Of a stretch of 64,000 nt of DNA, positions 1 through 64,000 are shown piece by piece. The position numbers were made by a program, and so were the translations under genes. The stretch comes from Hyunsoonleella aestuarii (GTDB lineage: Bacteria > Bacteroidota > Bacteroidia > Flavobacteriales > Flavobacteriaceae). Where the stretch lies: the NCBI RefSeq assembly GCF_006148925.1, contig NZ_VAWB01000001.1, positions 958,001 through 1,022,000 of the forward strand, written 5' to 3'. Numbering within the stretch: the first letter of the stretch is position 1; each line of letters opens with the position of its first letter. The notes under the pieces are model-generated. The model did not search any database and was not told the origin of the DNA. It worked only from the letters and a program-made list of their open reading frames with translations.

Positions 1-807
1 CATGGTTTCAGAATTGAACTTAGTTAAGCTATCCGCTCCATTTTCAATCCAATATCTTAAAACCTGAATGTCAGTATAATTAAATCCATCTTCTCTAGGC
101 GGCATAAATTTTTCATCATCCTTAGGTAAACTTAACCGTCTTAGTAACTCGCTTTTATCAGGATCTCCAGCAACAATAGGGGTGCTATGATTAGCTTCTT
201 TAAATAAATTACCGAAATTATCAAGATTTAATCCGCCTTGATAATCTTTTGAATTATGACAAGCAAAGCATTTATTAAGAAGAATAGGCTTAATAATGCT
301 TGGATAAATATATAATGAATCTGTGTTGGCATCAGTAAAATCACCGATCAAATAATTACTATTCGATTTAAAAAAATTTGGCCCATACTTTGTTAAATAA
401 GAATCACCATGAGTTAAATTTCCACCCAAATGTCCTGTAATAGAAATTAAAATAATTGCTAAAGTAGAGCCTGAAAGTTTTAATTTGGCATTGGTTTTTG
501 CTCCTTTAATTTGATAAATAATTACAAGTAACATAACCACGAGGGCTACGAATCCCATATTTTTATGGTTGCTTAAACTATCCAAACCATAATCATTGCT
601 AAATGATAATAACCAGCCTGTTAAAGCCGCTAACAAACCGAAGAAAAAACCAAGAGAATATGTTAATACGATTGTTTTTCTAGAACCAATCAACTTTTTA
701 AAACCAAAACGAAGCAATACCTCGAAAAGGTAGCCTAGAATAAATATCCCGATAGGCAAATGCACTAATAAAGGATGAAAACGGCCAATAAAGATATCCC
801 AATTCAT
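1..807 (-). CDS. DUF2231-type membrane protein with C-terminal cytochrome c-like domain (partial)
   Basis: Open from an ATG at 807 to the window edge (269 codons), so the C-terminus is missing. The N-terminal half holds several hydrophobic helices beginning RFHPLLVHLPIG, the pattern of the DUF2231 membrane domain. The second half has a haem-binding CFACH motif in an ILLNKCFACHNSKDYQGGL context, followed by LPKDDEKFMPPREDG, as in Planctomycete-type cytochrome (PSCyt1) domains. The start codon overlaps the stop of the upstream DUF1501 gene by one base (TAATG), so it is the last gene of a three-gene operon. Probably an inner-membrane haem protein working with the two exported partners; the substrate is unknown. 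Confidence 0.8.
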   Translation of the reverse strand, partial: MNWDIFIGRFHPLLVHLPIGIFILGYLFEVLLRFGFKKLIGSRKTIVLTYSLGFFFGLLAALTGWLLSFSNDYGLDSLSNHKNMGFVALVVMLLVIIYQIKGAKTNAKLKLSGSTLAIILISITGHLGGNLTHGDSYLTKYGPNFFKSNSNYLIGDFTDANTDSLYIYPSIIKPILLNKCFACHNSKDYQGGLNLDNFGNLFKEANHSTPIVAGDPDKSELLRRLSLPKDDEKFMPPREDGFNYTDIQVLRYWIENGADSLTKFNSETM

Positions 808-2237
808 TAACTCAAAATATCTTTAACCAAATTTCCGTGTACATCTGTTAAACGAAATCTTCGCCCTTGGTATTTATAGTTTAATTTTTCGTGATCTAAA
901 CCTAAAAGATGCAAAATTGTAGCATTAAGATCATGAACATGAACCTTGTTCTTAGTTATATGATAGCCAAAATCATCAGTAGCTCCATAGGTTAATCCTT
1001 TTTTAACACCAGCACCTGCCATTAGCATTGTATAGGCATCTGGGTGGTGGTCTCTTCCAAAATTATCCTTGGTAAGCTGTCCTTGTGAAAAGCTAGTTCT
1101 TCCAAACTCACCACCCCAAACTACCAAGGTGTCTTCAAGTAATCCGCGCTGCTTTAAATCCATAATTAGTGCCGCTGAAGCTTGATCGACTTCTTGACAT
1201 CTTTTTGGTATTTGTTTTGGTAAATTACTATGGTGATCCCAGCCTCCATGATATAGTTGAATAAACCTAACCCCTTTCTCCGCTAATCGCCGTGCTAAAA
1301 GACAATTGCTTGCAAACGTGCCAGGTTTTTTACTGTCTTCGCCATATAACTCGTAAATATACTCAGGTTCGTTTTCAATATTCATAACTTCAGGAACGGA
1401 TGTTTGCATTCTAAAGGCCATTTCATATTGAGCCATTTTAGATTTTATGGATGCATCATCTAAGTTATCATAATTCTGATTTTGTAACTTTTGAAGGTAG
1501 TCTAACTGTTCTCTTCTAATATCTCCTGTTACTCCTGGTGGGTTACTCAAATATAAAACAGGATCTTTTCCGCTTCTAAATTGAACCCCTTGATATTCAG
1601 CAGGTAAAAATCCGCTAGATAACAAACGTGTTGAACCACCCTCATTCCCTTTGGTCATGAGAGCAATAAAATTAGGTAAGTTTTCATTCTCCGATCCAAG
1701 TCCATAACTTACCCAAGATCCAATAGTTGGACGTCCTGGAATTTCGGAACCAGTATGAGTAAACATCTGTGCTGGCTCATGTTGTACAGATTCTGTGTAC
1801 ATGGAATTTATCATGCATATTTCATCTGTTATTTGAGACATATGTGGTAATAAATCACTCATCCACATACCACTATTCCCGTGTTGCTTGAAATTATACA
1901 AAGGTCGTACAACCGGTTTTGTTGCTTGCTTCGCCACGGTTCCTGTAACACGATTTCCCATCACACTATCTGGTAATTCTTGACCGTGCATTTTAGTAAG
2001 GACAGGCTTGTAATCAAATAAATCTAGCTGAGAGGGCGCTCCAATCATATTAAGAAATATCACTCTTTTTGCTTTCGGTGCAAAATGTGGCCCTTTTAAA
2101 GACCCAAATGTAGATCCAAAAGCATTAAGAGGGTTTATTAACGATGCCATGGAAATGGCACCAAGACCCAATGTTGCTTTTGACAAAAAATCCTTTCGAC
2201 TTATCGGTTTATGATGATGATGGTGATGGTCTTTCAT
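807..2237 (-). CDS. DUF1501 domain-containing exported protein
   Basis: 476 residues. DUF1501 proteins are sulfatase/alkaline-phosphatase-like and almost always sit beside DUF1549/DUF1553 cytochromes, as here. The N-terminus starts MKD followed by six histidines, then ISRKDFLSKATLGLGAIS, a Tat-like signal with Arg-Lys in place of Arg-Arg. The body shows the family stretches FLNMIGAPSQLDLFDYKP, QLYHGGWDHH, VVWGGEFGRT and GRDHHPDAYTMLMAGAGVK, rich in Asp and His suited to metal binding. It starts one base after the upstream gene ends. The role of the family is unproven; by context it acts outside the cytoplasm with the haem proteins. Confidence 0.88.
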   Translation of the reverse strand: MKDHHHHHHKPISRKDFLSKATLGLGAISMASLINPLNAFGSTFGSLKGPHFAPKAKRVIFLNMIGAPSQLDLFDYKPVLTKMHGQELPDSVMGNRVTGTVAKQATKPVVRPLYNFKQHGNSGMWMSDLLPHMSQITDEICMINSMYTESVQHEPAQMFTHTGSEIPGRPTIGSWVSYGLGSENENLPNFIALMTKGNEGGSTRLLSSGFLPAEYQGVQFRSGKDPVLYLSNPPGVTGDIRREQLDYLQKLQNQNYDNLDDASIKSKMAQYEMAFRMQTSVPEVMNIENEPEYIYELYGEDSKKPGTFASNCLLARRLAEKGVRFIQLYHGGWDHHSNLPKQIPKRCQEVDQASAALIMDLKQRGLLEDTLVVWGGEFGRTSFSQGQLTKDNFGRDHHPDAYTMLMAGAGVKKGLTYGATDDFGYHITKNKVHVHDLNATILHLLGLDHEKLNYKYQGRRFRLTDVHGNLVKDILS

Positions 2238-2238
2238 A

Positions 2239-5200
2239 TTATCTTTTCATGTATGATTGATCGGAATTTAATATGGTATTTACAACCAAAGTCATAGCAG
2301 CAGTTTTTTCTTTTGAAAGCTCTAAATCAAACGGTTTACTTCCAACAGTAAGCAATGAATCTGCTTTTTTGGGGTCTTGTAAAAAGCTAGCCATTGATTT
2401 TTGGTAGTATTCATTTAAAATACCTAATTGTTTTGTGTCAGGTTTCAGTCCAGTTGATAATCTAAAGGCATCTTCAATTTGTTTTTCAACAGAATCAGGG
2501 TGCTTCTTTTGAACTTTTTCAGATAACACTCTAGAAGCTTCAACAATTTGGGGGTCATTTAGAAGCGACAATGCTTGCAAAGGTGTGCTTGTAATATTTC
2601 TTCTTATAGTACAAATTTCTCTTGACGTTGCATCAAAATTTATCATAAAAGGATTAGGTGCAAAACGTCTAGAATAGGTATAAAGACTTCTTCGGTATAA
2701 ATTATCACCTGTATCGGGCTCATATTTGGCCAATTTCTTTGACGCCATAAAAACTTCTTTCCATAGACCTTCTGGTTGATAAGGTTTTACACTTGGCCCT
2801 CCAATTTCCTGAACCAACAGTCCGCTTGCCTTAAGTGCATTATCTCTTATCATTTCAGCAGGCCACCTATAAGATGAGCTTCTTGCCAAATACATGTTTT
2901 CTGGATCTTTAAGCTTATTTTTTTCTGAACAATAGGATGCTTGCTTGTAAGTATGAGACATAACCATTTGCTTTATGGTTCTTTTTATATCCCAGTTGTG
3001 ATTCATAAAGTCCTTAGCCAGCCAATCCAACAATTCTGGATGGCTTGGTCGCGCTCCTTGACTGCCAAAATCTTCCGCTGTTTTAACAATTCCTTTTCCA
3101 AAAATCATTTGCCAATATCTGTTCACAGCAACTCGAGAAACGAGGGGGTTTTTAGGATCTAAAAGCCATTGCGCTAACCCTAGTCTGTTTTTTGGTAAAT
3201 TATCGGTATATGGAAGTACTTTATTAATACCTCCAGGTTGGACTTCGTCTAAGTACTGGTCATATAATCCTTTATCAAGAACATAGGTTTTTCTTGGGTT
3301 TTTCATTTCTTCCATGACCATTAACTCATTAACACTATCTAGAACAATAGAAATACTTTTTCGGAGACCTTTTATTTTTTCACGCTCCTTTTTAATCGCA
3401 AAATCGTGCAACGCCCAATGTTCATATTTAATATCTGGTGCGTCTTTATCAATCTCTGCTTCTCCTAAGAGCCCCATTTCCCACTGAGATAATTGACGGT
3501 CATAGATTTTAACCTCATCAATTGCCCCTTTAAAAATACCAATATCTCCCATCCACTTTCTATAGCTTTTCCCAACAATAATAGGAATTGAATCTGGCTC
3601 CATATTGTTATTAATTGGAATAATTGATCTTTTTAACTGATCGAAATGTGTTTCGGTTTCTACTTTTTTACCATTGATAAAAATCTGAATCCCATTTGCT
3701 TTTTTACTACCATCATAAGTAAAACCTACATGTTGCCATTCATCATGCTTTATAGGCTCTATACTACTTATCGATATTATTTCGTCTGGCAATCTATGAA
3801 TGAGTCTCACATTTACTCGCTTCATTGAGTCCAGCGCAACCTCCCAACCACGATGATATTGAAAAACGTGACCAGTATTTCCCATAATCGTTTGAGATGG
3901 ACCAATCGAATCTAACTTGGTATTTACCCAAGAGCTAATCGAGAAGGCATCATAATGATTAAACTCTCCTGTTTTTTGAAGCAGTATATAATCATACTCC
4001 TCATTAAATAAAGCCGCTTTTCCATATTTCCCATTGGTAAGAGTTACTTTTAAATTGGCTTCTGCATTTTTATTGTTATCGAGCATTTGCAGCTCTTTAA
4101 ACTGTTTTTTAGGTTTTTCAGTCTCCTCTTTCTTTTTATCTTTTTTCTTCTTCTTTTTTTTGTCCTCCTTCTTCTTTGGAATCTTAATTTCCTTCTTATA
4201 AGGCTTAATACTATTAAAAGCGTAAGAACCTATGTGTCCTAAAACGGGTTCATTGTTTAACGGTTTTTTATAAGTGCTGGTTAACTTTTTGTCATTAATT
4301 AGATTCTGCATTCGTTTTTCATCCTTTTCTAAAGCATTCACAAACGCATCTATCTGAGATTTTTCATTTTCATTTAATAGTAATAAGGTTGGTGCCCGAT
4401 CTGCATCGGTAGGCGCAAGACCATACTCTTCTGTGGTATTGAAAAAGGCTGATAATTGATAAAACTCTTTCTGTGCAATAGGATCAAATTTATGATCATG
4501 GCATTTCGCGCATTCAACTGTCAATCCAAGTAATGCTGTCCCTGTAACACCTGTTCTTTCATTCACATATTCAATTCTAAACTCCTCTGGGATAGAGCCT
4601 GCAGAGGCTTCTAAAGGATTCAACCTTAAAAAAGCTGTTGCTATTTTAGAACTATCATTTGCGTTTTCAATTAAATCTCCAGCAAGTTGATGTGTTATAA
4701 ATTCATCATAAGGCATATTTTTCTTGAAAGCTTGAATAAGCCAATCGCGATAAGGCCACGAGGTACGATAGCCATCAAAAGAAATACCATGAGAATCTGA
4801 ATATCGCGCGACATCCATCCATTCCATTGCCATTCTTTCGGCATAGGCATCACTATTTAATAATCGATCTACCAAGTTTTCGTAAGCTTGCGGTGAAATG
4901 TCGTTAAGAAAAGTATCAATTTCATCAATTGAAGGTGGTAAACCTGTAAGATCCATAGTGACACGCTTAATAAGAAGTTCTTTATCGGCAACATCTGAAG
5001 GGGTTAAGCCTTGCTGAATTAAAGTGTTTTGAATAAAACCGTCAATCTCATTAACTCTTTGCCAGTCATTTTCGATATTTGGAATCTCTGGGTCATTAAG
5101 CGCAAAAAAAGACCAATGCTCCTTCCACTCTGAACCTTGCTCAATCCACTTGGCAATCATTGCAACCTCTCTAGGTGACATGGTTAAATCAGAATCTGGA

Positions 5201-5568
5201 GGAGGCATAACCTTATCTGGATTAGTAGAAACTAATCGGTTAATCACCTCACTTTTCCCTAGACTGCCTCTTACAAAAGCATGATTTCCAGACCTTAATT
5301 TACTAAATGCATCATATTCATTGTCCAGCCTTAAACCTGCTTTTCGTGTTTGTGGGTCTGGCCCATGACAATTATAACAGCGGTCTGAAAGAATGGGTTT
5401 AATGTGAAAATTGTAATCAACATTTTCGGGCAAAGTAGCATATTCATTCTTTATTTCTTCAGATAAAGAACCAGAACATGAAGACAATATTAGCAAGAGA
5501 TAATATACTCCATGCCGCAGCTTTATTGCGCTAAAAAAATCCGAAATATAAAAGAATACTACTCTCAA
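2239..5568 (-). CDS. DUF1549/DUF1553 (PSCyt1-PSCyt2-PSD1) lipoprotein with LamG-like insert
   Basis: 1109 residues, first gene of the operon. A lipobox-like LLILSSC puts the lipidated Cys at about 31. A PSCyt1 haem motif CYNCH lies at 64-68, followed by MPPPDSDLTMSPREVAMIAKWI. The DUF1549 region (about 170-390) contains a second CAKCH motif. A Lys-Glu-rich low-complexity linker precedes a LamG/concanavalin-like segment (about 515-690). The C-terminal DUF1553 region has NRYWQMIFGKGIVKT and RRNITSTPLQALSLLNDP. In Planctomycetes such proteins accompany carbohydrate or sulfatase loci; the LamG-like part suggests glycan binding (inference). The precise N-terminus is uncertain because residues upstream of the signal look atypical. 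Confidence 0.87.
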   Translation of the reverse strand: MRVVFFYISDFFSAIKLRHGVYYLLLILSSCSGSLSEEIKNEYATLPENVDYNFHIKPILSDRCYNCHGPDPQTRKAGLRLDNEYDAFSKLRSGNHAFVRGSLGKSEVINRLVSTNPDKVMPPPDSDLTMSPREVAMIAKWIEQGSEWKEHWSFFALNDPEIPNIENDWQRVNEIDGFIQNTLIQQGLTPSDVADKELLIKRVTMDLTGLPPSIDEIDTFLNDISPQAYENLVDRLLNSDAYAERMAMEWMDVARYSDSHGISFDGYRTSWPYRDWLIQAFKKNMPYDEFITHQLAGDLIENANDSSKIATAFLRLNPLEASAGSIPEEFRIEYVNERTGVTGTALLGLTVECAKCHDHKFDPIAQKEFYQLSAFFNTTEEYGLAPTDADRAPTLLLLNENEKSQIDAFVNALEKDEKRMQNLINDKKLTSTYKKPLNNEPVLGHIGSYAFNSIKPYKKEIKIPKKKEDKKKKKKKDKKKEETEKPKKQFKELQMLDNNKNAEANLKVTLTNGKYGKAALFNEEYDYILLQKTGEFNHYDAFSISSWVNTKLDSIGPSQTIMGNTGHVFQYHRGWEVALDSMKRVNVRLIHRLPDEIISISSIEPIKHDEWQHVGFTYDGSKKANGIQIFINGKKVETETHFDQLKRSIIPINNNMEPDSIPIIVGKSYRKWMGDIGIFKGAIDEVKIYDRQLSQWEMGLLGEAEIDKDAPDIKYEHWALHDFAIKKEREKIKGLRKSISIVLDSVNELMVMEEMKNPRKTYVLDKGLYDQYLDEVQPGGINKVLPYTDNLPKNRLGLAQWLLDPKNPLVSRVAVNRYWQMIFGKGIVKTAEDFGSQGARPSHPELLDWLAKDFMNHNWDIKRTIKQMVMSHTYKQASYCSEKNKLKDPENMYLARSSSYRWPAEMIRDNALKASGLLVQEIGGPSVKPYQPEGLWKEVFMASKKLAKYEPDTGDNLYRRSLYTYSRRFAPNPFMINFDATSREICTIRRNITSTPLQALSLLNDPQIVEASRVLSEKVQKKHPDSVEKQIEDAFRLSTGLKPDTKQLGILNEYYQKSMASFLQDPKKADSLLTVGSKPFDLELSKEKTAAMTLVVNTILNSDQSYMKR

Positions 5569-5775
5569 AGGTTGATTAATTGGTTTCTAGAAAGATATGA
5601 ATTAATTTTAAATACCACGCAATTTCAAAGACTTTATAGCTTATACCCTATAATTTTAAATAGAGCTACTTTTACATTATATTTAACTACGAAAACATAC
5701 TAATAAAAAGCTATTCTTAGGGCGTACGATAAATTCATTCTCTCCAAATAGATCTAGTTTATAAACAAAAATAAT

Positions 5776-7431
5776 ATGGATGCATTATCAATTTTTTCAT
5801 TTTTAGGCTTTACCTTATTAGTAGCTGTAATAGCATGGTACGCTACAAGAAAAACCGATGAAAGTTCGGCCGATGGTTACTACCTTGGAGGTAGAAGTCT
5901 AGGAGCTATTACTATCGCGGGATCATTATTGTTAACTAATCTCTCTGCTGAACAAATTGTTGGTTTAAATGGACAATCTTTCGCACAAGGTATTTTAGTA
6001 ATGGCCTGGGAAACATTGGCAGCCATCTCTATGATTGTCACAGCTATTTATTTGCTTCCAAAATATATGCGCTCAGGAATTACAACCATTCCCGAGTTTA
6101 TCCAAGAGCGTTTTGATGCGCAAACTAAATCTATTTTATCACTTTTATTTTTAGTTGCTTTTGGAGTCGTGTTACTGCCCACTATTCTGTATTCAGGATC
6201 GTTAGCATTTAGTACCATGTTCGATTTACCAAATACTTTAGACATACCTCAATCTACTGTTATTTGGATTTGTGTTTGGTCAATAGGAATTATTGGTTCT
6301 ATTTATGCGATTTTTGGAGGTTTAAAAGCCGTAGCCGTTTCAGATTTAGTGAATGCAATTGGTTTATTAATCGGCGGATTATTAATCCCTGTTTTTGGTT
6401 TAATGCTCATTGGAGATGGAAGTATTTCAGATGGTTTAAGTGAATTATGGAATCAAAATCCAGAAAAATTTAAGGTAAAAGGAGAGGTAGATTCTTTTAT
6501 CCCATTTGGAACCATTTTTACAGGAATGATGATTGCCCAAATGTATTATTGGGGAACAAACCAGTCTATATTGCAGCGCGTGTTTGGAGCAAAGAGTTTA
6601 GCTGAAGGGCAAAAAGGGATGATACTCGCGAGTTTTGTAAAATTTCTTATTCCAGTGATTGTGGTATTACCTGGTGTTATTGCGTGGCATGTATTTGGAA
6701 GCGATTTAGAAAATGCAGATGCAGCCTATCCATCACTTGTAAGAAAAGTGCTTCCGGGAGCTTTTCTTGGATTTTTCGCAGCAGTTCTATTTGGAGCAAT
6801 TTTAAGTTCGTTTAATAGTTTATTAAATAGTAGCTCTACCTTATTTGGTGTGGATTTATACCGTCAATATTTTGATAATAATGCTTCAGAAAAGAAAATG
6901 GTGAAAGCAGGAAAAGTTTTTGGAGTATTCTTAGCACTCATTTCCATGATTATTGCCCCTTTTATAGCTAACGCTCCAGACGGACTCTTTTCATACATTC
7001 AAGAATCTTTAGGAAGTTTAAGCGTACCCATTTTGTCGGTTGTAGTGGTAGGTATGGCGACTAAGAATGTTCCGGAAATTGGTGCAAAAATAGTGCTTAC
7101 TGTGGGGGTATTAATGTATTTAATCAGTCAGTTTATATTAGCACCACAATTTATAGAAACAGCTTTAGCAGAAGCTGCAATTAACGGTATTAAAGACACA
7201 AAGGAATTAGGAATTATTAAAGCAAAAGCCTATCCTCACTTTTTACATATTATGGGGATATTATTTGTCATAAATGTTGGATTTATGTTACTAATAGGGA
7301 GACTTTATCCCAACAAAAATGAATACACCCCAAAAGTTACTAAGGAAATAGACATCACACCCTGGAAATATGCTAAAATTATTGGATTAGCAATTACCCT
7401 TTTGGTATTAAGTACTTATTTAATTTTTTAA
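5776..7431 (+). CDS. Sodium:solute symporter (SSS/SLC5 family)
   Basis: 551 residues with about 14 hydrophobic helices. SSS hallmarks include the N-terminal DGYYLGGRSLGAITIAGSLLLTNLSAEQIVGLNGQ split over helices 1-2, GGLKAVAVSDLVNA in the middle, and YYWGTNQSILQRVFGAKS. It imports a small solute with Na+ across the inner membrane. It ends 17 bases before glpK and no aquaglyceroporin glpF gene lies in the operon, so glycerol or a glycerol-containing compound is a reasonable substrate guess, but nothing in the sequence proves this. No clear -7 box was found upstream. Confidence 0.88.
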   Translation: MDALSIFSFLGFTLLVAVIAWYATRKTDESSADGYYLGGRSLGAITIAGSLLLTNLSAEQIVGLNGQSFAQGILVMAWETLAAISMIVTAIYLLPKYMRSGITTIPEFIQERFDAQTKSILSLLFLVAFGVVLLPTILYSGSLAFSTMFDLPNTLDIPQSTVIWICVWSIGIIGSIYAIFGGLKAVAVSDLVNAIGLLIGGLLIPVFGLMLIGDGSISDGLSELWNQNPEKFKVKGEVDSFIPFGTIFTGMMIAQMYYWGTNQSILQRVFGAKSLAEGQKGMILASFVKFLIPVIVVLPGVIAWHVFGSDLENADAAYPSLVRKVLPGAFLGFFAAVLFGAILSSFNSLLNSSSTLFGVDLYRQYFDNNASEKKMVKAGKVFGVFLALISMIIAPFIANAPDGLFSYIQESLGSLSVPILSVVVVGMATKNVPEIGAKIVLTVGVLMYLISQFILAPQFIETALAEAAINGIKDTKELGIIKAKAYPHFLHIMGILFVINVGFMLLIGRLYPNKNEYTPKVTKEIDITPWKYAKIIGLAITLLVLSTYLIF

Positions 7432-7448
7432 ATAAAATCCAAGAAAAC

Positions 7449-8930
7449 ATGGTTAAGAAATACGTCATAGCATTCGACCAAGGTACCACAAGTACCAGAA
7501 CCATTGTTTTTGATGTAAAGGGCAATATTGTTTCAATTTCTCAAAAAGAATTGAATCAATATTATCCTCAATCGGGTTGGGTAGAGCATGATGCTTTAGA
7601 GATTTATAATGACCAGTTGGAGACTTTTATGCAAGCCGTTTCCCATTCAGGGATTGACCCAAAAGAAATTGCTTCGGTGGGCATTACAAACCAGCGTGAA
7701 ACCACTGTGGTTTGGGACAGGAAAACAGGAAAACCGATTCATAAAGCCATTGTTTGGTTAGATAAAAGAACAACTGGTATTTGCAAGGATTTAGAAGCCA
7801 AGAGTCTTGCGGGTTACATAAAAAAGAATACAGGTTTAGTAATTGATTCTTATTTCTCAGGAACCAAACTTAAATGGATTTTAGATAATGTAGAAGGTGC
7901 GCAAGAAAAAGCAAAAGCAGGACAATTAATGTTTGGTACTATCGATAGCTGGTTGATTTATAAATTTACCAATGGCACAAAACATGTTACGGACCATACC
8001 AATGCATCCAGAACATTAATCTATAACATCAAAACATTAGAATGGGACAAAAAATTGCTCAAGGCATTGAATATCCCTCAATCACTACTCCCAAAAGTAC
8101 AAACCTCATCTTCTGATTTTGGAACGATTGATTATAAGGGCATAAAAATCCCCATTTACGGGGTTGCCGGAGACCAACAAGCTTCCTTATTCGGACAAGG
8201 AGGGTTTGAAGCCGGTATTGCCAAAAGCACCTACGGAACTGGCTGTTTCATCCTTTCAAATACTGGTGCGAAACATGTAAAATCAAAGAAAGGATTATTA
8301 ACTACGTTAACTTGTAGTTTAGAAAACGAACCCATAAATTACGCTTTAGAGGGCAGTGTTTTTGCTGGTGGCGCTTCTATTCAATGGTTAAGAGATAGAA
8401 TGAAAGTAATTGATAATGCCAGCGAAACCGAAGCTATTTGCAACAGTATTCCGCCACTTAAAAACGTTTATGTTGTTCCTGCTTTTGCTGGTTTAGGAGC
8501 ACCACATTGGGATGGAAAAGCCAAAGGGAGTGTGTTTGGTTTGACCTTAGACACAGGTCGAGAACACTTGATTAAAGCGACCGTTAACGCTTTGGCCTAC
8601 CAAACCAAAGATGTGATTGGTGCCATGGAAAAAGATTGTGGCGAAAAGATTAGCACTTTAAAAGTAGATGGTGGAGCCACAGCAAATAATTATTTAATGC
8701 AATTCCAATCAGATTTATTAAATGTGAATGTAGACCGCCCAAAAATGATTGAGGTTACAGCATTCGGAGCTGCACTGCTAGCAGGTATAAAAGCAGGTAT
8801 TTGGACAAAAAATGATATTTCTATAATTAGAAAAATAGACACCGTGTTTAGTCCAAATATGGATGAGAAAACACGAAAGAAAAGTTATAAAGGATGGAAG
8901 AAAGCCATAAAGCGAACAAAAGGAAATTAA
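7449..8930 (+). CDS. glpK: Glycerol kinase
   Basis: 493 residues, the normal length for this FGGY-family kinase, which phosphorylates glycerol to sn-glycerol 3-phosphate with ATP. The phosphate-binding FDQGTTSTRTIVFD is at the N-terminus. GITNQRETTVVWD (about residue 78), the central GVAGDQQASLFGQG and the C-terminal KVDGGATANNYLMQFQSDLL are typical. It lies 17 bases after the symporter and ends two bases before the ATG used for glpD, so the three genes form one operon for uptake and oxidation of glycerol. Confidence 0.96.
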   Translation: MVKKYVIAFDQGTTSTRTIVFDVKGNIVSISQKELNQYYPQSGWVEHDALEIYNDQLETFMQAVSHSGIDPKEIASVGITNQRETTVVWDRKTGKPIHKAIVWLDKRTTGICKDLEAKSLAGYIKKNTGLVIDSYFSGTKLKWILDNVEGAQEKAKAGQLMFGTIDSWLIYKFTNGTKHVTDHTNASRTLIYNIKTLEWDKKLLKALNIPQSLLPKVQTSSSDFGTIDYKGIKIPIYGVAGDQQASLFGQGGFEAGIAKSTYGTGCFILSNTGAKHVKSKKGLLTTLTCSLENEPINYALEGSVFAGGASIQWLRDRMKVIDNASETEAICNSIPPLKNVYVVPAFAGLGAPHWDGKAKGSVFGLTLDTGREHLIKATVNALAYQTKDVIGAMEKDCGEKISTLKVDGGATANNYLMQFQSDLLNVNVDRPKMIEVTAFGAALLAGIKAGIWTKNDISIIRKIDTVFSPNMDEKTRKKSYKGWKKAIKRTKGN

Positions 8931-8931
8931 G

Positions 8932-10617
8932 ATGCTCGTTATGGAGAAACCAGTTGAGTTTTCGGTTTTAAAAAGAGCCGAACAAATTGAAAATTTACAA
9001 ACACAAAAGTTTGATTTAGCCATCATTGGAGGTGGTGTTACTGGTGCTGGAATAGCGTTGGACGCAGCCTCGAGAGGTCTTAATGTTTGCTTGGTGGAAA
9101 AGAACGATTTTGCTTCTGGTACCAGTAATAAGTCTACAAAATTAATTCATGGAGGCCTACGTTATCTAAAACAATTTGAAATTGGCCTAGTACGGGAATC
9201 AGGTTCAGAACGTGCAATTGTTCATAAATTAGCACCGCATTTAGTCATTCCAGAAAAGATGCTTTTACCTTTAGTGGAAGGTGGTACCTACGGGAAAATG
9301 ATGACATCTATCGGACTAAAAGTCTATGATTTTCTGGCCGATGTACAAGGGGATGATAGGCGGCAAATGTTAGATAAAGACCAAACACTTGAGAAAGAAC
9401 CTTTACTAAATAAAGATGTAGTTTTAGGTAGTGGCCTTTACGCAGAATACAGAACCGATGATGCACGTTTGACTATTGAAATATTAAAAAAAGCCGTGTC
9501 CTATGGTGCTAACGTTATCAATTATTGTGAAATGAAATCTTTTAATTATAACGACGATTCCAAAATTAAAAGTCTTAATTGTAAAGACGGTAATACTGGT
9601 GATATTTTCAAAATAAAAGCTAGAAATTACGTATCTGCGGCTGGTCCTTGGGTCGATACATTACGCACCAAAGACCAATCTATGAATAACAAATATTTAC
9701 ATCTTACAAAAGGTGTTCATATTGTATTTCCTTATGAAAAACTACCCGTAAAACAGCCACTTTATTTTGATGTCCATGACGAAAGAATGATTTTCGCTAT
9801 TCCAAGAGGCCGCATAACATACGTAGGAACTACCGATACGAATTATTCAGGGAATTTAGAACGTGTTGTAGCTACAAAAGAAGATGCCGAATACCTTTTA
9901 AACGCTATCAATAGTACATTCCCACAGGTAAATTTAAATATTGACGATATAGAATCCAATTGGGCCGGATTAAGGCCTTTGATTCATGAAGAGGACAAAG
10001 ACCCATCAGAATTATCAAGAAAGGACGAGCTTTTTATATCAGAAAGCGGATTAATTTCTATTGCTGGTGGAAAGTTAACAGGTTACAGACGCATGGCACA
10101 GCGTGTGATGGAAGCTGTTCTAAAAACCATGAAAAATAAGCATAAGGAGCATCTTAATAAATCGTCTACTGAAATAATTCCGCTGGTTTCTCCACCTCTT
10201 GAAAATTCGCATGCTGTAAATGTCTATCAAAATGAATTGGAGGCAACCCTTCTTTCAAAAGGAATTTCTGAAAGTTATCATGCTTGGTATCTATGCTCTA
10301 CCTATGGAAAGAAGGCTGAAATCATCATAGAAAAATCAAATCAATTTGATAATAAAGATGCTTTAGAAAAGCTGATTCGTGCTGAACTCTGGTTTTGCAT
10401 TCATTACGAAATGACAAATAGTTTGACTGACTTTTTTGTGCGTCGTACGGGGAGATTGTATTTCGACATTCCAAGTGTAAAAAAGTATGTAAAAATCATT
10501 TCAAAAGACTGTGCAAATTATTTAAATTGGGATGCAGAACGTTTGGCTTCAGAAGAGAAAAATCTAAATCTTTTAATCCAAGATGCCACAACCTATTACA
10601 ATACAGAGTTTATCTAA
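8932..10617 (+). CDS. glpD: Glycerol-3-phosphate dehydrogenase/oxidase (FAD-dependent)
   Basis: 561 residues. Oxidises glycerol 3-phosphate to dihydroxyacetone phosphate at the membrane, passing electrons to quinone. The FAD Rossmann motif IIGGGVTGAGIALDAASRG is near residue 30, followed by FASGTSNKSTKLIHGGLRYL. GRITYVGTTDT and AGGKLTGYRRMA are further family stretches, and a C-terminal helical domain follows. Two starts are possible, ATG 8932 or ATG 8941; the first sits directly after the glpK stop. Last gene of the glycerol operon, followed by a hairpin terminator. Confidence 0.95.
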   Translation: MLVMEKPVEFSVLKRAEQIENLQTQKFDLAIIGGGVTGAGIALDAASRGLNVCLVEKNDFASGTSNKSTKLIHGGLRYLKQFEIGLVRESGSERAIVHKLAPHLVIPEKMLLPLVEGGTYGKMMTSIGLKVYDFLADVQGDDRRQMLDKDQTLEKEPLLNKDVVLGSGLYAEYRTDDARLTIEILKKAVSYGANVINYCEMKSFNYNDDSKIKSLNCKDGNTGDIFKIKARNYVSAAGPWVDTLRTKDQSMNNKYLHLTKGVHIVFPYEKLPVKQPLYFDVHDERMIFAIPRGRITYVGTTDTNYSGNLERVVATKEDAEYLLNAINSTFPQVNLNIDDIESNWAGLRPLIHEEDKDPSELSRKDELFISESGLISIAGGKLTGYRRMAQRVMEAVLKTMKNKHKEHLNKSSTEIIPLVSPPLENSHAVNVYQNELEATLLSKGISESYHAWYLCSTYGKKAEIIIEKSNQFDNKDALEKLIRAELWFCIHYEMTNSLTDFFVRRTGRLYFDIPSVKKYVKIISKDCANYLNWDAERLASEEKNLNLLIQDATTYYNTEFI

Positions 10618-10645
10618 TTTCTTTATCGCTTTTTTTTAAAAATAC

Positions 10646-10675
10646 AAAAAGCAACACCTCACGATGTTGCTTTTT
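10646..10675. terminator. Bidirectional hairpin terminator between glpD and tRNA-Ala
   Basis: Perfect arms AAAAAGCAACA (10646-10656) and TGTTGCTTTTT (10665-10675) with an eight-base loop. The A and T tracts allow termination of glpD on plus and of the tRNA on minus. Confidence 0.85.
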
Positions 10676-10676
10676 G

Positions 10677-10750
10677 TGGAGAAGATCGGGCTCGAACCGA
10701 CGACCTCTTGACTGCCAGTCAAGCGCTCTAGCCAACTGAGCTACATCCCC
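10677..10750 (-). tRNA. tRNA-Ala (anticodon GGC)
   Basis: On minus the gene starts GGGGATGTAGCTCAG and folds as a cloverleaf. The D stem is GCTC/GAGC. The anticodon stem CTTGA/TCAAG has loop CTGGCAG, giving anticodon GGC. The T arm is GTCGG-TTCGAGC-CCGAT and the discriminator base is A. The acceptor has a G3-U70 wobble, the identity mark of alanine tRNAs, plus one T-T mismatch at the sixth pair. CCA is not encoded. Its 5' portion is partly repeated at 45816-45842, framing the cassette region. Confidence 0.93.
10730..10746. repeat. Left copy of the tRNA-derived direct repeat
   Basis: AGCCAACTGAGCTACAT within the tRNA-Ala gene is repeated exactly at 45822-45838, and looser similarity runs further on both sides. 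It lies in the D-arm/acceptor part of the tRNA and is a candidate attachment core for the whole region. Confidence 0.6.
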
Positions 10751-10757
10751 AATTGGA

Positions 10758-10882
10758 TGTAAACATTGTGTTTACAAGGATATGAATGCTTTTAAATGAT
10801 ATTTCCAGTGTATCCATTTAGCAGCATTTGGATGCAAATGTATACATTTTAGCGCAAAAACCCACCACCAAAACCCACCACC
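10758..10882. other. Leader of the array: inverted repeat and 13-bp tandem repeat
   Basis: The non-coding stretch between the tRNA and the zinc-ribbon gene holds an inverted repeat TGTAAACA-ttg-TGTTTACA (10758-10776). A perfect two-copy tandem repeat of AAAACCCACCACC lies at 10857-10882. Function is unknown; the inverted repeat could be a protein-binding site. Confidence 0.6.
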
Positions 10883-10911
10883 AAAATGGATTATTTATCA
10901 TAAAGGAATAG

Positions 10912-11307
10912 TTATGACCAAGGATTAAATGTTAAGTTTTCCATATAGTCTTGCTTTTGAACTATCAGCATTTTTTCAATACCATTATCATCTTTCACAG
11001 GGAGAAAACCATAATCATAGCAGAAATAATATGTTCCACTTTTAAAAGTGTAAATATGGGTGAATACATCGAAGCTATATCCAGATTTAAATAATATTTC
11101 TTTTTCCACTGTGGTCTTTCCACTTGGACTAAAATGCGCTAACAAAGTTCTGTTTCTTCTTAGCGTACTATTTGTTCTCTGAATAAATATCTCATGTAAA
11201 GGTCTGTTCTTATTATGATGAGTACTTCTACACTGAGCATCACAAAATTTTTTATCAGTTCTTCCTATAAGTTCTTTATTACAGGCTAAACAAAACTTCA
11301 TTTGCAT
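10912..11307 (-). CDS. Small zinc-ribbon protein divergent from the recombinase
   Basis: 131 residues beginning MQMKFCLACNKELIGRTDKKFCDAQCRSTHHNK. The pair CxxC and CxxxC in the first 26 residues makes a zinc ribbon of a type common in small flavobacterial proteins. The start may be ATG 11307 or ATG 11301. The rest is basic and then contains beta-like segments ending YDYGFLPVKDDNGIEKMLIVQKQDY. It is transcribed away from the recombinase, with a 34-bp palindrome between them, so it could bind DNA and regulate the recombinase or assist recombination. That is inference from position only; it may instead be an ordinary chromosomal gene. Confidence 0.7.
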   Translation of the reverse strand: MQMKFCLACNKELIGRTDKKFCDAQCRSTHHNKNRPLHEIFIQRTNSTLRRNRTLLAHFSPSGKTTVEKEILFKSGYSFDVFTHIYTFKSGTYYFCYDYGFLPVKDDNGIEKMLIVQKQDYMENLTFNPWS

Positions 11308-11317
11308 AATACTTCTT

Positions 11318-11351
11318 TTTAGACGTTTATATACGTATATAAACGTCTAAA
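11318..11351. promoter_or_regulatory. Perfect 34-bp palindrome upstream of the recombinase
   Basis: The half-site is TTTAGACGTTTATATAC (11318-11334), followed immediately by its exact reverse complement to 11351, with no loop. It lies between two divergent genes, 38 bases before the recombinase start. It could be an operator for a dimeric regulator, a cruciform or a recombinase binding site. It lacks a T tract on either side long enough for a convincing terminator. Confidence 0.75.
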
Positions 11352-11389
11352 TATACGGATTTAATATTATAAAGCTCCATCTTTAAACT

Positions 11390-12307
11390 ATGGGAACAAG
11401 ACTATTAATTACATCATCAATGAATACCATTGGTACTAAACCAGATTATCAAATGGCAATGGATTTATTGCTTCAAAAGTTAATCTTAAAGAATTACAGC
11501 CAGAACACTATTAAGACCTACGTGCACATGTTTAAAAAGTTTCTTGAACACATACACCCAATGCCTCTACATCAGGTCACCACAGCCCATATTATGCATT
11601 ATCATAAAGAATTAGTAACAAAGCATGGTGTATCCTCATCTTACCAGAATCAAAGCATAAACGCCATTAAATTTTACATAGAGAAAGTGTTGAATCTGCC
11701 TAAAATAACTTATGATTTCTGTAGACCTAGAAAAGCGAAGACTCTACCCAATGTATTATCTTTAAATGAGGTATCAAGGATATTAGGTGTTATTGGAAAC
11801 ATAAAGCATAAAACTATACTTTCAGTCATATATGGTTGCGGACTAAGAATATCGGAATGCATTAATTTGAAGGTGGAAGATATTGATTCTTCCAATATGC
11901 GTGTATGGGTGAGAAATGCCAAAGGGAAGAAAGATAGAATTACATTATTATCTCCTACTTTATTGGTGGAATTAAGAGCTTATTACAAACTTTACAAACC
12001 AAAACAATGGCTATTTGAGGGGAGCTATGGAAAACAATACAGCGTATCCAGTATTAGACAGGTGTTTAATCGTTCCAAGAAGAAAGCTGGAGTTAATGTA
12101 CCAGCTACTGTACATACGTTAAGACACTCCTTTGCTACACATTTATTAGATAATGGAACCAATTTAAGATATATTCAAAAACTGTTAGGACATAACAGCT
12201 CTAAGACTACTGAAATATACACTCATGTTAGCACAACTAATCTGATGAACATTGAGAGTCCTTTCGAAAAGATAGGAAAATTCGCTACATTTGGAAATAG
12301 GGAATAA
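11390..12307 (+). CDS. Tyrosine recombinase (cassette integrase, Xer-like)
   Basis: 305 residues. An N-terminal SAM-like DNA-binding domain (about 20-110) includes LKNYSQNTIKTYVHMFKKFL. The catalytic domain has Arg153 (GCGLRISE), Lys178 (NAKGKKDR), His242-x-x-Arg245 (HTLRHSFATHLL), His268 (LLGHNSSKTT) and the nucleophile Tyr277 (EIYTHVS), so all active-site residues are present. Only about 63 residues separate the Lys from the HxxR box, so the extra segment found between them in classical IntI integrases is missing. It is transcribed in the same direction as the cassettes, which start 28 bases after its stop. An alternative start is ATG 11420. It most likely cuts and joins the attC-like sites described here. 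Confidence 0.9.
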   Translation: MGTRLLITSSMNTIGTKPDYQMAMDLLLQKLILKNYSQNTIKTYVHMFKKFLEHIHPMPLHQVTTAHIMHYHKELVTKHGVSSSYQNQSINAIKFYIEKVLNLPKITYDFCRPRKAKTLPNVLSLNEVSRILGVIGNIKHKTILSVIYGCGLRISECINLKVEDIDSSNMRVWVRNAKGKKDRITLLSPTLLVELRAYYKLYKPKQWLFEGSYGKQYSVSSIRQVFNRSKKKAGVNVPATVHTLRHSFATHLLDNGTNLRYIQKLLGHNSSKTTEIYTHVSTTNLMNIESPFEKIGKFATFGNRE

Positions 12308-12340
12308 ACGCAATAAAATACGTTTATTGAATAGTTGTGC
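12303..12340 (+). promoter_or_regulatory. Candidate attI (primary insertion site) after the recombinase gene
   Basis: An inverted repeat AATAAACG / CGTTTATT (12303-12310 and 12321-12328) overlaps the end of the recombinase gene. The crossover point G|TTGTGC is at 12334/12335. Everything right of this point is cassette DNA, because the same sequence begins again at 19310 after an unrelated left flank. The non-cassette side is therefore 12334 and leftwards. Confidence 0.6.
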
Positions 12341-13178
12341 ACAAGCTTGACCGATTCGGAAAAAATGAAGAAAAGTATTATCATATCAACAATTGCGATT
12401 GTAGGACTTCTTTCCTGTAAACGAGCAAATAAGTCAACACCTGATTTAGTTGATACAACTAAACTGGAATCAACACATAGTGTCAAAAACCAAAAATTGG
12501 AAACCGTCAACTATACAAAGTTTATTGATACTGAATATGAATATGCTGAGACAGGTAAGAAATTGATAATACGGAATGGTTTACCAAAGGGAGGAATGAA
12601 ATATACTGACCCTAATGGAGAGAACTATAATTATCGTATTTTTTGGACTCAAATAATTAATGAAACAGATAATTCCTTTGAACTATCCATTGAGATTCCT
12701 TCCTCTTCATTCGAGCTTCAATCCTCACCAACAGACTATTTCAAAATATTTCTTCCAAAAGAGGAAATGAATATTGATAAAATGTCATTGTCAGATTATG
12801 GACTATCTGATTTGGAAGCTGTTTTGGATAGCATATTTCTAAAACAAGTTTCGTTACAAAAAACTATCAACACAAAGGAAACGAGCTTTTTTTATATTGT
12901 AGCTCTTTTTAGTGAAGGATATGAAGGAGTTGTACGAGCAGGCCTAAATTTAAGAGATGGTAAACTTTTTTACAGAGTTAATGATGTGGAAATTAGTAGC
13001 GGAAAAATTAATACCAAAAACTTAAAACTACAGAATTGAATAAGAGCCAATGCACAACAATGTATAACCGCAATTACGGCGGATTCGACCACATCCGAAT
13101 CCACTCGGAATTGCTAAAGTCTATACCAAACCGAAAATTAACGCATATTAACTCGTAACAGACAGTTATACTAGACCG
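12335..13178 (+). mobile_element. Cassette 1 (844 bp), identical to cassette 3
   Basis: Identity with 19310-20153 starts exactly at G|TTGTGC and stops at the next crossover point (five bases after it by chance sharing). Both copies have the same offset throughout and encode identical proteins. Being the first cassette after the candidate attI, it is probably the last one inserted. Confidence 0.88.
12365..13039 (+). CDS. Hypothetical lipoprotein (copy 1)
   Basis: 224 residues starting MKKSIIISTIAIVGLLSCKRANK: a short lipoprotein signal with the lipidated Cys at 18. The mature part is polar, with a Thr/Asp/Lys-rich start and FEIL-type beta strands; no known domain was recognised. TTG codons further upstream in frame lie on the cassette boundary and are unlikely starts. 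An identical gene is at 19340-20014. Function is unknown; an outer-membrane or periplasmic surface role is likely because of the lipobox. Confidence 0.8.
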   Translation: MKKSIIISTIAIVGLLSCKRANKSTPDLVDTTKLESTHSVKNQKLETVNYTKFIDTEYEYAETGKKLIIRNGLPKGGMKYTDPNGENYNYRIFWTQIINETDNSFELSIEIPSSSFELQSSPTDYFKIFLPKEEMNIDKMSLSDYGLSDLEAVLDSIFLKQVSLQKTINTKETSFFYIVALFSEGYEGVVRAGLNLRDGKLFYRVNDVEISSGKINTKNLKLQN

Positions 13179-13184
13179 TTGTAT
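13051..13184 (+). repeat. attC-like site closing cassette 1 (134 bp)
   Basis: Left arm TGCACAACAATGTATAAC, right arm GTTATACTAGACCGTTGT, crossover at 13178/13179. The left arm is the complement of the cassette start GTTGTGCA. Inner stem around GCAATTACGGCGGATTCG (type 1). Confidence 0.85.
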
Positions 13185-13305
13185 GCCATTGCGTAAAAAC
13201 CAACCGCACATTAAGCACATTTGGTTTTTGCCATCACATAATCCGACCCTAAAAAAACCAAAAGAGCTTAATCACCAAATCACTCTCTGAATAGAATAAA
13301 ATCAC

Positions 13306-13313
13306 TATATTTG
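13306..13313 (+). promoter_or_regulatory. -7 box of the restriction-modification operon
   Basis: TATATTTG fits the Bacteroidota TAnnTTTG consensus and lies eight bases before the ATG of the regulator gene. No good -33 TTG was seen. It suggests that the cassette carries its own promoter. Confidence 0.5.
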
Positions 13314-13321
13314 GACAAATA

Positions 13322-13654
13322 ATGTCTAGACAAAAAACGTCTGTTATGAGTGTGCAAAAAACTTTTGGAGAACATTTAAAATCTCTACGGGAAGATCAAG
13401 GTTCACCCTTGAGAAAGATTGCTGCAGAATTGGATATAGATCAATCAACCTTAAGTAAAATTGAACGAGGTGAGAGATTGGCAAATTGTTCTCAACTACC
13501 CAAAATTGCTGAAATTTTTAATGTCACTGAAAAATCTCTAAAACTGATTTTATTAAGTGATCAGGTGGCTTCTCAAATAATGGAAGAGAGTAATACTCAT
13601 GAAATACTTAAAGTCGCTGAAGAAAAAATCAAATACCACAGAGCACAAAAATAA
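13322..13654 (+). CDS. XRE-family HTH regulator (putative controller protein)
   Basis: 110 residues. A helix-turn-helix of the Cro/C1 type spans about 16-70: FGEHLKSLREDQGSPLRKIA, then AELDIDQSTLSKIERGER. This resembles the controller (C) proteins that delay restriction until methylation is complete, but with a longer C-terminal tail. It is the first gene of the cassette 2 operon and ends one base before the ATG of the next gene. A regulatory role for the operon is inferred from position and fold. Confidence 0.85.
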   Translation: MSRQKTSVMSVQKTFGEHLKSLREDQGSPLRKIAAELDIDQSTLSKIERGERLANCSQLPKIAEIFNVTEKSLKLILLSDQVASQIMEESNTHEILKVAEEKIKYHRAQK

Positions 13655-13655
13655 T

Positions 13656-14921
13656 ATGGCAAACATCAATTCCGAAATAAAAAAAGTGTTCTCTGATCAA
13701 GAGTTATCGAGCTTCACGAAAACATTTAAAACGGCTAAAAAGGACTTAAACAAATGGACCCCAAAGCAAAAAAAATCAACTGGTTCTGTTGATGTAATTG
13801 ATTTCTTTTCTGGCTGCGGAGGTATGTCTCTTGGGTTTGCAGCTATCGGAAAATCAAAACTGTTTAATCTTATTGGTGCTGTAGACATCAATCAAAAAGC
13901 ATTAGACTCTTATGAAACCAACTTTAAATGCAAAACATTAAATAAAGACATAAAAGATTTATGCAATGAAGATGGAGTAAAACTTATAAGAGAGGAATTT
14001 AATTTACCAAAAATAAAAACTCGACCTTTAGTAGTAATAGGCTGTGCCCCATGCCAAGGTTTTTCAGCTCACAGAAAGAAAAACTGGGACAAAGATGATG
14101 AAAGAAACACTCTAATAGGGGCTTTTACTGATACAGCAATAAAACTACATCCAGACTTTATAGTAATGGAGAATGTTCCTGAAATATTGGGTAAAAAATA
14201 TTGGGAGCATTATGATGAAGCAAGGAAAATCTTAGAAGAAAACGGTTATACCGTAAAGCAAACAATATATAATTCTGCTTCTTTTGGGGTTCCCCAAGCA
14301 AGATTCAGAGCGATAATAATTGCATCAAAAATGGAATTTGAACTTCCTATTCCGCTTCTTGAAAAAGAACAGTTCATTACTGTGCGAGATGCTATATATG
14401 ATTTGCCTAAAGTTGCTGCTGGTGAAGTATCATTGATCGATAAATTTCATAAAAGTGCAAAACACAAATCAAGTACTATAGAAACAATCACACAAGTACC
14501 AAAAGATGGAGGGAATAGACCATCAGGTGTTGGTCCAAAGTGTCTTGATAAAGTGAATGGGTTTTCTGATGTTTATGGTAGATTATATTGGGACAAACCC
14601 TCTATTACATTAACTCAATATTCTAGAAACCCAGCAAGTGGCAGATTCATTCATCCTGAACAGAATCGAGGATTAACAATTCGAGAAGCTGCAAGAATTC
14701 AGAGCTTTCCTGATTCATACGATTTTCAAGGCTCCCTAGATCATTGTTTTAAACAAATTGGAGAATCGGTTCCTCCTTTATTATCAGTTGCTATTGCTTC
14801 TCAAATAATAAGAGCCCTATCTAATGAAATTAAATCTAATGATTGCGGAGTTGAGTCAATTACATCACCTGTAAGTAGTTTATATACAAGTAAATCAATT
14901 TCAGAAACGATATCATTATGA
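13656..14921 (+). CDS. DNA (cytosine-5) methyltransferase 1
   Basis: 421 residues from ATG 13656, chosen because it follows the regulator stop by one base; a longer frame from 13599 would overlap that gene. Cytosine-C5 methyltransferase motifs are in order: motif I DFFSGCGGMSLGF (from residue 46 region), motif IV PCQGFS with catalytic Cys133, motif VI VMENVPEI, motif VIII FGVPQARFR, and the closing FKQIGESVPPLLSVAIASQI. It transfers a methyl group from SAM to cytosine in the recognition site. It overlaps the next gene by four bases. Confidence 0.94.
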   Translation: MANINSEIKKVFSDQELSSFTKTFKTAKKDLNKWTPKQKKSTGSVDVIDFFSGCGGMSLGFAAIGKSKLFNLIGAVDINQKALDSYETNFKCKTLNKDIKDLCNEDGVKLIREEFNLPKIKTRPLVVIGCAPCQGFSAHRKKNWDKDDERNTLIGAFTDTAIKLHPDFIVMENVPEILGKKYWEHYDEARKILEENGYTVKQTIYNSASFGVPQARFRAIIIASKMEFELPIPLLEKEQFITVRDAIYDLPKVAAGEVSLIDKFHKSAKHKSSTIETITQVPKDGGNRPSGVGPKCLDKVNGFSDVYGRLYWDKPSITLTQYSRNPASGRFIHPEQNRGLTIREAARIQSFPDSYDFQGSLDHCFKQIGESVPPLLSVAIASQIIRALSNEIKSNDCGVESITSPVSSLYTSKSISETISL

Positions 14922-15958
14922 GCTTTACATGTATAGACGGATTTTCTGGTGCTGGTGGTTTAAGCTTGGGGTTATCCAAAGCGGGTTTTGATCTCCTTTA
15001 TAGTTTTGATATTGACAGATGTTCTGTAGAAACTCAGTTGCTAAATAAGAAATATTTCAATCATAAAATTCAGGAACTAGATATAAGAGAATTTGATCCT
15101 ATTGAAACAATGAATGAATTAGGGCTAATAAAAGGTGAATTATCCTTATTTGCAGGAGGTCCTCCTTGTCAAGGCTTTTCAATTCAAAGAATTGGGTCGG
15201 ATCAAGATGACAGGAATAATTTCGTGTTTGTATTTATCGAGAAAATGATCGCGTTATCCCCTAAATTCTTTCTTTTAGAAAACGTACCTGGATTAAATGG
15301 AAAAAGAGGAAAAAAAATACTTGAAGATGCTTTAAATTATGCAGAACAGAATGGCTATCATATTCACAAAAACATTTTAAACGCTCAAGAATATGGAGTT
15401 CCACAAAGAAGAAAAAGAGTAATAATTGTTGGTGAACGAAAATCCAATTCACCATTAAAATTCTCATATCCAAAACCAAGCACAAAAAAAATAAGTGTTC
15501 GAGATACAATTGGTCATCTACCTGCCACTCCAAAAGACGGGAAAGAACATCCAGATATTAAGCATCATAGAAGCGATAAGTTATCTGACATCAATGTCAA
15601 AAGAATTAAATATGTAAAAGAAGGCCAGGGAATGGCTTTTTTACCTGACCATCTTCTGGCCGATTGCCATAAGGCAGGTGCAGAAAAAATTGGCCATCGT
15701 AATGTCTACGGCAGAATGAAATGGGATGATGTAGCACCAACAATAACAGCTCGTTTCGATAGTTTCACAAGAGGTATGTTTGGGCACCCAGAGCAGAATA
15801 GAACTATATCTTTAAGAGAAGGAGCTCTCCTCCAAACCTTCCCTAAAGACTTTGAATTTGTTGGAAATAAAGTGGATATAGCTCGACAAATTGGTAATGC
15901 TGTACCTGTGAATTTAGCGGTTGCAGTTGGAAAAGAATTAATAAAGGCACTAAAATGA
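14918..15958 (+). CDS. DNA (cytosine-5) methyltransferase 2
   Basis: 346 residues. Motif I CIDGFSGAGGLSLGLS is at the N-terminus, motif IV PPCQGFS carries catalytic Cys84, followed by LLENVPGL, YGVPQRRKRVIIVG and the C-terminal RQIGNAVPVNLAVAVGKELI. It overlaps its neighbours by four bases on both sides (ATGA), so translation is coupled. Two separate cytosine methyltransferases in one operon usually mean an asymmetric target, one enzyme per strand. Confidence 0.94.
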   Translation: MSFTCIDGFSGAGGLSLGLSKAGFDLLYSFDIDRCSVETQLLNKKYFNHKIQELDIREFDPIETMNELGLIKGELSLFAGGPPCQGFSIQRIGSDQDDRNNFVFVFIEKMIALSPKFFLLENVPGLNGKRGKKILEDALNYAEQNGYHIHKNILNAQEYGVPQRRKRVIIVGERKSNSPLKFSYPKPSTKKISVRDTIGHLPATPKDGKEHPDIKHHRSDKLSDINVKRIKYVKEGQGMAFLPDHLLADCHKAGAEKIGHRNVYGRMKWDDVAPTITARFDSFTRGMFGHPEQNRTISLREGALLQTFPKDFEFVGNKVDIARQIGNAVPVNLAVAVGKELIKALK

Positions 15959-18900
15959 ATTTTAGTCAAACCCTAACTAATTATTTATCTGAACTTCATC
16001 AGGAAGTATTAGCAAGTCAATCTGGAGAAACTACAGCAGAACTATCATTCAGGACAAGTTTAGATAATTTTTTTAAAAATACAGCTAGTGCAATAGATTC
16101 AAAAATAGTAACGATTCCTGAGCCCAAAAACCAAAATAAACTTGGACGACCAGATTGGAGATTTCATAATGAAGATTCTATGGGCGTATATGGATACGTT
16201 GAAGCCAAAGGGATTGATAGTCAGAATCCTATAAATAAGGAAGCTTATAGGAATCAGGTAGAAAAATATCTAACACTCGGGAATCCAGTCCTATTAACTG
16301 ATGGAATAGACTTTATTCTTTTCAAACCAAATGGTGAAGAGGTAAATTATTCAGCATGTCAAAAACCAATTGATTGGAATAACCTGATTCCAAATACTGA
16401 ATTAGAAACACTTTTCTTAACTTTTTTCGGGCAAATTGGGCATCGTATAATTTCTGAAAACCAACTTGTAACTGAGGTTGCTAAAAGAGCAAGACTTTTA
16501 ACCTCCGAGATACAAGAATTTCTAAATTTAGAAGATGACGAAACAGAAAATCAAACGGAACTTAACACTGTACTCCTATTAAGAGAACTAAAAGATACAG
16601 CTTCATCAAATCATGACAGAACTTTAGGTGATGAATTAAACTTTTCAAGTTTTATTTCTCAAGTATTAACTTTTGGTTTACTGTATGCACATAGGATAAT
16701 CAACTCTGATTTAGAGACGCCTAAAATTAAATATGATAGAATTCATGAATTTTGGTTTTCTGTATTAGATGAAAAATACACTAATAATTTAATACCTTTT
16801 AAAACCCTAGTGAAAGGGCTAGAATCAGAACTTAATTCTGACTTAAGTAGGCTCGGGTTATGGTATGACGATTTAAGAAGATTATTAGCTCATATTCAAC
16901 TTTCCGATAGTCAAGTGGTGGCTCCAGATTTTCATGAACTTTATGAAATATTTTTATCGAAGTATGACCCAGTGACTCGCTTTGATTACGGGGCTTTCTA
17001 TACTCCTCGAGTTTTAGCATTTTATACAGTAGAATTTGCCAAGAGATTAATACAAACATCAATCCCTAATGTTGACCTCAATACTACTGGGAATAAAATA
17101 ATCGATCCTTGTTGTGGGACAGGAACATTCATTGAAGCAATTTTAAATGTTATAACTCCGAACGATAAAGTCGAATTAATTGGGTTTGAAATCCTTCCAG
17201 CACCTTACGCTTTGGCTCAATATAGAATGAGTATTATCAATGATGCTTATCCTGAAAACGTTCAAATAAAACTTACAAATACACTAAGTGATTCCCTTTT
17301 TGAATTAAATACTGACCCTGATTCAGAGGATACTAATGATTTGAGCAAAATGCTTGTAAAAGAACAGGAAGAAGCTTACCATTTAGCTACGCCTCCATTA
17401 ACATTAATTATTGGTAACCCTCCTTCATCAGATTCAATTTTCCAAATTCAAAATGAGGGAGAAATAATTAAAGCTCTCATAAATGATTTTAGGCCTGATG
17501 CTAATAATAGAACTTCACGGCAGAACACACAAAAGCAATTATCAAATGAATTTATAAAATTCCTAAGGTGGACTGCAGATAGAGCATTAAAAAGCACTCC
17601 ATCTATTTTTGTTTTAATTCTTCCTTCAAGTTTTTCGAAACATCCAACGTATAAATTTGCAAGAAAATTCCTTATTGAAAAGTTCAATGAAATTTGGGTT
17701 TTGGACTTTGACAGCGACCTTAGAACGGGAACTGAAGATATTAATCTATTTGACACTCAACAAGGTCGTTTAATTCTTGCTGCAACATTTAAGGAGGCTA
17801 GTTCTACCCCCGCTTTGATTAATTACAATTCAATTACTCATTTATCTAAATCTGACAAAGTTGATTTTTTCAATCAGACAGAAATTCGATTAGAAGATTG
17901 GGAAAGAATAGACTTAGACCAAGATGACTATTCATTAAAACCTAAAATGCAATTTAATAAGGAAGCCTATAATTTGTTCTGGCCAATTACAGATTCAAAT
18001 GATACAGGTATCTTTCTTAGACATTGTTCAGGTTTAAAACTGGCACCAACACATCTATTGGTTCATGCTTCATCAGGTCAATTAAAGAGACGATCAAAAT
18101 TCATTTCTCGGGCTGAAAATGATTTTGAAAATATTAAATCAAGATGGTATAGTGGCCAACGTAAAATCCCAAATCAATCTAAAATAACTGAAGGCATTAG
18201 ATCAAAACTTGGATTAGCTGCAAATTCGAATAACATCGAAAATTACTCATATAGACCGTTCCTAGAAACAAGCGTAATTCTAAATGATGAGTTATTAACT
18301 GAACTACAACAATTAGGTGGCGGTGGAACTAGGGTTCGTCCTGAAGTTCGAGCAGCTTACTCAGATGACAGAGTTTTTGGATTTATAGTTTCCCCTGCTC
18401 CTGAAGACCTTGGCGATAATCTTCACAAATTTGCATCCTTCTGTTGGAATCTACCAGACAATGATTTAAGCAAACGAGGTAGTGCACGAGTATTCTGTAA
18501 TTTTTTCCCAGAATATAAACGAAAGGGAGAATGGAATAGTGCGAACCAAAATAACATAAACCCAGTTCTCGTTAATATGTTATCTACTGAATTTGATTTG
18601 CCTCAAGATGAAATTATTACACTTTTAACATTTTACTCATATGCCCTATTGAGTTCTAATCTATATCTGAGTTCTTTTGAAGGAGCCTTGTTTGGTGTAG
18701 CAGGTAACTGGCCCAAAATTCCTATAACAAAGGATAAGTCTCTTTTTACTAGTGTCTCAGAATTTGGAAGTACTCTTGCAAATATTGAAAAATCAAGCTA
18801 CACAATTCCTGATATCACAATTGAGGAAAACGAAGTTTTATATCACAAATATAGTTTTGAGGAAAACACAATATGTTTGAAAAATGAGTCTGGGGGGATA

Positions 18901-19140
18901 GTAAAACAATATACAGATATTGCTTCTGACGTTATTGATTTTGAAATTTCTGGCTATAGTGTTTTAAAAGAATGGTTAAAAATGCATTCATTCCAATATT
19001 ATAGAAGGTCCCTTCAGGTCGACAAATTATTAGAGCTTGAAACCCTGATATCCAAAATCTCCTTATATATTGAAAAAGTTGTAGAATTAGATTTAGAAGT
19101 TGAACAAGTATTATCCAATGAACTATTTAGCCCTAACTAA
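15955..19140 (+). CDS. Type IIG-like restriction enzyme with PD-(D/E)XK nuclease and gamma-type methylase domain
   Basis: 1061 residues. A PD-(D/E)XK-like nuclease lies near the N-terminus: RPDW with Asp67, then Glu83-x-Lys85 in YVEAKG. A helical linker leads to the N6-adenine methylase fold: FYTPRVLAFYTVEFAKRL, motif I DPCCGTGTF (384-392), and motif IV at 488-491. Motif IV reads N-P-P-S instead of the usual NPP(Y/F/W), which may abolish methylation. The C-terminal third probably holds target recognition. No helicase motifs were seen. Last gene of the cassette 2 operon; the two cytosine methylases probably protect the host DNA. Confidence 0.82.
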   Translation: MNFSQTLTNYLSELHQEVLASQSGETTAELSFRTSLDNFFKNTASAIDSKIVTIPEPKNQNKLGRPDWRFHNEDSMGVYGYVEAKGIDSQNPINKEAYRNQVEKYLTLGNPVLLTDGIDFILFKPNGEEVNYSACQKPIDWNNLIPNTELETLFLTFFGQIGHRIISENQLVTEVAKRARLLTSEIQEFLNLEDDETENQTELNTVLLLRELKDTASSNHDRTLGDELNFSSFISQVLTFGLLYAHRIINSDLETPKIKYDRIHEFWFSVLDEKYTNNLIPFKTLVKGLESELNSDLSRLGLWYDDLRRLLAHIQLSDSQVVAPDFHELYEIFLSKYDPVTRFDYGAFYTPRVLAFYTVEFAKRLIQTSIPNVDLNTTGNKIIDPCCGTGTFIEAILNVITPNDKVELIGFEILPAPYALAQYRMSIINDAYPENVQIKLTNTLSDSLFELNTDPDSEDTNDLSKMLVKEQEEAYHLATPPLTLIIGNPPSSDSIFQIQNEGEIIKALINDFRPDANNRTSRQNTQKQLSNEFIKFLRWTADRALKSTPSIFVLILPSSFSKHPTYKFARKFLIEKFNEIWVLDFDSDLRTGTEDINLFDTQQGRLILAATFKEASSTPALINYNSITHLSKSDKVDFFNQTEIRLEDWERIDLDQDDYSLKPKMQFNKEAYNLFWPITDSNDTGIFLRHCSGLKLAPTHLLVHASSGQLKRRSKFISRAENDFENIKSRWYSGQRKIPNQSKITEGIRSKLGLAANSNNIENYSYRPFLETSVILNDELLTELQQLGGGGTRVRPEVRAAYSDDRVFGFIVSPAPEDLGDNLHKFASFCWNLPDNDLSKRGSARVFCNFFPEYKRKGEWNSANQNNINPVLVNMLSTEFDLPQDEIITLLTFYSYALLSSNLYLSSFEGALFGVAGNWPKIPITKDKSLFTSVSEFGSTLANIEKSSYTIPDITIEENEVLYHKYSFEENTICLKNESGGIVKQYTDIASDVIDFEISGYSVLKEWLKMHSFQYYRRSLQVDKLLELETLISKISLYIEKVVELDLEVEQVLSNELFSPN

Positions 19141-19243
19141 AACATACACATTGCCAAGTCGCTCAAAAGCCAACCACTCGAGCCAAAACTTGTCAAAGAG
19201 TATGTTTTTCCAACGCTGAAAACAAAATGAATAAAATAAAAAC

Positions 19244-19316
19244 GGCATACAACAAGGTATAAAATGCATAGCCACCCTGCGGGATGGCTACGACATCTTA
19301 TACAGACCGTTGTGCA
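19244..19316 (+). repeat. attC-like site closing cassette 2 (short form)
   Basis: GGCATACAACAAGGTATAA opens and TTATACAGACCGTTGTGC closes it; the inner hairpin is TAGCCACCC-tgc-GGGATGGCTA. The outer arm exactly complements the start of cassette 2. Crossover at 19309/19310. Confidence 0.85.
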
Positions 19317-20153
19317 CAAGCTTGACCGATTCGGAAAAAATGAAGAAAAGTATTATCATATCAACAATTGCGATTGTAGGACTTCTTTCCTGTAAACGAG
19401 CAAATAAGTCAACACCTGATTTAGTTGATACAACTAAACTGGAATCAACACATAGTGTCAAAAACCAAAAATTGGAAACCGTCAACTATACAAAGTTTAT
19501 TGATACTGAATATGAATATGCTGAGACAGGTAAGAAATTGATAATACGGAATGGTTTACCAAAGGGAGGAATGAAATATACTGACCCTAATGGAGAGAAC
19601 TATAATTATCGTATTTTTTGGACTCAAATAATTAATGAAACAGATAATTCCTTTGAACTATCCATTGAGATTCCTTCCTCTTCATTCGAGCTTCAATCCT
19701 CACCAACAGACTATTTCAAAATATTTCTTCCAAAAGAGGAAATGAATATTGATAAAATGTCATTGTCAGATTATGGACTATCTGATTTGGAAGCTGTTTT
19801 GGATAGCATATTTCTAAAACAAGTTTCGTTACAAAAAACTATCAACACAAAGGAAACGAGCTTTTTTTATATTGTAGCTCTTTTTAGTGAAGGATATGAA
19901 GGAGTTGTACGAGCAGGCCTAAATTTAAGAGATGGTAAACTTTTTTACAGAGTTAATGATGTGGAAATTAGTAGCGGAAAAATTAATACCAAAAACTTAA
20001 AACTACAGAATTGAATAAGAGCCAATGCACAACAATGTATAACCGCAATTACGGCGGATTCGACCACATCCGAATCCACTCGGAATTGCTAAAGTCTATA
20101 CCAAACCGAAAATTAACGCATATTAACTCGTAACAGACAGTTATACTAGACCG
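19310..20153 (+). mobile_element. Cassette 3 (844 bp), second copy of cassette 1
   Basis: Matches 12335-13178 at a constant offset of 6975 bases, including its attC-like site. The left flank (end of cassette 2) and right flank (cassette 4) are unrelated to those of copy 1. Confidence 0.88.
19340..20014 (+). CDS. Hypothetical lipoprotein (copy 2)
   Basis: The same 224-residue protein as the gene at 12365, with signal MKKSIIISTIAIVGLLSC. The complete protein identity indicates very recent duplication. No domain recognised. Confidence 0.8.
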   Translation: MKKSIIISTIAIVGLLSCKRANKSTPDLVDTTKLESTHSVKNQKLETVNYTKFIDTEYEYAETGKKLIIRNGLPKGGMKYTDPNGENYNYRIFWTQIINETDNSFELSIEIPSSSFELQSSPTDYFKIFLPKEEMNIDKMSLSDYGLSDLEAVLDSIFLKQVSLQKTINTKETSFFYIVALFSEGYEGVVRAGLNLRDGKLFYRVNDVEISSGKINTKNLKLQN

Positions 20154-20159
20154 TTGTGG
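20026..20159 (+). repeat. attC-like site closing cassette 3 (134 bp, type 1)
   Basis: Same sequence as the site at 13051-13184. Crossover at 20153/20154. Confidence 0.85.
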
Positions 20160-20185
20160 TTAATGTCCCAAAACCGAGAAAGTGA

Positions 20186-20980
20186 ATGAACAAAACGATA
20201 TTTGAGATTACCAAAATGGATTGTCCTTCCGAGGAAAATCTAATCCGAATGAAATTGGACGGAATCTCAAATATTGCGAATTTGGACTTTGACATTCCGA
20301 ACCGAAAACTGACTGTTTTTCACAGCGGACAAATCGACCAAATTGAAAAGTCCGTTCTAGAACTGAATTTAGGCGGAAGGAAAATCTCGACCGAACAAAC
20401 CGACCAAACAGAATTTATTGAAAACGCAAACCAGAAAAAACTACTTTGGACTGTACTTGGAATTAACTTTGCATTTTTCCTCATTGAAATGACTACTGGA
20501 CTCATTTCAAAATCAATGGGATTGGTTGCTGACAGTTTGGATATGCTTGCCGACAGTTTCGTTTATGGAATCAGTCTTTTTGCGGTTGGCGCAACTCTGA
20601 CAAGAAAAAAACGGATTGCTAAACTTGCTGGATATTTTCAAATAACACTTGCTATTATTGGATTTGTGGAAGTCTTAAGGAGATTTTTCGGAGACGAGAA
20701 ACTTCCCGATTTTTCAACAATGATTATCGTTTCGATTTTTGCACTTATTGCAAACGGAATTTGCCTTTACATTTTACAACAGTCAAAAAGCAAAGAAGAG
20801 GCTCATATGAAAGCGAGCATGATTTTCACTTCAAATGATGTGATTATCAATTTGGGAGTAATAATCGCAGGAATTTTGGTAAATTGGTTAAGTTCAAACA
20901 AACCTGATTTGATTATCGGAACAATCGTTTTTGCTTTGGTAATTCAAGGAGCATTTAGAATTTTAAAATTGAGTAAATAA
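20186..20980 (+). CDS. Cation transporter, CDF-like, with N-terminal metal-binding-like domain
   Basis: 264 residues. About 65 N-terminal residues resemble a heavy-metal-associated fold: FEITKMDCPSEENLIRMKL, keeping only one Cys of the usual CxxC. Six hydrophobic helices follow with SMGLVADSLDMLADSFVYG, the Asp-bearing metal site of cation diffusion facilitators, and MIFTSNDVIINLGVIIAG in helix 5. It probably exports a divalent metal such as Zn or Co. Sole gene of cassette 4; its leader is 32 bases. Confidence 0.8.
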   Translation: MNKTIFEITKMDCPSEENLIRMKLDGISNIANLDFDIPNRKLTVFHSGQIDQIEKSVLELNLGGRKISTEQTDQTEFIENANQKKLLWTVLGINFAFFLIEMTTGLISKSMGLVADSLDMLADSFVYGISLFAVGATLTRKKRIAKLAGYFQITLAIIGFVEVLRRFFGDEKLPDFSTMIIVSIFALIANGICLYILQQSKSKEEAHMKASMIFTSNDVIINLGVIIAGILVNWLSSNKPDLIIGTIVFALVIQGAFRILKLSK

Positions 20981-20988
20981 ATAAACAC

Positions 20989-21122
20989 TAACCACAACAA
21001 TGGCTATAATTCATTGCTTCGGATTTTCTTTCGAAAATCCTCGCACTTTTGCTATCTTGGTTTCTTAATAGGAAAATCCTTGCGGATTTTCACGCAACTA
21101 CTCATAGCCGAGACCGTTGGCA
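20989..21122 (+). repeat. attC-like site closing cassette 4 (134 bp, type 2)
   Basis: TAACCACAACAATGGCTAT opens (complement of the cassette start GTTGTGGTTA) and CATAGCCGAGACCGTTGG closes. Inner repeats GAAAATCC / GGATTTTC. Crossover 21116/21117. Confidence 0.85.
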
Positions 21123-21221
21123 ATAATTAATTATATCTATAAATTTATCAAGCATAACTTAAATATAAACATTTATATTACACTTATATATAATACTTAA
21201 TATTACATAAATATAATAAAT

Positions 21222-22154
21222 ATGGATAGTTTACTAAATCAAGAAGTGTTATATAAATGGAGCACTCCATTTTTTGCAGTTATTATCATATTTGAAATTC
21301 TTGTAAGCTACTATTACCAGAAAAAAAATTATACATTTAAAGATACATTTACAAACGTATATTTTGCTGCAATAAATATTGGACTTGATTTAATAATGAA
21401 AGTTATTTCATTATTTGTTTTAGGTTTTTTCTATCAACATCATTTATTAACGTGGGAAAATCAAACATTAATTTACTGGGTTTTTGTTTTTGTTTTTCAA
21501 GATTTTTTATATTACATCCAACATTATGTTGATCATCATTCTCGTTTCTTTTGGGCGGTACATGTAACTCATCATAATTCTAAATACTATAATTTAACTA
21601 CAGGGTTTCGCTCTTCTGTTTTTCAGCCTCTTTATCGATATTTATTTTTTATTCCATTGGCAATAATGGGAGTTCCTTCATTGCATATTATGTTTGCTTA
21701 TGCATTAGGTCAAATTTATGGAGTGTTCTGTCATACTAAATTTATTAAATATAATTTTGGTTTTTTTGGAAAAATATTTGTTACACCATCCCATCATAGA
21801 GTTCACCATGCATCAAATATTATGTATTTAGACAAAAACTTAGGTACGGTTTTAATCATATGGGACAAGATATTTGGCACATTTCAAGCTGAGAAAACGA
21901 CTGAAGATTATGAAGAAATAAAATTTGGATTAACAGAAAACCAAAAAAGCACGGGTTTATTTAATATTATTTTTCACGAATGGAATTCAATTTTAAAAGA
22001 TTTTTTTATAAATAAAAGACATCTGAGTTTACAAATTCGCTTAAAGTATGTCTTTTATCGTCCAGGGTGGAGTCATGACGGAAGCACAGAAACAAGTAAA
22101 GAATTGCAAGAAAAGTTAATCGATAAAAAAAGAACTATTGCCAACAATGTATAA
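21222..22154 (+). CDS. Sterol desaturase / fatty acid hydroxylase family protein
   Basis: 310 residues of an integral-membrane di-iron enzyme. The histidine clusters are visible: HYVDHHSRFFWAVHVTHHN (about 104-122) and TPSHHRVHHASN (about 190). Four or so hydrophobic helices surround them. Such enzymes hydroxylate or desaturate lipids in the membrane. Sole gene of cassette 5. Its last codons (TIANNV and the stop) lie inside the left arm of the attC-like site, so the site is partly coding. Confidence 0.88.
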   Translation: MDSLLNQEVLYKWSTPFFAVIIIFEILVSYYYQKKNYTFKDTFTNVYFAAINIGLDLIMKVISLFVLGFFYQHHLLTWENQTLIYWVFVFVFQDFLYYIQHYVDHHSRFFWAVHVTHHNSKYYNLTTGFRSSVFQPLYRYLFFIPLAIMGVPSLHIMFAYALGQIYGVFCHTKFIKYNFGFFGKIFVTPSHHRVHHASNIMYLDKNLGTVLIIWDKIFGTFQAEKTTEDYEEIKFGLTENQKSTGLFNIIFHEWNSILKDFFINKRHLSLQIRLKYVFYRPGWSHDGSTETSKELQEKLIDKKRTIANNV

Positions 22155-22271
22155 AAATAATTGCTAGATTGGTGCTTAAACAAGGGGTGTTGCAGTTTTG
22201 TTACGTCTGATTTTCCTTCGGAAAATCCTTGCACACAAAACCGCAACTATTCTTATACAAACACGTTGGCA
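22137..22271 (+). repeat. attC-like site closing cassette 5 (type 4)
   Basis: ATTGCCAACAATGTATAAAA opens and TTCTTATACAAACACGTTGGC closes. The outer arm complements the cassette start GTTGGCAAT. Crossover 22265/22266. It overlaps the end of the gene at 21222-22154. Confidence 0.85.
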
Positions 22272-22300
22272 AACATTAAACTAACCAAAACCATTCAATT

Positions 22301-23497
22301 ATGAAAAAATTACTATTTGCGCTAATTGCCATCTCAATATTAGCTGGATGCAAAACTGAAAAAGAAGGAAGCAATGTTGTAATTAATGAATTACCACTGA
22401 AATCTTACTTTCAAAAAAGTAACCTTCCTGCTGCGCTTATGGGTTGTAGTAACAGAGAAGGAAAAATAAGCTGGTATGCGTTTGGGCCATCAATTTGGGG
22501 AGGGAAAGACACAATAAATGAAAACAACATCTTTAGGATTTTTTCAATGACAAAGGCCATATCCTCTGTTGCCGCATTGCAACTTGTTGAAAAAGGATTA
22601 ATTGGACTAGATGACCCTTTAGACGAACTTATGCCTGAAATGACATCTATTCCTATTATGACCAAAAATGGAGAACTTGTTAAAGCTAATAAATCAATAA
22701 CTTTGAGAAACTTATTAACCCACACTGCTGGATTTGGATATGATTTCTTGGACGAACGCCTTCAAAAATTTGATAAAACAGGATGGAATTATGCTGACCT
22801 GCCCAGATTATTCGAAAGTGGTGAAAAATGGGAATACGGAACGAATTTAGATTGGGTTGGAAAGGTTATTGAAAAAATAAGTGGTGAAGACCTTGAAACT
22901 TACTTAAGAAAAAATATTACTGGGCCTTTAAAAATGAATAGCACTTGGTTTAATGTTCCTGAAAATTTGAAAGAAAATATTGTTTCTTGGGGAATTCGAG
23001 ACTCAGTTGGTTTTAAAGAGTATTCTCGTATTCCAACTAAACCAGTTGCTGAATATAACGCAGGTGGCGGTTTGTTTGGTTCACCAAAGGATTATTTAAC
23101 ATTTCTTGAATGCATTAAGAATAATGGCAAATATTATGGTGGTCAAATTTTAAAACCCGAAATCGTTGAGTTAATGTTCAAAAATCAACTGCCCAATGGA
23201 TTAACGTTAAGTTATAATGTAATTGAAGGTGGTATGGTTGATATATTGGGTGGATTCCCCGATAATTCTGATGTTTATTCGTTATCATGGGCAATTGAAA
23301 ATAATGAGGACGAGTTGATCAGAACCAAAGGTTCTGCCTATTGGGCTGGAATGGCTAATTCTTATTACACATTGGATAATGACAAAGGGATAGCCATAGT
23401 ATATTTTACACAGCTTTTTCCTTTCAATGATAAAGTATCTTTTGATTTTTATCGTCTATTCGAAAAAGAAGTTTACAATAGTCTTAACACTAAATAA
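22301..23497 (+). CDS. Serine hydrolase, class C beta-lactamase fold, lipoprotein
   Basis: 398 residues. The signal MKKLLFALIAISILAGC gives a lipoprotein. The active-site SxxK is SMTK in RIFSMTKAISSVAALQL (about 80). A YxN-type box is YGTN at about 184. Related proteins include esterases, D-aminopeptidases and penicillin-binding-like enzymes, so antibiotic resistance should not be assumed. Sole gene of cassette 6, 36 bases after its crossover point. Confidence 0.85.
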   Translation: MKKLLFALIAISILAGCKTEKEGSNVVINELPLKSYFQKSNLPAALMGCSNREGKISWYAFGPSIWGGKDTINENNIFRIFSMTKAISSVAALQLVEKGLIGLDDPLDELMPEMTSIPIMTKNGELVKANKSITLRNLLTHTAGFGYDFLDERLQKFDKTGWNYADLPRLFESGEKWEYGTNLDWVGKVIEKISGEDLETYLRKNITGPLKMNSTWFNVPENLKENIVSWGIRDSVGFKEYSRIPTKPVAEYNAGGGLFGSPKDYLTFLECIKNNGKYYGGQILKPEIVELMFKNQLPNGLTLSYNVIEGGMVDILGGFPDNSDVYSLSWAIENNEDELIRTKGSAYWAGMANSYYTLDNDKGIAIVYFTQLFPFNDKVSFDFYRLFEKEVYNSLNTK

Positions 23498-23500
23498 CGA

Positions 23501-23634
23501 TTTGCCAACAATATGTATAATTCATTGCTAGTTATAGCCTACTTACGAAAGTCCTCGTGGACTTTCTATCTGTGATTTATTTGCTAACTTTAGTGTTTAA
23601 ACACGCAACGAAATCATACACAAAACCGTTGTAA
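23501..23634 (+). repeat. attC-like site closing cassette 6 (134 bp, type 3)
   Basis: TTTGCCAACAATATGTATAA opens (complement of GTTGGCAAA) and AAATCATACACAAAACCGTTG closes except for the first base. Crossover 23628/23629. Confidence 0.83.
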
Positions 23635-23667
23635 TTAATTAAAGCACAGAATATATAAACTGTTAAT

Positions 23668-24096
23668 TTGAATTTATCTGATTACGTAAAAAGAAGAAAT
23701 GGTGTGCCTTTGGGTAACAGTCATTCACTTCGTAATATGTTGAATCGTTCTCTGGGAGCGGGAAAGTTTTCAATATTTTGGCAATACTGGAATCCAATCT
23801 GGGGTTTCTATCTAGGGAAATATATATTCAAACCCCTTAAACTCATCTTACCCCAAGCAATATCCCTGTTAATGACTTTTATTGTTTGTGGATTTATCCA
23901 TGACCTTGTTATCATGTTATTAAAATGGAAATTTATCCTACTTCTAACCCCATGGTTTTTATTTATGGGTCTTGGTGTAATTTTAAGTGACTATGCGAAA
24001 ATTGATTACTCAAAATTTCCATGGATTGTTAGAGCTGGTATAAACATAGCTATCATATTAGGTTGCTTAATTCTAGCTTACCAAATAAGAATCTAA
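23668..24096 (+). CDS. Small membrane protein resembling an MBOAT fragment
   Basis: 142 residues from TTG 23668; ATG 23737 is an alternative start. The stretch FSIFWQYWNPIWGFYLGKYI followed by KPLKLILPQAISLLMTFIVCGFIHDL resembles the FWRRWNIS...yiPL...tF..sGlWHG core of membrane-bound O-acyltransferases, with His in the same relative place. A full MBOAT is about three times longer, so this is either a small relative or a remnant kept as a cassette. Several hydrophobic helices. Sole gene of cassette 7. Confidence 0.6.
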   Translation: MNLSDYVKRRNGVPLGNSHSLRNMLNRSLGAGKFSIFWQYWNPIWGFYLGKYIFKPLKLILPQAISLLMTFIVCGFIHDLVIMLLKWKFILLLTPWFLFMGLGVILSDYAKIDYSKFPWIVRAGINIAIILGCLILAYQIRI

Positions 24097-24127
24097 AACA
24101 AAGGAGAATTGCTAAAATGAATAAACT

Positions 24128-24187
24128 AATTACAACAACCTATAAAATCAATGTAAAACACTAATTTTATATATAACCGTTACCTGT
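24128..24187 (+). repeat. attC-like site closing cassette 7 (short, 60 bp)
   Basis: AATTACAACAACCTATAAAAT opens (less its first base it matches the cassette start GTTGTAATT) and ATTTTATATATAACCGTTACC closes. Crossover 24179/24180. Confidence 0.75.
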
Positions 24188-24331
24188 AATTCTGAGAATG
24201 ATATTAAATATTTAAAACTATATCATAATTTCTACAAATAATTATTAAGAATAATCTATTATTTCAATTTAAGTTACAATTTTCAGACTTTGTCGTCATC
24301 ATTGTATAGATGTTTAAATAAATATACTTTT

Positions 24332-24850
24332 ATGAGAATCAAATTAATATTTTTTAGCTTTTTCCTTTCTTTCTTTTTTATAAATGCTCAAACAACTAAA
24401 GATTCTAACGTGGAATTGGAAAAAGTAATTGATGTTTTTAGAGTATCAATAATAGAGCGTAATGATTTTGAAAAATTTTCTAATTTATTTTTGCATGATT
24501 CTATTACTTGGGCAGCAATTATAACAGGAGAGACTAAAAAAAGAGTGCTTCAACAAAAACCTGATTTCACATTTCAAACTAGTAATTACAAGACTTTCTT
24601 TGAAGAATTGAAAGATGGAAGTGAAGAAAAATTTTATAACGTTAAAATAGATGTGCTAAATGAATTTGCAACTATATCATTTGACTACAGTTTCAATGTT
24701 AATTCAAAAATTCAAAATTGGGGAACTGAATACTGGTCTCTAATTCTAATGAATAATACATGGAAAATCACAAGTGTAACTTGGTCTCAGAATATGCAAA
24801 ATTTAGAAGCCTGCCCTTTTGAACCTAAGGATCTCTTCAAAATGAATTAA
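24332..24850 (+). CDS. NTF2-like (DUF4440/SnoaL-type) secreted protein
   Basis: 172 residues from ATG 24332, chosen because it begins a clean signal peptide MRIKLIFFSFFLSFFFINAQ; an upstream in-frame start at 24290 would spoil it. The mature part reads DVFRVSIIERNDFEKFSNLF, then WGTEYWSLILMNNTWKITSVTWS, the helix and terminal strand pattern of small NTF2-like folds. The ligand or reaction is unknown. Sole gene of cassette 8, preceded by an unusually long 150-base leader in which nothing was recognised. Confidence 0.65.
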   Translation: MRIKLIFFSFFLSFFFINAQTTKDSNVELEKVIDVFRVSIIERNDFEKFSNLFLHDSITWAAIITGETKKRVLQQKPDFTFQTSNYKTFFEELKDGSEEKFYNVKIDVLNEFATISFDYSFNVNSKIQNWGTEYWSLILMNNTWKITSVTWSQNMQNLEACPFEPKDLFKMN

Positions 24851-24873
24851 TGAAAATAATAGTAATGCAAACT

Positions 24874-25022
24874 ACAGGTAACGACGTCTATAATTAATTG
24901 CTTGGGTATTGCCTACTTACGAAAATCCTTGCGTCCGGATAGCTATCGGGATTCTATTCGGTTTGTATTTGCTAAATTAGTTGCTGAAACACGCAACGAC
25001 ATCATACACAAACACGTTATAC
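24874..25022 (+). repeat. attC-like site closing cassette 8 (149 bp, type 3 with insertion)
   Basis: ACAGGTAACGACGTCTATAATT opens less its last bases, complementary to the start GTTACCTGT; ACATCATACACAAACACGTT closes. A palindrome-like CCGGATAGCTATCGGG at 24935-24950 explains the extra length. Crossover 25016/25017. Confidence 0.82.
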
Positions 25023-25037
25023 GCAATTACAAAAAAT

Positions 25038-26564
25038 ATGAAAATCAAAATGAACATCCTTTCCATAATTGGGTTATTATTATTCTCTACTTCATTCGCC
25101 CAACAAATACAATTAGATTCACTTGATTTACAAATTGACCAAGTAATAAAAGACTTCGAAATTCCCGGGCTTTCGATAGGTATCATTAGGAATGATTCTG
25201 TAATATTTTCCAAAGGGTATGGAAAATTGGAAATACTAAAAGAAAGAAAAGTTGATGAAAACACTCTTTTTGGAATAGGTTCGATTTCTAAATCTTTTAC
25301 TGCCCTAACGTTGGGAATTTTAGTTGATGAAGGAAAAATTAATTGGGATGATAAAGTTAAAGAGTATCTACCCTATTTTGAATTGTATGCCCCTTACGTA
25401 ACAGATAATTTTACAATTAGAGATTTACTTACACATAGAAGTGGTCTTAAAGATGTCAGTGGTGGAACACTTTGGTATCACTCAGATTATTCTAGGGAAG
25501 AAATAATAAAACGACTCAAATATTTGGAGCCTGAGTCAAGCTATAGAGAAAAGCCAGCATATCAAAATGTTATGTACGTTATTGCTTCTGAGATAGTTAA
25601 AGTAGTTTCTGGAATATCCTGGGATGATTTCCTAAGAGAACGTGTGTTTGACAAACTTAAAATGAACAACAGCACATCTTTCTCTAAGGAACGAGAAGCT
25701 AACATAAATCTCGCGCAGCCACATATTTGGAATGAAGAATATAAAAAAGTTGCAATAATTCAAGAAAAAGGAGACAATCTTGCACCTGGTGGATTCATCT
25801 ATTCCTCTGCAACTGAAATGTCGAATTATATGAAATTGTTATTGAATAATGGAGTAATTGATAATGACACCGTGGTTAGTCCGAAAATTATCAAGGAAAT
25901 TTTTAAGCCACAAATTATTTATGCAGATGGAGGAATGTTCAAAAATGAATTTTCTTCCTATGGGTTCGGTTGGTGGCTCACGCCAGTTAATGGGCACAAG
26001 ATAATAGAACATAGTGGTGGAATTGACGGGATGTCCGCTCAGTTGGTAATGATAAAGGACATGAATGTGGGGTTTATCATACTTACAAACACCTCGAAAG
26101 AACCATCAACTTTTTTCTTGAGAGCATTGTTATTGAGTGAGCTTCTTAATGAACCTCTCTCTGACAATTTTTACTCTAGAGTAAAAGAATGGCGGGCAAA
26201 TAACATTAAAGAAAAAAGAGCATCTTCAAAAAATATTTCAAGATCTATAAATACTAACCCTTCATTGGCAATCAAAGACTATACTGGAAAATATACCGAT
26301 AAGATGTATGGTGAAATACTTATAAAGAAAATAGGTGAAAATGAATTAGAAATCGCGTTTTCACATACTAAAGTATTCAGAGGGAAATTGAAACATTGGC
26401 ATTTTGACACCTTTAAAATCGATTGGTATGACATTCGCGTTCCTGATGGGTTTTTAACTTTCAATTTTAGTGCTAAAAGAGAAATATTAGGTTTCTCATT
26501 CGATCAAGAAAATTTACTGGATGTTGATTTTGGAGAACTGAATGTTTTGAAAAATAAAAACTGA
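25038..26564 (+). CDS. Secreted serine hydrolase, beta-lactamase fold, with C-terminal extension
   Basis: 508 residues from ATG 25038; the signal peptide is MKIKMNILSIIGLLLFSTSFAQ. SxxK is SISK in FGIGSISKSFTALTLG (about 78), YxN is YQN in KPAYQNVMYVIASE, and the third box is HSGG in KIIEHSGGIDGMSAQ. A C-terminal beta-rich domain of about 100 residues starts near DYTGKYTDKMYGEI, as in DUF3471-type extensions. Probably a periplasmic peptidase or esterase. Sole gene of cassette 9; the cassette leader is only 21 bases. Confidence 0.88.
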   Translation: MKIKMNILSIIGLLLFSTSFAQQIQLDSLDLQIDQVIKDFEIPGLSIGIIRNDSVIFSKGYGKLEILKERKVDENTLFGIGSISKSFTALTLGILVDEGKINWDDKVKEYLPYFELYAPYVTDNFTIRDLLTHRSGLKDVSGGTLWYHSDYSREEIIKRLKYLEPESSYREKPAYQNVMYVIASEIVKVVSGISWDDFLRERVFDKLKMNNSTSFSKEREANINLAQPHIWNEEYKKVAIIQEKGDNLAPGGFIYSSATEMSNYMKLLLNNGVIDNDTVVSPKIIKEIFKPQIIYADGGMFKNEFSSYGFGWWLTPVNGHKIIEHSGGIDGMSAQLVMIKDMNVGFIILTNTSKEPSTFFLRALLLSELLNEPLSDNFYSRVKEWRANNIKEKRASSKNISRSINTNPSLAIKDYTGKYTDKMYGEILIKKIGENELEIAFSHTKVFRGKLKHWHFDTFKIDWYDIRVPDGFLTFNFSAKREILGFSFDQENLLDVDFGELNVLKNKN

Positions 26565-26696
26565 GTATAACACCGTGTATAATTAATTGCTGCGGAATTT
26601 CCTCATCGGAAATTCACTTGAATTAATTAACTTGCCAATACAGCGGAAAATGACTGACGCCCTTTTCCGCAACTAATCATACACAAACCGTTGTGC
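26563..26696 (+). repeat. attC-like site closing cassette 9 (134 bp)
   Basis: GAGTATAACACCGTGTATAA opens (GTATAAC complements the start GTTATAC) and AATCATACACAAACCGTTGTG closes less the last base. Its first two bases overlap the stop codon of the hydrolase. Crossover 26690/26691. Confidence 0.83.
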
Positions 26697-26710
26697 ATAA
26701 TTTATGAAAT

Positions 26711-27259
26711 ATGACTGATCAGAAAATAACTTGGAAATATCTTTTAGCTTGTATAAGTGCTGTATTTTTTACCTGGATTATCCATGAATTTACACATTGG
26801 ATTACAAGTGAATCACTTGGATATGAATCAGTTTTGACACTAAACACAGTATCACCAATATCCGGTCAAAAATATACTGAATTGCATAATATCTATGTTT
26901 CAGCTTCGGGACCTTTAATCACTATTATGCAAGCAGTAATTGTGTTTATGATTCTTATTAAAAGAAACTGGAGTAAGTCATTTTACCCCTTCTTGTTCAC
27001 TCCTTTATACATGAGGTTGCTTGCAGGAGGGATGAATTTCATCAATCCCAATGATGAAGGAAGAATAAGTGAATACTTTGGATTAGGAGTTTTTACAATA
27101 TCTATACTTGTAAGTATGATCTTATTTTTTTTGGTTTATAAGATTTCAAACAAGTATAAATTAAGTTGGAAATTTAATATGTGGACAACTATAATTATAA
27201 TGGTTGTTAGTTCAATCTTGGTATTGTCAGATCAAATCCTTCATATTAGAATTATCTAA
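26711..27259 (+). CDS. Small M50-like membrane metalloprotease
   Basis: 182 residues with about five hydrophobic helices. The zinc motif HExxH is HEFTH in FFTWIIHEFTHWITSESLG (about 21-25). A mid-chain YVSASGPLITIMQA and a later NPNDEGR resemble the GP and NxxDG elements of site-2 (M50) proteases. The substrate is unknown. An ATG at 26704 is in another frame and closes at once, so 26711 is the start. Sole gene of cassette 10. Confidence 0.72.
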   Translation: MTDQKITWKYLLACISAVFFTWIIHEFTHWITSESLGYESVLTLNTVSPISGQKYTELHNIYVSASGPLITIMQAVIVFMILIKRNWSKSFYPFLFTPLYMRLLAGGMNFINPNDEGRISEYFGLGVFTISILVSMILFFLVYKISNKYKLSWKFNMWTTIIIMVVSSILVLSDQILHIRII

Positions 27260-27268
27260 ATTAAAACT

Positions 27269-27321
27269 ATGCACAACAATGTATATAAGCCATAAAACGC
27301 CTCATATACTAGACGTTGTGG
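27269..27321 (+). repeat. attC-like site closing cassette 10 (short, 53 bp)
   Basis: ATGCACAACAATGTATAT opens and ATATACTAGACGTTGTGG closes, complementing the start GTTGTGCAT. The inner loop is AGCCATAAAACGCCTC. Crossover 27315/27316. Confidence 0.82.
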
Positions 27322-27358
27322 TTCATTAAATAAAACACTAACCAAAATAAATACAGTC

Positions 27359-28405
27359 ATGAAATATTTAACATTTTCTGCACTTATTATTCTACTTCTC
27401 ATTATGAGTTGTGTTGATAAGCAAAATAACAATAACACAACAGATAAGAGTAGTTACTTTGATTATTCCAATAATGATGACCAGGTTACTGGTGGAATTA
27501 AAATGATTCCAATCGAAACACCAAAAGGCGCTTTTAACGTCTATACAAAACGTATGGGGAATAATCCAAAAATGCGTGTATTATTACTTCATGGTGGTCC
27601 TGGAGGAACTCATGAAGAATTTGGAAATTTTGATGGTTACTTACCAAATGAAGAAATTGAATATATTTATTACGACCAACTCGATTCCTACTATAGTGAC
27701 AAACCTAATGATTCAACACTATGGACTACAGAACACTTTGTCGAAGAAGTTGAACAAGTTAGAAAAGCTTTAAATCTAAATAAAGACAACTTTTATTTAC
27801 TTGGTCAGTCTTGGGGTGGAATATTAGCCTTGGAATATGCTTTAAAATATCAGGATAATTTAAAAGCGTTAATAGTCTCAAATATGGTGGCGAGTGTTCC
27901 CGAATACAATAAATATGCACAAGAAGTATTAGGACCACAACTACCTAATGATGTTCTGAAAGAAATAAAAGAAATTGAAGCCAATAAAGATTATGCTAAT
28001 CCGAGATACGAAGAGCTCTTAATGAAACATTTTTATACTGAGCATATTTTACGCAAACCTTTAGAAGAATGGCCAAAATCAGTTCACCTCTTATTTGAAC
28101 ATCTCAACCCAGAAATTTACGTCTATATGCAAGGACCGAGTGAATTTGGTATTACTGATGAAGCTACATTAAGCGATTGGGATGTTTCCGACAGACTGAA
28201 AGAAATTAAAATTCCAACTTTAATGTTAGGCGCTAAATATGATACTATGGATCCAAAATATATGGAATGGATGGCATCTCAAGTACAAAATGGTCGCAGC
28301 ATTACTACCAACGGTAGTCATCTATCTCAATTTGATGACCCTGGAACTTTTTTCCCAGCGGTAATAAGATTTATTAAAGATGTAGATCATGGAAAATTCA
28401 ATTAA
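27359..28405 (+). CDS. Alpha/beta hydrolase, proline iminopeptidase-like lipoprotein
   Basis: 348 residues. The lipoprotein signal MKYLTFSALIILLLIMSC precedes an alpha/beta hydrolase: oxyanion HGGPGGTHEEF, nucleophile elbow GQSWGGILALEYALKY (Ser about 144), an Asp in LGAKYDTMDP and His in NGSHLSQFDDP. The HGGPGG and GQSWGG pair is typical of proline iminopeptidases (S33) that remove N-terminal proline, though here the enzyme is exported. Sole gene of cassette 11. Confidence 0.88.
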   Translation: MKYLTFSALIILLLIMSCVDKQNNNNTTDKSSYFDYSNNDDQVTGGIKMIPIETPKGAFNVYTKRMGNNPKMRVLLLHGGPGGTHEEFGNFDGYLPNEEIEYIYYDQLDSYYSDKPNDSTLWTTEHFVEEVEQVRKALNLNKDNFYLLGQSWGGILALEYALKYQDNLKALIVSNMVASVPEYNKYAQEVLGPQLPNDVLKEIKEIEANKDYANPRYEELLMKHFYTEHILRKPLEEWPKSVHLLFEHLNPEIYVYMQGPSEFGITDEATLSDWDVSDRLKEIKIPTLMLGAKYDTMDPKYMEWMASQVQNGRSITTNGSHLSQFDDPGTFFPAVIRFIKDVDHGKFN

Positions 28406-28408
28406 AAT

Positions 28409-28542
28409 GAACCACAATAATGACTATAAGTAATTGCTTGTTCTCGCTTACTTCTGAAAATCCTCGCGGTTTTTCAGTTTGGTGTGAACTTTTAAAGTAA
28501 ATTGCTAAATCACGCTACTACTCATAGCAGAGACCGTTAGCT
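28409..28542 (+). repeat. attC-like site closing cassette 11 (134 bp, type 2)
   Basis: GAACCACAATAATGACTATAA opens with its last base dropped; the expected AAC is AAT here. CATAGCAGAGACCGTTAGC closes. Crossover 28536/28537. Confidence 0.8.
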
Positions 28543-28588
28543 GTAATTTTGTAAAAAATGAGATGTATATTGTTATAAAATTTAAAAT

Positions 28589-29371
28589 ATGAAAAGCTCA
28601 GATATAAAACTGGTATCTTTAATATTAACTTTGTTATTTTGTTTGAGTACAAACCTCCTACTTGCTCAACCATCCCGATTTAGTTTTAATGAGTATATAA
28701 ATAATGAGGGAGATACTTTAAATTATCGATTACTTTATCCAGATGCTAATCCTTTGCGTAAGTTTCCTCTTGTAATCTTTTTACATGGTGCAGGTGAACG
28801 CGGAAATGATAATGAATCTCAATTAAAATGGGGTGTCATGAATTTTGCAACAGACCAAGCGATGATAATGCATCCAGCTTTTGTAATGGCCCCTCAATGC
28901 CCGGAAAACATGGATTGGGGAAATTTTAACTATGATGAAAAGACTAAAGAAATACAACTTCAGCCCAATCCTTCTAAAGCAATGGAACTTGTCATTCAGC
29001 TTATCTACCAGCTTGCTGAAAAGCACCCCATTGATACAAATCGCATTTATATTACCGGTCTTTCGTCGGGAGGAACCGGGACCTTTGACGCTATTGCAAG
29101 GCACCCCAATTTATTTGCTGCCGCTGCTCCGGTATGTGGCGTTGGCGATATGTCAAAAGCAGCTTCCATAGCACATATCCCCATATGGATTTTTCAGGGA
29201 TCGGAGGATCCGGTGTTTGATCCGATAATTTCGCTTAATATGGTGAAATCTTTAACAAAGGCTGGTGCCCATCCAGGGTTTACTCAATATCCAGAAGTAG
29301 GGCATTTTTCGTGGTTAGCTGCGTATAGTGATCCGCTAATGATTGAATGGTTGTTCAGACAACATAAGTAA
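28589..29371 (+). CDS. Secreted carboxylesterase/phospholipase-like alpha/beta hydrolase
   Basis: 260 residues. The signal peptide ends LSTNLLLAQP. The core shows FPLVIFLHGAGERGNDNESQ, the nucleophile elbow GLSSGGTGTFDAIARHP (Ser about 155), Asp in FQGSEDPVFDP and His in PEVGHFSWLAAY. This is the pattern of exported feruloyl-esterase or PHB-depolymerase-like enzymes. The substrate cannot be read. From about 29030 the base composition becomes less AT-rich than nearby cassettes. Sole gene of cassette 12. Confidence 0.86.
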   Translation: MKSSDIKLVSLILTLLFCLSTNLLLAQPSRFSFNEYINNEGDTLNYRLLYPDANPLRKFPLVIFLHGAGERGNDNESQLKWGVMNFATDQAMIMHPAFVMAPQCPENMDWGNFNYDEKTKEIQLQPNPSKAMELVIQLIYQLAEKHPIDTNRIYITGLSSGGTGTFDAIARHPNLFAAAAPVCGVGDMSKAASIAHIPIWIFQGSEDPVFDPIISLNMVKSLTKAGAHPGFTQYPEVGHFSWLAAYSDPLMIEWLFRQHK

Positions 29372-29396
29372 GTTGTATCATGTTAACATAAAAAAA

Positions 29397-29518
29397 CAGC
29401 AGCCAACACACGCTAAAAATAATGCGAGCTGAAGAGTAAATTGAACGATAAACCAAATAGCTGAGCAGAAAGAGTAGTGTTCCAAAACCCTTACTATTCT
29501 TAGCGCCAAACGTTGTGC
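29397..29518 (+). repeat. attC-like site closing cassette 12 (122 bp, divergent)
   Basis: CAGCAGCCAACACACGCTAA opens and TTCTTAGCGCCAAACGTTG closes. The outer arm matches the start GTTAGCTG only loosely. Crossover 29512/29513. Confidence 0.65.
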
Positions 29519-29542
29519 TTCATTATGAGAAACTACTAACCA

Positions 29543-30307
29543 ATGATAAAATTCTTTAGAAAAATTAGACAAAATTTACTTTCAGAAGGAAAAACTGGAA
29601 AGTATATTAAATATGCATTTGGAGAAATTGTTCTTGTTGTCATTGGGATTTTGATCGCCTTATCCATTAACAATTGGAATGAGAACCGTAAAATAATAGT
29701 TCAAGAACAATTTATTCTTAAACGATTGAAAGCTGATATTAATACTGATATCTCAAGCATTGTAACCCAAATGGAATACAATAATAGAAGCAAAAAAGAG
29801 CTTACCTTTGTTATTGATGTCATCCTTGGAAATACAGTTACAGATCTTCAAAACTTTCGCAAAAATTTAAGAGGTTTACTTGCTGTGAATTTCTTTAATC
29901 ATAACAAAACAACATTCAATAATATTGTTTCATCAGGACAAATAGAATACATTCAAAACAAAATACTAACGGACTCTATTACCAAATATTACAATAATAA
30001 TTATAAAGGTTGGGATTCTGCGATGTCTGACTATACAAGGAATATAATGGCACCATTTATGCTAAATTTTGATCATGTACCACAAAGTAACGATGGACTT
30101 GAAGGTTATGAGAATTTTACTAAAGTTGATATTAATAAATCTAAAATAAATTCAAAGTCAATTAAGGAATATCAAGATAACGTGTTTTTTCTAAATATTT
30201 TAAGGCAAAAAATATTTGTATCGGAAGGACAGCAAATGGAATACCAAAAATTAAAAATATACATGGAGCAATTACTCAAACAGATAGATTCAGAAATTAA
30301 AAAATAA
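29543..30307 (+). CDS. DUF6090 family membrane-anchored protein
   Basis: 254 residues. The beginning MIKFFRKIRQNLLSEGKTGK, then YAFGEIVLVVIGILIALSINNWNE, is the hallmark of the DUF6090 family, common and multi-copy in marine Flavobacteria. One membrane helix (about 28-46) is followed by a largely alpha-helical polar part. Function unknown. Sole gene of cassette 13. The cassette leader and the first nine codons reappear in truncated form at 40645-40700. Confidence 0.85.
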   Translation: MIKFFRKIRQNLLSEGKTGKYIKYAFGEIVLVVIGILIALSINNWNENRKIIVQEQFILKRLKADINTDISSIVTQMEYNNRSKKELTFVIDVILGNTVTDLQNFRKNLRGLLAVNFFNHNKTTFNNIVSSGQIEYIQNKILTDSITKYYNNNYKGWDSAMSDYTRNIMAPFMLNFDHVPQSNDGLEGYENFTKVDINKSKINSKSIKEYQDNVFFLNILRQKIFVSEGQQMEYQKLKIYMEQLLKQIDSEIKK

Positions 30308-30309
30308 CG

Positions 30310-30445
30310 AAAGCACAACAACATGTATAATTCATTGCTTTGACCAGTGCTTACTTGGAAATTCCTTCGGAATTTTCTTTCGTCCGTTTTTGTTTACTAA
30401 ATTAGTTGCTTAACCACGCAAATAACCATACACAAACCTTAGCAC
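30310..30445 (+). repeat. attC-like site closing cassette 13 (136 bp, type 3)
   Basis: AAAGCACAACAACATGTATAA opens less its first base, complementing the start GTTGTGCTT. It ends CATACACAAACC|TTAGCAC, with C in place of the G at the crossover (30438/30439). Confidence 0.78.
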
Positions 30446-30465
30446 ATTTATTAGAAGAGAGAATT

Positions 30466-31098
30466 ATGGTAAACCCAAAAGGAATATTAAAATTTCTACC
30501 GACTATAGGTATATTACTTTTTATAGGTATTTATATTTATGCTTCTCAATTATATCCTGGAGGTTCACAGGCAGACTTTAACTCAGTAGGATTTGATTGG
30601 TCCAACAATTACTGGTGTAACTTAATGCGAGACGATGGGTTGAACGGAATTAAAAATGAAGCACAACCAGTTGCAATTACAGGAATAGTAATTCTTTGTA
30701 GTAGTATGATTATATTTTTCTTTCAATTTGCAAACTACTTTGAAAATCATAAAATTTGGAAAATGACAATTAAAATTTCTGGTGCTTTGGCAATGTTATC
30801 TGCCCCTTTCATATTTTCTGAATATCATGATATCATGACCACTGTTTTGAGTTTATCTGGAACAGTGGTAATAATAGGAATGATTAGAGCACTACACAAT
30901 AGACAATTGACTTTCCTCAAGTTAATGGGAATAATTTGTATAGCAATTATCGGGTTAAATAACTTTTTTTACTACAACGAAGACCTAATTCAATACGGTC
31001 CTATAATTCAAAAAGCTGCTTTCATTCTGATACTTTCCTGGACAGTCAGAATTAATTATAAAATGAAAGAAAAAAACACGCTACAACAACGTGTATAA
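30466..31098 (+). CDS. DUF998-like integral membrane protein
   Basis: 210 residues from ATG 30466; a longer frame would start inside the preceding attC-like site. About six hydrophobic helices, with LYPGGSQADFNSVGFDWSNN then YWCNLMRDDGLNG between helices 1 and 2, as in small DUF998-type proteins. Function unknown. The last residues (TLQQRV) and the stop codon lie within the attC-like site that follows. Sole gene of cassette 14. Confidence 0.7.
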   Translation: MVNPKGILKFLPTIGILLFIGIYIYASQLYPGGSQADFNSVGFDWSNNYWCNLMRDDGLNGIKNEAQPVAITGIVILCSSMIIFFFQFANYFENHKIWKMTIKISGALAMLSAPFIFSEYHDIMTTVLSLSGTVVIIGMIRALHNRQLTFLKLMGIICIAIIGLNNFFYYNEDLIQYGPIIQKAAFILILSWTVRINYKMKEKNTLQQRV

Positions 31099-31215
31099 TT
31101 AATTACTTTGGCAAGTGCTTATTTGGAAAATTCCGAAGGAATTTTCACGCGTTCGTTTTTGTTTACTAAATTAGTTGTTGAAACATGCAACTAACCATAC
31201 ACAAGCACGTTGTCG
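31079..31215 (+). repeat. attC-like site closing cassette 14 (137 bp, type 3)
   Basis: CGCTACAACAACGTGTATAA opens and AACCATACACAAGCACGTTG closes. Overlaps the gene end at 31098. Crossover 31209/31210. Confidence 0.82.
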
Positions 31216-31236
31216 GTCATTAATAAAATACACATC

Positions 31237-32049
31237 ATGAAAATAATCAAACTTCTTCCACTAATGCTCTTCATTTTAGTTCTTACAAACTGTAAGGATT
31301 CGAATTCTAAAGAGGTCACAGAAAATAAATCGCCAGAGTCTAACAGAGAATATTATCAACTTAAGGTCTACACATTTGATTCAGAGGACCAGGTAATTGT
31401 AACTGATAAGTACCTTAAAGAAGCGTATTTACCTGGAGTAAAAAGATTGGGAATAAATAATATTGGTGTATTCAAATTAAGACCAAATGACACTGATACT
31501 ATTCAAAAAACATATGTTCTTACTCCTTTTAGTTCGATTGAACAATTAATTGGCCTTGAAGATCAACTTAATAGTGACGAGCAATATTTAATAGCCGGAA
31601 GAGATTATTTAAATGCATCTTATGATCAAGAACCTTATTGGCGAATTGAGTCAACAATAATGTCTGCTTTTAAAGGCTTTCCAGCAATGAGACCGTCTAA
31701 ATTAAATAGTCCAAGAGCAGGGCGAATCTATGAATTACGGAGTTATGGATCGCCTACCGAAGCATACTTGAAAAATAAAGTCGAAATGTTTAATGATGCT
31801 GGAGAAATAAAACTTTTTGAACGTCTCGAGTTTAATGCAGTTTTTTATGGAGAGGTCATTTCGGGTTCTATAATGCCAAATTTAATGTATATGACAGCTT
31901 TCTCTGATCAAGTAAGTAGGGATAAACATTGGGAAGATTTTGTTGCTTCTCCTGAATGGAATGAAATGAAACATATTTCTAAATACCAAAATAATGTTTC
32001 TAAATTTGATATAATCTTCCTTTTTCCTACCGAATATTCAGATTATTAA
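31237..32049 (+). CDS. NIPSNAP family lipoprotein
   Basis: 270 residues from ATG 31237, where a lipoprotein signal MKIIKLLPLMLFILVLTNC begins. Two ferredoxin-like NIPSNAP repeats are visible: YYQLKVYTFDSEDQ with KEAYLPGVKRLG, and AGRIYELRSYGSPTEAYLKN followed by EWNEMKHISKY. Such proteins occur in many Bacteroidota as exported proteins of unknown reaction. Sole gene of cassette 15. Confidence 0.85.
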   Translation: MKIIKLLPLMLFILVLTNCKDSNSKEVTENKSPESNREYYQLKVYTFDSEDQVIVTDKYLKEAYLPGVKRLGINNIGVFKLRPNDTDTIQKTYVLTPFSSIEQLIGLEDQLNSDEQYLIAGRDYLNASYDQEPYWRIESTIMSAFKGFPAMRPSKLNSPRAGRIYELRSYGSPTEAYLKNKVEMFNDAGEIKLFERLEFNAVFYGEVISGSIMPNLMYMTAFSDQVSRDKHWEDFVASPEWNEMKHISKYQNNVSKFDIIFLFPTEYSDY

Positions 32050-32076
32050 TTGTTCATATAAATGGACAAAAAACGA

Positions 32077-32207
32077 ACCGACAACAATGGCTACAAGTAA
32101 TCGCTTGTTATCGCCTAGGTTTGAAAATCCTCGCGGATTTTCAGTTTGGCGTACTTTCAAAAGTTAGTGCTAAACCACGCAACTAATCATAGCCGAGACC
32201 GTTGTGC
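32077..32207 (+). repeat. attC-like site closing cassette 15 (131 bp, type 2)
   Basis: ACCGACAACAATGGCTAC opens (complement of the start GTTGTCGGT) and CATAGCCGAGACCGTTGTG closes less its last base. Crossover 32201/32202. Confidence 0.85.
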
Positions 32208-32212
32208 ATACT

Positions 32213-32584
32213 ATGAAAAAACTCATTGCTATAATATTACTTCTGACTTTAAATTCGTGTTATCTACTGAAAGAAAACGGAATTGAATTTACGATTGAAA
32301 ACAAATCTGATTTTCCAATTGAAAACGTAAAATTCTCTACATCTGAAAAGTTAGCAGTAATGGAATTTGACAAAATTGAACCGAATCAAAGTGTTTCGGA
32401 ATTCTTATCAATGAAAAACAATAAGAGCGACGGAAGTTATACGTTAGAATTCACTCGTTCAAACGGAATTAAGGAATCACGAGGTTTTGGCTATTATACA
32501 AATGGTGGAGCACTTGACCGTTGGGTTGAATTTGAAATACAAAATGACACAATAACTCGGAAATTTAGTGGAACTGGATATTGA
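32213..32584 (+). CDS. Small hypothetical lipoprotein
   Basis: 123 residues, signal MKKLIAIILLLTLNSC. The mature part is beta-rich: IEFTIENKSDFPIENVKFST, then SYTLEFTRSNGIKESRGFGYY, suggesting a small Ig-like or beta-sandwich fold. No family recognised. The start ATG 32213 lies only 11 bases after the cassette crossover, the shortest leader in the array. Sole gene of cassette 16. Confidence 0.78.
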   Translation: MKKLIAIILLLTLNSCYLLKENGIEFTIENKSDFPIENVKFSTSEKLAVMEFDKIEPNQSVSEFLSMKNNKSDGSYTLEFTRSNGIKESRGFGYYTNGGALDRWVEFEIQNDTITRKFSGTGY

Positions 32585-32592
32585 AAAAATAC

Positions 32593-32726
32593 TATGCACA
32601 ACAATGTATAACCGCAATTACTGCGGATTCGACTACGTCCGAATCCACTACGTAATTGCTACGCCTGTGCCAACCGAAATTTAAAGTAAATTTAGCCGTA
32701 ACTGACGGTTATACGAACCGTTGGCA
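32593..32726 (+). repeat. attC-like site closing cassette 16 (134 bp, type 1)
   Basis: TATGCACAACAATGTATAAC opens (complement of GTTGTGCATA) and GGTTATACGAACCGTTGGC closes less its last base. Crossover 32720/32721. Confidence 0.85.
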
Positions 32727-32746
32727 TTAATTATTACACATCACTC

Positions 32747-33307
32747 ATGAGGTTGTTTATAAAAATATTTTTGATATCCATGTTTCATTTTGGATGTAAT
32801 GATGACCAATCCAATAAAAGGATAGATGATAATTCAATACTGAAACAAACATCAACAAAAACTTCCGAAAAACATACTGACCTTTTTTATAAGATTAAAT
32901 CATTAGACAGTCTTTTCTTTAAGGTTGCATATAATAAATGTGATAGTGTAATGGGGCGAAAACTTTTAAGTAAAGATTTTGAATTCTATCATGATCAAGG
33001 AGGTGCTCTTTTGAATGAATCTGATGAATTAGCTTCTGATATTATGGTAGAAGACCTATCTTGGATTTGTAGTAATACTCATCGAAAATTAGTAACCAAT
33101 TCAATGGAGGTTTTTCCTCTTCATGAGGAAAATGAGCTTTATGGAACAATTCAAAAAGGCGATCACCAGTTTTATAAAGTCGAGGATAAATTACCAACTG
33201 AACTAAAGACTAATGCAAAATTCATTCATCTTTGGATTCTAGAAGACAATGAATGGAAATTAAAAAGGGTTTTTAGTTATGATCATCAAAAAGTAATTAA
33301 AAACTAA
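32747..33307 (+). CDS. NTF2-like (DUF4440-type) lipoprotein
   Basis: 186 residues. MRLFIKIFLISMFHFGC is a short lipoprotein signal. LFYKIKSLDSLFFKVAYNKCD, LLSKDFEFYHDQGGALLN and FIHLWILEDNEWKLKRVFSYDHQ follow the order expected for DUF4440: a helix, a pocket strand and a last strand. It may be a small-molecule binding or enzymatic protein outside the cytoplasm. Sole gene of cassette 17. Confidence 0.75.
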   Translation: MRLFIKIFLISMFHFGCNDDQSNKRIDDNSILKQTSTKTSEKHTDLFYKIKSLDSLFFKVAYNKCDSVMGRKLLSKDFEFYHDQGGALLNESDELASDIMVEDLSWICSNTHRKLVTNSMEVFPLHEENELYGTIQKGDHQFYKVEDKLPTELKTNAKFIHLWILEDNEWKLKRVFSYDHQKVIKN

Positions 33308-33438
33308 TGCCAACAACGTGTATAGTCAATTGCTATTCTGTGTGTACTCGGAAAATCCTACGGATTTTCCTCTGGTTCGTTTTTGTTTACTAACTTAGTC
33401 CTAGCCAACGCAACTAACCATAAACGAACACGTTGTGC
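33305..33438 (+). repeat. attC-like site closing cassette 17 (134 bp, type 3)
   Basis: TAATGCCAACAACGTGTATA opens (complement of GTTGGCATTA) and CCATAAACGAACACGTTGTG closes less its last base. Its first three bases are the stop codon of the gene. Crossover 33432/33433. Confidence 0.84.
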
Positions 33439-33481
33439 GCAAGCTGAGAAACAAACTCTGAAATTTTAAATTGATGAAATA

Positions 33482-33853
33482 ATGACTAAAAAGGGAATAG
33501 CAAAGCAATATATAACTCATCTTGAAAATGGAAATATTGGACAAGTAGTTGCATTATTCAATCAAAATGGAATGGTTGATTCACCACTATACGGAATAAA
33601 AAAGGCTGATGAATTTTATCGTGAATTAAATAGTGATACATCAAATTCTGAACTTAGCTTAAAAGGAATTTTTGAAGAAAATGACTCAAACAATTTAGCT
33701 CTTTATTTTACCTATAAATGGACTTTAAAAAATAATAAAAAAGTTGAATCTGATGTAGTTGACATTATTGAATTCGATAATCAAAATAAGATTAGTAAAC
33801 TGAAAATTATATATGATACTGTTACCGCCAGAATACTAGTGGAACAGCTATAA
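33482..33853 (+). CDS. SnoaL/NTF2-like cytoplasmic protein
   Basis: 123 residues without a signal peptide. KQYITHLENGNIGQVVALFN, then GMVDSPLYGIKKADEFYREL, and the closing VVDIIEFDNQNKISKLKIIYD are typical of the SnoaL-like half-barrel. Reaction unknown. Third NTF2-like fold in the array. Sole gene of cassette 18, preceded by a 49-base leader. Confidence 0.78.
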   Translation: MTKKGIAKQYITHLENGNIGQVVALFNQNGMVDSPLYGIKKADEFYRELNSDTSNSELSLKGIFEENDSNNLALYFTYKWTLKNNKKVESDVVDIIEFDNQNKISKLKIIYDTVTARILVEQL

Positions 33854-33860
33854 AAAAACC

Positions 33861-33996
33861 TGCGTACAACAATGTATAAAAATAACTGCTCAATTTTGGG
33901 CTTAACCAAAGGTAGTTGCAAGTTTACTACGTCTGATTTTCCTACGGAAAATCCTCGCGCGTAAACCCGTAACTATTCTTATACTCACAGTTGGCA
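33861..33996 (+). repeat. attC-like site closing cassette 18 (136 bp, type 4)
   Basis: TGCGTACAACAATGTATAAA opens and TTCTTATACTCACAGTTGG closes; one mismatch to the complement of the start GTTGTGCGCA. Crossover 33990/33991. Confidence 0.82.
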
Positions 33997-34016
33997 ACAA
34001 TTAAAAAGAGAGTGTT

Positions 34017-35066
34017 ATGAAAAAATTACTACTACTATTTACTGTACTCTTAACTATTACAAGTTCCGTTCTTGCTCAAAATGAATGGACTTATAATACA
34101 AATTCAGAAGCCTCTGGATGGGACTCAACCGCTTTAATGGAATTCAATAATTATATTATCGATAGCACAAAAGTAACTGGGCTTATCATAATACACAACG
34201 GACAAATTTTATTTGAATATGGTGATATAGAAGAAAATAGCTACATAGCTTCATGTCGGAAAAGTGTTTTGGCTATGCTCTACGGTAAATACGTTGAGAA
34301 TGGGACTATTGACTTAAATAAAACAATTGAACAAATTGGAATAGATGATGTTGAGGGAATTTTACCTGTTGAGCAAAAAGCAACAATAAAAGATTTAATT
34401 TCTGCAAGATCTGGTGTCTATCACCCTGAAGGGTATGCGGGTGGCATGCAAGAATTTGCCCCCAAAAGAGGTTCAGTAGAGCCTGGAAAATATTGGTTGT
34501 ATAGTAATTGGGATTTTAATGTAGCTGGATATGTGTTTGAACAAGAAACACAAAAAAATATCTATGATGAAGTTGAAAAGCAATTAGCAATACCTTTAGG
34601 AATGCAAGATTGGAATAGATTGCTACAAGTCAAAGAAGGAGACACAACTAAATCAAAATATTTGGCCTATCCTATGTGGTTCTCAACCAGAGATATGGCT
34701 AGAATTGGATTATTAATGATTAACAAGGGAAAGTGGAATGGTCAACAAATTATATCAGAAAATTGGGTTGACGAAATGATAATGCAAAGAACGACTTATC
34801 AAGAAATCAATAATAATGTCCCAGTATTTAAGAATACTGGAGTTAATTTTGGTTACGGTTATATGTGGTGGCTCTTTGAAGATATGAATGATGAAAGATT
34901 TAATAATGCCTATGCAGCATTAGGAGCAATGGGACAAGCAATAGCTATATATCCAGAAGTAAATGTGGTGGTGGCATATAAAACAAAAGCAGCTTATAAT
35001 AGGATTAACAGTGGGCAAGTAAGGTTAAATCTGTTAAAAAAGGCGATTGAATTATACAATCCATAA
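34017..35066 (+). CDS. Secreted serine hydrolase, beta-lactamase fold
   Basis: 349 residues. The signal peptide MKKLLLLFTVLLTITSSVLAQ is cleaved near residue 21. SxxK is SCRK in YIASCRKSVLAMLYGKY (about 82), and YxN is YSN in KYWLYSNWDFNVAGYV (about 165). NFGYGYMWWLFEDMNDERFN and YAALGAMGQAIAIYPE close the fold. Third member of this fold in the array and only distantly like the others, so not a recent duplicate. Sole gene of cassette 19. Confidence 0.87.
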   Translation: MKKLLLLFTVLLTITSSVLAQNEWTYNTNSEASGWDSTALMEFNNYIIDSTKVTGLIIIHNGQILFEYGDIEENSYIASCRKSVLAMLYGKYVENGTIDLNKTIEQIGIDDVEGILPVEQKATIKDLISARSGVYHPEGYAGGMQEFAPKRGSVEPGKYWLYSNWDFNVAGYVFEQETQKNIYDEVEKQLAIPLGMQDWNRLLQVKEGDTTKSKYLAYPMWFSTRDMARIGLLMINKGKWNGQQIISENWVDEMIMQRTTYQEINNNVPVFKNTGVNFGYGYMWWLFEDMNDERFNNAYAALGAMGQAIAIYPEVNVVVAYKTKAAYNRINSGQVRLNLLKKAIELYNP

Positions 35067-35070
35067 TAAC

Positions 35071-35138
35071 TGTTGCCAACAATGTATATCAGATCAGACT
35101 TCCTTTTGTCGTCCGCTCGAGATACTAACCCGTTACCC
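35071..35138 (+). repeat. attC-like site closing cassette 19 (short, 68 bp)
   Basis: TGTTGCCAACAATGTATATC opens (complement of GTTGGCAACA) and GAGATACTAACCCGTTACC closes. Crossover 35132/35133. Confidence 0.8.
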
Positions 35139-35176
35139 TTCATTGTGACCAAAATAAGAAAAAACACCATCAACAT

Positions 35177-36844
35177 ATGAGAACAACTACCATCATTTTT
35201 TCTCTTTTATTAATGCTCTTTTTTAGCTGTCAAACGGATAAAAAAGAAAGGACCAGGGAAACCAAAACTGAAAACCTTACTTCCAAAGACTATCAGGATT
35301 TAGTTGCTTTATTTAAAGAATGGAGAACCTTCGAAATGCCTCCAAAACTTGAAGGCGCACCCGATTACCGGAAAGCTACTTTCACTCAGCGAATGTCGGC
35401 TTTTGATCAATTAAGAGCACGCCATGCTGCAATTGACACTACTGACTGGTCTATCCCCAATAAAGTGGATTGGATGGTCGTCTGGGCAGAGATGAACGGT
35501 TTTGATTTTAACTATCGCGTACTGAAGCCATGGGAACGCGACCCTGCTTTCTACAAGACCATATGGACCTACAAAAGTGATGTACCAGCGCATGAAGGCC
35601 CCACTAATCATGGCACCTTGGAATTGTGGACCTATGAATTTCCGCTGAGAAATGCAGAACGTGAAAGAATGCTCAATGATCTGGCTGTAATCCCACCATT
35701 GAACACACAAGCCAAAACCAATCTTACAGGCAATGCTAGAGACCTCTGGATCACGGGTATCAGAGATATCAAGGAGCAATCTGAAGTACTTGATGACATG
35801 AAAAGTGCTGCAGGTGTAAGTGCTGATGAAGAAATTATGTCCGCTATTGAAAAAGCCCAAACTTCTACAAATCAATTGGTAGAATGGCTGGAAGCAGAAT
35901 CAGATAAGAAAACAGGACCTTCAGGTATTGGCAAGGACAACTACACTTGGTATTTGCAAAATGTGCATTTGGTTCCGCTTACTTGGGGAGATGAAGTGAT
36001 GATCCTAAAAAGAGAACTTGCTCGTGCATGGTCGGCTTTGAAATTGGAAGAACATCGCAATCGTAATCTCCCCGAACTGATAGCCGTAAATTCACCAAAG
36101 AGTTATGATGCCCTTGCCGATCGCGCAGCCAAGAGTTTGATAAGCTTTTTAGAAAATGAGGATATACTAACGGTAAAGGATTATTTCAATCCTGCTTTAA
36201 GAGAGCACTTGGGTACTTTTGTTCCGGAGGAAAAAAGAAACTTCTTCTATATCACCTCTCATTATGACCCTCGCCCACTCTTCTCTCACTTTTATCATTG
36301 GTTCGAACTGGCCAGAATGGACAATGAGCCTAATCCAAGTGAGATCAGAAAAGGAGCACTGTTGTACAACATCTTCGATTCTCGAAATGAGGGTACTGCC
36401 ACTGCAGTGGAAGAAATGTTTATGGATGCTGGCTTATATGATGATGACCCTAGAGTCCGTGAGATCGTCTACATCATGATCGCACAAAGGGCTGCTAGAG
36501 GATTAGGTTCTCTCTATGCGCACGCCAATGAAATGACCATGGAAGAGGCCGGTGGCATACATTCTGAATATACTCCTCGAGGTTGGATGAAAACTGAAAA
36601 AGAGCTATTGATATTTGAGCAGCACTTGTATTTAAGACAGCCGGGGTATGGCACAAGCTATATCACGGGTAAGTACTTGCTGGAAGCCGCTATGGCAGAA
36701 TATGCACTTAACAAAGAGCGAAATGGAGAGGCATTCGAACTCAGTGAATTCTTTGATAGCATCAATCGCATTGGTAATATCCCTGTGGCATTAACACAGT
36801 GGGAAATGACCGGTAATTCAGATCACATAATCATGATGAAGTAA
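35177..36844 (+). CDS. DUF885-like lipoprotein (putative metallopeptidase-related)
   Basis: 555 residues. The signal [18 protein letters not shown] gives a lipoprotein. The C-terminal half carries [40 protein letters not shown] and [19 protein letters not shown], as in DUF885 proteins, which are mostly uncharacterised peptidase-like proteins. The usual HExxH is not obvious; [10 protein letters not shown] takes its place. The gene is visibly less AT-rich than neighbouring cassettes. It shares a cassette (20) with the S9 peptidase that starts 30 bases later, so they may act together on peptides. Confidence 0.72.
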
Positions 36845-36874
36845 GTAGGTTTAGACAATTATTAACACAAACAA

Positions 36875-39034
36875 ATGAAACATATCTCTTTTTGCCAAAC
36901 ATGGGTAATAATAGTCCTATACATGGCGATGACCGTAACAATCAAAGCACAGGAAAATGATCTCACCCTTGATGACCTATTCTCAACGCCAAAACTGACA
37001 GGAACAACACCATCCCGTCCTGCTTGGGCACCGAACAGCGAGCACTTCGCCTTTTCCTGGAGTGAACCGGGAAGTTCCGGGCGTAGACTCTGGGTATTCA
37101 CAAGCGACGGAAAGAAAGTGGCCCTCAGTTCCGATGCGGAATCTGCGTCAGTACGCGATATTGTCTGGACCGATGCAAACACCATTGTCAGCCTGCGAGG
37201 CAACGACCTATGGCAGACATCACTGAGTCAAGGAAACGACCTCCAGTTGATGCCCGTCGAGACTGGTGCACATAATCTGTCGATATCGCCAAGCGGCAAG
37301 CAAGTAGCTTATATACGGAACGGTGACCTGTGGCTTGCGGACTTCTCTTCCAAACAGAATCGGCAGCTCACAGAGATCGGTATCGCCAGTCTCTCCAAAT
37401 TACCGAAGGGGCTTTACAGCCGACCGGAACGTGAAATCGGTCCAGGCATCTGGAGTGGGCCAACATACAAGTGGTCCCCAGATGGCAAGACAATTGCATT
37501 TCACTCCGTTGACAGACGTGAGATGCGAAAGGTTCCGTTCCCGGATTACCTCGCTGAAGAAAGCAACTCCAACGAGGTCCGCAGAGGTTACCCAGGCGAT
37601 CCAAACGAGATTCGCAGAGTTGGCCTCCTCGATTTAGCAAGCGGTAACATTGTCTACCTTGATTTGCCAGACCCACAGGTCAACCAGGTTATCGACTTCA
37701 ACTGGTCATCGGACGGTGCACTGCTGATTGATACCGCATCCGACACGGCGGTTGAACGCAAGCTGTTTGTCGTTGCTCCCGGAGAAAGTCAACTACGCGA
37801 GATTTGGCGAGGTGTTCGAGAGAGCCGTATGTATACATCATTTGGATCAACTTGGCATCCGGATGGAAAGAAGGTTATTTTCTTAAGTGATATGGGTGAT
37901 CGCTACGGCCTTTACTCGATTGATGTCTCATCTTCTAAGGATCGCCCGCAGCTACTTACAGATCCGGCCTACGATGTGCTATCGGCCCCGAGCATTGCTG
38001 GTAAAGCACTGTTTTATACAGGCAATGGTGTTAATCCGTACGAACAACACGTATATAGCCTAAAAAAGTCAGGTGGCAATCCAGAGCAGGTAACGAATCT
38101 TGCCGGTCGGAATGTTGGCTACCCCTCACCTGACGGCCGGAACTTGGTGTTTATGCACAGCAACGACACATCCCCATCGGAGCTTTACCTGATGAGTGCC
38201 AACGGTGGTGGCGCTAAGCGAATAACCAACTCGCCTTTGCCCGCCTTCACTGAGCGAACCTGGGTGGGTGCCGAATACGTGAGTTTCCCCAGTCTTGCAG
38301 ATGACTGCTTACTGCATGCCCGGATTCTGAAACCTACCAACATGCAACTCGGTAAGAAGTATCCAGTGCTGTTTGGGCCCGTCTATTCGAATACAGCGAG
38401 GAACCGCTGGGCCGGTAACTACAGCCTCGTACAGCAACTGCTGGTCAAGAAGGGGTATATTGTTGTGCAGGTGGATTCACGAGGCAGCAACGGGTATGGT
38501 CGAGCATTCCGTGAAGAGTTCCTGCTAGGATTTGCCGCCCAGGACATAGAGGATTATGCAAGTGCCGTTGCCTACATGGAGTCACTGGATTATGTTGACC
38601 CCGATCGCATCGGTATCTGGGGCAGCAGCTACGGTGGCACTCTCTCCGTTTATTCGTTGTTGAAGAAGCCCGGCTTATTCCAGGTAGGCGTTGCTGCAGC
38701 TGCAGCTGTGGACCCAGTGTTCTTTGGCACAGACGATGTTGCGATTGTTCGTACCCCACAGACACACCCTGAGATCTTCGAAAGAAAAGCGCTCAAGTAC
38801 GCAGCGAATCTGCAAGATAAACTCCTGTTGATCCACGGCATGCAGGATCATGTGGTCCCATTTAAGACTACGGCCATGTTAGCTGAAGAACTGATTAAAC
38901 AGGGTAAGAACTTCGACTTTGCTTTTGCACCGGGTGCGACGCATGGATGGAGCCGTGAGCGGAATTACGATCGCTACCTCTTTGGTAAACTAATCGAATA
39001 CTTCGACCGATACCTAGCCAAGCCATCTGAGTAG
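36875..39034 (+). CDS. Secreted S9-family prolyl oligopeptidase / acylaminoacyl-peptidase-like enzyme
   Basis: 719 residues with a signal peptide ending MTVTIKAQ. The N-terminal two thirds form a beta-propeller with DPP-IV/TolB-like repeats (RPAWAPNSEHFAFSW, YKWSPDGKTIAFHS, STWHPDGKKVIFLSD). The C-terminal hydrolase has GIWGSSYGGTLSVYSLLKKP (Ser about 592), Asp in GMQDHVVPF and His in GATHGWSRERNYDR. The gene is strikingly GC-richer than all others here, with C/G-ending codons, which points to transfer from a distant, probably non-flavobacterial, donor. Second gene of cassette 20. Confidence 0.9.
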   Translation: MKHISFCQTWVIIVLYMAMTVTIKAQENDLTLDDLFSTPKLTGTTPSRPAWAPNSEHFAFSWSEPGSSGRRLWVFTSDGKKVALSSDAESASVRDIVWTDANTIVSLRGNDLWQTSLSQGNDLQLMPVETGAHNLSISPSGKQVAYIRNGDLWLADFSSKQNRQLTEIGIASLSKLPKGLYSRPEREIGPGIWSGPTYKWSPDGKTIAFHSVDRREMRKVPFPDYLAEESNSNEVRRGYPGDPNEIRRVGLLDLASGNIVYLDLPDPQVNQVIDFNWSSDGALLIDTASDTAVERKLFVVAPGESQLREIWRGVRESRMYTSFGSTWHPDGKKVIFLSDMGDRYGLYSIDVSSSKDRPQLLTDPAYDVLSAPSIAGKALFYTGNGVNPYEQHVYSLKKSGGNPEQVTNLAGRNVGYPSPDGRNLVFMHSNDTSPSELYLMSANGGGAKRITNSPLPAFTERTWVGAEYVSFPSLADDCLLHARILKPTNMQLGKKYPVLFGPVYSNTARNRWAGNYSLVQQLLVKKGYIVVQVDSRGSNGYGRAFREEFLLGFAAQDIEDYASAVAYMESLDYVDPDRIGIWGSSYGGTLSVYSLLKKPGLFQVGVAAAAAVDPVFFGTDDVAIVRTPQTHPEIFERKALKYAANLQDKLLLIHGMQDHVVPFKTTAMLAEELIKQGKNFDFAFAPGATHGWSRERNYDRYLFGKLIEYFDRYLAKPSE

Positions 39035-39071
39035 ATATTTGTAGGTGTCTTGTTACCAGACGTTGGGGAAC

Positions 39072-39197
39072 ACGAACTAAAGGTTTGTTGAAATACCCTT
39101 CTGTAATTTTTACAACAGAGTTGTAGGTTTTGATGGTATTTGCACTATACCGTTTAACCTCCATTGTTTTCACAAAGTTAGGAATACTTATAGTCAA
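39072..39197 (-). pseudogene. Fragment of a second tyrosine recombinase (N-terminal domain only)
   Basis: On minus from ATG 39197, about 42 codons read MTISIPNFVKTMEVKRYSAN, then TIKTYNSVVKITEGYFNKPL, the SAM-like core-binding N-terminus of tyrosine recombinases; compare KNYSQNTIKTYVHMFKKFL in the intact enzyme at 11390. The frame then runs into the opposite strand of the S9 peptidase and no catalytic domain follows. It is inverted relative to the intact recombinase and lies just after the GC-rich gene. Confidence 0.65.
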
Positions 39198-39275
39198 TGT
39201 ATTTTCAACTAAATTAGTTTAAAAGAATGAAAGATTTGAACAAAAAGTAGTTGAATTAATAAATAAAGAAATAAC

Positions 39276-39414
39276 GAAAGGCTAACAATGTATAACCGCA
39301 ATTACGGCGGATTCGAACGTAGTCGAATCCGCCGTAATTGCTAACGTTGGTGCTTATCCTAAAATTATTAAATTTAATCCTGTAACTGACGGTTATACTG
39401 AACAGTTAGCCTTT
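39276..39414 (+). repeat. attC-like site closing cassette 20 (139 bp, type 1)
   Basis: GAAAGGCTAACAATGTATAAC opens (less one base) and GGTTATACTGAACAGTTAGCC closes less one base. The inner GGCGGATTCG / CGAATCCGCC stem is perfect. The arm fits the cassette start GTTACCC with a mismatch, and fits the next cassette start GTTAGCCTTT perfectly. Crossover 39405/39406. Confidence 0.8.
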
Positions 39415-39521
39415 ATTATGACCAATCAATGACAGAAATTTTCAGAAAAAAAGAAAATACCAGATGATATTAAATATTTTAAAATGAATAATTCTTTATA
39501 AAACATTATGCACAAATACTA

Positions 39522-40436
39522 CTAATTCTTAATAATAAATTTTCCATTTAATATTCTGTTGTCACTTGTATTTACCGTATAGAAGTAAAACCCTTCAGAT
39601 AATGCAGTTCCATCTATAGTTATAGAGTTGTTAGCCGATTCAAAAACTTCTTTTACCTTTTGACCATATGTATTGAATATTTTGATAGTTATACTTCCTT
39701 CGATTTTTTTGTTTAGGACTAAAGTAGCTCTTGAAGAAAAAGGATTCGGAGACACAAAACTATCTTGAAAATCACTAACGTTTTCATTTAACCCTAAGCT
39801 TGCGTCTTTAATGCAACGAATGGACATACCCAATGTATAATTTTCAGCACTTCTATAAAAATTAGGCGCAAAGGTTTCTGTCCGATAAAAGAATATGTCA
39901 ACGCTACTTGAGTATTCAGAACTCCACCAAAAACCTTGACCAAATAGAGTCCCTTCATTTAAATCCCCAGCAAGTGCATAGCGTAAACCACCTGGCATAG
40001 CGTTAAAACCTACCTCATCTGTGCCGTTCCAAACGGTACTGTTCTTTAGTTTTGTGCCTGCTACAGCCTCTCCTCCCATAAAATCAACCAGTGTTGTCCA
40101 GTCAGAATCAGTAGGCACTTTCCAACCAGTAGGACAACAATTACGACTGTCTACTGCTACTAGTCCATTGTAAAGTTTTCCATAAATATCACCATTGCTA
40201 ATATTATTAGCATAATAGGCCCAGGCTGGGTCACCTGCATTATAAAATGCATTTATATCTGTTATATTAGGTATCGGATCACCATTTGAAAATCTCGTTG
40301 TATTTAAATTTTCTGCCATCCACTCTTGTGTCCCAATAATTACTGTTGCGTAAGAGTTTCCATCAATATCGTCTACTTGAGCAAAAGTTACAAAGCTTGA
40401 TAAACTCAATAAAAAAATAAAGTAGTTCTTTTTCAT
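39522..40436 (-). CDS. FISUMP-domain protein with type IX secretion sorting domain
   Basis: 304 residues. The signal peptide ends SLSSFVTFAQ. The body matches the Fibrobacter succinogenes major paralogous domain: GNSYATVIIGTQEWMAENLN, CCPTGWKVPTDSDWTTLVDF, GFNAMPGGLRY, GFWWSSEYSSS and SIRCIKD. The last 80 residues (VSPNPFSSRATLVLNKKI to GKFIIKN) are a T9SS type A C-terminal signal, so the protein is exported across the outer membrane. It points against the array direction and lies in the eroded cassette 22. Confidence 0.88.
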   Translation of the reverse strand: MKKNYFIFLLSLSSFVTFAQVDDIDGNSYATVIIGTQEWMAENLNTTRFSNGDPIPNITDINAFYNAGDPAWAYYANNISNGDIYGKLYNGLVAVDSRNCCPTGWKVPTDSDWTTLVDFMGGEAVAGTKLKNSTVWNGTDEVGFNAMPGGLRYALAGDLNEGTLFGQGFWWSSEYSSSVDIFFYRTETFAPNFYRSAENYTLGMSIRCIKDASLGLNENVSDFQDSFVSPNPFSSRATLVLNKKIEGSITIKIFNTYGQKVKEVFESANNSITIDGTALSEGFYFYTVNTSDNRILNGKFIIKN

Positions 40437-40644
40437 AGTTCCAATTATTTATTATCATTAATTACATAATTACGATTTTATAAAAATAAAATCAATACGA
40501 CGAATTGCGTATATTTGATTGTAACCTAAATTATGAATATGGAGCAAATATTATCAAACTATAAGAGCATTAAACATGCGAATAATGGAACTAGAATATA
40601 AACAATTAAATTGAAAATAAAAAACGAAATCATACACAAACACG

Positions 40645-40700
40645 TTGTGCTTAATTATCAGAAACCGCCAACCAATGATAAAATTCTTTAGAAAAATTAG
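40645..40700 (+). pseudogene. Truncated copy of the DUF6090 cassette start
   Basis: TTGTGCTTAATTAT and AACCAATGATAAAATTC match the leader and first codons of cassette 13 (29513-29571). Translation gives MIKFFRKIS and then leaves the similarity at 40701. The rest of the gene is missing. Confidence 0.75.
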
Positions 40701-40708
40701 TTCAATAA

Positions 40709-40740
40709 GAAAGCCTCGAATTATCGAGGCTTTCATTTTT
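40709..40740. terminator. Hairpin terminator downstream of the fasciclin gene
   Basis: GAAAGCCTCGA (40709-40719) pairs with TCGAGGCTTTC (40724-40734). A T tract follows on plus, and the A-rich left side allows weak termination on minus, where the fasciclin gene ends at 40760. Confidence 0.7.
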
Positions 40741-40759
40741 CATAACAAATAATTTCCGC

Positions 40760-41272
40760 TTACTTAGGCATCGCTACCGTGTTTATTACATGAATTACAC
40801 CATTACTACCCATCACATCTGTTGCAACAATTTCACTATAATTTCCATTTACGTCTTTCAACCAAATTTTTTCGTCTTTTTGAATTACAGTCAGTACTTG
40901 ACCATTTAACGCTTTTAACTCAACAGTTCCATTCCCATTCTTTAAAGCATCTATAACATCATTTGCAGTTATCTTACTAGATACTACATGATATGTTAAA
41001 ATATTAGCTAATTCTTTTTGATTTTTTGTTTCTAATAGAGAATTTAATGTTTTCGAATCAATTTTTGCAAATGCATCGTTTGTTGGAGCAAAAACAGTGA
41101 ATGGTCCATCTCCTTGCAAAGCACCAACTAAATCGGCTGCTTTTAAAGCAGTTACTAATGTTGTAAAATCTTCGTTTCCAACTGCCACATCAACTATTGT
41201 TTCTTGTGCAGTAGCATTTTTAGATAAGGCTAATGTCATTGTAATTGTTAAAATAAGGACTAACTTTTTCAT
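40760..41272 (-). CDS. Fasciclin (FAS1) domain exported protein
   Basis: 170 residues. The signal peptide is MKKLVLILTITMTLALSKNATA. One FAS1 domain is complete: FTTLVTALKAADLVGALQGDG, PFTVFAPTNDAFAKIDSKTL, ELANILTYHVV, and the end VMGSNGVIHVINTVAMPK. FAS1 proteins act in adhesion or cell-surface interaction. A TATGTTTG -7 box (minus, 41313-41320) lies 40 bases upstream. It is inverted within cassette 22. Confidence 0.92.
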   Translation of the reverse strand: MKKLVLILTITMTLALSKNATAQETIVDVAVGNEDFTTLVTALKAADLVGALQGDGPFTVFAPTNDAFAKIDSKTLNSLLETKNQKELANILTYHVVSSKITANDVIDALKNGNGTVELKALNGQVLTVIQKDEKIWLKDVNGNYSEIVATDVMGSNGVIHVINTVAMPK

Positions 41273-41312
41273 AATTTATTGTTTTTTAAGTTTTAATACT
41301 TTGTAAAGGTAA

Positions 41313-41320
41313 CAAACATA
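41313..41320 (-). promoter_or_regulatory. -7 box of the fasciclin gene
   Basis: TATGTTTG on minus fits TAnnTTTG, 40 bases before the fasciclin start codon. No clear -33 element. Confidence 0.5.
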
Positions 41321-41379
41321 TTATTTTGTTTAACTTTTTTAACTTTTTATTAAACATTATAAATAAACTCGAAAATAAA

Positions 41380-41404
41380 TAACGAACGCATAAGACCGTT
41401 GTGC
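41380..41404 (+). repeat. Half attC-like site in the eroded cassette
   Basis: ATAACGAACGCATAAGACC|GTTGTGCTTCATT resembles the right end of the other sites. Crossover would be 41398/41399; no left arm was found. Confidence 0.5.
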
Positions 41405-41455
41405 TTCATTATGACCACCCCAAGGAGCTAATTCTTAAAAAAAATAAGAGATTAG

Positions 41456-42373
41456 TTATTGCTTAAAATAACTTGTTTTATAGTCTCGCCCTATTTTCTC
41501 TTCCATAAGTAAAATTTCTGGCTTATCTTTTCTTATAGCAACTTGCCAATTATTGAAGATTTCCCAATTATCGTTTACAAAGATTGGCTTGCCATATTGT
41601 TTGGTTAAAGCTTTACGTATTCTATCTTCTTCCCCTTTTGCTGTTAAAATCCAAACTACATTAAGTTTACTATTTCCAAAGCGAGCTTCGATTTTTCTTG
41701 GAAAGCCTAAATAATCGACACCAAAGCAATTTATTTGTAATTGGGCGTTCGGATCTGAACCATCTAATTCTTCGATACTAATAAAGTCACTATTGGATTC
41801 AAGTATTGGTTTTAAATCATTCATGGATGCTCCCATTTTAAGAAATACGGGGATTTCAAAAGAATGACTGGATTTAGCATTTGTCTCACAATCAGATTTT
41901 AGATATGGATTTTCCCAAGTAAATAAATTTGTGTGCATTGCTTCTTCAGTCATTATCCAAGCAATATCCCTTTCCTTTTTTAAAAATAATTTATCCTTAA
42001 GATAAACTTCATAATCCATATATGTTCGAGCAGTATCTTTACGCTTGCTAATAAAAGTATTATATGAATTTCCTCTCGCTTCTATATAAGTAAGTTTATT
42101 ATCCGCGAAAGTAAAAACAGCACTTTCAATTAAGCCTTTTTCTGTTTTAACTTTGGTACAGACAAAATGATCCTCTTTAACCTTCGCTAATGGGAATGTT
42201 GGATTATCAACGGAAATGAGATTTGAGCCATCTGATATCTCTCGTATTTTTTGTATTACTTCTTCTAACGAATCTTCCAAATGAATCCCATTAAAGATAA
42301 TTTCCGATTGAGCACACATTACAATTGGAATAATTAAAAATAGAAGAATTGTAAGCTTTTTATTTAATATCAA
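41456..42373 (-). CDS. Hypothetical exported protein
   Basis: 305 residues from a TTG start at 42373; no in-frame ATG precedes the signal MILNKKLTILLFLIIPIVMC. The mature part starts AQSEIIFNGIHLEDSLEEVI and contains IPVFLKMGASMNDLKPILES and IRKALTKQYGKPIFVNDNWE, resembling proteins that predict small periodic alpha/beta folds, but no family was recognised. It is inverted in cassette 22, whose real attC-like site follows at 42472. Confidence 0.65.
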   Translation of the reverse strand: MILNKKLTILLFLIIPIVMCAQSEIIFNGIHLEDSLEEVIQKIREISDGSNLISVDNPTFPLAKVKEDHFVCTKVKTEKGLIESAVFTFADNKLTYIEARGNSYNTFISKRKDTARTYMDYEVYLKDKLFLKKERDIAWIMTEEAMHTNLFTWENPYLKSDCETNAKSSHSFEIPVFLKMGASMNDLKPILESNSDFISIEELDGSDPNAQLQINCFGVDYLGFPRKIEARFGNSKLNVVWILTAKGEEDRIRKALTKQYGKPIFVNDNWEIFNNWQVAIRKDKPEILLMEEKIGRDYKTSYFKQ

Positions 42374-42471
42374 AATTATTTAGTGTTGGTGATTCTTTAT
42401 ATAGACATAAAACGAACTCAAATGTTACAAGTTATTATAATAATAAATGATTACGTCAGAATGCTTATAAC

Positions 42472-42602
42472 GAAAGGCTAACACCCTTTATAGTTCATAT
42501 TGTCTAAGAACTATCTGAAAATTCCAGTGGATTTTCCAACACGTTGGACTCTTTTTGCCATCTTAGTGCTAACACTACTAACCATACACGCACACCTTAG
42601 GT
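42472..42602 (+). repeat. attC-like site closing the eroded cassette 22 (131 bp, type 3)
   Basis: GAAAGGCTAACACCCTTTATA opens less one base, complementing the start GTTAGCCTTT at 39405. It ends CATACACGCACACC|TTAGG, with C instead of G at the crossover (42596/42597). Confidence 0.75.
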
Positions 42603-42647
42603 TTAATTAAAAAACGGGATGAAAAACCCATTCCGTTCACTTTTAGA

Positions 42648-43019
42648 TTATTCTCTCTGGAATCCAAATACTCGAGGAGCGAAAGTTGCTTTAAGACCCA
42701 TACTTAATGCAGCTTGTTTCATTACTTCAGGAATTTCACCACAAAATAAGAACTCACCTGGGTTAGCAATTGAAAGTAAGTTTTCAAAGTGTCCAGCAGC
42801 CGTTGTTCCAAGATGAAATCCAACAGCACTTGCATTTGCAAATAAATCCATAACGACTAACGTTGAAGATGTTTGATCAAAATAACATTCTACGTGTTTT
42901 GCATCAGGTTCATTGTCTTCCATTTGCTGTGAAACTTCTCTATATATTCCCTTAAGTGTTTCAGATTGTCCCTCTTTGGCAGTCCACTTATATACTACCA
43001 TTACTTCTTGATTTATCAT
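42648..43019 (-). CDS. Small antibiotic-biosynthesis-monooxygenase-like (ABM) protein
   Basis: 123 residues. MINQEVMVVYKWTAKEGQSE opens an alpha-beta barrel of the ABM/quinol monooxygenase type, and CYFDQTSSTLVVMDLFANAS followed by HLGTTAAGHFENLL is its second half. Probably oxidises or detoxifies a small quinone-like compound. It is divergent from the AraC-type regulator at 43149 with shared control sequences between them, so the regulator probably controls it. Part of cassette 23. Confidence 0.68.
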   Translation of the reverse strand: MINQEVMVVYKWTAKEGQSETLKGIYREVSQQMEDNEPDAKHVECYFDQTSSTLVVMDLFANASAVGFHLGTTAAGHFENLLSIANPGEFLFCGEIPEVMKQAALSMGLKATFAPRVFGFQRE

Positions 43020-43047
43020 AATTACTGATTTTAAATTTATAATAATA

Positions 43048-43094
43048 CAAATATATGTCGCATTGATAATTTGTATATATGTCTTTTACGACAT
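43048..43094. promoter_or_regulatory. Operator-like repeats and minus-strand -7 box between monooxygenase and AraC genes
   Basis: Direct repeats ATATATGTC at 43051-43059 and 43075-43083 are spaced 24 bases apart, about two helix turns, suiting an AraC-type activator. An inverted ATGTCG...CGACAT pair is at 43055-43060 and 43089-43094. TATATTTG on minus (43048-43055) is a -7 box for the monooxygenase gene. Confidence 0.6.
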
Positions 43095-43103
43095 TTTAAA
43101 GGG

Positions 43104-43134
43104 TTGTTTCCGTCACCTATTTTAATTACATTTG
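43104..43134 (+). promoter_or_regulatory. Promoter of the AraC-type regulator
   Basis: TTG at 43104-43106, a 20-base spacer, then TACATTTG at 43127-43134, close to the Bacteroidota -33/-7 consensus. The ATG follows 14 bases later. Confidence 0.65.
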
Positions 43135-43148
43135 TCTAAAGAATAAAA

Positions 43149-44144
43149 ATGAAACACATAAGCGTTTTAGTCCCATCTGGTAATAGCATTGTAGATACAA
43201 TTATTGCACCTTACAACTTGTTGAATATGGCAATTTCCTATTCAATGCAGTTAAGTAAATCTCACAAAAAACCATTCAAAATTGATTTAGTGGGTTTAAC
43301 ACTAGAACCTGTATTGTATCAAGGTCTATTCAGTATCCAACCAACAGCAACTATTAGTGACATAGATAAAACAGACTTGATTATTATTTCTCCAATTAGT
43401 GGAGATTTAGTTTTGGAAGTCCAACAAAACATTAAGTTTGTTCATTGGATTAAAGAACAACGAATTAAGAACGGAGCAGAACTTGCCAGTTTGTGCAAAG
43501 GGTCATTTTTATTAGCTGAAACAGGATTGTTAAATGGAAAGTCCTGTACAACTCATTGGACTGCTCACGACCTATTTAAACAAAGGTATCCTAAAGTAAA
43601 CCTTATACAAGAAAAAATAATTTGTGAGGATAATGGAATTTATTCAAGTGGTGGCGCATATTCCATATTAAATTTTACTCTATACTTGATTGAACGATAT
43701 TTTGGAAGAGAAACTGCGATTTGGTGTTCTAAAATTGCTGAAATTGATTTTGATAGAAAAAGCCAGAGTGAGTTCATTATTTTTAATGGGCAGAAGGATC
43801 ATTCTGATGCAGCAATTCATAAAGCTCAAGAATACATTGAAAATAATTTTAAAAACAAATTGAGTGTAGAGCAAATTGCAGATGTCGTTAATTTAGGTTC
43901 TCGCAGCTTTTTAAGGAGATTCAAAAAGGCGACATTTAATACGCCAATCGAATATATACGTAGAGTCAAGGTTGAAGCTGCAAAAAAGCAACTCGAAAGT
44001 ACAGCAAAATCAATACTCGAGGTGATGTATTTTATTGGGTATAATGATGAAAAAGCTTTTAGAACTACTTTTAGAAGGTACTCAGGGCTTTCCCCAAAAG
44101 AATATCAAAAAAAGTACAACCGAGAAATGGCTTTTGCATCTTAG
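43149..44144 (+). CDS. GlxA-like AraC-family transcription regulator (DJ-1/PfpI domain plus HTH)
   Basis: 331 residues. The N-terminal DJ-1/PfpI-like domain includes LVPSGNSIVDTIIAPYNLLN, a nucleophile-elbow-like ELASLCKGSFLLAETGLLNG and TTHWTAHDLFKQRYP. The C-terminal 100 residues carry the double helix-turn-helix of AraC: SVEQIADVVNLGSRSFLRRF and SILEVMYFIGYNDEKAFRTT, ending YSGLSPKEYQKKY. It probably senses a small molecule and activates the divergent monooxygenase gene. Cassette 23 thus holds a regulator and its likely target. Confidence 0.9.
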   Translation: MKHISVLVPSGNSIVDTIIAPYNLLNMAISYSMQLSKSHKKPFKIDLVGLTLEPVLYQGLFSIQPTATISDIDKTDLIIISPISGDLVLEVQQNIKFVHWIKEQRIKNGAELASLCKGSFLLAETGLLNGKSCTTHWTAHDLFKQRYPKVNLIQEKIICEDNGIYSSGGAYSILNFTLYLIERYFGRETAIWCSKIAEIDFDRKSQSEFIIFNGQKDHSDAAIHKAQEYIENNFKNKLSVEQIADVVNLGSRSFLRRFKKATFNTPIEYIRRVKVEAAKKQLESTAKSILEVMYFIGYNDEKAFRTTFRRYSGLSPKEYQKKYNREMAFAS

Positions 44145-44160
44145 CAATTGAGAAATAACT

Positions 44161-44290
44161 AAACCTAACAACGCATATAATTCAGCAAGCGGATTCATTA
44201 GCTATTTAAATTTTGCTACTTTTAAACTTCAGGATAACCTAAAACCGATCTGTGACTAAGCTTGCCAAATCATACACGAACACGTTGTAT
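44161..44290 (+). repeat. attC-like site closing cassette 23 (130 bp, type 3)
   Basis: AAACCTAACAACGCATATAA opens (complement of TTAGGTTT at 42597) and CATACACGAACACGTTGTA closes. Crossover 44284/44285. Confidence 0.82.
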
Positions 44291-44309
44291 TTAATTAAGA
44301 TAATAAATT

Positions 44310-45731
44310 ATGAAGCATATTTTTATTTCACTAATCGTATTAATGTTTGTAGTCAAAGATACCTTCTCACAGACTAAAAAGGAATGGACTATTATGCACT
44401 ATGCCGTCGGCTCAAATTCGTCAGAAATTGATTTGTTGAGTGACATAGAAGAAATGAAGCAAGGAAAAAGATCAAATGAATACAAGTTAATCACCCTCAT
44501 TGATCGGATTGAAGGCTTTTCAGAGGATTCCGTAACATTAGACGGCAATTTCACTGATACAAGACTCTATGAAATTAATTATGAAACATATAAAAGGTTA
44601 GATGGCAAAGAATTCTTTCCCCAAATAAAAGCTAATCGGTTATTTGAAGGCAATATGGCAGAAGCCCTAACATTAAAGAAGTTCGTCCAGTACTGTAAAA
44701 AATATTATCCTGCTAATAACTACATGCTAGTACTTCGGTCGCATGGAAATGGAATTGGAATGTGTCCAGATGCAGAAGATGGAAAAATGGATCGCCTATA
44801 CCCTGGTGAGATGTCATATGTATTAACAAATGAGGAATCTGTAGATATATTAGGACTGGATGTTTGTTCAATGGCTGGTTTGGAAAATTTATATGAATGG
44901 CGTCCTAATAATAATTCTTTTTCAGCAGATTACGTGTTAGCATCATCGCCTCTTTCTGGAGCTTGGGCTTATGATGCAATACTTGATCGTTTATCAGACA
45001 ATGAAAATAATAAATTGGATCTTGACTCTAATTTTTTTGATGGAGGAATAGAAAGGAATATAAATCCCAATAATATGACTCCTCTTGATTTTTCTAAATT
45101 GATAATTGAAGAGATTTATGATAATCAAGGTTGGGCTTCTTGGGGCTTATTAGACAATACCAAAATAGAAAATGTGAAAACAAAAGTAGATGAAGCTTCC
45201 AAGTTGTTAGCTCATGAAAATAAGGATTCCATAAATGCAATAATTAAGAACACCCTGGGGTATTACCACAACACAAACAGTGATATTGAAATTGCTCAAT
45301 TGACTTTTCCGTACATTGATGCCTATCACTTTTGGATTCAAATTGCTGATAACGTTTTCTTTAGTAAAGAAACAAGATTAAAGGCCAATGAAGTATGCAT
45401 TTCACTTGATAACTTGGTTCTAAATTCGTATTATGGGCAAGGTTACTTGCCTGAGACTAATAACTTCTTAAATGGGAAAAATGGCGTGTATCAAATCATC
45501 CCACAAGGGGATAACGTATTTTCTCAATCAGGCAGAACATTTTGGAATCATTGCGGTTGGTTTCACCCAGATAACAGATCATCTAATGAGAATTCCTACG
45601 GGCAATATGATTGGTGTATTGATGGGGCAATCAGAGCTAACAATCAAGTTGATAATTTTTTTGAACTTTTAGACTATTTGTTCGATGAATCCAATGAGGA
45701 GTCGGGTGGTGTCAATAATTATCAGTGGTAA
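44310..45731 (+). CDS. Clostripain-like cysteine peptidase (C11 family), secreted
   Basis: 473 residues. The signal peptide MKHIFISLIVLMFVVKDTFSQ precedes the C11 fold: KEWTIMHYAVGSNSSEIDLL, the catalytic His in NYMLVLRSHGNGIGM (about 145) and catalytic Cys in VDILGLDVCSMAGLENLYEW (about 190). Clostripain relatives cut after basic residues and belong to the caspase-like clan. Last cassette gene (24), 25 bases after the crossover, plus strand. Confidence 0.88.
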   Translation: MKHIFISLIVLMFVVKDTFSQTKKEWTIMHYAVGSNSSEIDLLSDIEEMKQGKRSNEYKLITLIDRIEGFSEDSVTLDGNFTDTRLYEINYETYKRLDGKEFFPQIKANRLFEGNMAEALTLKKFVQYCKKYYPANNYMLVLRSHGNGIGMCPDAEDGKMDRLYPGEMSYVLTNEESVDILGLDVCSMAGLENLYEWRPNNNSFSADYVLASSPLSGAWAYDAILDRLSDNENNKLDLDSNFFDGGIERNINPNNMTPLDFSKLIIEEIYDNQGWASWGLLDNTKIENVKTKVDEASKLLAHENKDSINAIIKNTLGYYHNTNSDIEIAQLTFPYIDAYHFWIQIADNVFFSKETRLKANEVCISLDNLVLNSYYGQGYLPETNNFLNGKNGVYQIIPQGDNVFSQSGRTFWNHCGWFHPDNRSSNENSYGQYDWCIDGAIRANNQVDNFFELLDYLFDESNEESGGVNNYQW

Positions 45732-45739
45732 CCTAAAAA

Positions 45740-45788
45740 GAACATAACCTAAACTGCATTAAAACGCAGTTTAGCCAAAACGTTATCA
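45740..45788 (+). repeat. Terminal attC-like site (short, divergent)
   Basis: The inner hairpin is CTAAACTGC-attaaaa-CGCAGTTTAG; outer arms ATAAC (45744) and CGTTAT (45781). Complementarity to the start of cassette 24 is poor. Crossover about 45782/45783. Confidence 0.6.
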
Positions 45789-45815
45789 TAACTAAAGAGA
45801 TACACATTTGTAATT

Positions 45816-45842
45816 CGCTACAGCCAACTGAGCTACATACCC
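45816..45842 (-). pseudogene. Degraded fragment of tRNA-Ala 5' part (right end of the element)
   Basis: On minus it reads GGGTATGTAGCTCAGTTGGC and continues as TGTAGCG, matching the start, D stem and D loop of the tRNA-Ala at 10677-10750 with few changes. AGCCAACTGAGCTACAT (45822-45838) is identical to 10730-10746. It has the same orientation as the intact gene, so it is a direct repeat. Confidence 0.75.
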
Positions 45843-45848
45843 TATAAA

Positions 45849-46643
45849 TTATTTCAACCCACTTAAAACTAGGACAGGAATGCTACTATGAAAGTCCTTT
45901 TTCAAAATGGTATTCTTTTCCCATTTTTTGGCAAAAAACCCTCTTTTTCTTCGCACTACACAAAGCATATCAGGGTTATGCGATTGGAAATGCTCTAAAA
46001 CACCTTGGAAGGTCGTAGCATTTTCTGTTTGAGTAATATTATTAACGATACCTAATAAATCGGTATTAAGGTCAAAATCTGCCTCCTTATGATATGGCGT
46101 TTTCACCAATAGTAAATCTACCGAGACATTAAACTTATCTTTTATCGCTGTTAGAGGTTTAAGTACGTTTTCTTTTTTAATTATTGCCGATTTAATGGCC
46201 ATTAAAATACTTGAAGGTTTACTAAATTTATACCCTTCCGGAACTATAAGTGAGGGCACATCCATCTGCTTAATTATTTTGCCCGAAGTTTTGCCTAAAT
46301 ATACTTCGTCTTTAATAGAATTGGTTCTAGGTTCAACTAAAACTAAATCTACCTCACCAGCCTTACAAGCTAATTCTAAAACATCAATTAAATTACCCTT
46401 TAAAGTTTTTACAATAACATCAACATCCTTCGTGTCTGTTTTAGAAACTAAATTCTCTAAAAAAGCTTTACTTTCTCTTTCAATTATTTGATCTACCTTT
46501 ATCATCGTGCCTGCTTTGGTGTAAACGTTATATACTTGTACCACATAAAGTTTGGCGCCAAAAGCACTAGCAAAATCAACTGCATATTGGAGATGACTTA
46601 ATGCGTTTTTCGATGATCCTACGGGAACTAAAATATTCTTCAT
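45849..46643 (-). CDS. Universal stress protein (tandem UspA domains)
   Basis: 264 residues, about twice one UspA domain. The first domain begins MKNILVPVGSSKNALSHLQY and ends GKIIKQMDVPSLIVPEG. The ATP-binding G-x2-G-x9-G(S/T) pattern is only partly kept (LGKTSGKIIKQMDVPSL). The second domain is shorter and more divergent. Cytoplasmic stress-related nucleotide-binding protein. First ordinary chromosomal gene to the right of the cassette region. Confidence 0.88.
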   Translation of the reverse strand: MKNILVPVGSSKNALSHLQYAVDFASAFGAKLYVVQVYNVYTKAGTMIKVDQIIERESKAFLENLVSKTDTKDVDVIVKTLKGNLIDVLELACKAGEVDLVLVEPRTNSIKDEVYLGKTSGKIIKQMDVPSLIVPEGYKFSKPSSILMAIKSAIIKKENVLKPLTAIKDKFNVSVDLLLVKTPYHKEADFDLNTDLLGIVNNITQTENATTFQGVLEHFQSHNPDMLCVVRRKRGFFAKKWEKNTILKKDFHSSIPVLVLSGLK

Positions 46644-46685
46644 AATAATTATAGTTTGTTGACTAATTTTTTAGCGATATTTATG

Positions 46686-46693
46686 CAAAAGTA
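46686..46693 (-). promoter_or_regulatory. -7 box of the universal stress protein gene
   Basis: TACTTTTG on minus fits TAnnTTTG, 42 bases upstream of the start codon. Confidence 0.4.
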
Positions 46694-46703
46694 AAACATT
46701 TAA

Positions 46704-47204
46704 ATGATTCGAAAAGGAGCTATATCAGATATCGAAAATATTCTTGAAATAACAAAAGCTTGTGCATTGTATATGATTTCTAAAAAAATCTTTCAATGGA
46801 ACGAATTTTACCCTAGTAAAGAAGCCTTTTTAGGAGATGTTGAACGTGGTGAATTATACGTACTCGAACATAATGGTAAGATTTCTGGGTGCGTTGTAAT
46901 TTCATCTTTAATGGATGAAGAATATTATCCTATTGACTGGTTAACTAAAAATGGGAACAACATTTATATTCATCGGCTTGCCATTCATCCAAAACATCAG
47001 GGAAAAGGATTCGCTCAAAAACTAATGACCTTTGCTGAAACTTTTGGAAAAGAAAACCATTTTACTTCGGTAAGACTAGATACATTTTCTCAAAATAAAA
47101 GAAATAATACGTTTTACAAATTGAGAGGCTATAAGCGTTTGGGTGATATATATTTCCCTAAACAAAGTGAGTATCCGTTTCATTGTTACGAACTTGTATT
47201 GTGA
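46704..47204 (+). CDS. GNAT family N-acetyltransferase
   Basis: 166 residues. MIRKGAISDIENILEITKAC opens the fold. The acetyl-CoA pyrophosphate loop is IHPKHQGKGFAQKLMTFAE (about 95-113), followed by VRLDTFSQNKRNNTFYKLRGY. The substrate is unknown. It overlaps the MATE gene start by four bases, so the two are co-transcribed. Confidence 0.9.
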   Translation: MIRKGAISDIENILEITKACALYMISKKIFQWNEFYPSKEAFLGDVERGELYVLEHNGKISGCVVISSLMDEEYYPIDWLTKNGNNIYIHRLAIHPKHQGKGFAQKLMTFAETFGKENHFTSVRLDTFSQNKRNNTFYKLRGYKRLGDIYFPKQSEYPFHCYELVL

Positions 47205-48535
47205 ACACAAACATTAGCTTAAAACATATAAATAAACTTGCGGTGCCAGCCCTAATTTCTGGAATATCCGAGCCTATTCTATCCATAACAGACACAGCCA
47301 TAGTAGGCAATATAGATGTTAACCCTATAGAGTCACTAGCCGCAGTGGGTATTGTAGGTACATTTCTCTCTATGCTTATCTGGATTTTAGGACAGACTAG
47401 AAGCGCCATTTCATCCATTGTTTCACAATATGTTGGAGCTAACAATTTAGAGTCAGTTAAAAACCTTCCTGCTCAAGCTATTTTTATAATTACTTCCTTA
47501 AGTGTACTAATAATTGTAAGTACTTACCCTTTTGCAAATCAGATTTTCAAGCTTTACAATGCCTCAGACTTAATTTTAAACTACAGTGTCGATTATTACA
47601 AAATTCGTGTTTTCGGATTCCCATTTACCCTCTTCACCATTGCCGTTTTTGGCACGTTTAGAGGGCTTCAAAACACCTATTATCCGATGTTAATTGCTAT
47701 AATTGGAGCTTTATCAAATATTGTTTTGGATGTCGTTTTAGTTTATGGCATAGCAGGTTATATCCCGGCCTTAAATATAAAGGGTGCTGCTTATGCTAGT
47801 GTAATTGCACAAATTTTAATGGCTGTATTTTCAGTTTACTTCCTAATAAAAAAAACAAGCATTCCTTTAAAGCTTACCCTTCCTTTTAATAAAGAAATTA
47901 AGCGCTTCATCATTATGATTTTAAATCTTTTTGTTAGAACGCTAGCCCTTAACATTACACTCTATTTTGCAACAAGATTTGCAACTGGTTATGGCAAAAA
48001 CTATATAGCTGCTTACACCATAGCTATTAATTTATGGTTTTTAGGAGCGTTCATGATTGATGGTTATTCCAGTGCAGGAAATATCCTTTCTGGTAAACTC
48101 TTAGGGGCTAAAGACTATAAAAATTTAATGATACTCAGTAAAAAATTAATAAAAATTGGTGTGGTTATGGGAGTTATTTTAGCTATAATTGGAGCTGTAA
48201 TTTACAAACCTATTGGATTATTATTTACAAAGGCCCCAGAAGTGCTAAAGGAATTTTACAATGTCTTTTGGATTGTCCTTATTATGCAGCCTATTTGCGC
48301 TATTGCTTTTATTTTCGATGGTGTTTTTAAGGGTTTAGGAGAAATGAAAACCCTAAGAAACATTCTTCTACTTTCAACCTTTTTGGTCTTTATCCCAATT
48401 CTATACTTACTAGACGATCTCGATTTAAAACTCAAAGGCATATTTATAGCATTAACCTTTTGGATGATTGTAAGAGGCTTACCACTTCTTATAAAATTTA
48501 GAAAAATGTTTATGCCGCTTTCTCAAAACAATTAA
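47201..48535 (+). CDS. MATE family efflux transporter
   Basis: 444 residues from GTG 47201, which overlaps the stop of the GNAT gene (GTGA). About 12 membrane helices. HINKLAVPALISGISEPILS and DTAIVGNIDVNPIESLAAVG at the start are typical of DinF-like MATE exporters, as are MISQ-like positions SIVSQYVGANN and GPF/MIDGYSSAGNILSGKLLGAKD. It exports drugs or metabolites by Na+ or H+ antiport. Confidence 0.92.
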   Translation: MNTNISLKHINKLAVPALISGISEPILSITDTAIVGNIDVNPIESLAAVGIVGTFLSMLIWILGQTRSAISSIVSQYVGANNLESVKNLPAQAIFIITSLSVLIIVSTYPFANQIFKLYNASDLILNYSVDYYKIRVFGFPFTLFTIAVFGTFRGLQNTYYPMLIAIIGALSNIVLDVVLVYGIAGYIPALNIKGAAYASVIAQILMAVFSVYFLIKKTSIPLKLTLPFNKEIKRFIIMILNLFVRTLALNITLYFATRFATGYGKNYIAAYTIAINLWFLGAFMIDGYSSAGNILSGKLLGAKDYKNLMILSKKLIKIGVVMGVILAIIGAVIYKPIGLLFTKAPEVLKEFYNVFWIVLIMQPICAIAFIFDGVFKGLGEMKTLRNILLLSTFLVFIPILYLLDDLDLKLKGIFIALTFWMIVRGLPLLIKFRKMFMPLSQNN

Positions 48536-48549
48536 CTTTGCAGGACAAC

Positions 48550-48729
48550 ATGAAACACATGAGTCTATTTTTCGCTTTTCTTCAGCAAGTAGATATAGAA
48601 GAAAAAATTAAAAACGCTCCAGATAAAGGTTACGAAATAGGTGTTTTTATAGGAGCCATGCTTCCTTTTGTTGTTTTAGTAGCATTAGCCTATTTAATGT
48701 ATAGGTATAACAAAAATAAGAATCATTAA
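48550..48729 (+). CDS. Small single-pass membrane protein
   Basis: 59 residues from ATG 48550. A polar N-terminus (VDIEEKIKNAPDKGYEIGVF) is followed by one helix, IGAMLPFVVLVALAYLMYRY, and a basic tail NKNKNH. No family recognised. It lies between the MATE gene and a second tiny membrane protein in the same operon. Confidence 0.65.
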   Translation: MKHMSLFFAFLQQVDIEEKIKNAPDKGYEIGVFIGAMLPFVVLVALAYLMYRYNKNKNH

Positions 48730-48731
48730 TT

Positions 48732-48830
48732 ATGGATATTCTGTCATTTTTTAGTGGAAACGGATTGTTTCTTTTACTAGCCTTAATTTTAATTATCGTT
48801 TACGCTGTTAACAGAAGAAAAAGGAAATAA
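48732..48830 (+). CDS. Very small membrane protein (32 residues)
   Basis: ATG 48732 to TAA 48830: MDILSFFSGNG, one hydrophobic helix LFLLLALILIIVYAV, and a basic end NRRKRK. The stop shares one base with the queD start (TAATG), and the start follows the previous gene by two bases. This tight packing supports real translation. Function unknown. Confidence 0.6.
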   Translation: MDILSFFSGNGLFLLLALILIIVYAVNRRKRK

Positions 48831-49285
48831 TGGGCAATAACATTCGTATCACAAAGCAATTTTCATTCGAAACAGGTCATGCACTTTACGGCTATGACGG
48901 TAAATGTAAAAATGTACACGGACACAGTTATAAATTAGATGTTACTGTAATTGGTAAACCCATTCATGATAAAAACCATGTGAAATACGGTATGGTTATT
49001 GACTTTAAGGATTTAAAAAGCATAGTGAAAGAAGAAATTGTCAATGTGTTCGATCATGCCACAGTTTTCAACAAAAATACACCGCACGTTGAACTTGCAA
49101 AGGAATTAGGCGATCGCGGACACAATGTTTTGCTTGTAGATTACCAACCAACAAGCGAAATGATGGTTATCGATTTTGCTAGAAAAATTAAAAAGCGTTT
49201 ACCAAAGCAAATTAGTTTGCATTCTTTAAAACTTCAAGAAACAGAAAGTTCATTTGCGGAATGGTTTGCTTACGATAATAATTAG
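48830..49285 (+). CDS. queD: 6-carboxytetrahydropterin synthase (QueD/PTPS family)
   Basis: 151 residues. FSFETGHALYGYDGKCKNVHGHSYKL holds the zinc-binding histidines (His17, His31 and His33 region) and the catalytic Cys. MVIDFKDLKSIV and DHATVFN are family elements, and the closing LHSLKLQETESSFAEWF holds the conserved Glu. It converts 7,8-dihydroneopterin triphosphate to 6-carboxytetrahydropterin for queuosine and deazapurine synthesis. Confidence 0.92.
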   Translation: MGNNIRITKQFSFETGHALYGYDGKCKNVHGHSYKLDVTVIGKPIHDKNHVKYGMVIDFKDLKSIVKEEIVNVFDHATVFNKNTPHVELAKELGDRGHNVLLVDYQPTSEMMVIDFARKIKKRLPKQISLHSLKLQETESSFAEWFAYDNN

Positions 49286-49558
49286 GACGTTACCTCAAGG
49301 GGTGCGCTTTCACTACTGAATTTTTTTAAAGTGACATTGCGAAGGAGTACCGACTGTGGCAATCTGCTAAGTATAATGCTTACCAAAACATAGTTTAAAA
49401 AAGCTTTAAAAAGGATTTTAAACATACTGCTGTAATCGCTAACGCGGATTTTTCAGCTAAAACCTTCCTTAACCTTCAATTTCTTCTTATCCATAAAAAC
49501 CCTTTCCATAACAAAAAAAGAGATTCCTGTCTTCGTAGGAATGTACTATATTTACAAC
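49286..49558. other. Intergenic region with two dispersed-repeat remnants
   Basis: No gene. 49331-49366 contains ATTGC...GCAAT arms around GAAGGAGTACCGACTGT. 49523-49542 is the inverted repeat ATTCCT-gtcttcgt-AGGAAT. Both look like the short intergenic repeats scattered in flavobacterial genomes. Confidence 0.5.
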
Positions 49559-50311
49559 ATGCAAATTCCAAAAGGCAAGAAAATATATTTCGCTTCAGAT
49601 AACCATTTAGGCGCCCCGACAAGAGAAGCGTCTTTACCGCGCGAAAAGAAATTTGTAGCATGGTTAGACGAGATAAAGGAAGACGCTGCTGTTATTTTTC
49701 TTCTTGGTGACTTATTCGATTTCTGGATGGAATATAAAAAAGTAGTCCCTCGAGGTTTTACAAGAACTTTAGGTAAGCTAGCCGAAATATCAGACTCAGG
49801 AATTCCTATTCATTATTTTGTCGGCAATCACGATCTTTGGATGAATGGCTATTTTGAAGAAGAACTGGGTATTCCCGTTTATCACAAACCCAAAGAATTT
49901 ATTTTCAACAATAAACATTTTTTTGTTGGCCATGGTGATGGTTTAGGACCTGGTGATAAAGGTTATAAACGCATGAAAAAGGTGTTCACTAATCCTTTTT
50001 TTAAATGGTTATTTAGGTGGTTGCATCCTGATTTAGGAGTGCGTTTGGCTCAATATATGTCCGTTAAAAACAAATTGATTTCAGGAGACGATGATGCTAA
50101 ATTTCTAGGAGAAGAAAACGAATGGTTGGTACATTATTGCAAACGTAAACTGCAAGATAAGCATCGTGAATTCTTTGTGTTTGGGCATAGACATTTACCA
50201 ATGGAAATTGCGCTTAATGAAAATTCAAAATATATTAACCTTGGTGATTGGATTCAATATTACACCTATGGTGTTTTTGATGGAGAAAATCTAGAGCTTA
50301 AAGAATACTAA
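49559..50311 (+). CDS. lpxH: UDP-2,3-diacylglucosamine diphosphatase (LpxH family)
   Basis: 250 residues from ATG 49559. A calcineurin-type metallophosphoesterase: KIYFASDNHLGAPTREA (the usual DxH is DNH), LLGDLFDFWMEY, FVGNHDLWM, FVGHGDGLGPGDKGYKRM and FGHRHLPME. It cleaves UDP-2,3-diacylglucosamine to lipid X in lipid A synthesis. It converges with the MFS gene and their stop regions overlap by four bases. Confidence 0.88.
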   Translation: MQIPKGKKIYFASDNHLGAPTREASLPREKKFVAWLDEIKEDAAVIFLLGDLFDFWMEYKKVVPRGFTRTLGKLAEISDSGIPIHYFVGNHDLWMNGYFEEELGIPVYHKPKEFIFNNKHFFVGHGDGLGPGDKGYKRMKKVFTNPFFKWLFRWLHPDLGVRLAQYMSVKNKLISGDDDAKFLGEENEWLVHYCKRKLQDKHREFFVFGHRHLPMEIALNENSKYINLGDWIQYYTYGVFDGENLELKEY

Positions 50312-51576
50312 TCCTCTATTTCACTTACAAGCATATCCTTCGTTAAATCCAAATCTCTTAAAACTGGGTTTTTTAAACCTACTGCAAAAACTGTTATCAG
50401 GGTCATTGTACCACCAAAAACTACCGCAGCAACTGGGCCAATTAATTTTGCTGCCAATCCGCTTTCGAAAGCTCCTAGTTCGTTCGAAGATCCAACAAAC
50501 ATAGAATTTACAGAAGACACACGGCCACGCATGTCATCTGGAGTCTTTAATTGCAAAATAGTTTGTCTAATCACCATGGAAATACCATCGGCAGCGCCAC
50601 TAATAAATAAGGCTAAAACACTCACCCAAAAAATAGATGATAATCCAAAAGCTATAATACTAAGTCCAAATATAAAAACCGAAACGAGTAATTTTTTTCC
50701 TGTTTTCTTACTTATTGGGATATACGTTGTAGCAAACATGGTCACTATACTACCCATGGAAATTGACGCATTCAAAATACCAAATCCTTCACTTCCAACT
50801 TTTAAAACATCTTGAGCAAAAACAGATAAAATTGCTACTGTTCCTCCAAAGAGAACCGCAATCATATCTAAAGTTAACGCCCCTAAAATAGCTTTGTTAT
50901 TAAACACAAAACGAACGCCTGCTTTTAAGCTTTCTTTTACAGGTTCTCCAATATTCTTGTTTAAAATGGGTTTCTTTTTTATTAAAAAAGTTAATATTAA
51001 AGACAACATGACTAGAACAAAAACAACACATAAGGTCATATCAACACCAATCCAACTTATAAAAAACCCACCAAATAAAGCACCTAAAACAGCCGCTGTT
51101 TTCCATGTACTAGTACTCCAAGTTGCGGCGTTAGGGTATATTTTTTTTGGAACAATAAGTGCTACTAAAGAAAAAATGGTAGGGCCAAAAAAGGAACGTA
51201 AAAATCCCCCAAAAAACACCAAGGCATAAATAGAATATAAAATCCATTTTGTTTCCCAATTGTCAACAAATTGCTCCCAGGTTAATAAAAATAAACCCAA
51301 GCTTATTAATGAAAAAGCCGCTATACAGACCGCAAATAAATTTCGTTTTTCTCTCTGGTCTACAATATGTCCAGCAAACAATGCCATAGTAAATGCAGGG
51401 ATAATTTCCATTAGCCCAATAATTCCTAATGATAAGGGATCTTTAGTCATACTGTAAACCTGCCATTCAATAACAATAAACTGCATAGACCAACCAAAAA
51501 CCAACAAAAACCTCACTAACAAAAAAATGTTGAATTCTTTTATCCTTAAAGCTGCATATGGATCGTTTACTGCCAT
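50308..51576 (-). CDS. MFS transporter (Bcr/EntS-like)
   Basis: 422 residues, about 12 helices. The opening FNIFLLVRFLLVFGWSMQFI is followed by DPLSLGIIGLMEIIPAFTMALFAG, then the loop GHIVDQREKRN, a variant of the MFS signature between helices 2 and 3. RQTILQLKTPDDMRGRVSSVN in the second half is characteristic of the EntS/MdfA-like drug or siderophore exporter group. It starts two bases after the recJ stop, so the two may be co-transcribed. Confidence 0.9.
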   Translation of the reverse strand: MAVNDPYAALRIKEFNIFLLVRFLLVFGWSMQFIVIEWQVYSMTKDPLSLGIIGLMEIIPAFTMALFAGHIVDQREKRNLFAVCIAAFSLISLGLFLLTWEQFVDNWETKWILYSIYALVFFGGFLRSFFGPTIFSLVALIVPKKIYPNAATWSTSTWKTAAVLGALFGGFFISWIGVDMTLCVVFVLVMLSLILTFLIKKKPILNKNIGEPVKESLKAGVRFVFNNKAILGALTLDMIAVLFGGTVAILSVFAQDVLKVGSEGFGILNASISMGSIVTMFATTYIPISKKTGKKLLVSVFIFGLSIIAFGLSSIFWVSVLALFISGAADGISMVIRQTILQLKTPDDMRGRVSSVNSMFVGSSNELGAFESGLAAKLIGPVAAVVFGGTMTLITVFAVGLKNPVLRDLDLTKDMLVSEIED

Positions 51577-51578
51577 AA

Positions 51579-53273
51579 CTAAATCTTAATATCTCTCAAT
51601 TTTAATTGAAGCGAAATGTTTCCTTGCCATTCGTTTTCATCAATAGAATATACGGCAGTAAAAGTTTTCTTATTGGAAATAAGATCCAATTTATCTCCTA
51701 ATCCAAAGCCAATACACACAAATTTAGCATTTGTTACTTTTTGAGTGACCGTAATTCTTAAATGCTTATTATCCTCTCCAACACATTTACCATATCCCGT
51801 GTCAAAGAGGTTTTCGGTCATAAAGACTGGTGTCATGTTTCCAGGGCCAAAAGGAGCAAACTGACGCAATATACGCCACAAGCGATTATCTATATTACTT
51901 AAATCAATTTTAGAATCAACCTTAACTTCTGGTGTAAGTAAATTTGTGTCAATAGTGTCTTTTACAACTGCTTCAAATTTATCCTTAAAACTTTGATAGT
52001 TTTCTTCCTTAAGTGTTAATCCAGCTGCATATTTATGCCCTCCAAATTGTTCTATAAATTCCGAACAAGCTTCCAAAGCATTGTAGACATCGAACCCAGA
52101 AACAGAGCGTGCAGACGCTGAGAGCATATCACCACTTTTTGTAAAAACTAGGGTAGGTCTGTAATAGGTCTCGATTAATCGAGAAGCGACAATACCAATA
52201 ACACCTTTATGCCAATTTTCATGGTAAACAACAGTAGTAAAACGTTCTTGTTCTTCTTGTGCTTCAATTTGTTTGAGAGCTTCTTCAGTAATTTGTTTAT
52301 CGGCATCGCGTCTGTCTGTATTAAAAGTTTCAATTTCTGAAGCATACGTTTCAGCTAAAGCTTCATCTTCTTCATTTAGCAGGGTAACGGCATGGTTGCC
52401 ATGCTTCATGCGTCCAGCGGCATTAATTCTAGGAGCAATAATAAAAACAACGTCTGTAATTGTAAGTTCCTTTTTCTTTACTTGAGCAATTAAAGTTTTT
52501 ATGCCTGTTCGTGGTGCTTCATTAATAACTTGCAACCCAAAATATGCCAGTACTCTGTTCTCTCCAGTTATTGGGACAATATCTGCGGCAATTGCTGTAG
52601 CAACTAAATCCAGATAATGGACTAAGTCGTCTGTTTTTTTACCTTCATTTAAAGCCAAAGCTTGCACCAATTTAAACCCTACGCCGCAACCACATAATTC
52701 CTTAAATGGATAGTTACAATCTTCTCTTTTAGGATCTAAAACCGCAATGGCATCTGGAATATTTTCCGCTGGCCTATGGTGATCACATATAATAAAATCG
52801 ATATCTTTTTTACGAGCGTAATTAACTTTATCGATTGCTTTTATTCCACAATCTAAGGCAACTATTAATGTAAAACCATTGTCTTCTGCAAAATCAATTC
52901 CCTTGTATGAAATGCCATAGCCTTCTTCATAACGATCAGGAATGTAAGTAGCAACCTTATCTGTTCTAGTTTTTAAATATGAGCTTAATAAAGCCACCGA
53001 TGTAGTGCCATCTACATCGTAATCTCCATAAACCAAGATATTCTCATTTTGCTGAATTGCAGCTTCAATTCTATTAACGGCTATATCCATATCCTTCATC
53101 AAAAAAGGATTATGAAGATCGCTTAAACTTGGTCTAAAAAATTGCTTTGCTTTGTCGTAAGTCTCAATACCGCGGTGTACCAATAAAACTGAGACAAGCT
53201 CATCAACATTTAGAGCTTCTTGTAACTGTTTAACCTTATCAGTTTCAGGTTTTGGTTTTAGCGTCCAACGCAT
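51579..53273 (-). CDS. recJ: Single-stranded-DNA-specific exonuclease RecJ
   Basis: 564 residues, normal length. DHH motifs in order are ILVYGDYDVDGTTSVALLSS, VALDCGIKA, ICDHHRPAENIPDAIAVLDP and GVGFKLVQAL, and the DHHA1 part ends in SGFDVYNALEACSEFIEQFGGHKYAAGL. It degrades single-stranded DNA 5' to 3' in repair and recombination. Upstream gene of a likely pair with the MFS transporter. Confidence 0.95.
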   Translation of the reverse strand: MRWTLKPKPETDKVKQLQEALNVDELVSVLLVHRGIETYDKAKQFFRPSLSDLHNPFLMKDMDIAVNRIEAAIQQNENILVYGDYDVDGTTSVALLSSYLKTRTDKVATYIPDRYEEGYGISYKGIDFAEDNGFTLIVALDCGIKAIDKVNYARKKDIDFIICDHHRPAENIPDAIAVLDPKREDCNYPFKELCGCGVGFKLVQALALNEGKKTDDLVHYLDLVATAIAADIVPITGENRVLAYFGLQVINEAPRTGIKTLIAQVKKKELTITDVVFIIAPRINAAGRMKHGNHAVTLLNEEDEALAETYASEIETFNTDRRDADKQITEEALKQIEAQEEQERFTTVVYHENWHKGVIGIVASRLIETYYRPTLVFTKSGDMLSASARSVSGFDVYNALEACSEFIEQFGGHKYAAGLTLKEENYQSFKDKFEAVVKDTIDTNLLTPEVKVDSKIDLSNIDNRLWRILRQFAPFGPGNMTPVFMTENLFDTGYGKCVGEDNKHLRITVTQKVTNAKFVCIGFGLGDKLDLISNKKTFTAVYSIDENEWQGNISLQLKLRDIKI

Positions 53274-53316
53274 TTAAAAAGGTTTTAAGTGTAAAAAAGG
53301 TTTTAACAAAACCCCT

Positions 53317-53745
53317 TTAGTTTGCTTTTTTCAGAAAATGTGTTTCTATTTTAACTTCGGCAAACTGCCTGAACATCTCCATAACTCCACAATATTTTTC
53401 AACCGATAAATCAACAGCACGCTGTAATTTTTTTTCATTTAAATCATCACCAAAAAAATTAAAGTGCATCGCAACTTTATCATAATATTTTGGATGTTCT
53501 TCAGTTAGGTTTGCTTCTATTTGAATATTAAAATCATCTACTTTTAGTTTCATTTTTTTTATCAATGCAGCAACATCTAATCCAGAACACCCTGCTAGGC
53601 CAGATAACATTAATGCTTTTGGGCGATACCCTTCTCCTTTGCCGCCACTTTCTTCACCCGTATCTATAAATAAATTATGCCCTGATGGATTTGTACTTTC
53701 AAACCGCATCTCTCCCAGCCATGTTGTTGTCACTTGAACTGCCAT
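53317..53745 (-). CDS. OsmC family protein
   Basis: 142 residues. The catalytic Cys is in MLSGLAGCSGLDVAALIKKMK (Cys about 54), with the partner LDVAALIKK helix and the closing CGVMEMFRQFAEVKIETHF. OsmC/YhfA proteins reduce organic hydroperoxides with a Cys pair; the second Cys is at about 120 (KYCGVMEM). Cytoplasmic. Confidence 0.9.
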   Translation of the reverse strand: MAVQVTTTWLGEMRFESTNPSGHNLFIDTGEESGGKGEGYRPKALMLSGLAGCSGLDVAALIKKMKLKVDDFNIQIEANLTEEHPKYYDKVAMHFNFFGDDLNEKKLQRAVDLSVEKYCGVMEMFRQFAEVKIETHFLKKAN

Positions 53746-53803
53746 TATTCTTAATTATTTTTTGTTAATTGTAGCTTCAAAAATACTATTAAAAAATAAA
53801 ACC

Positions 53804-54394
53804 ATGCCTTTAGTTACACCATTATCTGCCGACCATGATTTAGAAACAAAAAAGCTTGCAGAGTTTTTTAATGAGACGCTTGGATTCTGTCCAAATTCGG
53901 TATTAACCATGCAGCGGCGCCCTGCAATTAGCAAAGCCTTTATTAATTTAAACAAAGCTGTAATGGCTAATGAAGGCAGGGTAACCTCAGCCTTAAAGCG
54001 TATGATTGCTTGGGTTTCGAGTAACTCGACTGGGTGTCGTTATTGTCAAGCACACGCCATTCGAGCCGCGGAACGTTACGGAGCAGAAGAAGAACAACTT
54101 GATAATATTTGGGAATATAGAACACATCATGCATTTAGTGAAGCAGAACGTGCGGCTTTAGACTTTAGTTTAGCAGCATCCCTAGTGCCTAATGCTGTTG
54201 ATGAGACTATAAAAGAACGCCTTTATGAACATTGGAATGAAGGTGAAATCGTAGAAATGCTTGGTGTCATTTCATTGTTTGGTTACTTAAACCGCTGGAA
54301 CGATTCCATGGGGACTTCAATAGAAGGTGGTGCTGTGGAGAGTGGCGAACAGTATTTAGGGAAACATGGTTGGGAGAAAGGAAAACATGTTTAG
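53804..54394 (+). CDS. Carboxymuconolactone decarboxylase / AhpD-like peroxidase-related protein
   Basis: 196 residues from ATG 53804; earlier TTG starts in frame look poorer. The AhpD-type redox motif CxxC is in STGCRYCQAHAIRAAERYGA (about 88), with the catalytic His three residues after the second Cys. LDNIWEYRTHHAFSEAERAAL is the next conserved part. Probably a peroxide-related thiol enzyme. Divergent from the OsmC gene, which has a related protective role. Confidence 0.88.
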   Translation: MPLVTPLSADHDLETKKLAEFFNETLGFCPNSVLTMQRRPAISKAFINLNKAVMANEGRVTSALKRMIAWVSSNSTGCRYCQAHAIRAAERYGAEEEQLDNIWEYRTHHAFSEAERAALDFSLAASLVPNAVDETIKERLYEHWNEGEIVEMLGVISLFGYLNRWNDSMGTSIEGGAVESGEQYLGKHGWEKGKHV

Positions 54395-54398
54395 CCTT

Positions 54399-55181
54399 AT
54401 GAAGAACCTATTTCTAAAAAAGACTTGCTTAATCCTTACCCTTATTTGGGTTATTTCTGCATGTAAAGAAAAAGCAAATAAAGACAGTTCTAGCTTTGAG
54501 CTACTGCCCCGAAACTCTTATTTCGTCGACTCCTATAATGGTATTGGGGTTTATCGTCTTAATGAAACTAAAGAAGTCATGGATGGTTACTATGTAATTG
54601 GTAACAAAACTTCAAAATGGGAAGAGTTTAGTGTTAAAGAGGGTGTCTTAAATGGTGATTATATCGTTTTTCACTCTAATGGAGAAATTTTCTCCCATTC
54701 TCAATATCAAAATGGAAAGCTCCACGGTAACGAAAAAATTTATTCGTTATCTGGCAAAATAAAAACACATAAGACTTATAATCAAGGCCTGCTGTATGGA
54801 AAAAGTATTGGTTACTTTGAAAATGGGCAAATAAGTTCTGAGTCGACAATTAAAAATGAAGAAATAATTGAATCTATTTCATATAATCAAATTGGAGAAA
54901 TTGATTCTCAAATGTTTATTAAAGATGGCCGAAAAATAACCCAATACGTTAAAGGGGGTAAAGTTTTTTCGGAACAAATCTCATCTACTTACGACGATTT
55001 TGAAGCCATGAAATTTTATTATGAAGATGGCTCCCTAAATGTCTATTTGAGAATGTTAGATGATGGAGAAAAAAGTTTCCTTATCGAATTAAATGAAAAT
55101 GGCGATGAGATTAAGCGTATTGATGTTAAAGCCAATCCACAAGAGACAATGAAGTATTTTCAGTATATGCGGCAACTTTAG
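54399..55181 (+). CDS. MORN-repeat-like lipoprotein
   Basis: 260 residues from ATG 54399; the lipoprotein signal MKNLFLKKTCLILTLIWVISAC decides the start, although ATG 54387 is possible. Repeats of the type YQNGKLHGNEKIYSLSGKIK and YNQGLLYGKSIGYFENGQI are MORN/YwqK-like. Such repeats occur in many exported flavobacterial proteins. Function unknown. It begins five bases after the AhpD-like gene ends. Confidence 0.75.
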   Translation: MKNLFLKKTCLILTLIWVISACKEKANKDSSSFELLPRNSYFVDSYNGIGVYRLNETKEVMDGYYVIGNKTSKWEEFSVKEGVLNGDYIVFHSNGEIFSHSQYQNGKLHGNEKIYSLSGKIKTHKTYNQGLLYGKSIGYFENGQISSESTIKNEEIIESISYNQIGEIDSQMFIKDGRKITQYVKGGKVFSEQISSTYDDFEAMKFYYEDGSLNVYLRMLDDGEKSFLIELNENGDEIKRIDVKANPQETMKYFQYMRQL

Positions 55182-55236
55182 AGGTCTTTATTTTTACAAA
55201 CTACGTCCTAACGAACGCAATAAAGTAGTCTCATAA

Positions 55237-55806
55237 TTATAAAATTGACTTCACATTTTTTCTCAACTCTGGTAACACCTCATCCATAAACCAAGGGTTA
55301 TTAGTTAACCAAAATCGATTGCGTGGTGATGGGTGTGGCAATGGTAAATACCTTGGTAAATATTCGTTATAATTTCTAACGGTTTCGGTTAATGTATTCT
55401 TTGCTTTTTTACCTAAATAATAGTTTTGAGCATACATGCCAATTAAAATAACCTGCTCGATATTTTTAAGTTCGTCAAATAAAGGTTTGTGCCATTGTGG
55501 TGCACATTCTGGCCTTGGAGGTAAATCGCCTGTTTTTTCTTTTCCGGGGTAACAAAAACCCATAGGGATAATTGCAAACTTAGTTTCATCATAAAACTCC
55601 TCAACAGTTACATCGAGCCAATTCCGTAATTGTTTTCCAGAGGCATCATCCCATGGTATCCCACTTGCATGCACTTTAGTTCCAGGTGCTTGACCAATAA
55701 TAACAATTTTAGAGTCGGGATGTGCAGAAACAACTGGTCTTGGTCCCAAGGCTAAATGGTTTTCGCAGATAGTGCATTGTTTTATGTTTTCGAGTAAGTC
55801 TTTCAT
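55237..55806 (-). CDS. Uracil-DNA glycosylase family protein
   Basis: 189 residues. An N-terminal CTICE, then VIIGQAPGTKVHASGIPWDDASG (uracil-binding motif A), FAIIPMGFCYPGK, and the closing LPHPSPRNRFWLTNNPW (motif B with His). This matches the small UdgX/family-4-like branch used in uracil excision or nearby functions. It lies 33 bases downstream of rsmI on minus. Confidence 0.88.
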   Translation of the reverse strand: MKDLLENIKQCTICENHLALGPRPVVSAHPDSKIVIIGQAPGTKVHASGIPWDDASGKQLRNWLDVTVEEFYDETKFAIIPMGFCYPGKEKTGDLPPRPECAPQWHKPLFDELKNIEQVILIGMYAQNYYLGKKAKNTLTETVRNYNEYLPRYLPLPHPSPRNRFWLTNNPWFMDEVLPELRKNVKSIL

Positions 55807-55839
55807 TAATTAGATGTTTCGACTGTGCTCAAAATAACA

Positions 55840-56511
55840 TTATTTTTTACCAGCAACAACAACAACAATCTCTCCTTTAGGTGGTTTTTGAAAATAATGG
55901 TGTAAAACATCTTTGGCTGTTCCACGAATGGTTTCTTCATATAATTTAGTAAGTTCTCGTGAGACTGAGACTTGTCTATCTTCACCAAAATACTCACAAA
56001 AATGACCTAAAGTTTTAACTAATTTATGAGGGCTTTCGTAAAAAATCATAGTTCGCGTTTCTACCGCAAGTAATAATAATCTGGTTTGCCGTCCCTTTTT
56101 AACAGGTAAAAACCCTTCGAATACAAACTTATCGTTTGGGAGTCCAGAATTTACCAAAGCTGGAACAAAAGCGGTTGCTCCAGGTAAACATTCTACTTCA
56201 ATATTGTTTTCGATGCAAGCTCTAGATAGTAAATATCCAGGGTCGGATATTGCAGGTGTACCAGCATCACTAATTAATGCTACTTCAGTCCCCGATTTAA
56301 GTTTTTCGATTATTGAATCAACCGTTTTATGTTCATTATGCATGTGGTGGGATTGCATATGGGTTGCTATTTCAAAATGCTTTAATAATTTACCAGAGGT
56401 TCTGGTATCTTCGGCAAGAATAAAATCAACATTTTTTAAAACTTCAATAGCTCTAAAAGTTATGTCTTTTAAATTTCCTATTGGTGTGGGAACAATGTAA
56501 AGTTTACTCAT
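55840..56511 (-). CDS. rsmI: 16S rRNA (cytidine-1402-2'-O)-methyltransferase
   Basis: 223 residues. MSKLYIVPTPIGNLKDITFR and FILAEDTRTSGKLLKHF are diagnostic of the tetrapyrrole-methylase fold of RsmI, as are ALISDAGTPAISDPGYLL, CLPGATAFVPALVNSGLP and MIFYESPHKL. It methylates ribose of C1402 in 16S rRNA. Its start overlaps the upstream hypothetical gene by one base. Confidence 0.95.
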   Translation of the reverse strand: MSKLYIVPTPIGNLKDITFRAIEVLKNVDFILAEDTRTSGKLLKHFEIATHMQSHHMHNEHKTVDSIIEKLKSGTEVALISDAGTPAISDPGYLLSRACIENNIEVECLPGATAFVPALVNSGLPNDKFVFEGFLPVKKGRQTRLLLLAVETRTMIFYESPHKLVKTLGHFCEYFGEDRQVSVSRELTKLYEETIRGTAKDVLHHYFQKPPKGEIVVVVAGKK

Positions 56512-57254
56512 TAACTAAAGCGACTTTCTATAATTGCAATAAAGCGTTCTTCAAACTCCTCTTTGCCTTTCCAGTTATTATAATCTGGTTTAACAATCTC
56601 TTCAATAAAACGTTTAGCATCACTAAAAGATATTGACGTATTAAGCTGAGAAATTACACGATCGTAATCCTCATTTTTCCCGTCAAACAAATGCTTTATA
56701 AAAGCTATTTTATCGTTAAGCCCTATATTGAGTCCGACTCCTTTGAGTTTGTCATTAAGCGACTTTTTTTCATCAGAGAGCCGTTTTTCAACTTCAGAAA
56801 CTGGTTCAAAAACAGGCATCTCACTAAAGCCTGCAGTAATATCTTCTAGGTTCCTTTTACTAACCGGTGTTCTTAAAATAGCCTCTTCAAAAATAGCATC
56901 AACCTGCTGCGTCTCTTGTGGCATCTGTGCAACCATATCTTTTATGGTTTCCATAAGAGGTTCTGAAATGGCTTCTTCTCGAGTATCATCAAGATTGATG
57001 TAAATTTTATCTTCAACCTCTATATTATCGCTAACCTTATTATTAAAGGCTGTATCTAACATGCCGAAAAAAGAAGAGTCGTTGCCAATAGTGGGAAAAT
57101 CGTCTTCAAAGTTTTCATGAGCAAATTTTAAAACAGATATCTTTTCATAAAGAGCAGACACTTCTGCATGCAATTTAATAACATCTTCTTTTCCTTTTAG
57201 TTTTAATATTCTATGTGCTATGCTAATTAATTCTGACTCTAGCTTCTTTTTCAT
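56511..57254 (-). CDS. Conserved hypothetical protein, flavobacterial
   Basis: 247 residues, acidic. A helical N-terminus (SELISIAHRILKLKGKEDVI, then HAEVSALYEKISVLKFAHEN) is followed by an acidic linker and a conserved-looking C-terminal part (GLNIGLNDKIAFIKHLFDGK, then DYNNWKGKEEFEERFIAIIE). This layout is common in Bacteroidota next to rsmI. No function recognised. The C-terminus overlaps the rsmI start. Confidence 0.75.
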   Translation of the reverse strand: MKKKLESELISIAHRILKLKGKEDVIKLHAEVSALYEKISVLKFAHENFEDDFPTIGNDSSFFGMLDTAFNNKVSDNIEVEDKIYINLDDTREEAISEPLMETIKDMVAQMPQETQQVDAIFEEAILRTPVSKRNLEDITAGFSEMPVFEPVSEVEKRLSDEKKSLNDKLKGVGLNIGLNDKIAFIKHLFDGKNEDYDRVISQLNTSISFSDAKRFIEEIVKPDYNNWKGKEEFEERFIAIIESRFS

Positions 57255-57480
57255 CTATTCCTTTTTAAATGTTCTTCAATAGCCAACAATTGTATTCTAA
57301 CAATAATAATCTTGTTCGTAGGATATGTGTATGAATGTTTTTATAATTTTTAAAATTAAATACGATTTAGACTTTTGATTTTTAATAAATTTACGCCACC
57401 TTTATACAAACGAATAATTGCTACGTTTAGTACTAAAGATATTTTAGAATTACACTAAAATACTGAGTTAAAATTACGAA

Positions 57481-58128
57481 ATGTTTCTCGAAAATACAGT
57501 AAATCATAAAGAACAATTTGGATGGATAGAAGTTATCTGCGGCTCCATGTTTTCTGGAAAAACTGAAGAATTAATCCGACGACTAAAACGTGCACAATTC
57601 GCAAGGCAAAAAGTTGAGATTTTTAAACCCGCAATTGATGTTCGTTACAATGAAGACATGGTTGTTTCTCATGATGCTAACGAAATTCGCTCTACACCAG
57701 TTCCAGCGGCGGCAAATATTCCAATTTTGGCTGATGGTTGTGATGTTGTAGGTATTGATGAGGCACAGTTCTTTGATGATGAGATTGTTAGAATTTGTAA
57801 TGATTTGGCAAATAAAGGTGTTCGCGTTATTGTTGCAGGTCTGGATATGGATTTTAAAGGAAACCCATTTGGTCCTATGCCCAATTTAATGGCTACGGCA
57901 GAATATGTCACTAAAGTGCATGCAGTGTGCACAAGAACAGGAAATCTTGCCCAGTATAGTTATCGAAAATCGAGAAATGATAATTTAGTCCTTCTTGGTG
58001 AAGTAGACGAATATGAGCCCTTAAGTCGAGCTGCTTATTATAAAGCATCTATGCGAGATAAAGTCCGTAACATGAAGGTTAACGACGCTGAAGAGATTAC
58101 TTCTAAAACTAAAAATTCGAATGCCTAA
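57481..58128 (+). CDS. tdk: Thymidine kinase
   Basis: 215 residues. The P-loop [18 protein letters not shown] is at about 21, the Walker B-like [13 protein letters not shown] has the catalytic Glu, and the lasso loop is [21 protein letters not shown]. One Cys of the usual zinc site is seen. It phosphorylates thymidine for nucleotide salvage. It overlaps alr by eight bases. Confidence 0.94.
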
Positions 58129-59227
58129 AGCGCAAGAAACTCTTCTTGAAATAGATTTAAATGCTCTTAAACATAATTTCGATCATCTAAAATCTAAATT
58201 ACAATCTGGTACACAATTTTTGGCAGTGGTTAAAGCTTATGGTTATGGTAGCGATGCTTGTGAAATAGCTAAGTATTTGCAAGATTTAAATACTGATTAT
58301 TTTGCAGTCGCCTACACTAAAGAAGGTGTTGCATTGCGAGAATCTGGCATAACCAAACCTATTTTGGTACTTCATCCTCAACCGGTCAATTTCAAAACAC
58401 TTATTGCTAATTGTTTAGAACCAAGTCTGTACAACTCTAAAATTTTAAATGAGTTTTTGACAGTAGCTTCAGGTGAAAAACAAAAGGAATATCCTGTTCA
58501 TATAAAGTTTAATACTGGATTAAATCGTCTTGGATTTTGGGAAAACGATGTCGATTATATTGCTAGTAAATTAAAAGCCACTAAAAGTGTAAAAGTAAAA
58601 TCTATTTTTTCTCATCTGGCAGCTAGTGAAGATTTAAACGAAAAAGAATTTACCAAAAATCAGATTAAAACATTTAAAACGATAGCTAGCCGTTTTTCAG
58701 AAACGATTGGCTACAAACCCATGCTTCATATATGTAACACCTCTGGTATTCTAAATTATCCTGAAGCCCATTTGGATATGGTTAGAAGTGGTATTGGATT
58801 ATACGGTTTTGGTAATTCTAAAAAGGAGAATAAACCACTCAAGCCTATAGCCACGTTAAAAACAATTATTTCTCAAATTCATAGGATAGAAAAAGGCGAA
58901 TCGGTTGGTTATAATCGCGGATTCAAATCGGTTGGTTTTCTTAAGACCGCAACACTTCCCATTGGTCATGCCGACGGAATAGGCAGACAATATGGAAACG
59001 GCAAAGGCTATGTGCTTATTAATGGAAAGACGGCTCCTATTATCGGAAATGTATGTATGGACATGATTATGGTAAACATTACGGACATCGATTGTGAAGA
59101 AGGGGATGAAGTTATTGTTTTTGGAAAAGATAAAACAGCCGAAGATTTTGCCAATACAGCAAACACAATTTCGTACGAACTAATCACGTCTATTTCACAG
59201 CGCGTAAAAAGAGTCTTTATAAAATAA
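58121..59227 (+). CDS. alr: Alanine racemase
   Basis: 368 residues. The pyridoxal-phosphate Lys is in [20 protein letters not shown] (about 36). [36 protein letters not shown] with the catalytic Tyr, and [16 protein letters not shown] follow. It makes D-alanine for peptidoglycan. It overlaps tdk, so both are co-transcribed. Confidence 0.95.
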
Positions 59228-59298
59228 GATCCTTAACAAATGTTAAATTTGTTAATTTTCACTATTTTAGTGACTTATCTAACTAATAATTTATAAAA

Positions 59299-59700
59299 AT
59301 GTTAAAAGAATTTAAAGAGTTTGCAATGAAAGGCAACTTAGTCGACATTGCAGTTGGTTTTGTTATGGGTGCCGCTTTTAAGGAAGTAGTTACTGCGTTT
59401 ACTGGAGGTATCGTATCTCCTCTAGTTGGTTTGATTTTCGATTCTGATTTTAAAGCTTTAAGATATAAACTAAAAGATGGTGCATTAAACGACGCTGGTG
59501 AAATGGTAGGTGAAGTGTTTTTAGAATATGGAACATTTTTAACGAACGTAATCGACTTTATTATTGTTGCTTTTGTAATGTTTATGGTTGTGAAAGGCGT
59601 TAATAAAATGAAGAAGAAAGAAGAGGCAGCCCCAGAGGCTCCTGCTGGACCAACTCAAGAGGAGTTGCTTGGTGAAATCAGAGATTTGTTAAAAAAATAA
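59299..59700 (+). CDS. mscL: Large-conductance mechanosensitive channel
   Basis: 133 residues. MLKEFKEFAMKGNLVDIAVG and FVMGAAFKEVVTAF form the N-terminal helix and TM1 with the gate. TM2 is VIDFIIVAFVMFMVVKGVN, followed by a Lys/Glu stretch and a C-terminal helix TQEELLGEIRDLLKK. Opens as a pentamer on hypo-osmotic shock. Confidence 0.96.
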   Translation: MLKEFKEFAMKGNLVDIAVGFVMGAAFKEVVTAFTGGIVSPLVGLIFDSDFKALRYKLKDGALNDAGEMVGEVFLEYGTFLTNVIDFIIVAFVMFMVVKGVNKMKKKEEAAPEAPAGPTQEELLGEIRDLLKK

Positions 59701-59738
59701 CATTATGTTAATTAAATAACAAGATGTTATTTGTTGTT

Positions 59739-59774
59739 AAAAAGCCCTTGTTTAAAGAAAACAAGGGCTTTTTT
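59739..59774 (+). terminator. Terminator after mscL
   Basis: AAAAGCCCTTGTTT pairs with AAACAAGGGCTTTT around a short AAG-type loop, followed by T residues. Confidence 0.88.
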
Positions 59775-59799
59775 TAGATTCTAAAAAAGAATTAATACT

Positions 59800-59807
59800 T
59801 AGTTTTG
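59800..59807 (+). promoter_or_regulatory. -7 box of asd
   Basis: TAGTTTTG fits TAnnTTTG and lies 31 bases before the asd ATG, just after the mscL terminator. Confidence 0.5.
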
Positions 59808-59838
59808 TCGAACGAAACGTTATTAAAAATAAATAAAA

Positions 59839-60828
59839 ATGAAAGTAGCAGTTGTTGGAGCCACTGGAATGGTTGGCGAAGTGATGCTAAAAGTTCTTGA
59901 AGAACGTAATTTTCCTGTAACAGAATTAATTCCTGTAGCCTCAGAGCGCTCAGTTGGAAAAAAATTACAATATAAAGGAATCGATTATACCGTGGTTGGA
60001 TTAGAAACCGCTGTTTCTATGCGTCCAGATATCGCCTTGTTTTCAGCTGGGGGTGAAACCTCACTAGAATGGGCTCCTAAATTTGCTGAAGCCGGTACAA
60101 CGGTGGTTGATAATTCTTCGGCTTGGAGAATGGATCCAACTAAAAAATTAGTGGTTCCAGAAATTAATGCTAGTGAACTTACCAAAGACGATAAAATTAT
60201 TGCTAATCCTAACTGTTCAACTATTCAGCTAGTTATGGCGTTAAATCCACTTCATAAAAAGTATAAAATGAAGCGTGTAATAGTATCTACCTACCAATCT
60301 GTTTCTGGTACTGGTGTTAAAGCGGTAAGACAATTGGAAAATGAAATCGCAGGTATTGAGGGTGAAATGGCGTATCCATACCCAATTGGAAGAAATGCAT
60401 TACCTCATTGTGATGTTTTTGAGGAAAACGGATATACTAAAGAAGAAATGAAACTAGCTAGAGAGCCTCAAAAAATTATGAACGACCGTACGTTCTCAGT
60501 ATCGGCAACGGCGGTAAGAATCCCAACAGCTGGAGGGCATTCCGAATCTGTAAATATTGAGTTTGAAAATGATTTCGATTTATCTGATGTTCGTAAGCTT
60601 TTAAGCCAAACCCCTGGAGTTGTTGTTCAAGATAACACAGATACAAACACCTATCCTATGCCCATCTATGCACACAATAAAGACGAGGTTTTTGTTGGAC
60701 GTATTAGAAGAGATGAAACACAAGCAAATACTTTAAATATGTGGATTGTTGCAGACAATTTACGTAAAGGAGCTGCAACAAATACTATTCAAATTGCTGA
60801 ATATTTAATCGATAATAAATTAGTGTAA
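59839..60828 (+). CDS. asd: Aspartate-semialdehyde dehydrogenase
   Basis: 329 residues. The NADP-binding VAVVGATGMVGEVMLKVLEE is at the N-terminus. The catalytic Cys is in IANPNCSTIQLVMAL (about 130), and GTGVKAVRQLENE and the active His in VRIPTAGGHSESVN follow. It makes aspartate semialdehyde for lysine, threonine, methionine and diaminopimelate. Confidence 0.96.
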   Translation: MKVAVVGATGMVGEVMLKVLEERNFPVTELIPVASERSVGKKLQYKGIDYTVVGLETAVSMRPDIALFSAGGETSLEWAPKFAEAGTTVVDNSSAWRMDPTKKLVVPEINASELTKDDKIIANPNCSTIQLVMALNPLHKKYKMKRVIVSTYQSVSGTGVKAVRQLENEIAGIEGEMAYPYPIGRNALPHCDVFEENGYTKEEMKLAREPQKIMNDRTFSVSATAVRIPTAGGHSESVNIEFENDFDLSDVRKLLSQTPGVVVQDNTDTNTYPMPIYAHNKDEVFVGRIRRDETQANTLNMWIVADNLRKGAATNTIQIAEYLIDNKLV

Positions 60829-60856
60829 TTATTTAAAATCTAAGATTTTAATATAA

Positions 60857-60887
60857 AACTCCTGTATGAAAATGCAGGAGTTTTTTT
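60857..60887 (+). terminator. Terminator after asd
   Basis: ACTCCTG and CAGGAGT arms (60858-60864 and 60875-60881) followed by seven T residues. Confidence 0.88.
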
Positions 60888-60890
60888 ATG

Positions 60891-60898
60891 TACTTTTG
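60891..60898 (+). promoter_or_regulatory. -7 box of the prolyl oligopeptidase gene
   Basis: TACTTTTG fits TAnnTTTG and begins just after the asd terminator T tract, 22 bases before the gene start. Confidence 0.5.
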
Positions 60899-60920
60899 GT
60901 TACTTAAAAACTCATCAATC

Positions 60921-63077
60921 ATGAAGAAGACCGTAATTATCATAAGCGCTTTTTTCATATTACTGGCATGTAAAAATGAGTCACAAAAAACTAATATTAT
61001 TGCAGTGAATTATCCTAAAACTAAAACAGTTGATACTTTAAACACTTATTTTGGAACAGAAGTAAAAGACCCATACCGTTGGCTGGAAGACGATAGAAGT
61101 GAAGAAACAGAAAATTGGGTAAAGTCCCAAAATAAGGCAACTTTTAGCTATTTAGATAAAATACCTTTTAGAGAAGAATTAAAAGAACGATTGTCTAGCT
61201 TATGGAATTATGAAAAACTGGGAAAGCCATTTATAGAAGGTGATTACGAATACTTTTATAAAAATGATGGTTTACAAAATCAGAATGTAATATATAGAAA
61301 AAAGGGCAATGAAGAACCTGAAGTGTTTTTAGACCCTAATACATTTTCTGAAGATGGAACCGTTTCATTAGGGAGTTTAAGCTTTTCTAAGAATGGTAAA
61401 ATTGCAGCCTATTCGATTTCAGAAGGCGGTAGTGATTGGAGAAAAGTAGTAGTACTCAATGCTGAAACGAAAGAAGTTATTGGAGACACATTAAAAAATA
61501 TAAAATTTAGCGGAACGTCATGGTACAAAAATGAAGGTTTTTACTATTCCAGCTACGATAAACCGAAAGGAAGTGAGCTTTCAGAGGAAAACAATTACCA
61601 TAAAGTATACTATCATAAATTGGGCACACCTCAAAAAGAAGACATTCTAGTTTATGGAAGTAAAGAGAAAGAAAAACATAGGTATATTCGATCTTATGTG
61701 ACTAGAGATGATAAGTATCTTATTGTTTTACCGGCAGAATCTTCCTCAGGTAATAAGTTATTGGTTAAAGATCTTTCAAACTCAAATAGTCTATTTATAA
61801 GGGTCTTAGACAACTTAGATAGTGAAACACTGGTTATAGATAATCAAGGCACTAAACTCTTTCTTCTTACAAATTTAGACGCCCCAAACAGAAGAATTGT
61901 TTCATTAGATATTGCAAAACCCAATCCAGAAAATTGGAGCGACGTTATTCCAGAAACGGATAATGTCTTAACGCCATCAATTAGTGGAAACTACATCATA
62001 GCGCATTATATGATTGATGCTATATCATATGTAAAGCAATTCCATTTTGATGGGTCTTTAGTTAGAGAAATAGTGCTTCCAGGAGAGGGAACAGCAGGTG
62101 GTTTTGGTAGTAAAAAAGATGAAAAAGTAGACTATTTCACTTTTACAAATTATAATACACCCCCAAGTATTTATAAGCTAAATTTAGAAACAGGAGAAAC
62201 AGAATTACGCTGGAAACCCTCTATAGCTTTCAACAGTAATGACTATGAAAGTCACCAGGTATTTTTCACATCAAAAGACGGCACAAAAGTACCTATGATG
62301 ATTACCTATAAAAAAGGATTAGAACTTAACGGTAAAAACCCAACTATTCTGTACGGTTATGGCGGATTTAATATTAGTCAGACACCTAATTTTAGCATTA
62401 CTAATGCCGTATGGATGGAACAAGGTGGTATTTATGCCGTTGCAAACTTACGAGGTGGTGGTGAATATGGAAAAGCATGGCATGAAGCAGGAACTAAAAT
62501 GCAAAAACAAAATGTATTTGACGATTTTATCGCCGCAGGTGAATACCTTATTGATAAAAAATATACCTCATCGGACTATTTAGCAATTCGAGGTGGCTCG
62601 AATGGAGGCTTATTGGTAGGTGCGGTAATAACCCAAAGACCGGATTTAGCTAAAGTAGCTTTACCTGCTGCAGGGGTGTTGGACATGTTACGATATCATA
62701 AATTTACTATTGGGGCTGCATGGTCTTATGATTATGGTACTTCAGAAGACAGTAAAGAAATGTTTGAGTATTTGAAAGGCTATTCACCAATTCATAATGT
62801 AAAAGAAGGTGTTCAGTATCCAGCAACTTTAATAACTACTAGTGATCATGATGACCGCGTTGTGCCTGCTCATAGTTTTAAATTTGCAGCAGAATTACAA
62901 AGTAAACAAGCAGGAAATAATCCTGCGTTAATTCGCATTGAAACAGATGCTGGTCATGGCGCTGGAACTCCCGTTAGTAAAACTATTGAACAATATACCG
63001 ATATTTATGGATTTGCATTATACAACATGGGATTTGAAGTTTTGCCAAATAAAGCCACTAACAAAATAAAAGGATAA
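60921..63077 (+). CDS. Prolyl oligopeptidase (S9A), exported lipoprotein
   Basis: 718 residues from ATG 60921, where a lipoprotein signal MKKTVIIISAFFILLAC begins; a frame start at 60888 lies inside the preceding terminator. The N-terminal DPYRWLEDDRSEETENWVKS is typical of S9A. A beta-propeller follows, then the hydrolase with LAIRGGSNGGLLVGAVITQR (Ser), TTSDHDDRVVPAHSFKF (Asp) and ETDAGHGAGTP (His). It cleaves short peptides after proline in the periplasm. Confidence 0.95.
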   Translation: MKKTVIIISAFFILLACKNESQKTNIIAVNYPKTKTVDTLNTYFGTEVKDPYRWLEDDRSEETENWVKSQNKATFSYLDKIPFREELKERLSSLWNYEKLGKPFIEGDYEYFYKNDGLQNQNVIYRKKGNEEPEVFLDPNTFSEDGTVSLGSLSFSKNGKIAAYSISEGGSDWRKVVVLNAETKEVIGDTLKNIKFSGTSWYKNEGFYYSSYDKPKGSELSEENNYHKVYYHKLGTPQKEDILVYGSKEKEKHRYIRSYVTRDDKYLIVLPAESSSGNKLLVKDLSNSNSLFIRVLDNLDSETLVIDNQGTKLFLLTNLDAPNRRIVSLDIAKPNPENWSDVIPETDNVLTPSISGNYIIAHYMIDAISYVKQFHFDGSLVREIVLPGEGTAGGFGSKKDEKVDYFTFTNYNTPPSIYKLNLETGETELRWKPSIAFNSNDYESHQVFFTSKDGTKVPMMITYKKGLELNGKNPTILYGYGGFNISQTPNFSITNAVWMEQGGIYAVANLRGGGEYGKAWHEAGTKMQKQNVFDDFIAAGEYLIDKKYTSSDYLAIRGGSNGGLLVGAVITQRPDLAKVALPAAGVLDMLRYHKFTIGAAWSYDYGTSEDSKEMFEYLKGYSPIHNVKEGVQYPATLITTSDHDDRVVPAHSFKFAAELQSKQAGNNPALIRIETDAGHGAGTPVSKTIEQYTDIYGFALYNMGFEVLPNKATNKIKG

Positions 63078-63093
63078 TCGAAATCATTCTCTT

Positions 63094-63127
63094 AAAATAC
63101 GCTTCAATTACTGAAGCGTATTTTTTT
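63094..63127 (+). terminator. Terminator after the prolyl oligopeptidase gene
   Basis: AAAATACGCTTCA and TGAAGCGTATTTT arms around ATTAC (about 63094-63124), followed by T residues. Confidence 0.88.
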
Positions 63128-63131
63128 ATGC

Positions 63132-63139
63132 TATTTTTG
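63132..63139 (+). promoter_or_regulatory. -7 box of the ABC transporter gene
   Basis: TATTTTTG fits TAnnTTTG and lies seven bases before the ATG, immediately after the terminator; a short-leader transcript is implied. Confidence 0.45.
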
Positions 63140-63146
63140 CTTCGCT

Positions 63147-64000
63147 ATGTTACAGGTAAATCATATTACTTTTTCTTATAAAAAAACTCCCGTTTTAAAA
63201 GACGTTTCATTTGAGGTTAAATCTGGAGAAAATCTTGCCGTAATTGGAGAAAGTGGCTCTGGGAAAAGCACCCTTTTAAAAGTTTTGTATGGCGAATACG
63301 ATTTAGACCAGGGCCATATTTTTTGGAAAAATCAAGAAGTTTTAGGACCTAAATACAACTTAGTTGTTGGTTACGATTTTATGAAATCTGTGGCTCAAGA
63401 ATTTGATTTAATGCCCTTTATAAGTGTTTCAGAAAACATTGGAAAATTTCTTTCCAATTTTTACCCAGAAAAAAAGCAACAACGCATTGCTGAATTACTT
63501 GAAGTTGTAGAACTAACTGAGTTTGCTCATACCAAAGTGAAGATATTGAGTGGTGGTCAAAAACAACGCGTTGCTCTTGCACGTGCTCTAGCCAAAGAGC
63601 CAGAAATCATTTTACTAGATGAGCCTTTTAGTCATATTGATAATTTCAAAAAACAAAGTCTTAGACGCAGTGTTTTTAAATATTTAAAAGATAAAAACAT
63701 AACCTGTATTGTAGCTACACATGATAAGGAAGATGTTCTTGGTTTTGCTGATAACATGATAATTTTAAACAACCAAAAAGTTATTGTTAATGATTCACCA
63801 GAAGCGCTGTATAACTATCCAATATGTCCGCTAATTGCTTCCTTTTTTGGAGAGTTTAATGTTATTGACAATCAAATTGTTTACGCCCATCAGTTAAAAG
63901 TTATAGCAAAATCATCACTTAAAGCCATTGTTTTGCACAGCTATTTTAAAGGAAACTATTATTTGATTGAAGCGACACTAAACAAAGAAAAGGTATTCTT
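63147..64000 (+). CDS. ABC transporter ATP-binding protein (partial)
   Basis: 284 codons are visible and the gene is cut by the window end. Walker A is GESGSGKST (about 32-40), the signature LSGGQKQRVALARAL is at about 135, and Walker B is IILLDEPFSHID, followed by the His loop ATHDKED. The part after about 215 resembles the C-terminal extension of importers for polyamines, iron or other small molecules. The transported substrate cannot be told from this part. Confidence 0.93.
   Translation, partial: MLQVNHITFSYKKTPVLKDVSFEVKSGENLAVIGESGSGKSTLLKVLYGEYDLDQGHIFWKNQEVLGPKYNLVVGYDFMKSVAQEFDLMPFISVSENIGKFLSNFYPEKKQQRIAELLEVVELTEFAHTKVKILSGGQKQRVALARALAKEPEIILLDEPFSHIDNFKKQSLRRSVFKYLKDKNITCIVATHDKEDVLGFADNMIILNNQKVIVNDSPEALYNYPICPLIASFFGEFNVIDNQIVYAHQLKVIAKSSLKAIVLHSYFKGNYYLIEATLNKEKVF

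Follow-up and report, generated by a model that had tools for sequence, protein, structure and literature searches.

The closest described systems are the IntI-attI-attC integrons, such as that of the integrase VchIntIA with its VCR sites, in which a tyrosine recombinase lies beside an attI site and an array of single-gene cassettes. One account regards the additional helix of IntI as the innovation that enabled the recombination of folded single strands (PMC7790495). By definition, bulges of the R''-L'' arm are the extrahelical bases of an attC site; VchIntIA grips these bases in two pockets and cannot recombine two attC sites without them (PMC2727003). Standard integron surveys demand the IntI-specific domain (PMC9668308), and IntegronFinder 2.0 names one complete integron within the Bacteroidetes, in Salinibacter ruber (PMC9024848). 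In the integrons of Treponema, the integrase is transcribed toward attI and the cassettes run in the same direction (PMC3607928). A search of the open-access literature found no published description of a platform such as the one presented here.

The window analysed, a 64,000-nt stretch from Hyunsoonleella aestuarii, holds a tyrosine recombinase gene, a site placed like attI and a cassette array (Table 1). The recombinase is very probably the integrase of a chromosomal integron-like platform, which would recombine attI with bottom-strand attC at G^TT and probably choose the strand by hairpin stability and by a spacer. The attC sites have the R''-L''-L'-R' boxes of classical attC, with spacers of 2-3 and 5-6 nt and a GTT crossover and, as in integrons, the box at the end of a cassette is complementary to the cassette's own start. 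Unlike IntI integrons, the platform has an integrase without the additional segment and outside the IntI clade, a single direction of transcription, few R''-L'' extrahelical bases, a strand bias due to G.T wobbles, a palindromic attI and a divergent gene for a Zn-ribbon-like protein.

The recombinase consists of a SAM-like N-terminal domain followed by a Phage_integrase domain. The preliminary description of the locus had listed R153, K178, H242, R245, H268 and Y277 as the catalytic residues, and each is found at its position; across 39 aligned homologues R153 is present in more than 90% and the others are invariant. It had also claimed a spacing of about 63 residues between K178 and the HxxR box and the absence of the IntI-specific segment. 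Both claims hold, since 63 residues lie between K178 and H242, and, when aligned with twelve IntI and five Xer sequences, the protein has a stretch from the K beta-hairpin to the HxxR box that is about 43 columns shorter than in IntI, as it is in Xer. The phmmer alignment with VchIntIA (2a3v) breaks at this same missing segment (query 218|222, chain 202|247). In the AlphaFold model (pLDDT 85.5), the helix at 189-202 is followed by a short turn and the next helix at 219-232, which leaves no space for the I2 helix. The model is as close to XerA (Z 22.7) as to VchIntIA (Z 22.2). The best-matching curated protein models are the XerA-type NF040815 (215 bits, cut-off 220) and the integron integrase model TIGR02249 (207 bits, cut-off 265), and the protein passes neither cut-off; for TIGR02225 it scores 174 bits against a cut-off of 330. 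The only other candidates in the genome are two Xer-like proteins.

In the phylogenetic tree, IntI and Xer each form one clade (100/99 in both cases), and the window recombinase falls outside both; a place well inside IntI, which would have refuted the preliminary proposal, is not what the tree gives. The protein lies outside the Xer clade too, so that "neither IntI nor Xer" is more exact than the earlier wording "Xer-like enzyme". It shares the fold and the missing segment with XerA, XerC and XerD but, unlike them, adjoins a cassette array. A 100/99 split separates Xer from the IntI side of the tree, where the protein and its relatives share an unresolved comb with phage and IS91-associated recombinases. 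Placing the window's own subgroup (the P0001 group) with Xer is rejected (AU test, p 0.032). The data neither establish nor reject one clade for all the Bacteroidota recombinases (AU p 0.25), because the phage and IS91-type sequences sit within the comb. The IS91-associated tyrosine recombinases of alphaproteobacterial plasmids share 35% identity with the window recombinase and the same side of the tree, and two of the three seen adjoin IS91 transposases in the flanks examined. As judged from these sequences, the recombinase lineage is distinct, and the tree leaves room both for an origin before IntI and for one apart from it.

Table 1. Features of the recombinase locus and the cassette array, in window positions.
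Feature	Position	Strand	Remarks
Zn-ribbon-like accessory gene, 131 aa, divergent	10912..11307	-	conserved beside the recombinase
Perfect intergenic palindrome of 34 nt, likely operator	11318..11351	.	similar in L005, L035, L057, L058
Putative cassette recombinase, 305 aa	11390..12307	+	SAM-like N-terminal domain and catalytic domain, no IntI segment
Candidate attI	12303..12336	+	inverted repeat AATAAACG-N10-CGTTTATT at 12303-12328, ends 5 nt before crossover GTT (12334)
Cassette 1, lipoprotein-like ORF	12334..13177	+	identical copy is cassette 3
Cassette 2, 6131 bp	13178..19308	+	own start GTTGTATGCC matches own end GGCATACAAC
Cassette 3	19309..20152	+	letter-for-letter copy of cassette 1
Cassette 4, cation transporter-like	20153..21115	+	
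Cassette 5, sterol desaturase-like	21116..22264	+	
Cassette 6, serine hydrolase-like	22265..23627	+	
Cassette 7	23628..24178	+	attC of just 45 nt
Cassette 8	24179..25015	+	
Cassette 9, serine hydrolase-like	25016..26689	+	
Cassette 10	26690..27314	+	
Cassette 11, alpha/beta hydrolase-like	27315..28535	+	end box AAT instead of AAC
Cassette 12	28536..29511	+	weak attC
Cassette 13	29512..30437	+	
Cassette 14	30438..31208	+	degenerate start box CTT
Cassette 15	31209..32200	+	
Cassette 16	32201..32719	+	
Cassette 17	32720..33431	+	
Cassette 18	33432..33989	+	
Cassette 19	33990..35131	+	
Isolated attC, decayed array end	39284..39407	+	covariance model
Further weak attC sites	42480-42598 and 44167-44286		covariance model

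The array begins 26 nt after the stop codon of the recombinase and spans 12334 to at least 35131. Each unit opens with GTTNNNN and closes with the reverse complement of that start; a hairpin of 40-138 nt then leads to the next GTT. Most sites escape a search that demands perfect 7-bp stems for attC, and therefore the complementarity within each cassette was used instead. This score is blind to the strand because the sites are palindromic, and the orientation therefore rests on the ORFs, the spacers and the recombinase. The identical cassettes 1 and 3 flank the large cassette 2, which encodes, by functions read from the sequence, an HTH protein, two C5 methylase-like proteins and a 1061-aa methylase/restriction-like protein; a putative complete restriction-modification-like system thus travels as one 6.1-kb cassette. 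The preliminary description had remarked on the shared direction of recombinase and cassettes. This layout is indeed kept throughout, but the same-direction integrases of Treponema (PMC3607928) mean that it does not by itself mark a new lineage; those integrons, compared here through their published description, are reported with intI genes, unlike the window.

A covariance model of attC, based on 56 hairpins from the window and from related loci and with no plasmid-derived row, detects 15 window sites with E of 1e-12 or better. Across the whole genome (G000) it gives 43 matches, which form five clusters and one lone weak site; four of these clusters (C1:1770-1780 kb, C1:2047-2052 kb, C3:294-299 kb and C3:361-383 kb) lie without an adjoining recombinase of this family. 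In a search against Rfam, tRNA was the sole match. The decayed end of the array also holds an N-terminal remnant of another tyrosine recombinase (39055-39197, minus strand), which points into the array and shares 41% identity over 34 aa with its best-scoring relative.

The attC sites were compared with those of classical integrons by applying one procedure to both, with 12 classical IntI loci from the same phylum as the control. Five of these controls gave a clear array; intI was divergent from it in four of them and codirectional in the fifth. The 220 distinct attC sites of the new type are mostly 120-129 nt long, and the bottom strand is the more stable in 196 of 217 and the top strand in 21 (p 9e-37, a value that overstates independence because the sites are related by descent), whereas the control sites show no strand bias in energy (11 vs 14). 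The bias goes along with 338 A.C mispairs of the top strand that turn into T.G wobbles on the bottom strand, against 20 of the converse kind. Bulges in the R''-L'' arm are present in 24 of 26 classical attC sites but in just 23 of 204 here (p 2e-17), and half of the sites here carry a bulge on the other arm. Since removal of the extrahelical bases blocks attC x attC recombination by IntI (PMC2727003), the window enzyme must work differently. An enzyme without the segment, paired with sites without the bases which that segment needs, implies that enzyme and site changed together. This double absence, as read from the sequences, is the strongest argument that both belong together and would work in a way unlike that of IntI.

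The site between recombinase and first cassette follows a common pattern. In most platforms an inverted repeat, often of 2 x 11 bp and loopless, lies between the stop codon and GTT and ends 4-7 nt before the latter; arms of at least 8 bp occur in 57% of attI sites and 1.7% of shuffled sequences. Three loci, two in one genome (L057 and L058) and one in another (L035), have an attI identical letter for letter and split exactly at GTT into three different first cassettes. A shared attI with divergence from GTT onward is the trace expected from insertion at attI, and by position and breakpoints this site beside the integrase corresponds to the entry site of cassettes. Upstream, a homologue of the Zn-ribbon protein is present in 47 of 87 platforms, always divergent and just before the recombinase. 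The protein weakly resembles DUF2116, and no Pfam or NCBIfam model scores above its cut-off. The long intergenic palindrome is strong in the P0001 subgroup only and is likely an operator; together, gene and palindrome suggest an accessory or regulatory partner.

The sequences themselves show the missing segment, the cassette logic, the linkage, the position of attI, the strand bias, the scarcity of R''-L'' bulges and the duplicated cassettes; from these features we infer catalysis, binding, cleavage of the bottom strand and entry at attI. The recombinase would bind the double-stranded attI just past its own stop codon and join it to cassettes by way of an attC hairpin extruded from the bottom strand; the cut would fall at G^TT, and incoming cassettes would land beside attI. 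Because both the I2 segment and the R''-L'' extrahelical bases are missing, the choice of strand would probably depend on hairpin stability, as A.C mismatches of the top strand correspond to G.T wobbles in the bottom one, and on the unpaired spacer between the L and R boxes.

The linkage of recombinase and cassettes extends well beyond this genome. Homologues of the recombinase at E 1e-45 or better are found in 191 of the 299 genomes sampled from the family and in 149 of 295 from the class; the named relatives (Jejuia, Pontibacter, Flammeovirgaceae and Chitinophagaceae) point to Flavobacteriaceae and Bacteroidia as this family and class. Most homologues (L008-L064) carry about 100 additional residues at the N-terminus, which form an extra domain (motif TLKHLLINNxKxIGLKF) absent from the window protein. 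The order recombinase, inverted-repeat attI and cassettes, in one direction, recurs in 28 further loci, and in these 28 distinct loci and the window the GTT of the first cassette lies 12-107 nt past the recombinase stop. This spacing speaks against the action of the enzyme on a site unrelated to the repeats, an outcome that the preliminary description had foreseen as fatal to its proposal. In 20-kb stretches from complete genomes, cassettes start just past the recombinase stop and number up to 27 in a row; chain scores are 43-177 in the clearest related loci, and almost no shuffled control exceeds 11. The ORF is oriented like the recombinase in 205 of 213 cassettes, and of 35 pairs of near-identical repeated stretches, 19 end at GTT, vs 11% by chance. 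L049 and L050 contain long repeats (about 1877 bp), both internal and shared by the two loci, that look like insertion sequences and not like cassettes.

Among 120 genomes of the family, 83 of the 84 that have the recombinase also have attC, vs 24 of the 36 that lack it (p 1.2e-6). Where a close recombinase is missing, a third of the genomes still have at least 10 attC sites, and in several of them only Xer-like proteins or broken recombinase pieces were found. Clusters of attC lacking an integrase are a known phenomenon, and these genomes resemble them; we read the arrays without recombinase as decayed, and Xer could act there. IntI scores above its cut-off in 105 of 395 genomes of a phylum-wide sample and, counted among the genomes listed, in one of the 98 sampled from the class.

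Alternatively, the recombinase could be the integrase of a genomic island at tRNA-Ala, with the array as cargo moved by something else, which is improbable. The tRNA-Ala gene (10676-10750) lies 640 nt from the recombinase, a 30-nt piece of its 5' half recurs at 45816-45845 with 87% identity, and two close relatives in one genome are found 630-750 nt after a tRNA (L057, Leu; L058, Phe). However, the three tRNAs differ, most other platforms keep recombinase, attI and array with no tRNA in the examined stretch, and the conserved junction lies at GTT, on the side opposite to the tRNA. Activity as an island integrase at the tRNA and activity on cassettes could coexist. As a separate observation, the recurrence of the tRNA piece at 45.8 kb may delimit a 35-kb island that encloses the whole integron.

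The existence of arrays in genomes with Xer-like proteins only would fit a scheme in which host XerC/XerD move the cassettes and the neighbouring recombinase is incidental. Such a scheme is very unlikely, as the recombinase closely adjoins the first cassette in many genera and is associated with the presence of attC, and Xer enzymes generally act on double-stranded dif-like sites instead of hairpins. It is hardly credible that the protein is an inactive IntI that lost its extra segment and left a dead array: the decay of the array between 35 and 44 kb and the truncated recombinase piece within it agree with such a history, but all catalytic residues are kept, the ORF is open in nearly all genomes, the protein stands outside IntI at 100/99 and cassettes are duplicated identically.

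The integrase of an integron-like platform thus remains the preferred reading of the window protein, and the earlier proposal of a distinct integron lineage gains from the tree position outside IntI and from the linkage of a cassette array to this recombinase family. We read the sequences as those of a distinct lineage of integrons, with an integrase that either lost the IntI helix or never possessed it. There is a reasonable likelihood that the platform represents a second class of integrons, widespread in a bacterial class nearly devoid of true IntI, in which an integrase without I2 and attC sites without R''-L'' extrahelical bases co-evolved, either as an ancestral state before IntI or as an independent origin of hairpin recombination. 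If true, an integron lineage without the IntI helix would mean that the helix is not essential, and the lineage would be a candidate for the state before IntI. A large reservoir of mobile genes would also lie hidden, since standard surveys demand the IntI domain. One platform is already on a mobilizable plasmid: in pls1 of Pontibacter kalidii (L114, 8963-13877), six cassettes with short attC sites of 43-56 nt follow a recombinase of the family.

Follow-up and report, generated by a model that had tools for sequence, protein, structure and literature searches.

An integron-like cassette array with an identical cassette pair beside a tyrosine recombinase without the IntI-specific insertion in Hyunsoonleella aestuarii

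Cassette capture by integrons is described as requiring I2, an insertion of the integrase IntI that is reported to confer single-strand recombination and to occur in no other protein, although its causal role is held to be not directly demonstrable since its deletion abolishes IntI1 function (PMC7790495). Published accounts of the enzyme further assign to I2 the accommodation of the extrahelical bases of attC (PMC4792948, PMC7790495). In class 1 integrons, copy-and-paste of cassettes into the first place of the array is on record, with the experiment reported to have placed the copy ahead of the original; among integrons holding at least two cassettes, 5% are counted as carrying duplicates (PMC8024014). 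For Bacteroidetes proper, the IntegronFinder 2 paper mentions in its account of the group only In0 earlier and one Salinibacter integron (PMC9024848), and we found no description of I2-less integrons in Flavobacteriaceae in searches of open-licence PubMed Central papers.

Here we analyse a 64,000-nucleotide stretch of the Hyunsoonleella aestuarii chromosome (contig NZ_VAWB01000001.1, positions 958,001 to 1,022,000; hereafter the window), whose relatives are Flavobacteriaceae. It very probably holds a chromosomal integron-like cassette array, which begins after a tyrosine recombinase gene and includes about 21 attC-like sites, drawn by hand, from 13052 to 42601. The main find is the platform at its head, which to judge from its sequence is integron-like, lacks both the helix of IntI and the base read by that helix, and is common in Flavobacteriaceae. 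The platform and its left border comprise:

10676-10750, minus strand: tRNA-Ala beside the platform (ARAGORN), left edge by synteny of the segment missing in the congener
10912-11307, minus strand: 131-aa ORF conserved beside the recombinase (tblastn 66-82% identity in loci L046, L047, L048 and L089)
11322-11347, no strand: perfect 26-bp palindrome between the 131-aa ORF and the recombinase, with arms CGTTTAT/ATAAACG that recur in attI and a role that can only be surmised
11390-12307, plus strand: tyrosine recombinase of 305 aa without the IntI-specific insertion I2 (PF00589, 1.4e-38)
12304-12334, plus strand: attI, the inverted repeat ATAAACG-N10-CGTTTAT (12304-12327) followed by the crossover G|TT at 12334/12335; L046, L047, L048 and L089 also have this site

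The recombinase is not an IntI, nor is the system a canonical IntI integron. Against TIGR02249 the protein scores 207.3 bits, below the cut-off of 265, in a match that falls into two pieces, and the split lies at profile position 176-181 in each of the ten relatives scanned. When 167 recombinases are aligned, 42 columns are present in at least 70% of 21 IntI proteins and in at most 5% of 36 array recombinases, and the same I2 gap is seen against the solved IntI 2a3v. The XerA model NF040815 gives 215.2 bits, under its cut-off of 220, which only L020 and L043 pass among the ten relatives scanned. The predicted structure (pLDDT 80.5) aligns with IntI 2a3v over 259 residues (Z 22.7, rmsd 3.4) and with XerA 5hxy over 251 residues (Z 22.8, rmsd 14.2), a fold ranking that we did not use to choose between XerA and IntI. 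Phylogenetically, IntI proteins form a clean clade (21 of 21, support 1.0) whose place among the short recombinases receives low support (0.71 and 0.37), compatible with either gain or loss of I2; of 162 recombinases, seven shorter than 230 aa were removed, and loci L016-L044 are outside the tree, being same or parallel picks.

Relatives of the recombinase at 1e-60 are present in 121 of 299 Flavobacteriaceae genomes, from which we drew 40 stretches (the closest relatives and mostly single- or long-contig genomes, not a random sample) that together with the window make up 41 loci. Using an attC pattern tuned on the window and counting matches at a score of 8 or more, we recorded 265 sites downstream on the recombinase strand, 13 of them the window's own, versus 11 elsewhere (4 upstream on the same strand and, on the opposite strand, 3 downstream plus 4 upstream). 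Arrays of two or more sites follow the recombinase on its own strand in 30 of the 41 loci, and 10 loci have no attC match in the downstream DNA examined, one of them (L048) because its contig ends soon. Among 80 named loci of a species collection, many with little downstream DNA, 27 matches lie downstream on the same strand and 12 elsewhere; two or more sites are found there in an uncultured Aquimarina, Winogradskyella ursingii, Seonamhaeicola aphaedonensis, a Rufibacter, Pontibacter oryzae and Flavobacteriaceae bacterium S0862.

The ends of the array units behave as expected of cassettes that have passed through a circular intermediate, in which the 5' arm of attC (R'') must pair with the first bases of its own cassette and not with those of the next unit. 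Over four variable bases, the own start is matched in 16 of 20 informative window cassettes (20 of 21 units being informative) and the start of the next cassette in one; own-start coupling fails in the other four. Across the 41 loci, with units having more than 2500 bases between sites left out, 206 units were tested and 183 were informative: R'' matches the own start in 141 and the next start in 8, and own-start coupling fails in 42. The observed mean of 3.44 matches out of four compares with 1.61 under shuffled pairing (maximum 1.86 in 1000).

The attC sites of the arrays lack the extrahelical base of L'', which true IntI arrays of the same phylum display. A tally of hairpins whose L stem measures 7 bp, irrespective of L-box sequence and excluding L048 and L049 throughout, gave 130 ungapped L stems on the array strand versus 16 on the other, 38 versus 44 stems with one extra base in L'', and some excess, 60 versus 26, of stems with one extra base in L'. 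In 16 control stretches beside true IntI, all from this phylum, the picture is the opposite, with counts of 10 versus 6 for ungapped stems, 65 versus 9 for the L'' bulge and 8 versus 6 for the L' bulge; in class 1 plasmids, where a first attC pattern had given no match, sites were read by eye. The I2 domain and the L'' base are thus missing together in the array loci. Of the two spacers, the one between R' and L' exceeds that between R'' and L'' by 1 or 2 in 188 of 225 readings. The bottom strand folds better in 236 of 259 distinct attC sites (top in 21, equal in 2), versus 125 of 286 control segments, where the top strand is better in 154. Within the window, 19 of 21 sites fold more stably as the bottom strand, and for seven window sites that strand gave fold z-scores of -3.8 to -7.6. 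This folding bias points indirectly to the use of attC as a single strand.

On the recipient side, the crossover G of attI is 27 bases past the end of the recombinase gene. Of the 32 loci with attC, 24 have, at 26-125 bases past the recombinase stop, a G|TT that agrees with the R'' of the first cassette in 7 of 7 bases; in about half of these 24 the G is preceded, at a distance of a few bases, by a near-perfect inverted repeat of 22-28 bp. In the remaining 8 of the 32 we recognised no attI. Two platforms of genome G159, as well as G082 and a Cellulophaga, contain the module formed by the 131-aa ORF, the palindrome, the recombinase and attI, with DNA identities of 72-79%. As far as attI, over 1563 bp, the G159 platforms agree at 99.2%; they carry different cassettes, and beyond attI they match only in stretches of 125-162 bp at 85-90% identity, the length of an attC site. 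Upstream of the recombinase, further copies of the attI arms are apparent by eye in the window and its close relatives, but an 8-10-mer search was positive in only 4 of 24 loci, and we do not regard them as a general trait.

The array itself opens with a repeated cassette:

12335-13178, plus strand: cassette 1, first copy of the duplicate (exact repeat, G|TT ends, cassette drawing)
13052-13185, plus strand: attC of cassette 1, its last bases belonging to cassette 2 (hand drawing, fold)
13179-19309, plus strand: cassette 2, 6131 bp (profile searches, cassette drawing)
19246-19315, plus strand: attC of cassette 2 (hand drawing, fold)
19310-20153, plus strand: cassette 3, identical copy of cassette 1 (exact repeat, cassette drawing)
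20027-20160, plus strand: attC of cassette 3 (hand drawing)
20154-35132, plus strand: cassettes 4-19, each with an attC-like site at its end
35133-42596, plus strand: distal part, two long multi-gene units with attC-like sites at 39280-39411 and 42476-42601; the end of the array is not certain

A preliminary description of the locus had reported two identical 844-bp cassettes around a third, and base-by-base alignment bears this out: 12335-13178 and 19310-20153 agree in 844 of 844 bases, with no mismatch. Extended as far as it goes, the exact block covers 849 rather than 844 bases (12334-13182 and 19309-20157), since both copies share crossover bases on either side, a G in front and TTGT behind. 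Both ends lie at G|TT, as described earlier and in agreement with the cassette boundaries drawn here. Beyond the crossover bases the flanks are unrelated, attI facing the end of cassette 2 on the left and cassette 2 facing cassette 4 on the right, and cassette 1 begins directly after attI, again as first described. An exact repeat of 849 bases is far beyond chance; it is the sole long repeat in the 21-kb stretch searched, where the others measure 31-78 nt, and the genome contains exactly two full copies of cassette 1, with otherwise only weaker matches to its attC part. The single ORF of the cassette (likely start ATG 12365, end 13039) matches no Pfam or NCBIfam family and appears to encode a lipoprotein-like product. 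Two further origins were tried and set aside: a plasmid source of cassette 1 found no match among plasmid records, and an IS or transposon reading met with an only ORF without family match and no inverted repeat in the stretch. Cassette 2 is a restriction-modification unit, encoding an HTH control-type protein, two cytosine-5 methyltransferases and a type IIG-like restriction-methyltransferase; its loss, for which the earlier description saw the two copies as homologous targets, may be costly. Cassettes 4-19 encode a CDF transporter, a member of the fatty-acid hydroxylase family, beta-lactamase-fold hydrolases, esterases and proteins without assigned role.

The best reading of the pair is copy-and-paste, since full-length cassette duplicates are found in 6 of the 41 loci, some of them in single-contig genomes. 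The duplication is itself a known kind of event, and the earlier attribution to the recombinase gains support from the A-B-A order, a copy-and-paste outcome in the account of PMC8024014, and from full-length duplicates in five other arrays. Fifteen full-length within-genome pairs occur among 255 units, 8 of them 100% identical; these were compared as units pre-cut at crossovers and so cannot demonstrate G|TT ends, but uncut comparison places the ends of the duplicate at G|TT, with no flank copied, in the window, L052 and L056. As to age, the event may be recent, as first described, but gene conversion could also have kept cassettes 1 and 3 identical.

We consider it likely that an I2-less recombinase joins attI to a folded attC and that cassettes 1 and 3 arose by copy and paste. 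The enzyme encoded at 11390-12307 would join attI, at the G|TT of 12334/12335, to the folded bottom strand of the attC of circular cassettes; one strand of a cassette would be excised and inserted at attI, with the original left in its place, yielding cassettes 1 and 3. The neighbouring recombinase would itself perform this reaction, on single strands and without I2, the longer R'-L' spacer would perhaps act as a strand mark, and the duplicate would derive from within the array. Weighing against this reading are the loci with no recognised attI or no downstream attC match, the units in which own-start coupling fails, and the excess of the L' bulge.

Capture of the same cassette twice from outside, instead of copying inside the array, is improbable but the most serious of the alternatives, as sequence identity fits either route. 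A shared outside pool of cassettes was among the candidates that we rejected: none of the 255 units recurs at full length in a second genome, so that identical donors seem less frequent outside than inside the array, and attI-proximal cassettes with a duplicate inside their own array are also found in L052 (100%) and L075 (about 97%). Somewhat less probable is an assembly artefact, in which the chromosome would read attI-cassette 1-cassette 4, with cassette 2 and the second copy on a separate or minority circle. The genome is a 3.14-Mb draft in 8 contigs, the repeat exceeds short-read length, a short-read graph would look alike for the duplicate and for a chromosome plus a 7-kb circle, and 16S matches in a single place only, so that repeats may be collapsed elsewhere in the assembly. 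Against this, the array is continuous within a 2.1-Mb contig, the window contains no N, and exact cassette duplicates are found in single-contig genomes as well (for example G236/L056 and G256/L075), so that such duplicates are not only draft artefacts. It is more doubtful still that another recombinase, of XerC/D type or an IntI acting in trans, moves the cassettes and that the neighbouring gene is incidental: host Xer proteins are reported to use phage hairpin sites (PMC7790495), but the arrays of relatives begin beside this type of recombinase, and profile search finds no IntI above cut-off in the genome or in any of the 299 family genomes, a zero that is alone no proof of absence, yet the same model is above cut-off in 105 of 395 phylum genomes. 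A segmental duplication through homologous or illegitimate recombination, independent of the cassette recombinase, is hardly credible, as such duplications are presumably common in general but both ends here fall exactly at G|TT and no flank was copied.

Gain and loss were compared between two species of the genus. The congener lacks the entire 35-kb segment that runs here from the tRNA to 45.8 kb: its counterparts of the bordering genes, glpD, a tRNA and the universal-stress gene, all lie within about 5 kb. The segment was therefore gained here or lost there.

Taken more broadly, the evidence leans toward a second kind of integron, widespread in Bacteroidia, in which capture would be I2-less and proceed via single-stranded attC without the L'' base, with strand choice coming from the 1-2 nt longer R'-L' spacer and from G-T pairs possible on the bottom strand only. 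The loci provide a natural set of I2-less recombinases beside arrays whose ends, attI and bottom-strand bias look integron-made, and the joint absence of an enzyme domain and an attC landmark makes the link between the two testable. If this is correct, I2 would be no precondition for cassette capture, and the platform would offer a living model of a step before or beside I2. Surveys that require IntI would also overlook integron-like systems in a large family, in which 121 of 299 genomes carry the related recombinase and none an IntI over cut-off.

With the IntI integrons, class 1 and sedentary chromosomal alike, the locus shares an attI adjoining the recombinase gene, cassettes in one orientation, the R''-L''-L'-R' order of attC, the G|TT crossover, coupled cassette ends, a more stable bottom-strand hairpin and copy-and-paste duplicates. 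It differs from them in a recombinase without the 42 columns of the I2 region (207 bits versus a cut-off of 265) that reads toward the array, in attC sites that lack the extrahelical base of L'' and have a longer R'-L' spacer, and in an attI that is an inverted repeat. A recombinase reading in cassette direction, toward attI, is also described for the chromosomal integrons of Treponema (PMC3607928), which were, however, published as IntI integrons. An integron-like subgroup of simple tyrosine recombinases has been delineated (Smyshlyaev 2021), for whose insertion-less members cassette arrays or attC sites are not known to have been named. The chromosome-dimer recombinases XerA, XerC and XerD share the fold (5hxy), the absence of I2 and a near-threshold profile score (NF040815, 215 bits, cut-off 220), whereas the recombinase described here adjoins a cassette array in a genome with two further Xer-type genes. 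Finally, integration of IMEX or CTXphi type via XerC is reported to recombine a hairpin with an I2-less enzyme (PMC7790495, PMC4792948), whereas the platform of H. aestuarii has a recombinase of its own, an attI and long cassette arrays.

The 131-aa protein encoded at 10912-11307 is kept adjoining the recombinase in four related platforms; its cysteines occur in pairs. The interval that separates the two genes in the window contains one further element:

11322-11347, perfect palindrome of 26 bp

The same 26-bp palindrome is also kept in the Flavobacteriaceae relative G159, and its arms are repeated, in inverted form, in attI. We consider the palindrome a putative operator, perhaps bound by the recombinase or by the 131-aa protein.

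Comparison of the two platforms of G159 (L046 and L047) places the end of their identity at attI. These platforms, near-identical and carried on one chromosome, each have a different cassette set. Among relatives more broadly, the recombinases of loci L020, L025, L043 and L044 reach ~380 aa through an additional ~100 N-terminal residues, and similarly long frames are found in most relatives; a Pfam scan of these four proteins returned no family above its cut-off over the extension.

Within the array, three cassettes encode beta-lactamase-fold hydrolases (PF00144), a match that does not imply a resistance function:

22301-23497, PF00144 hydrolase
24981-26564, PF00144 hydrolase
34017-35066, PF00144 hydrolase

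In the distal part, a minus-strand ORF (38895-39197) resembles the beginning of a recombinase N-terminal domain and has no Pfam match. Far from the array in the same genome, lone attC-like sites occur at C1:1778360 (L010) and C3:368539 (L011), each 3' of a single gene. Finally, the entire 10676-45849 segment runs from tRNA-Ala up to the gene for the universal-stress protein; in its place the congener G034 carries ~2.6 kb, lying between glpD and the universal-stress gene.
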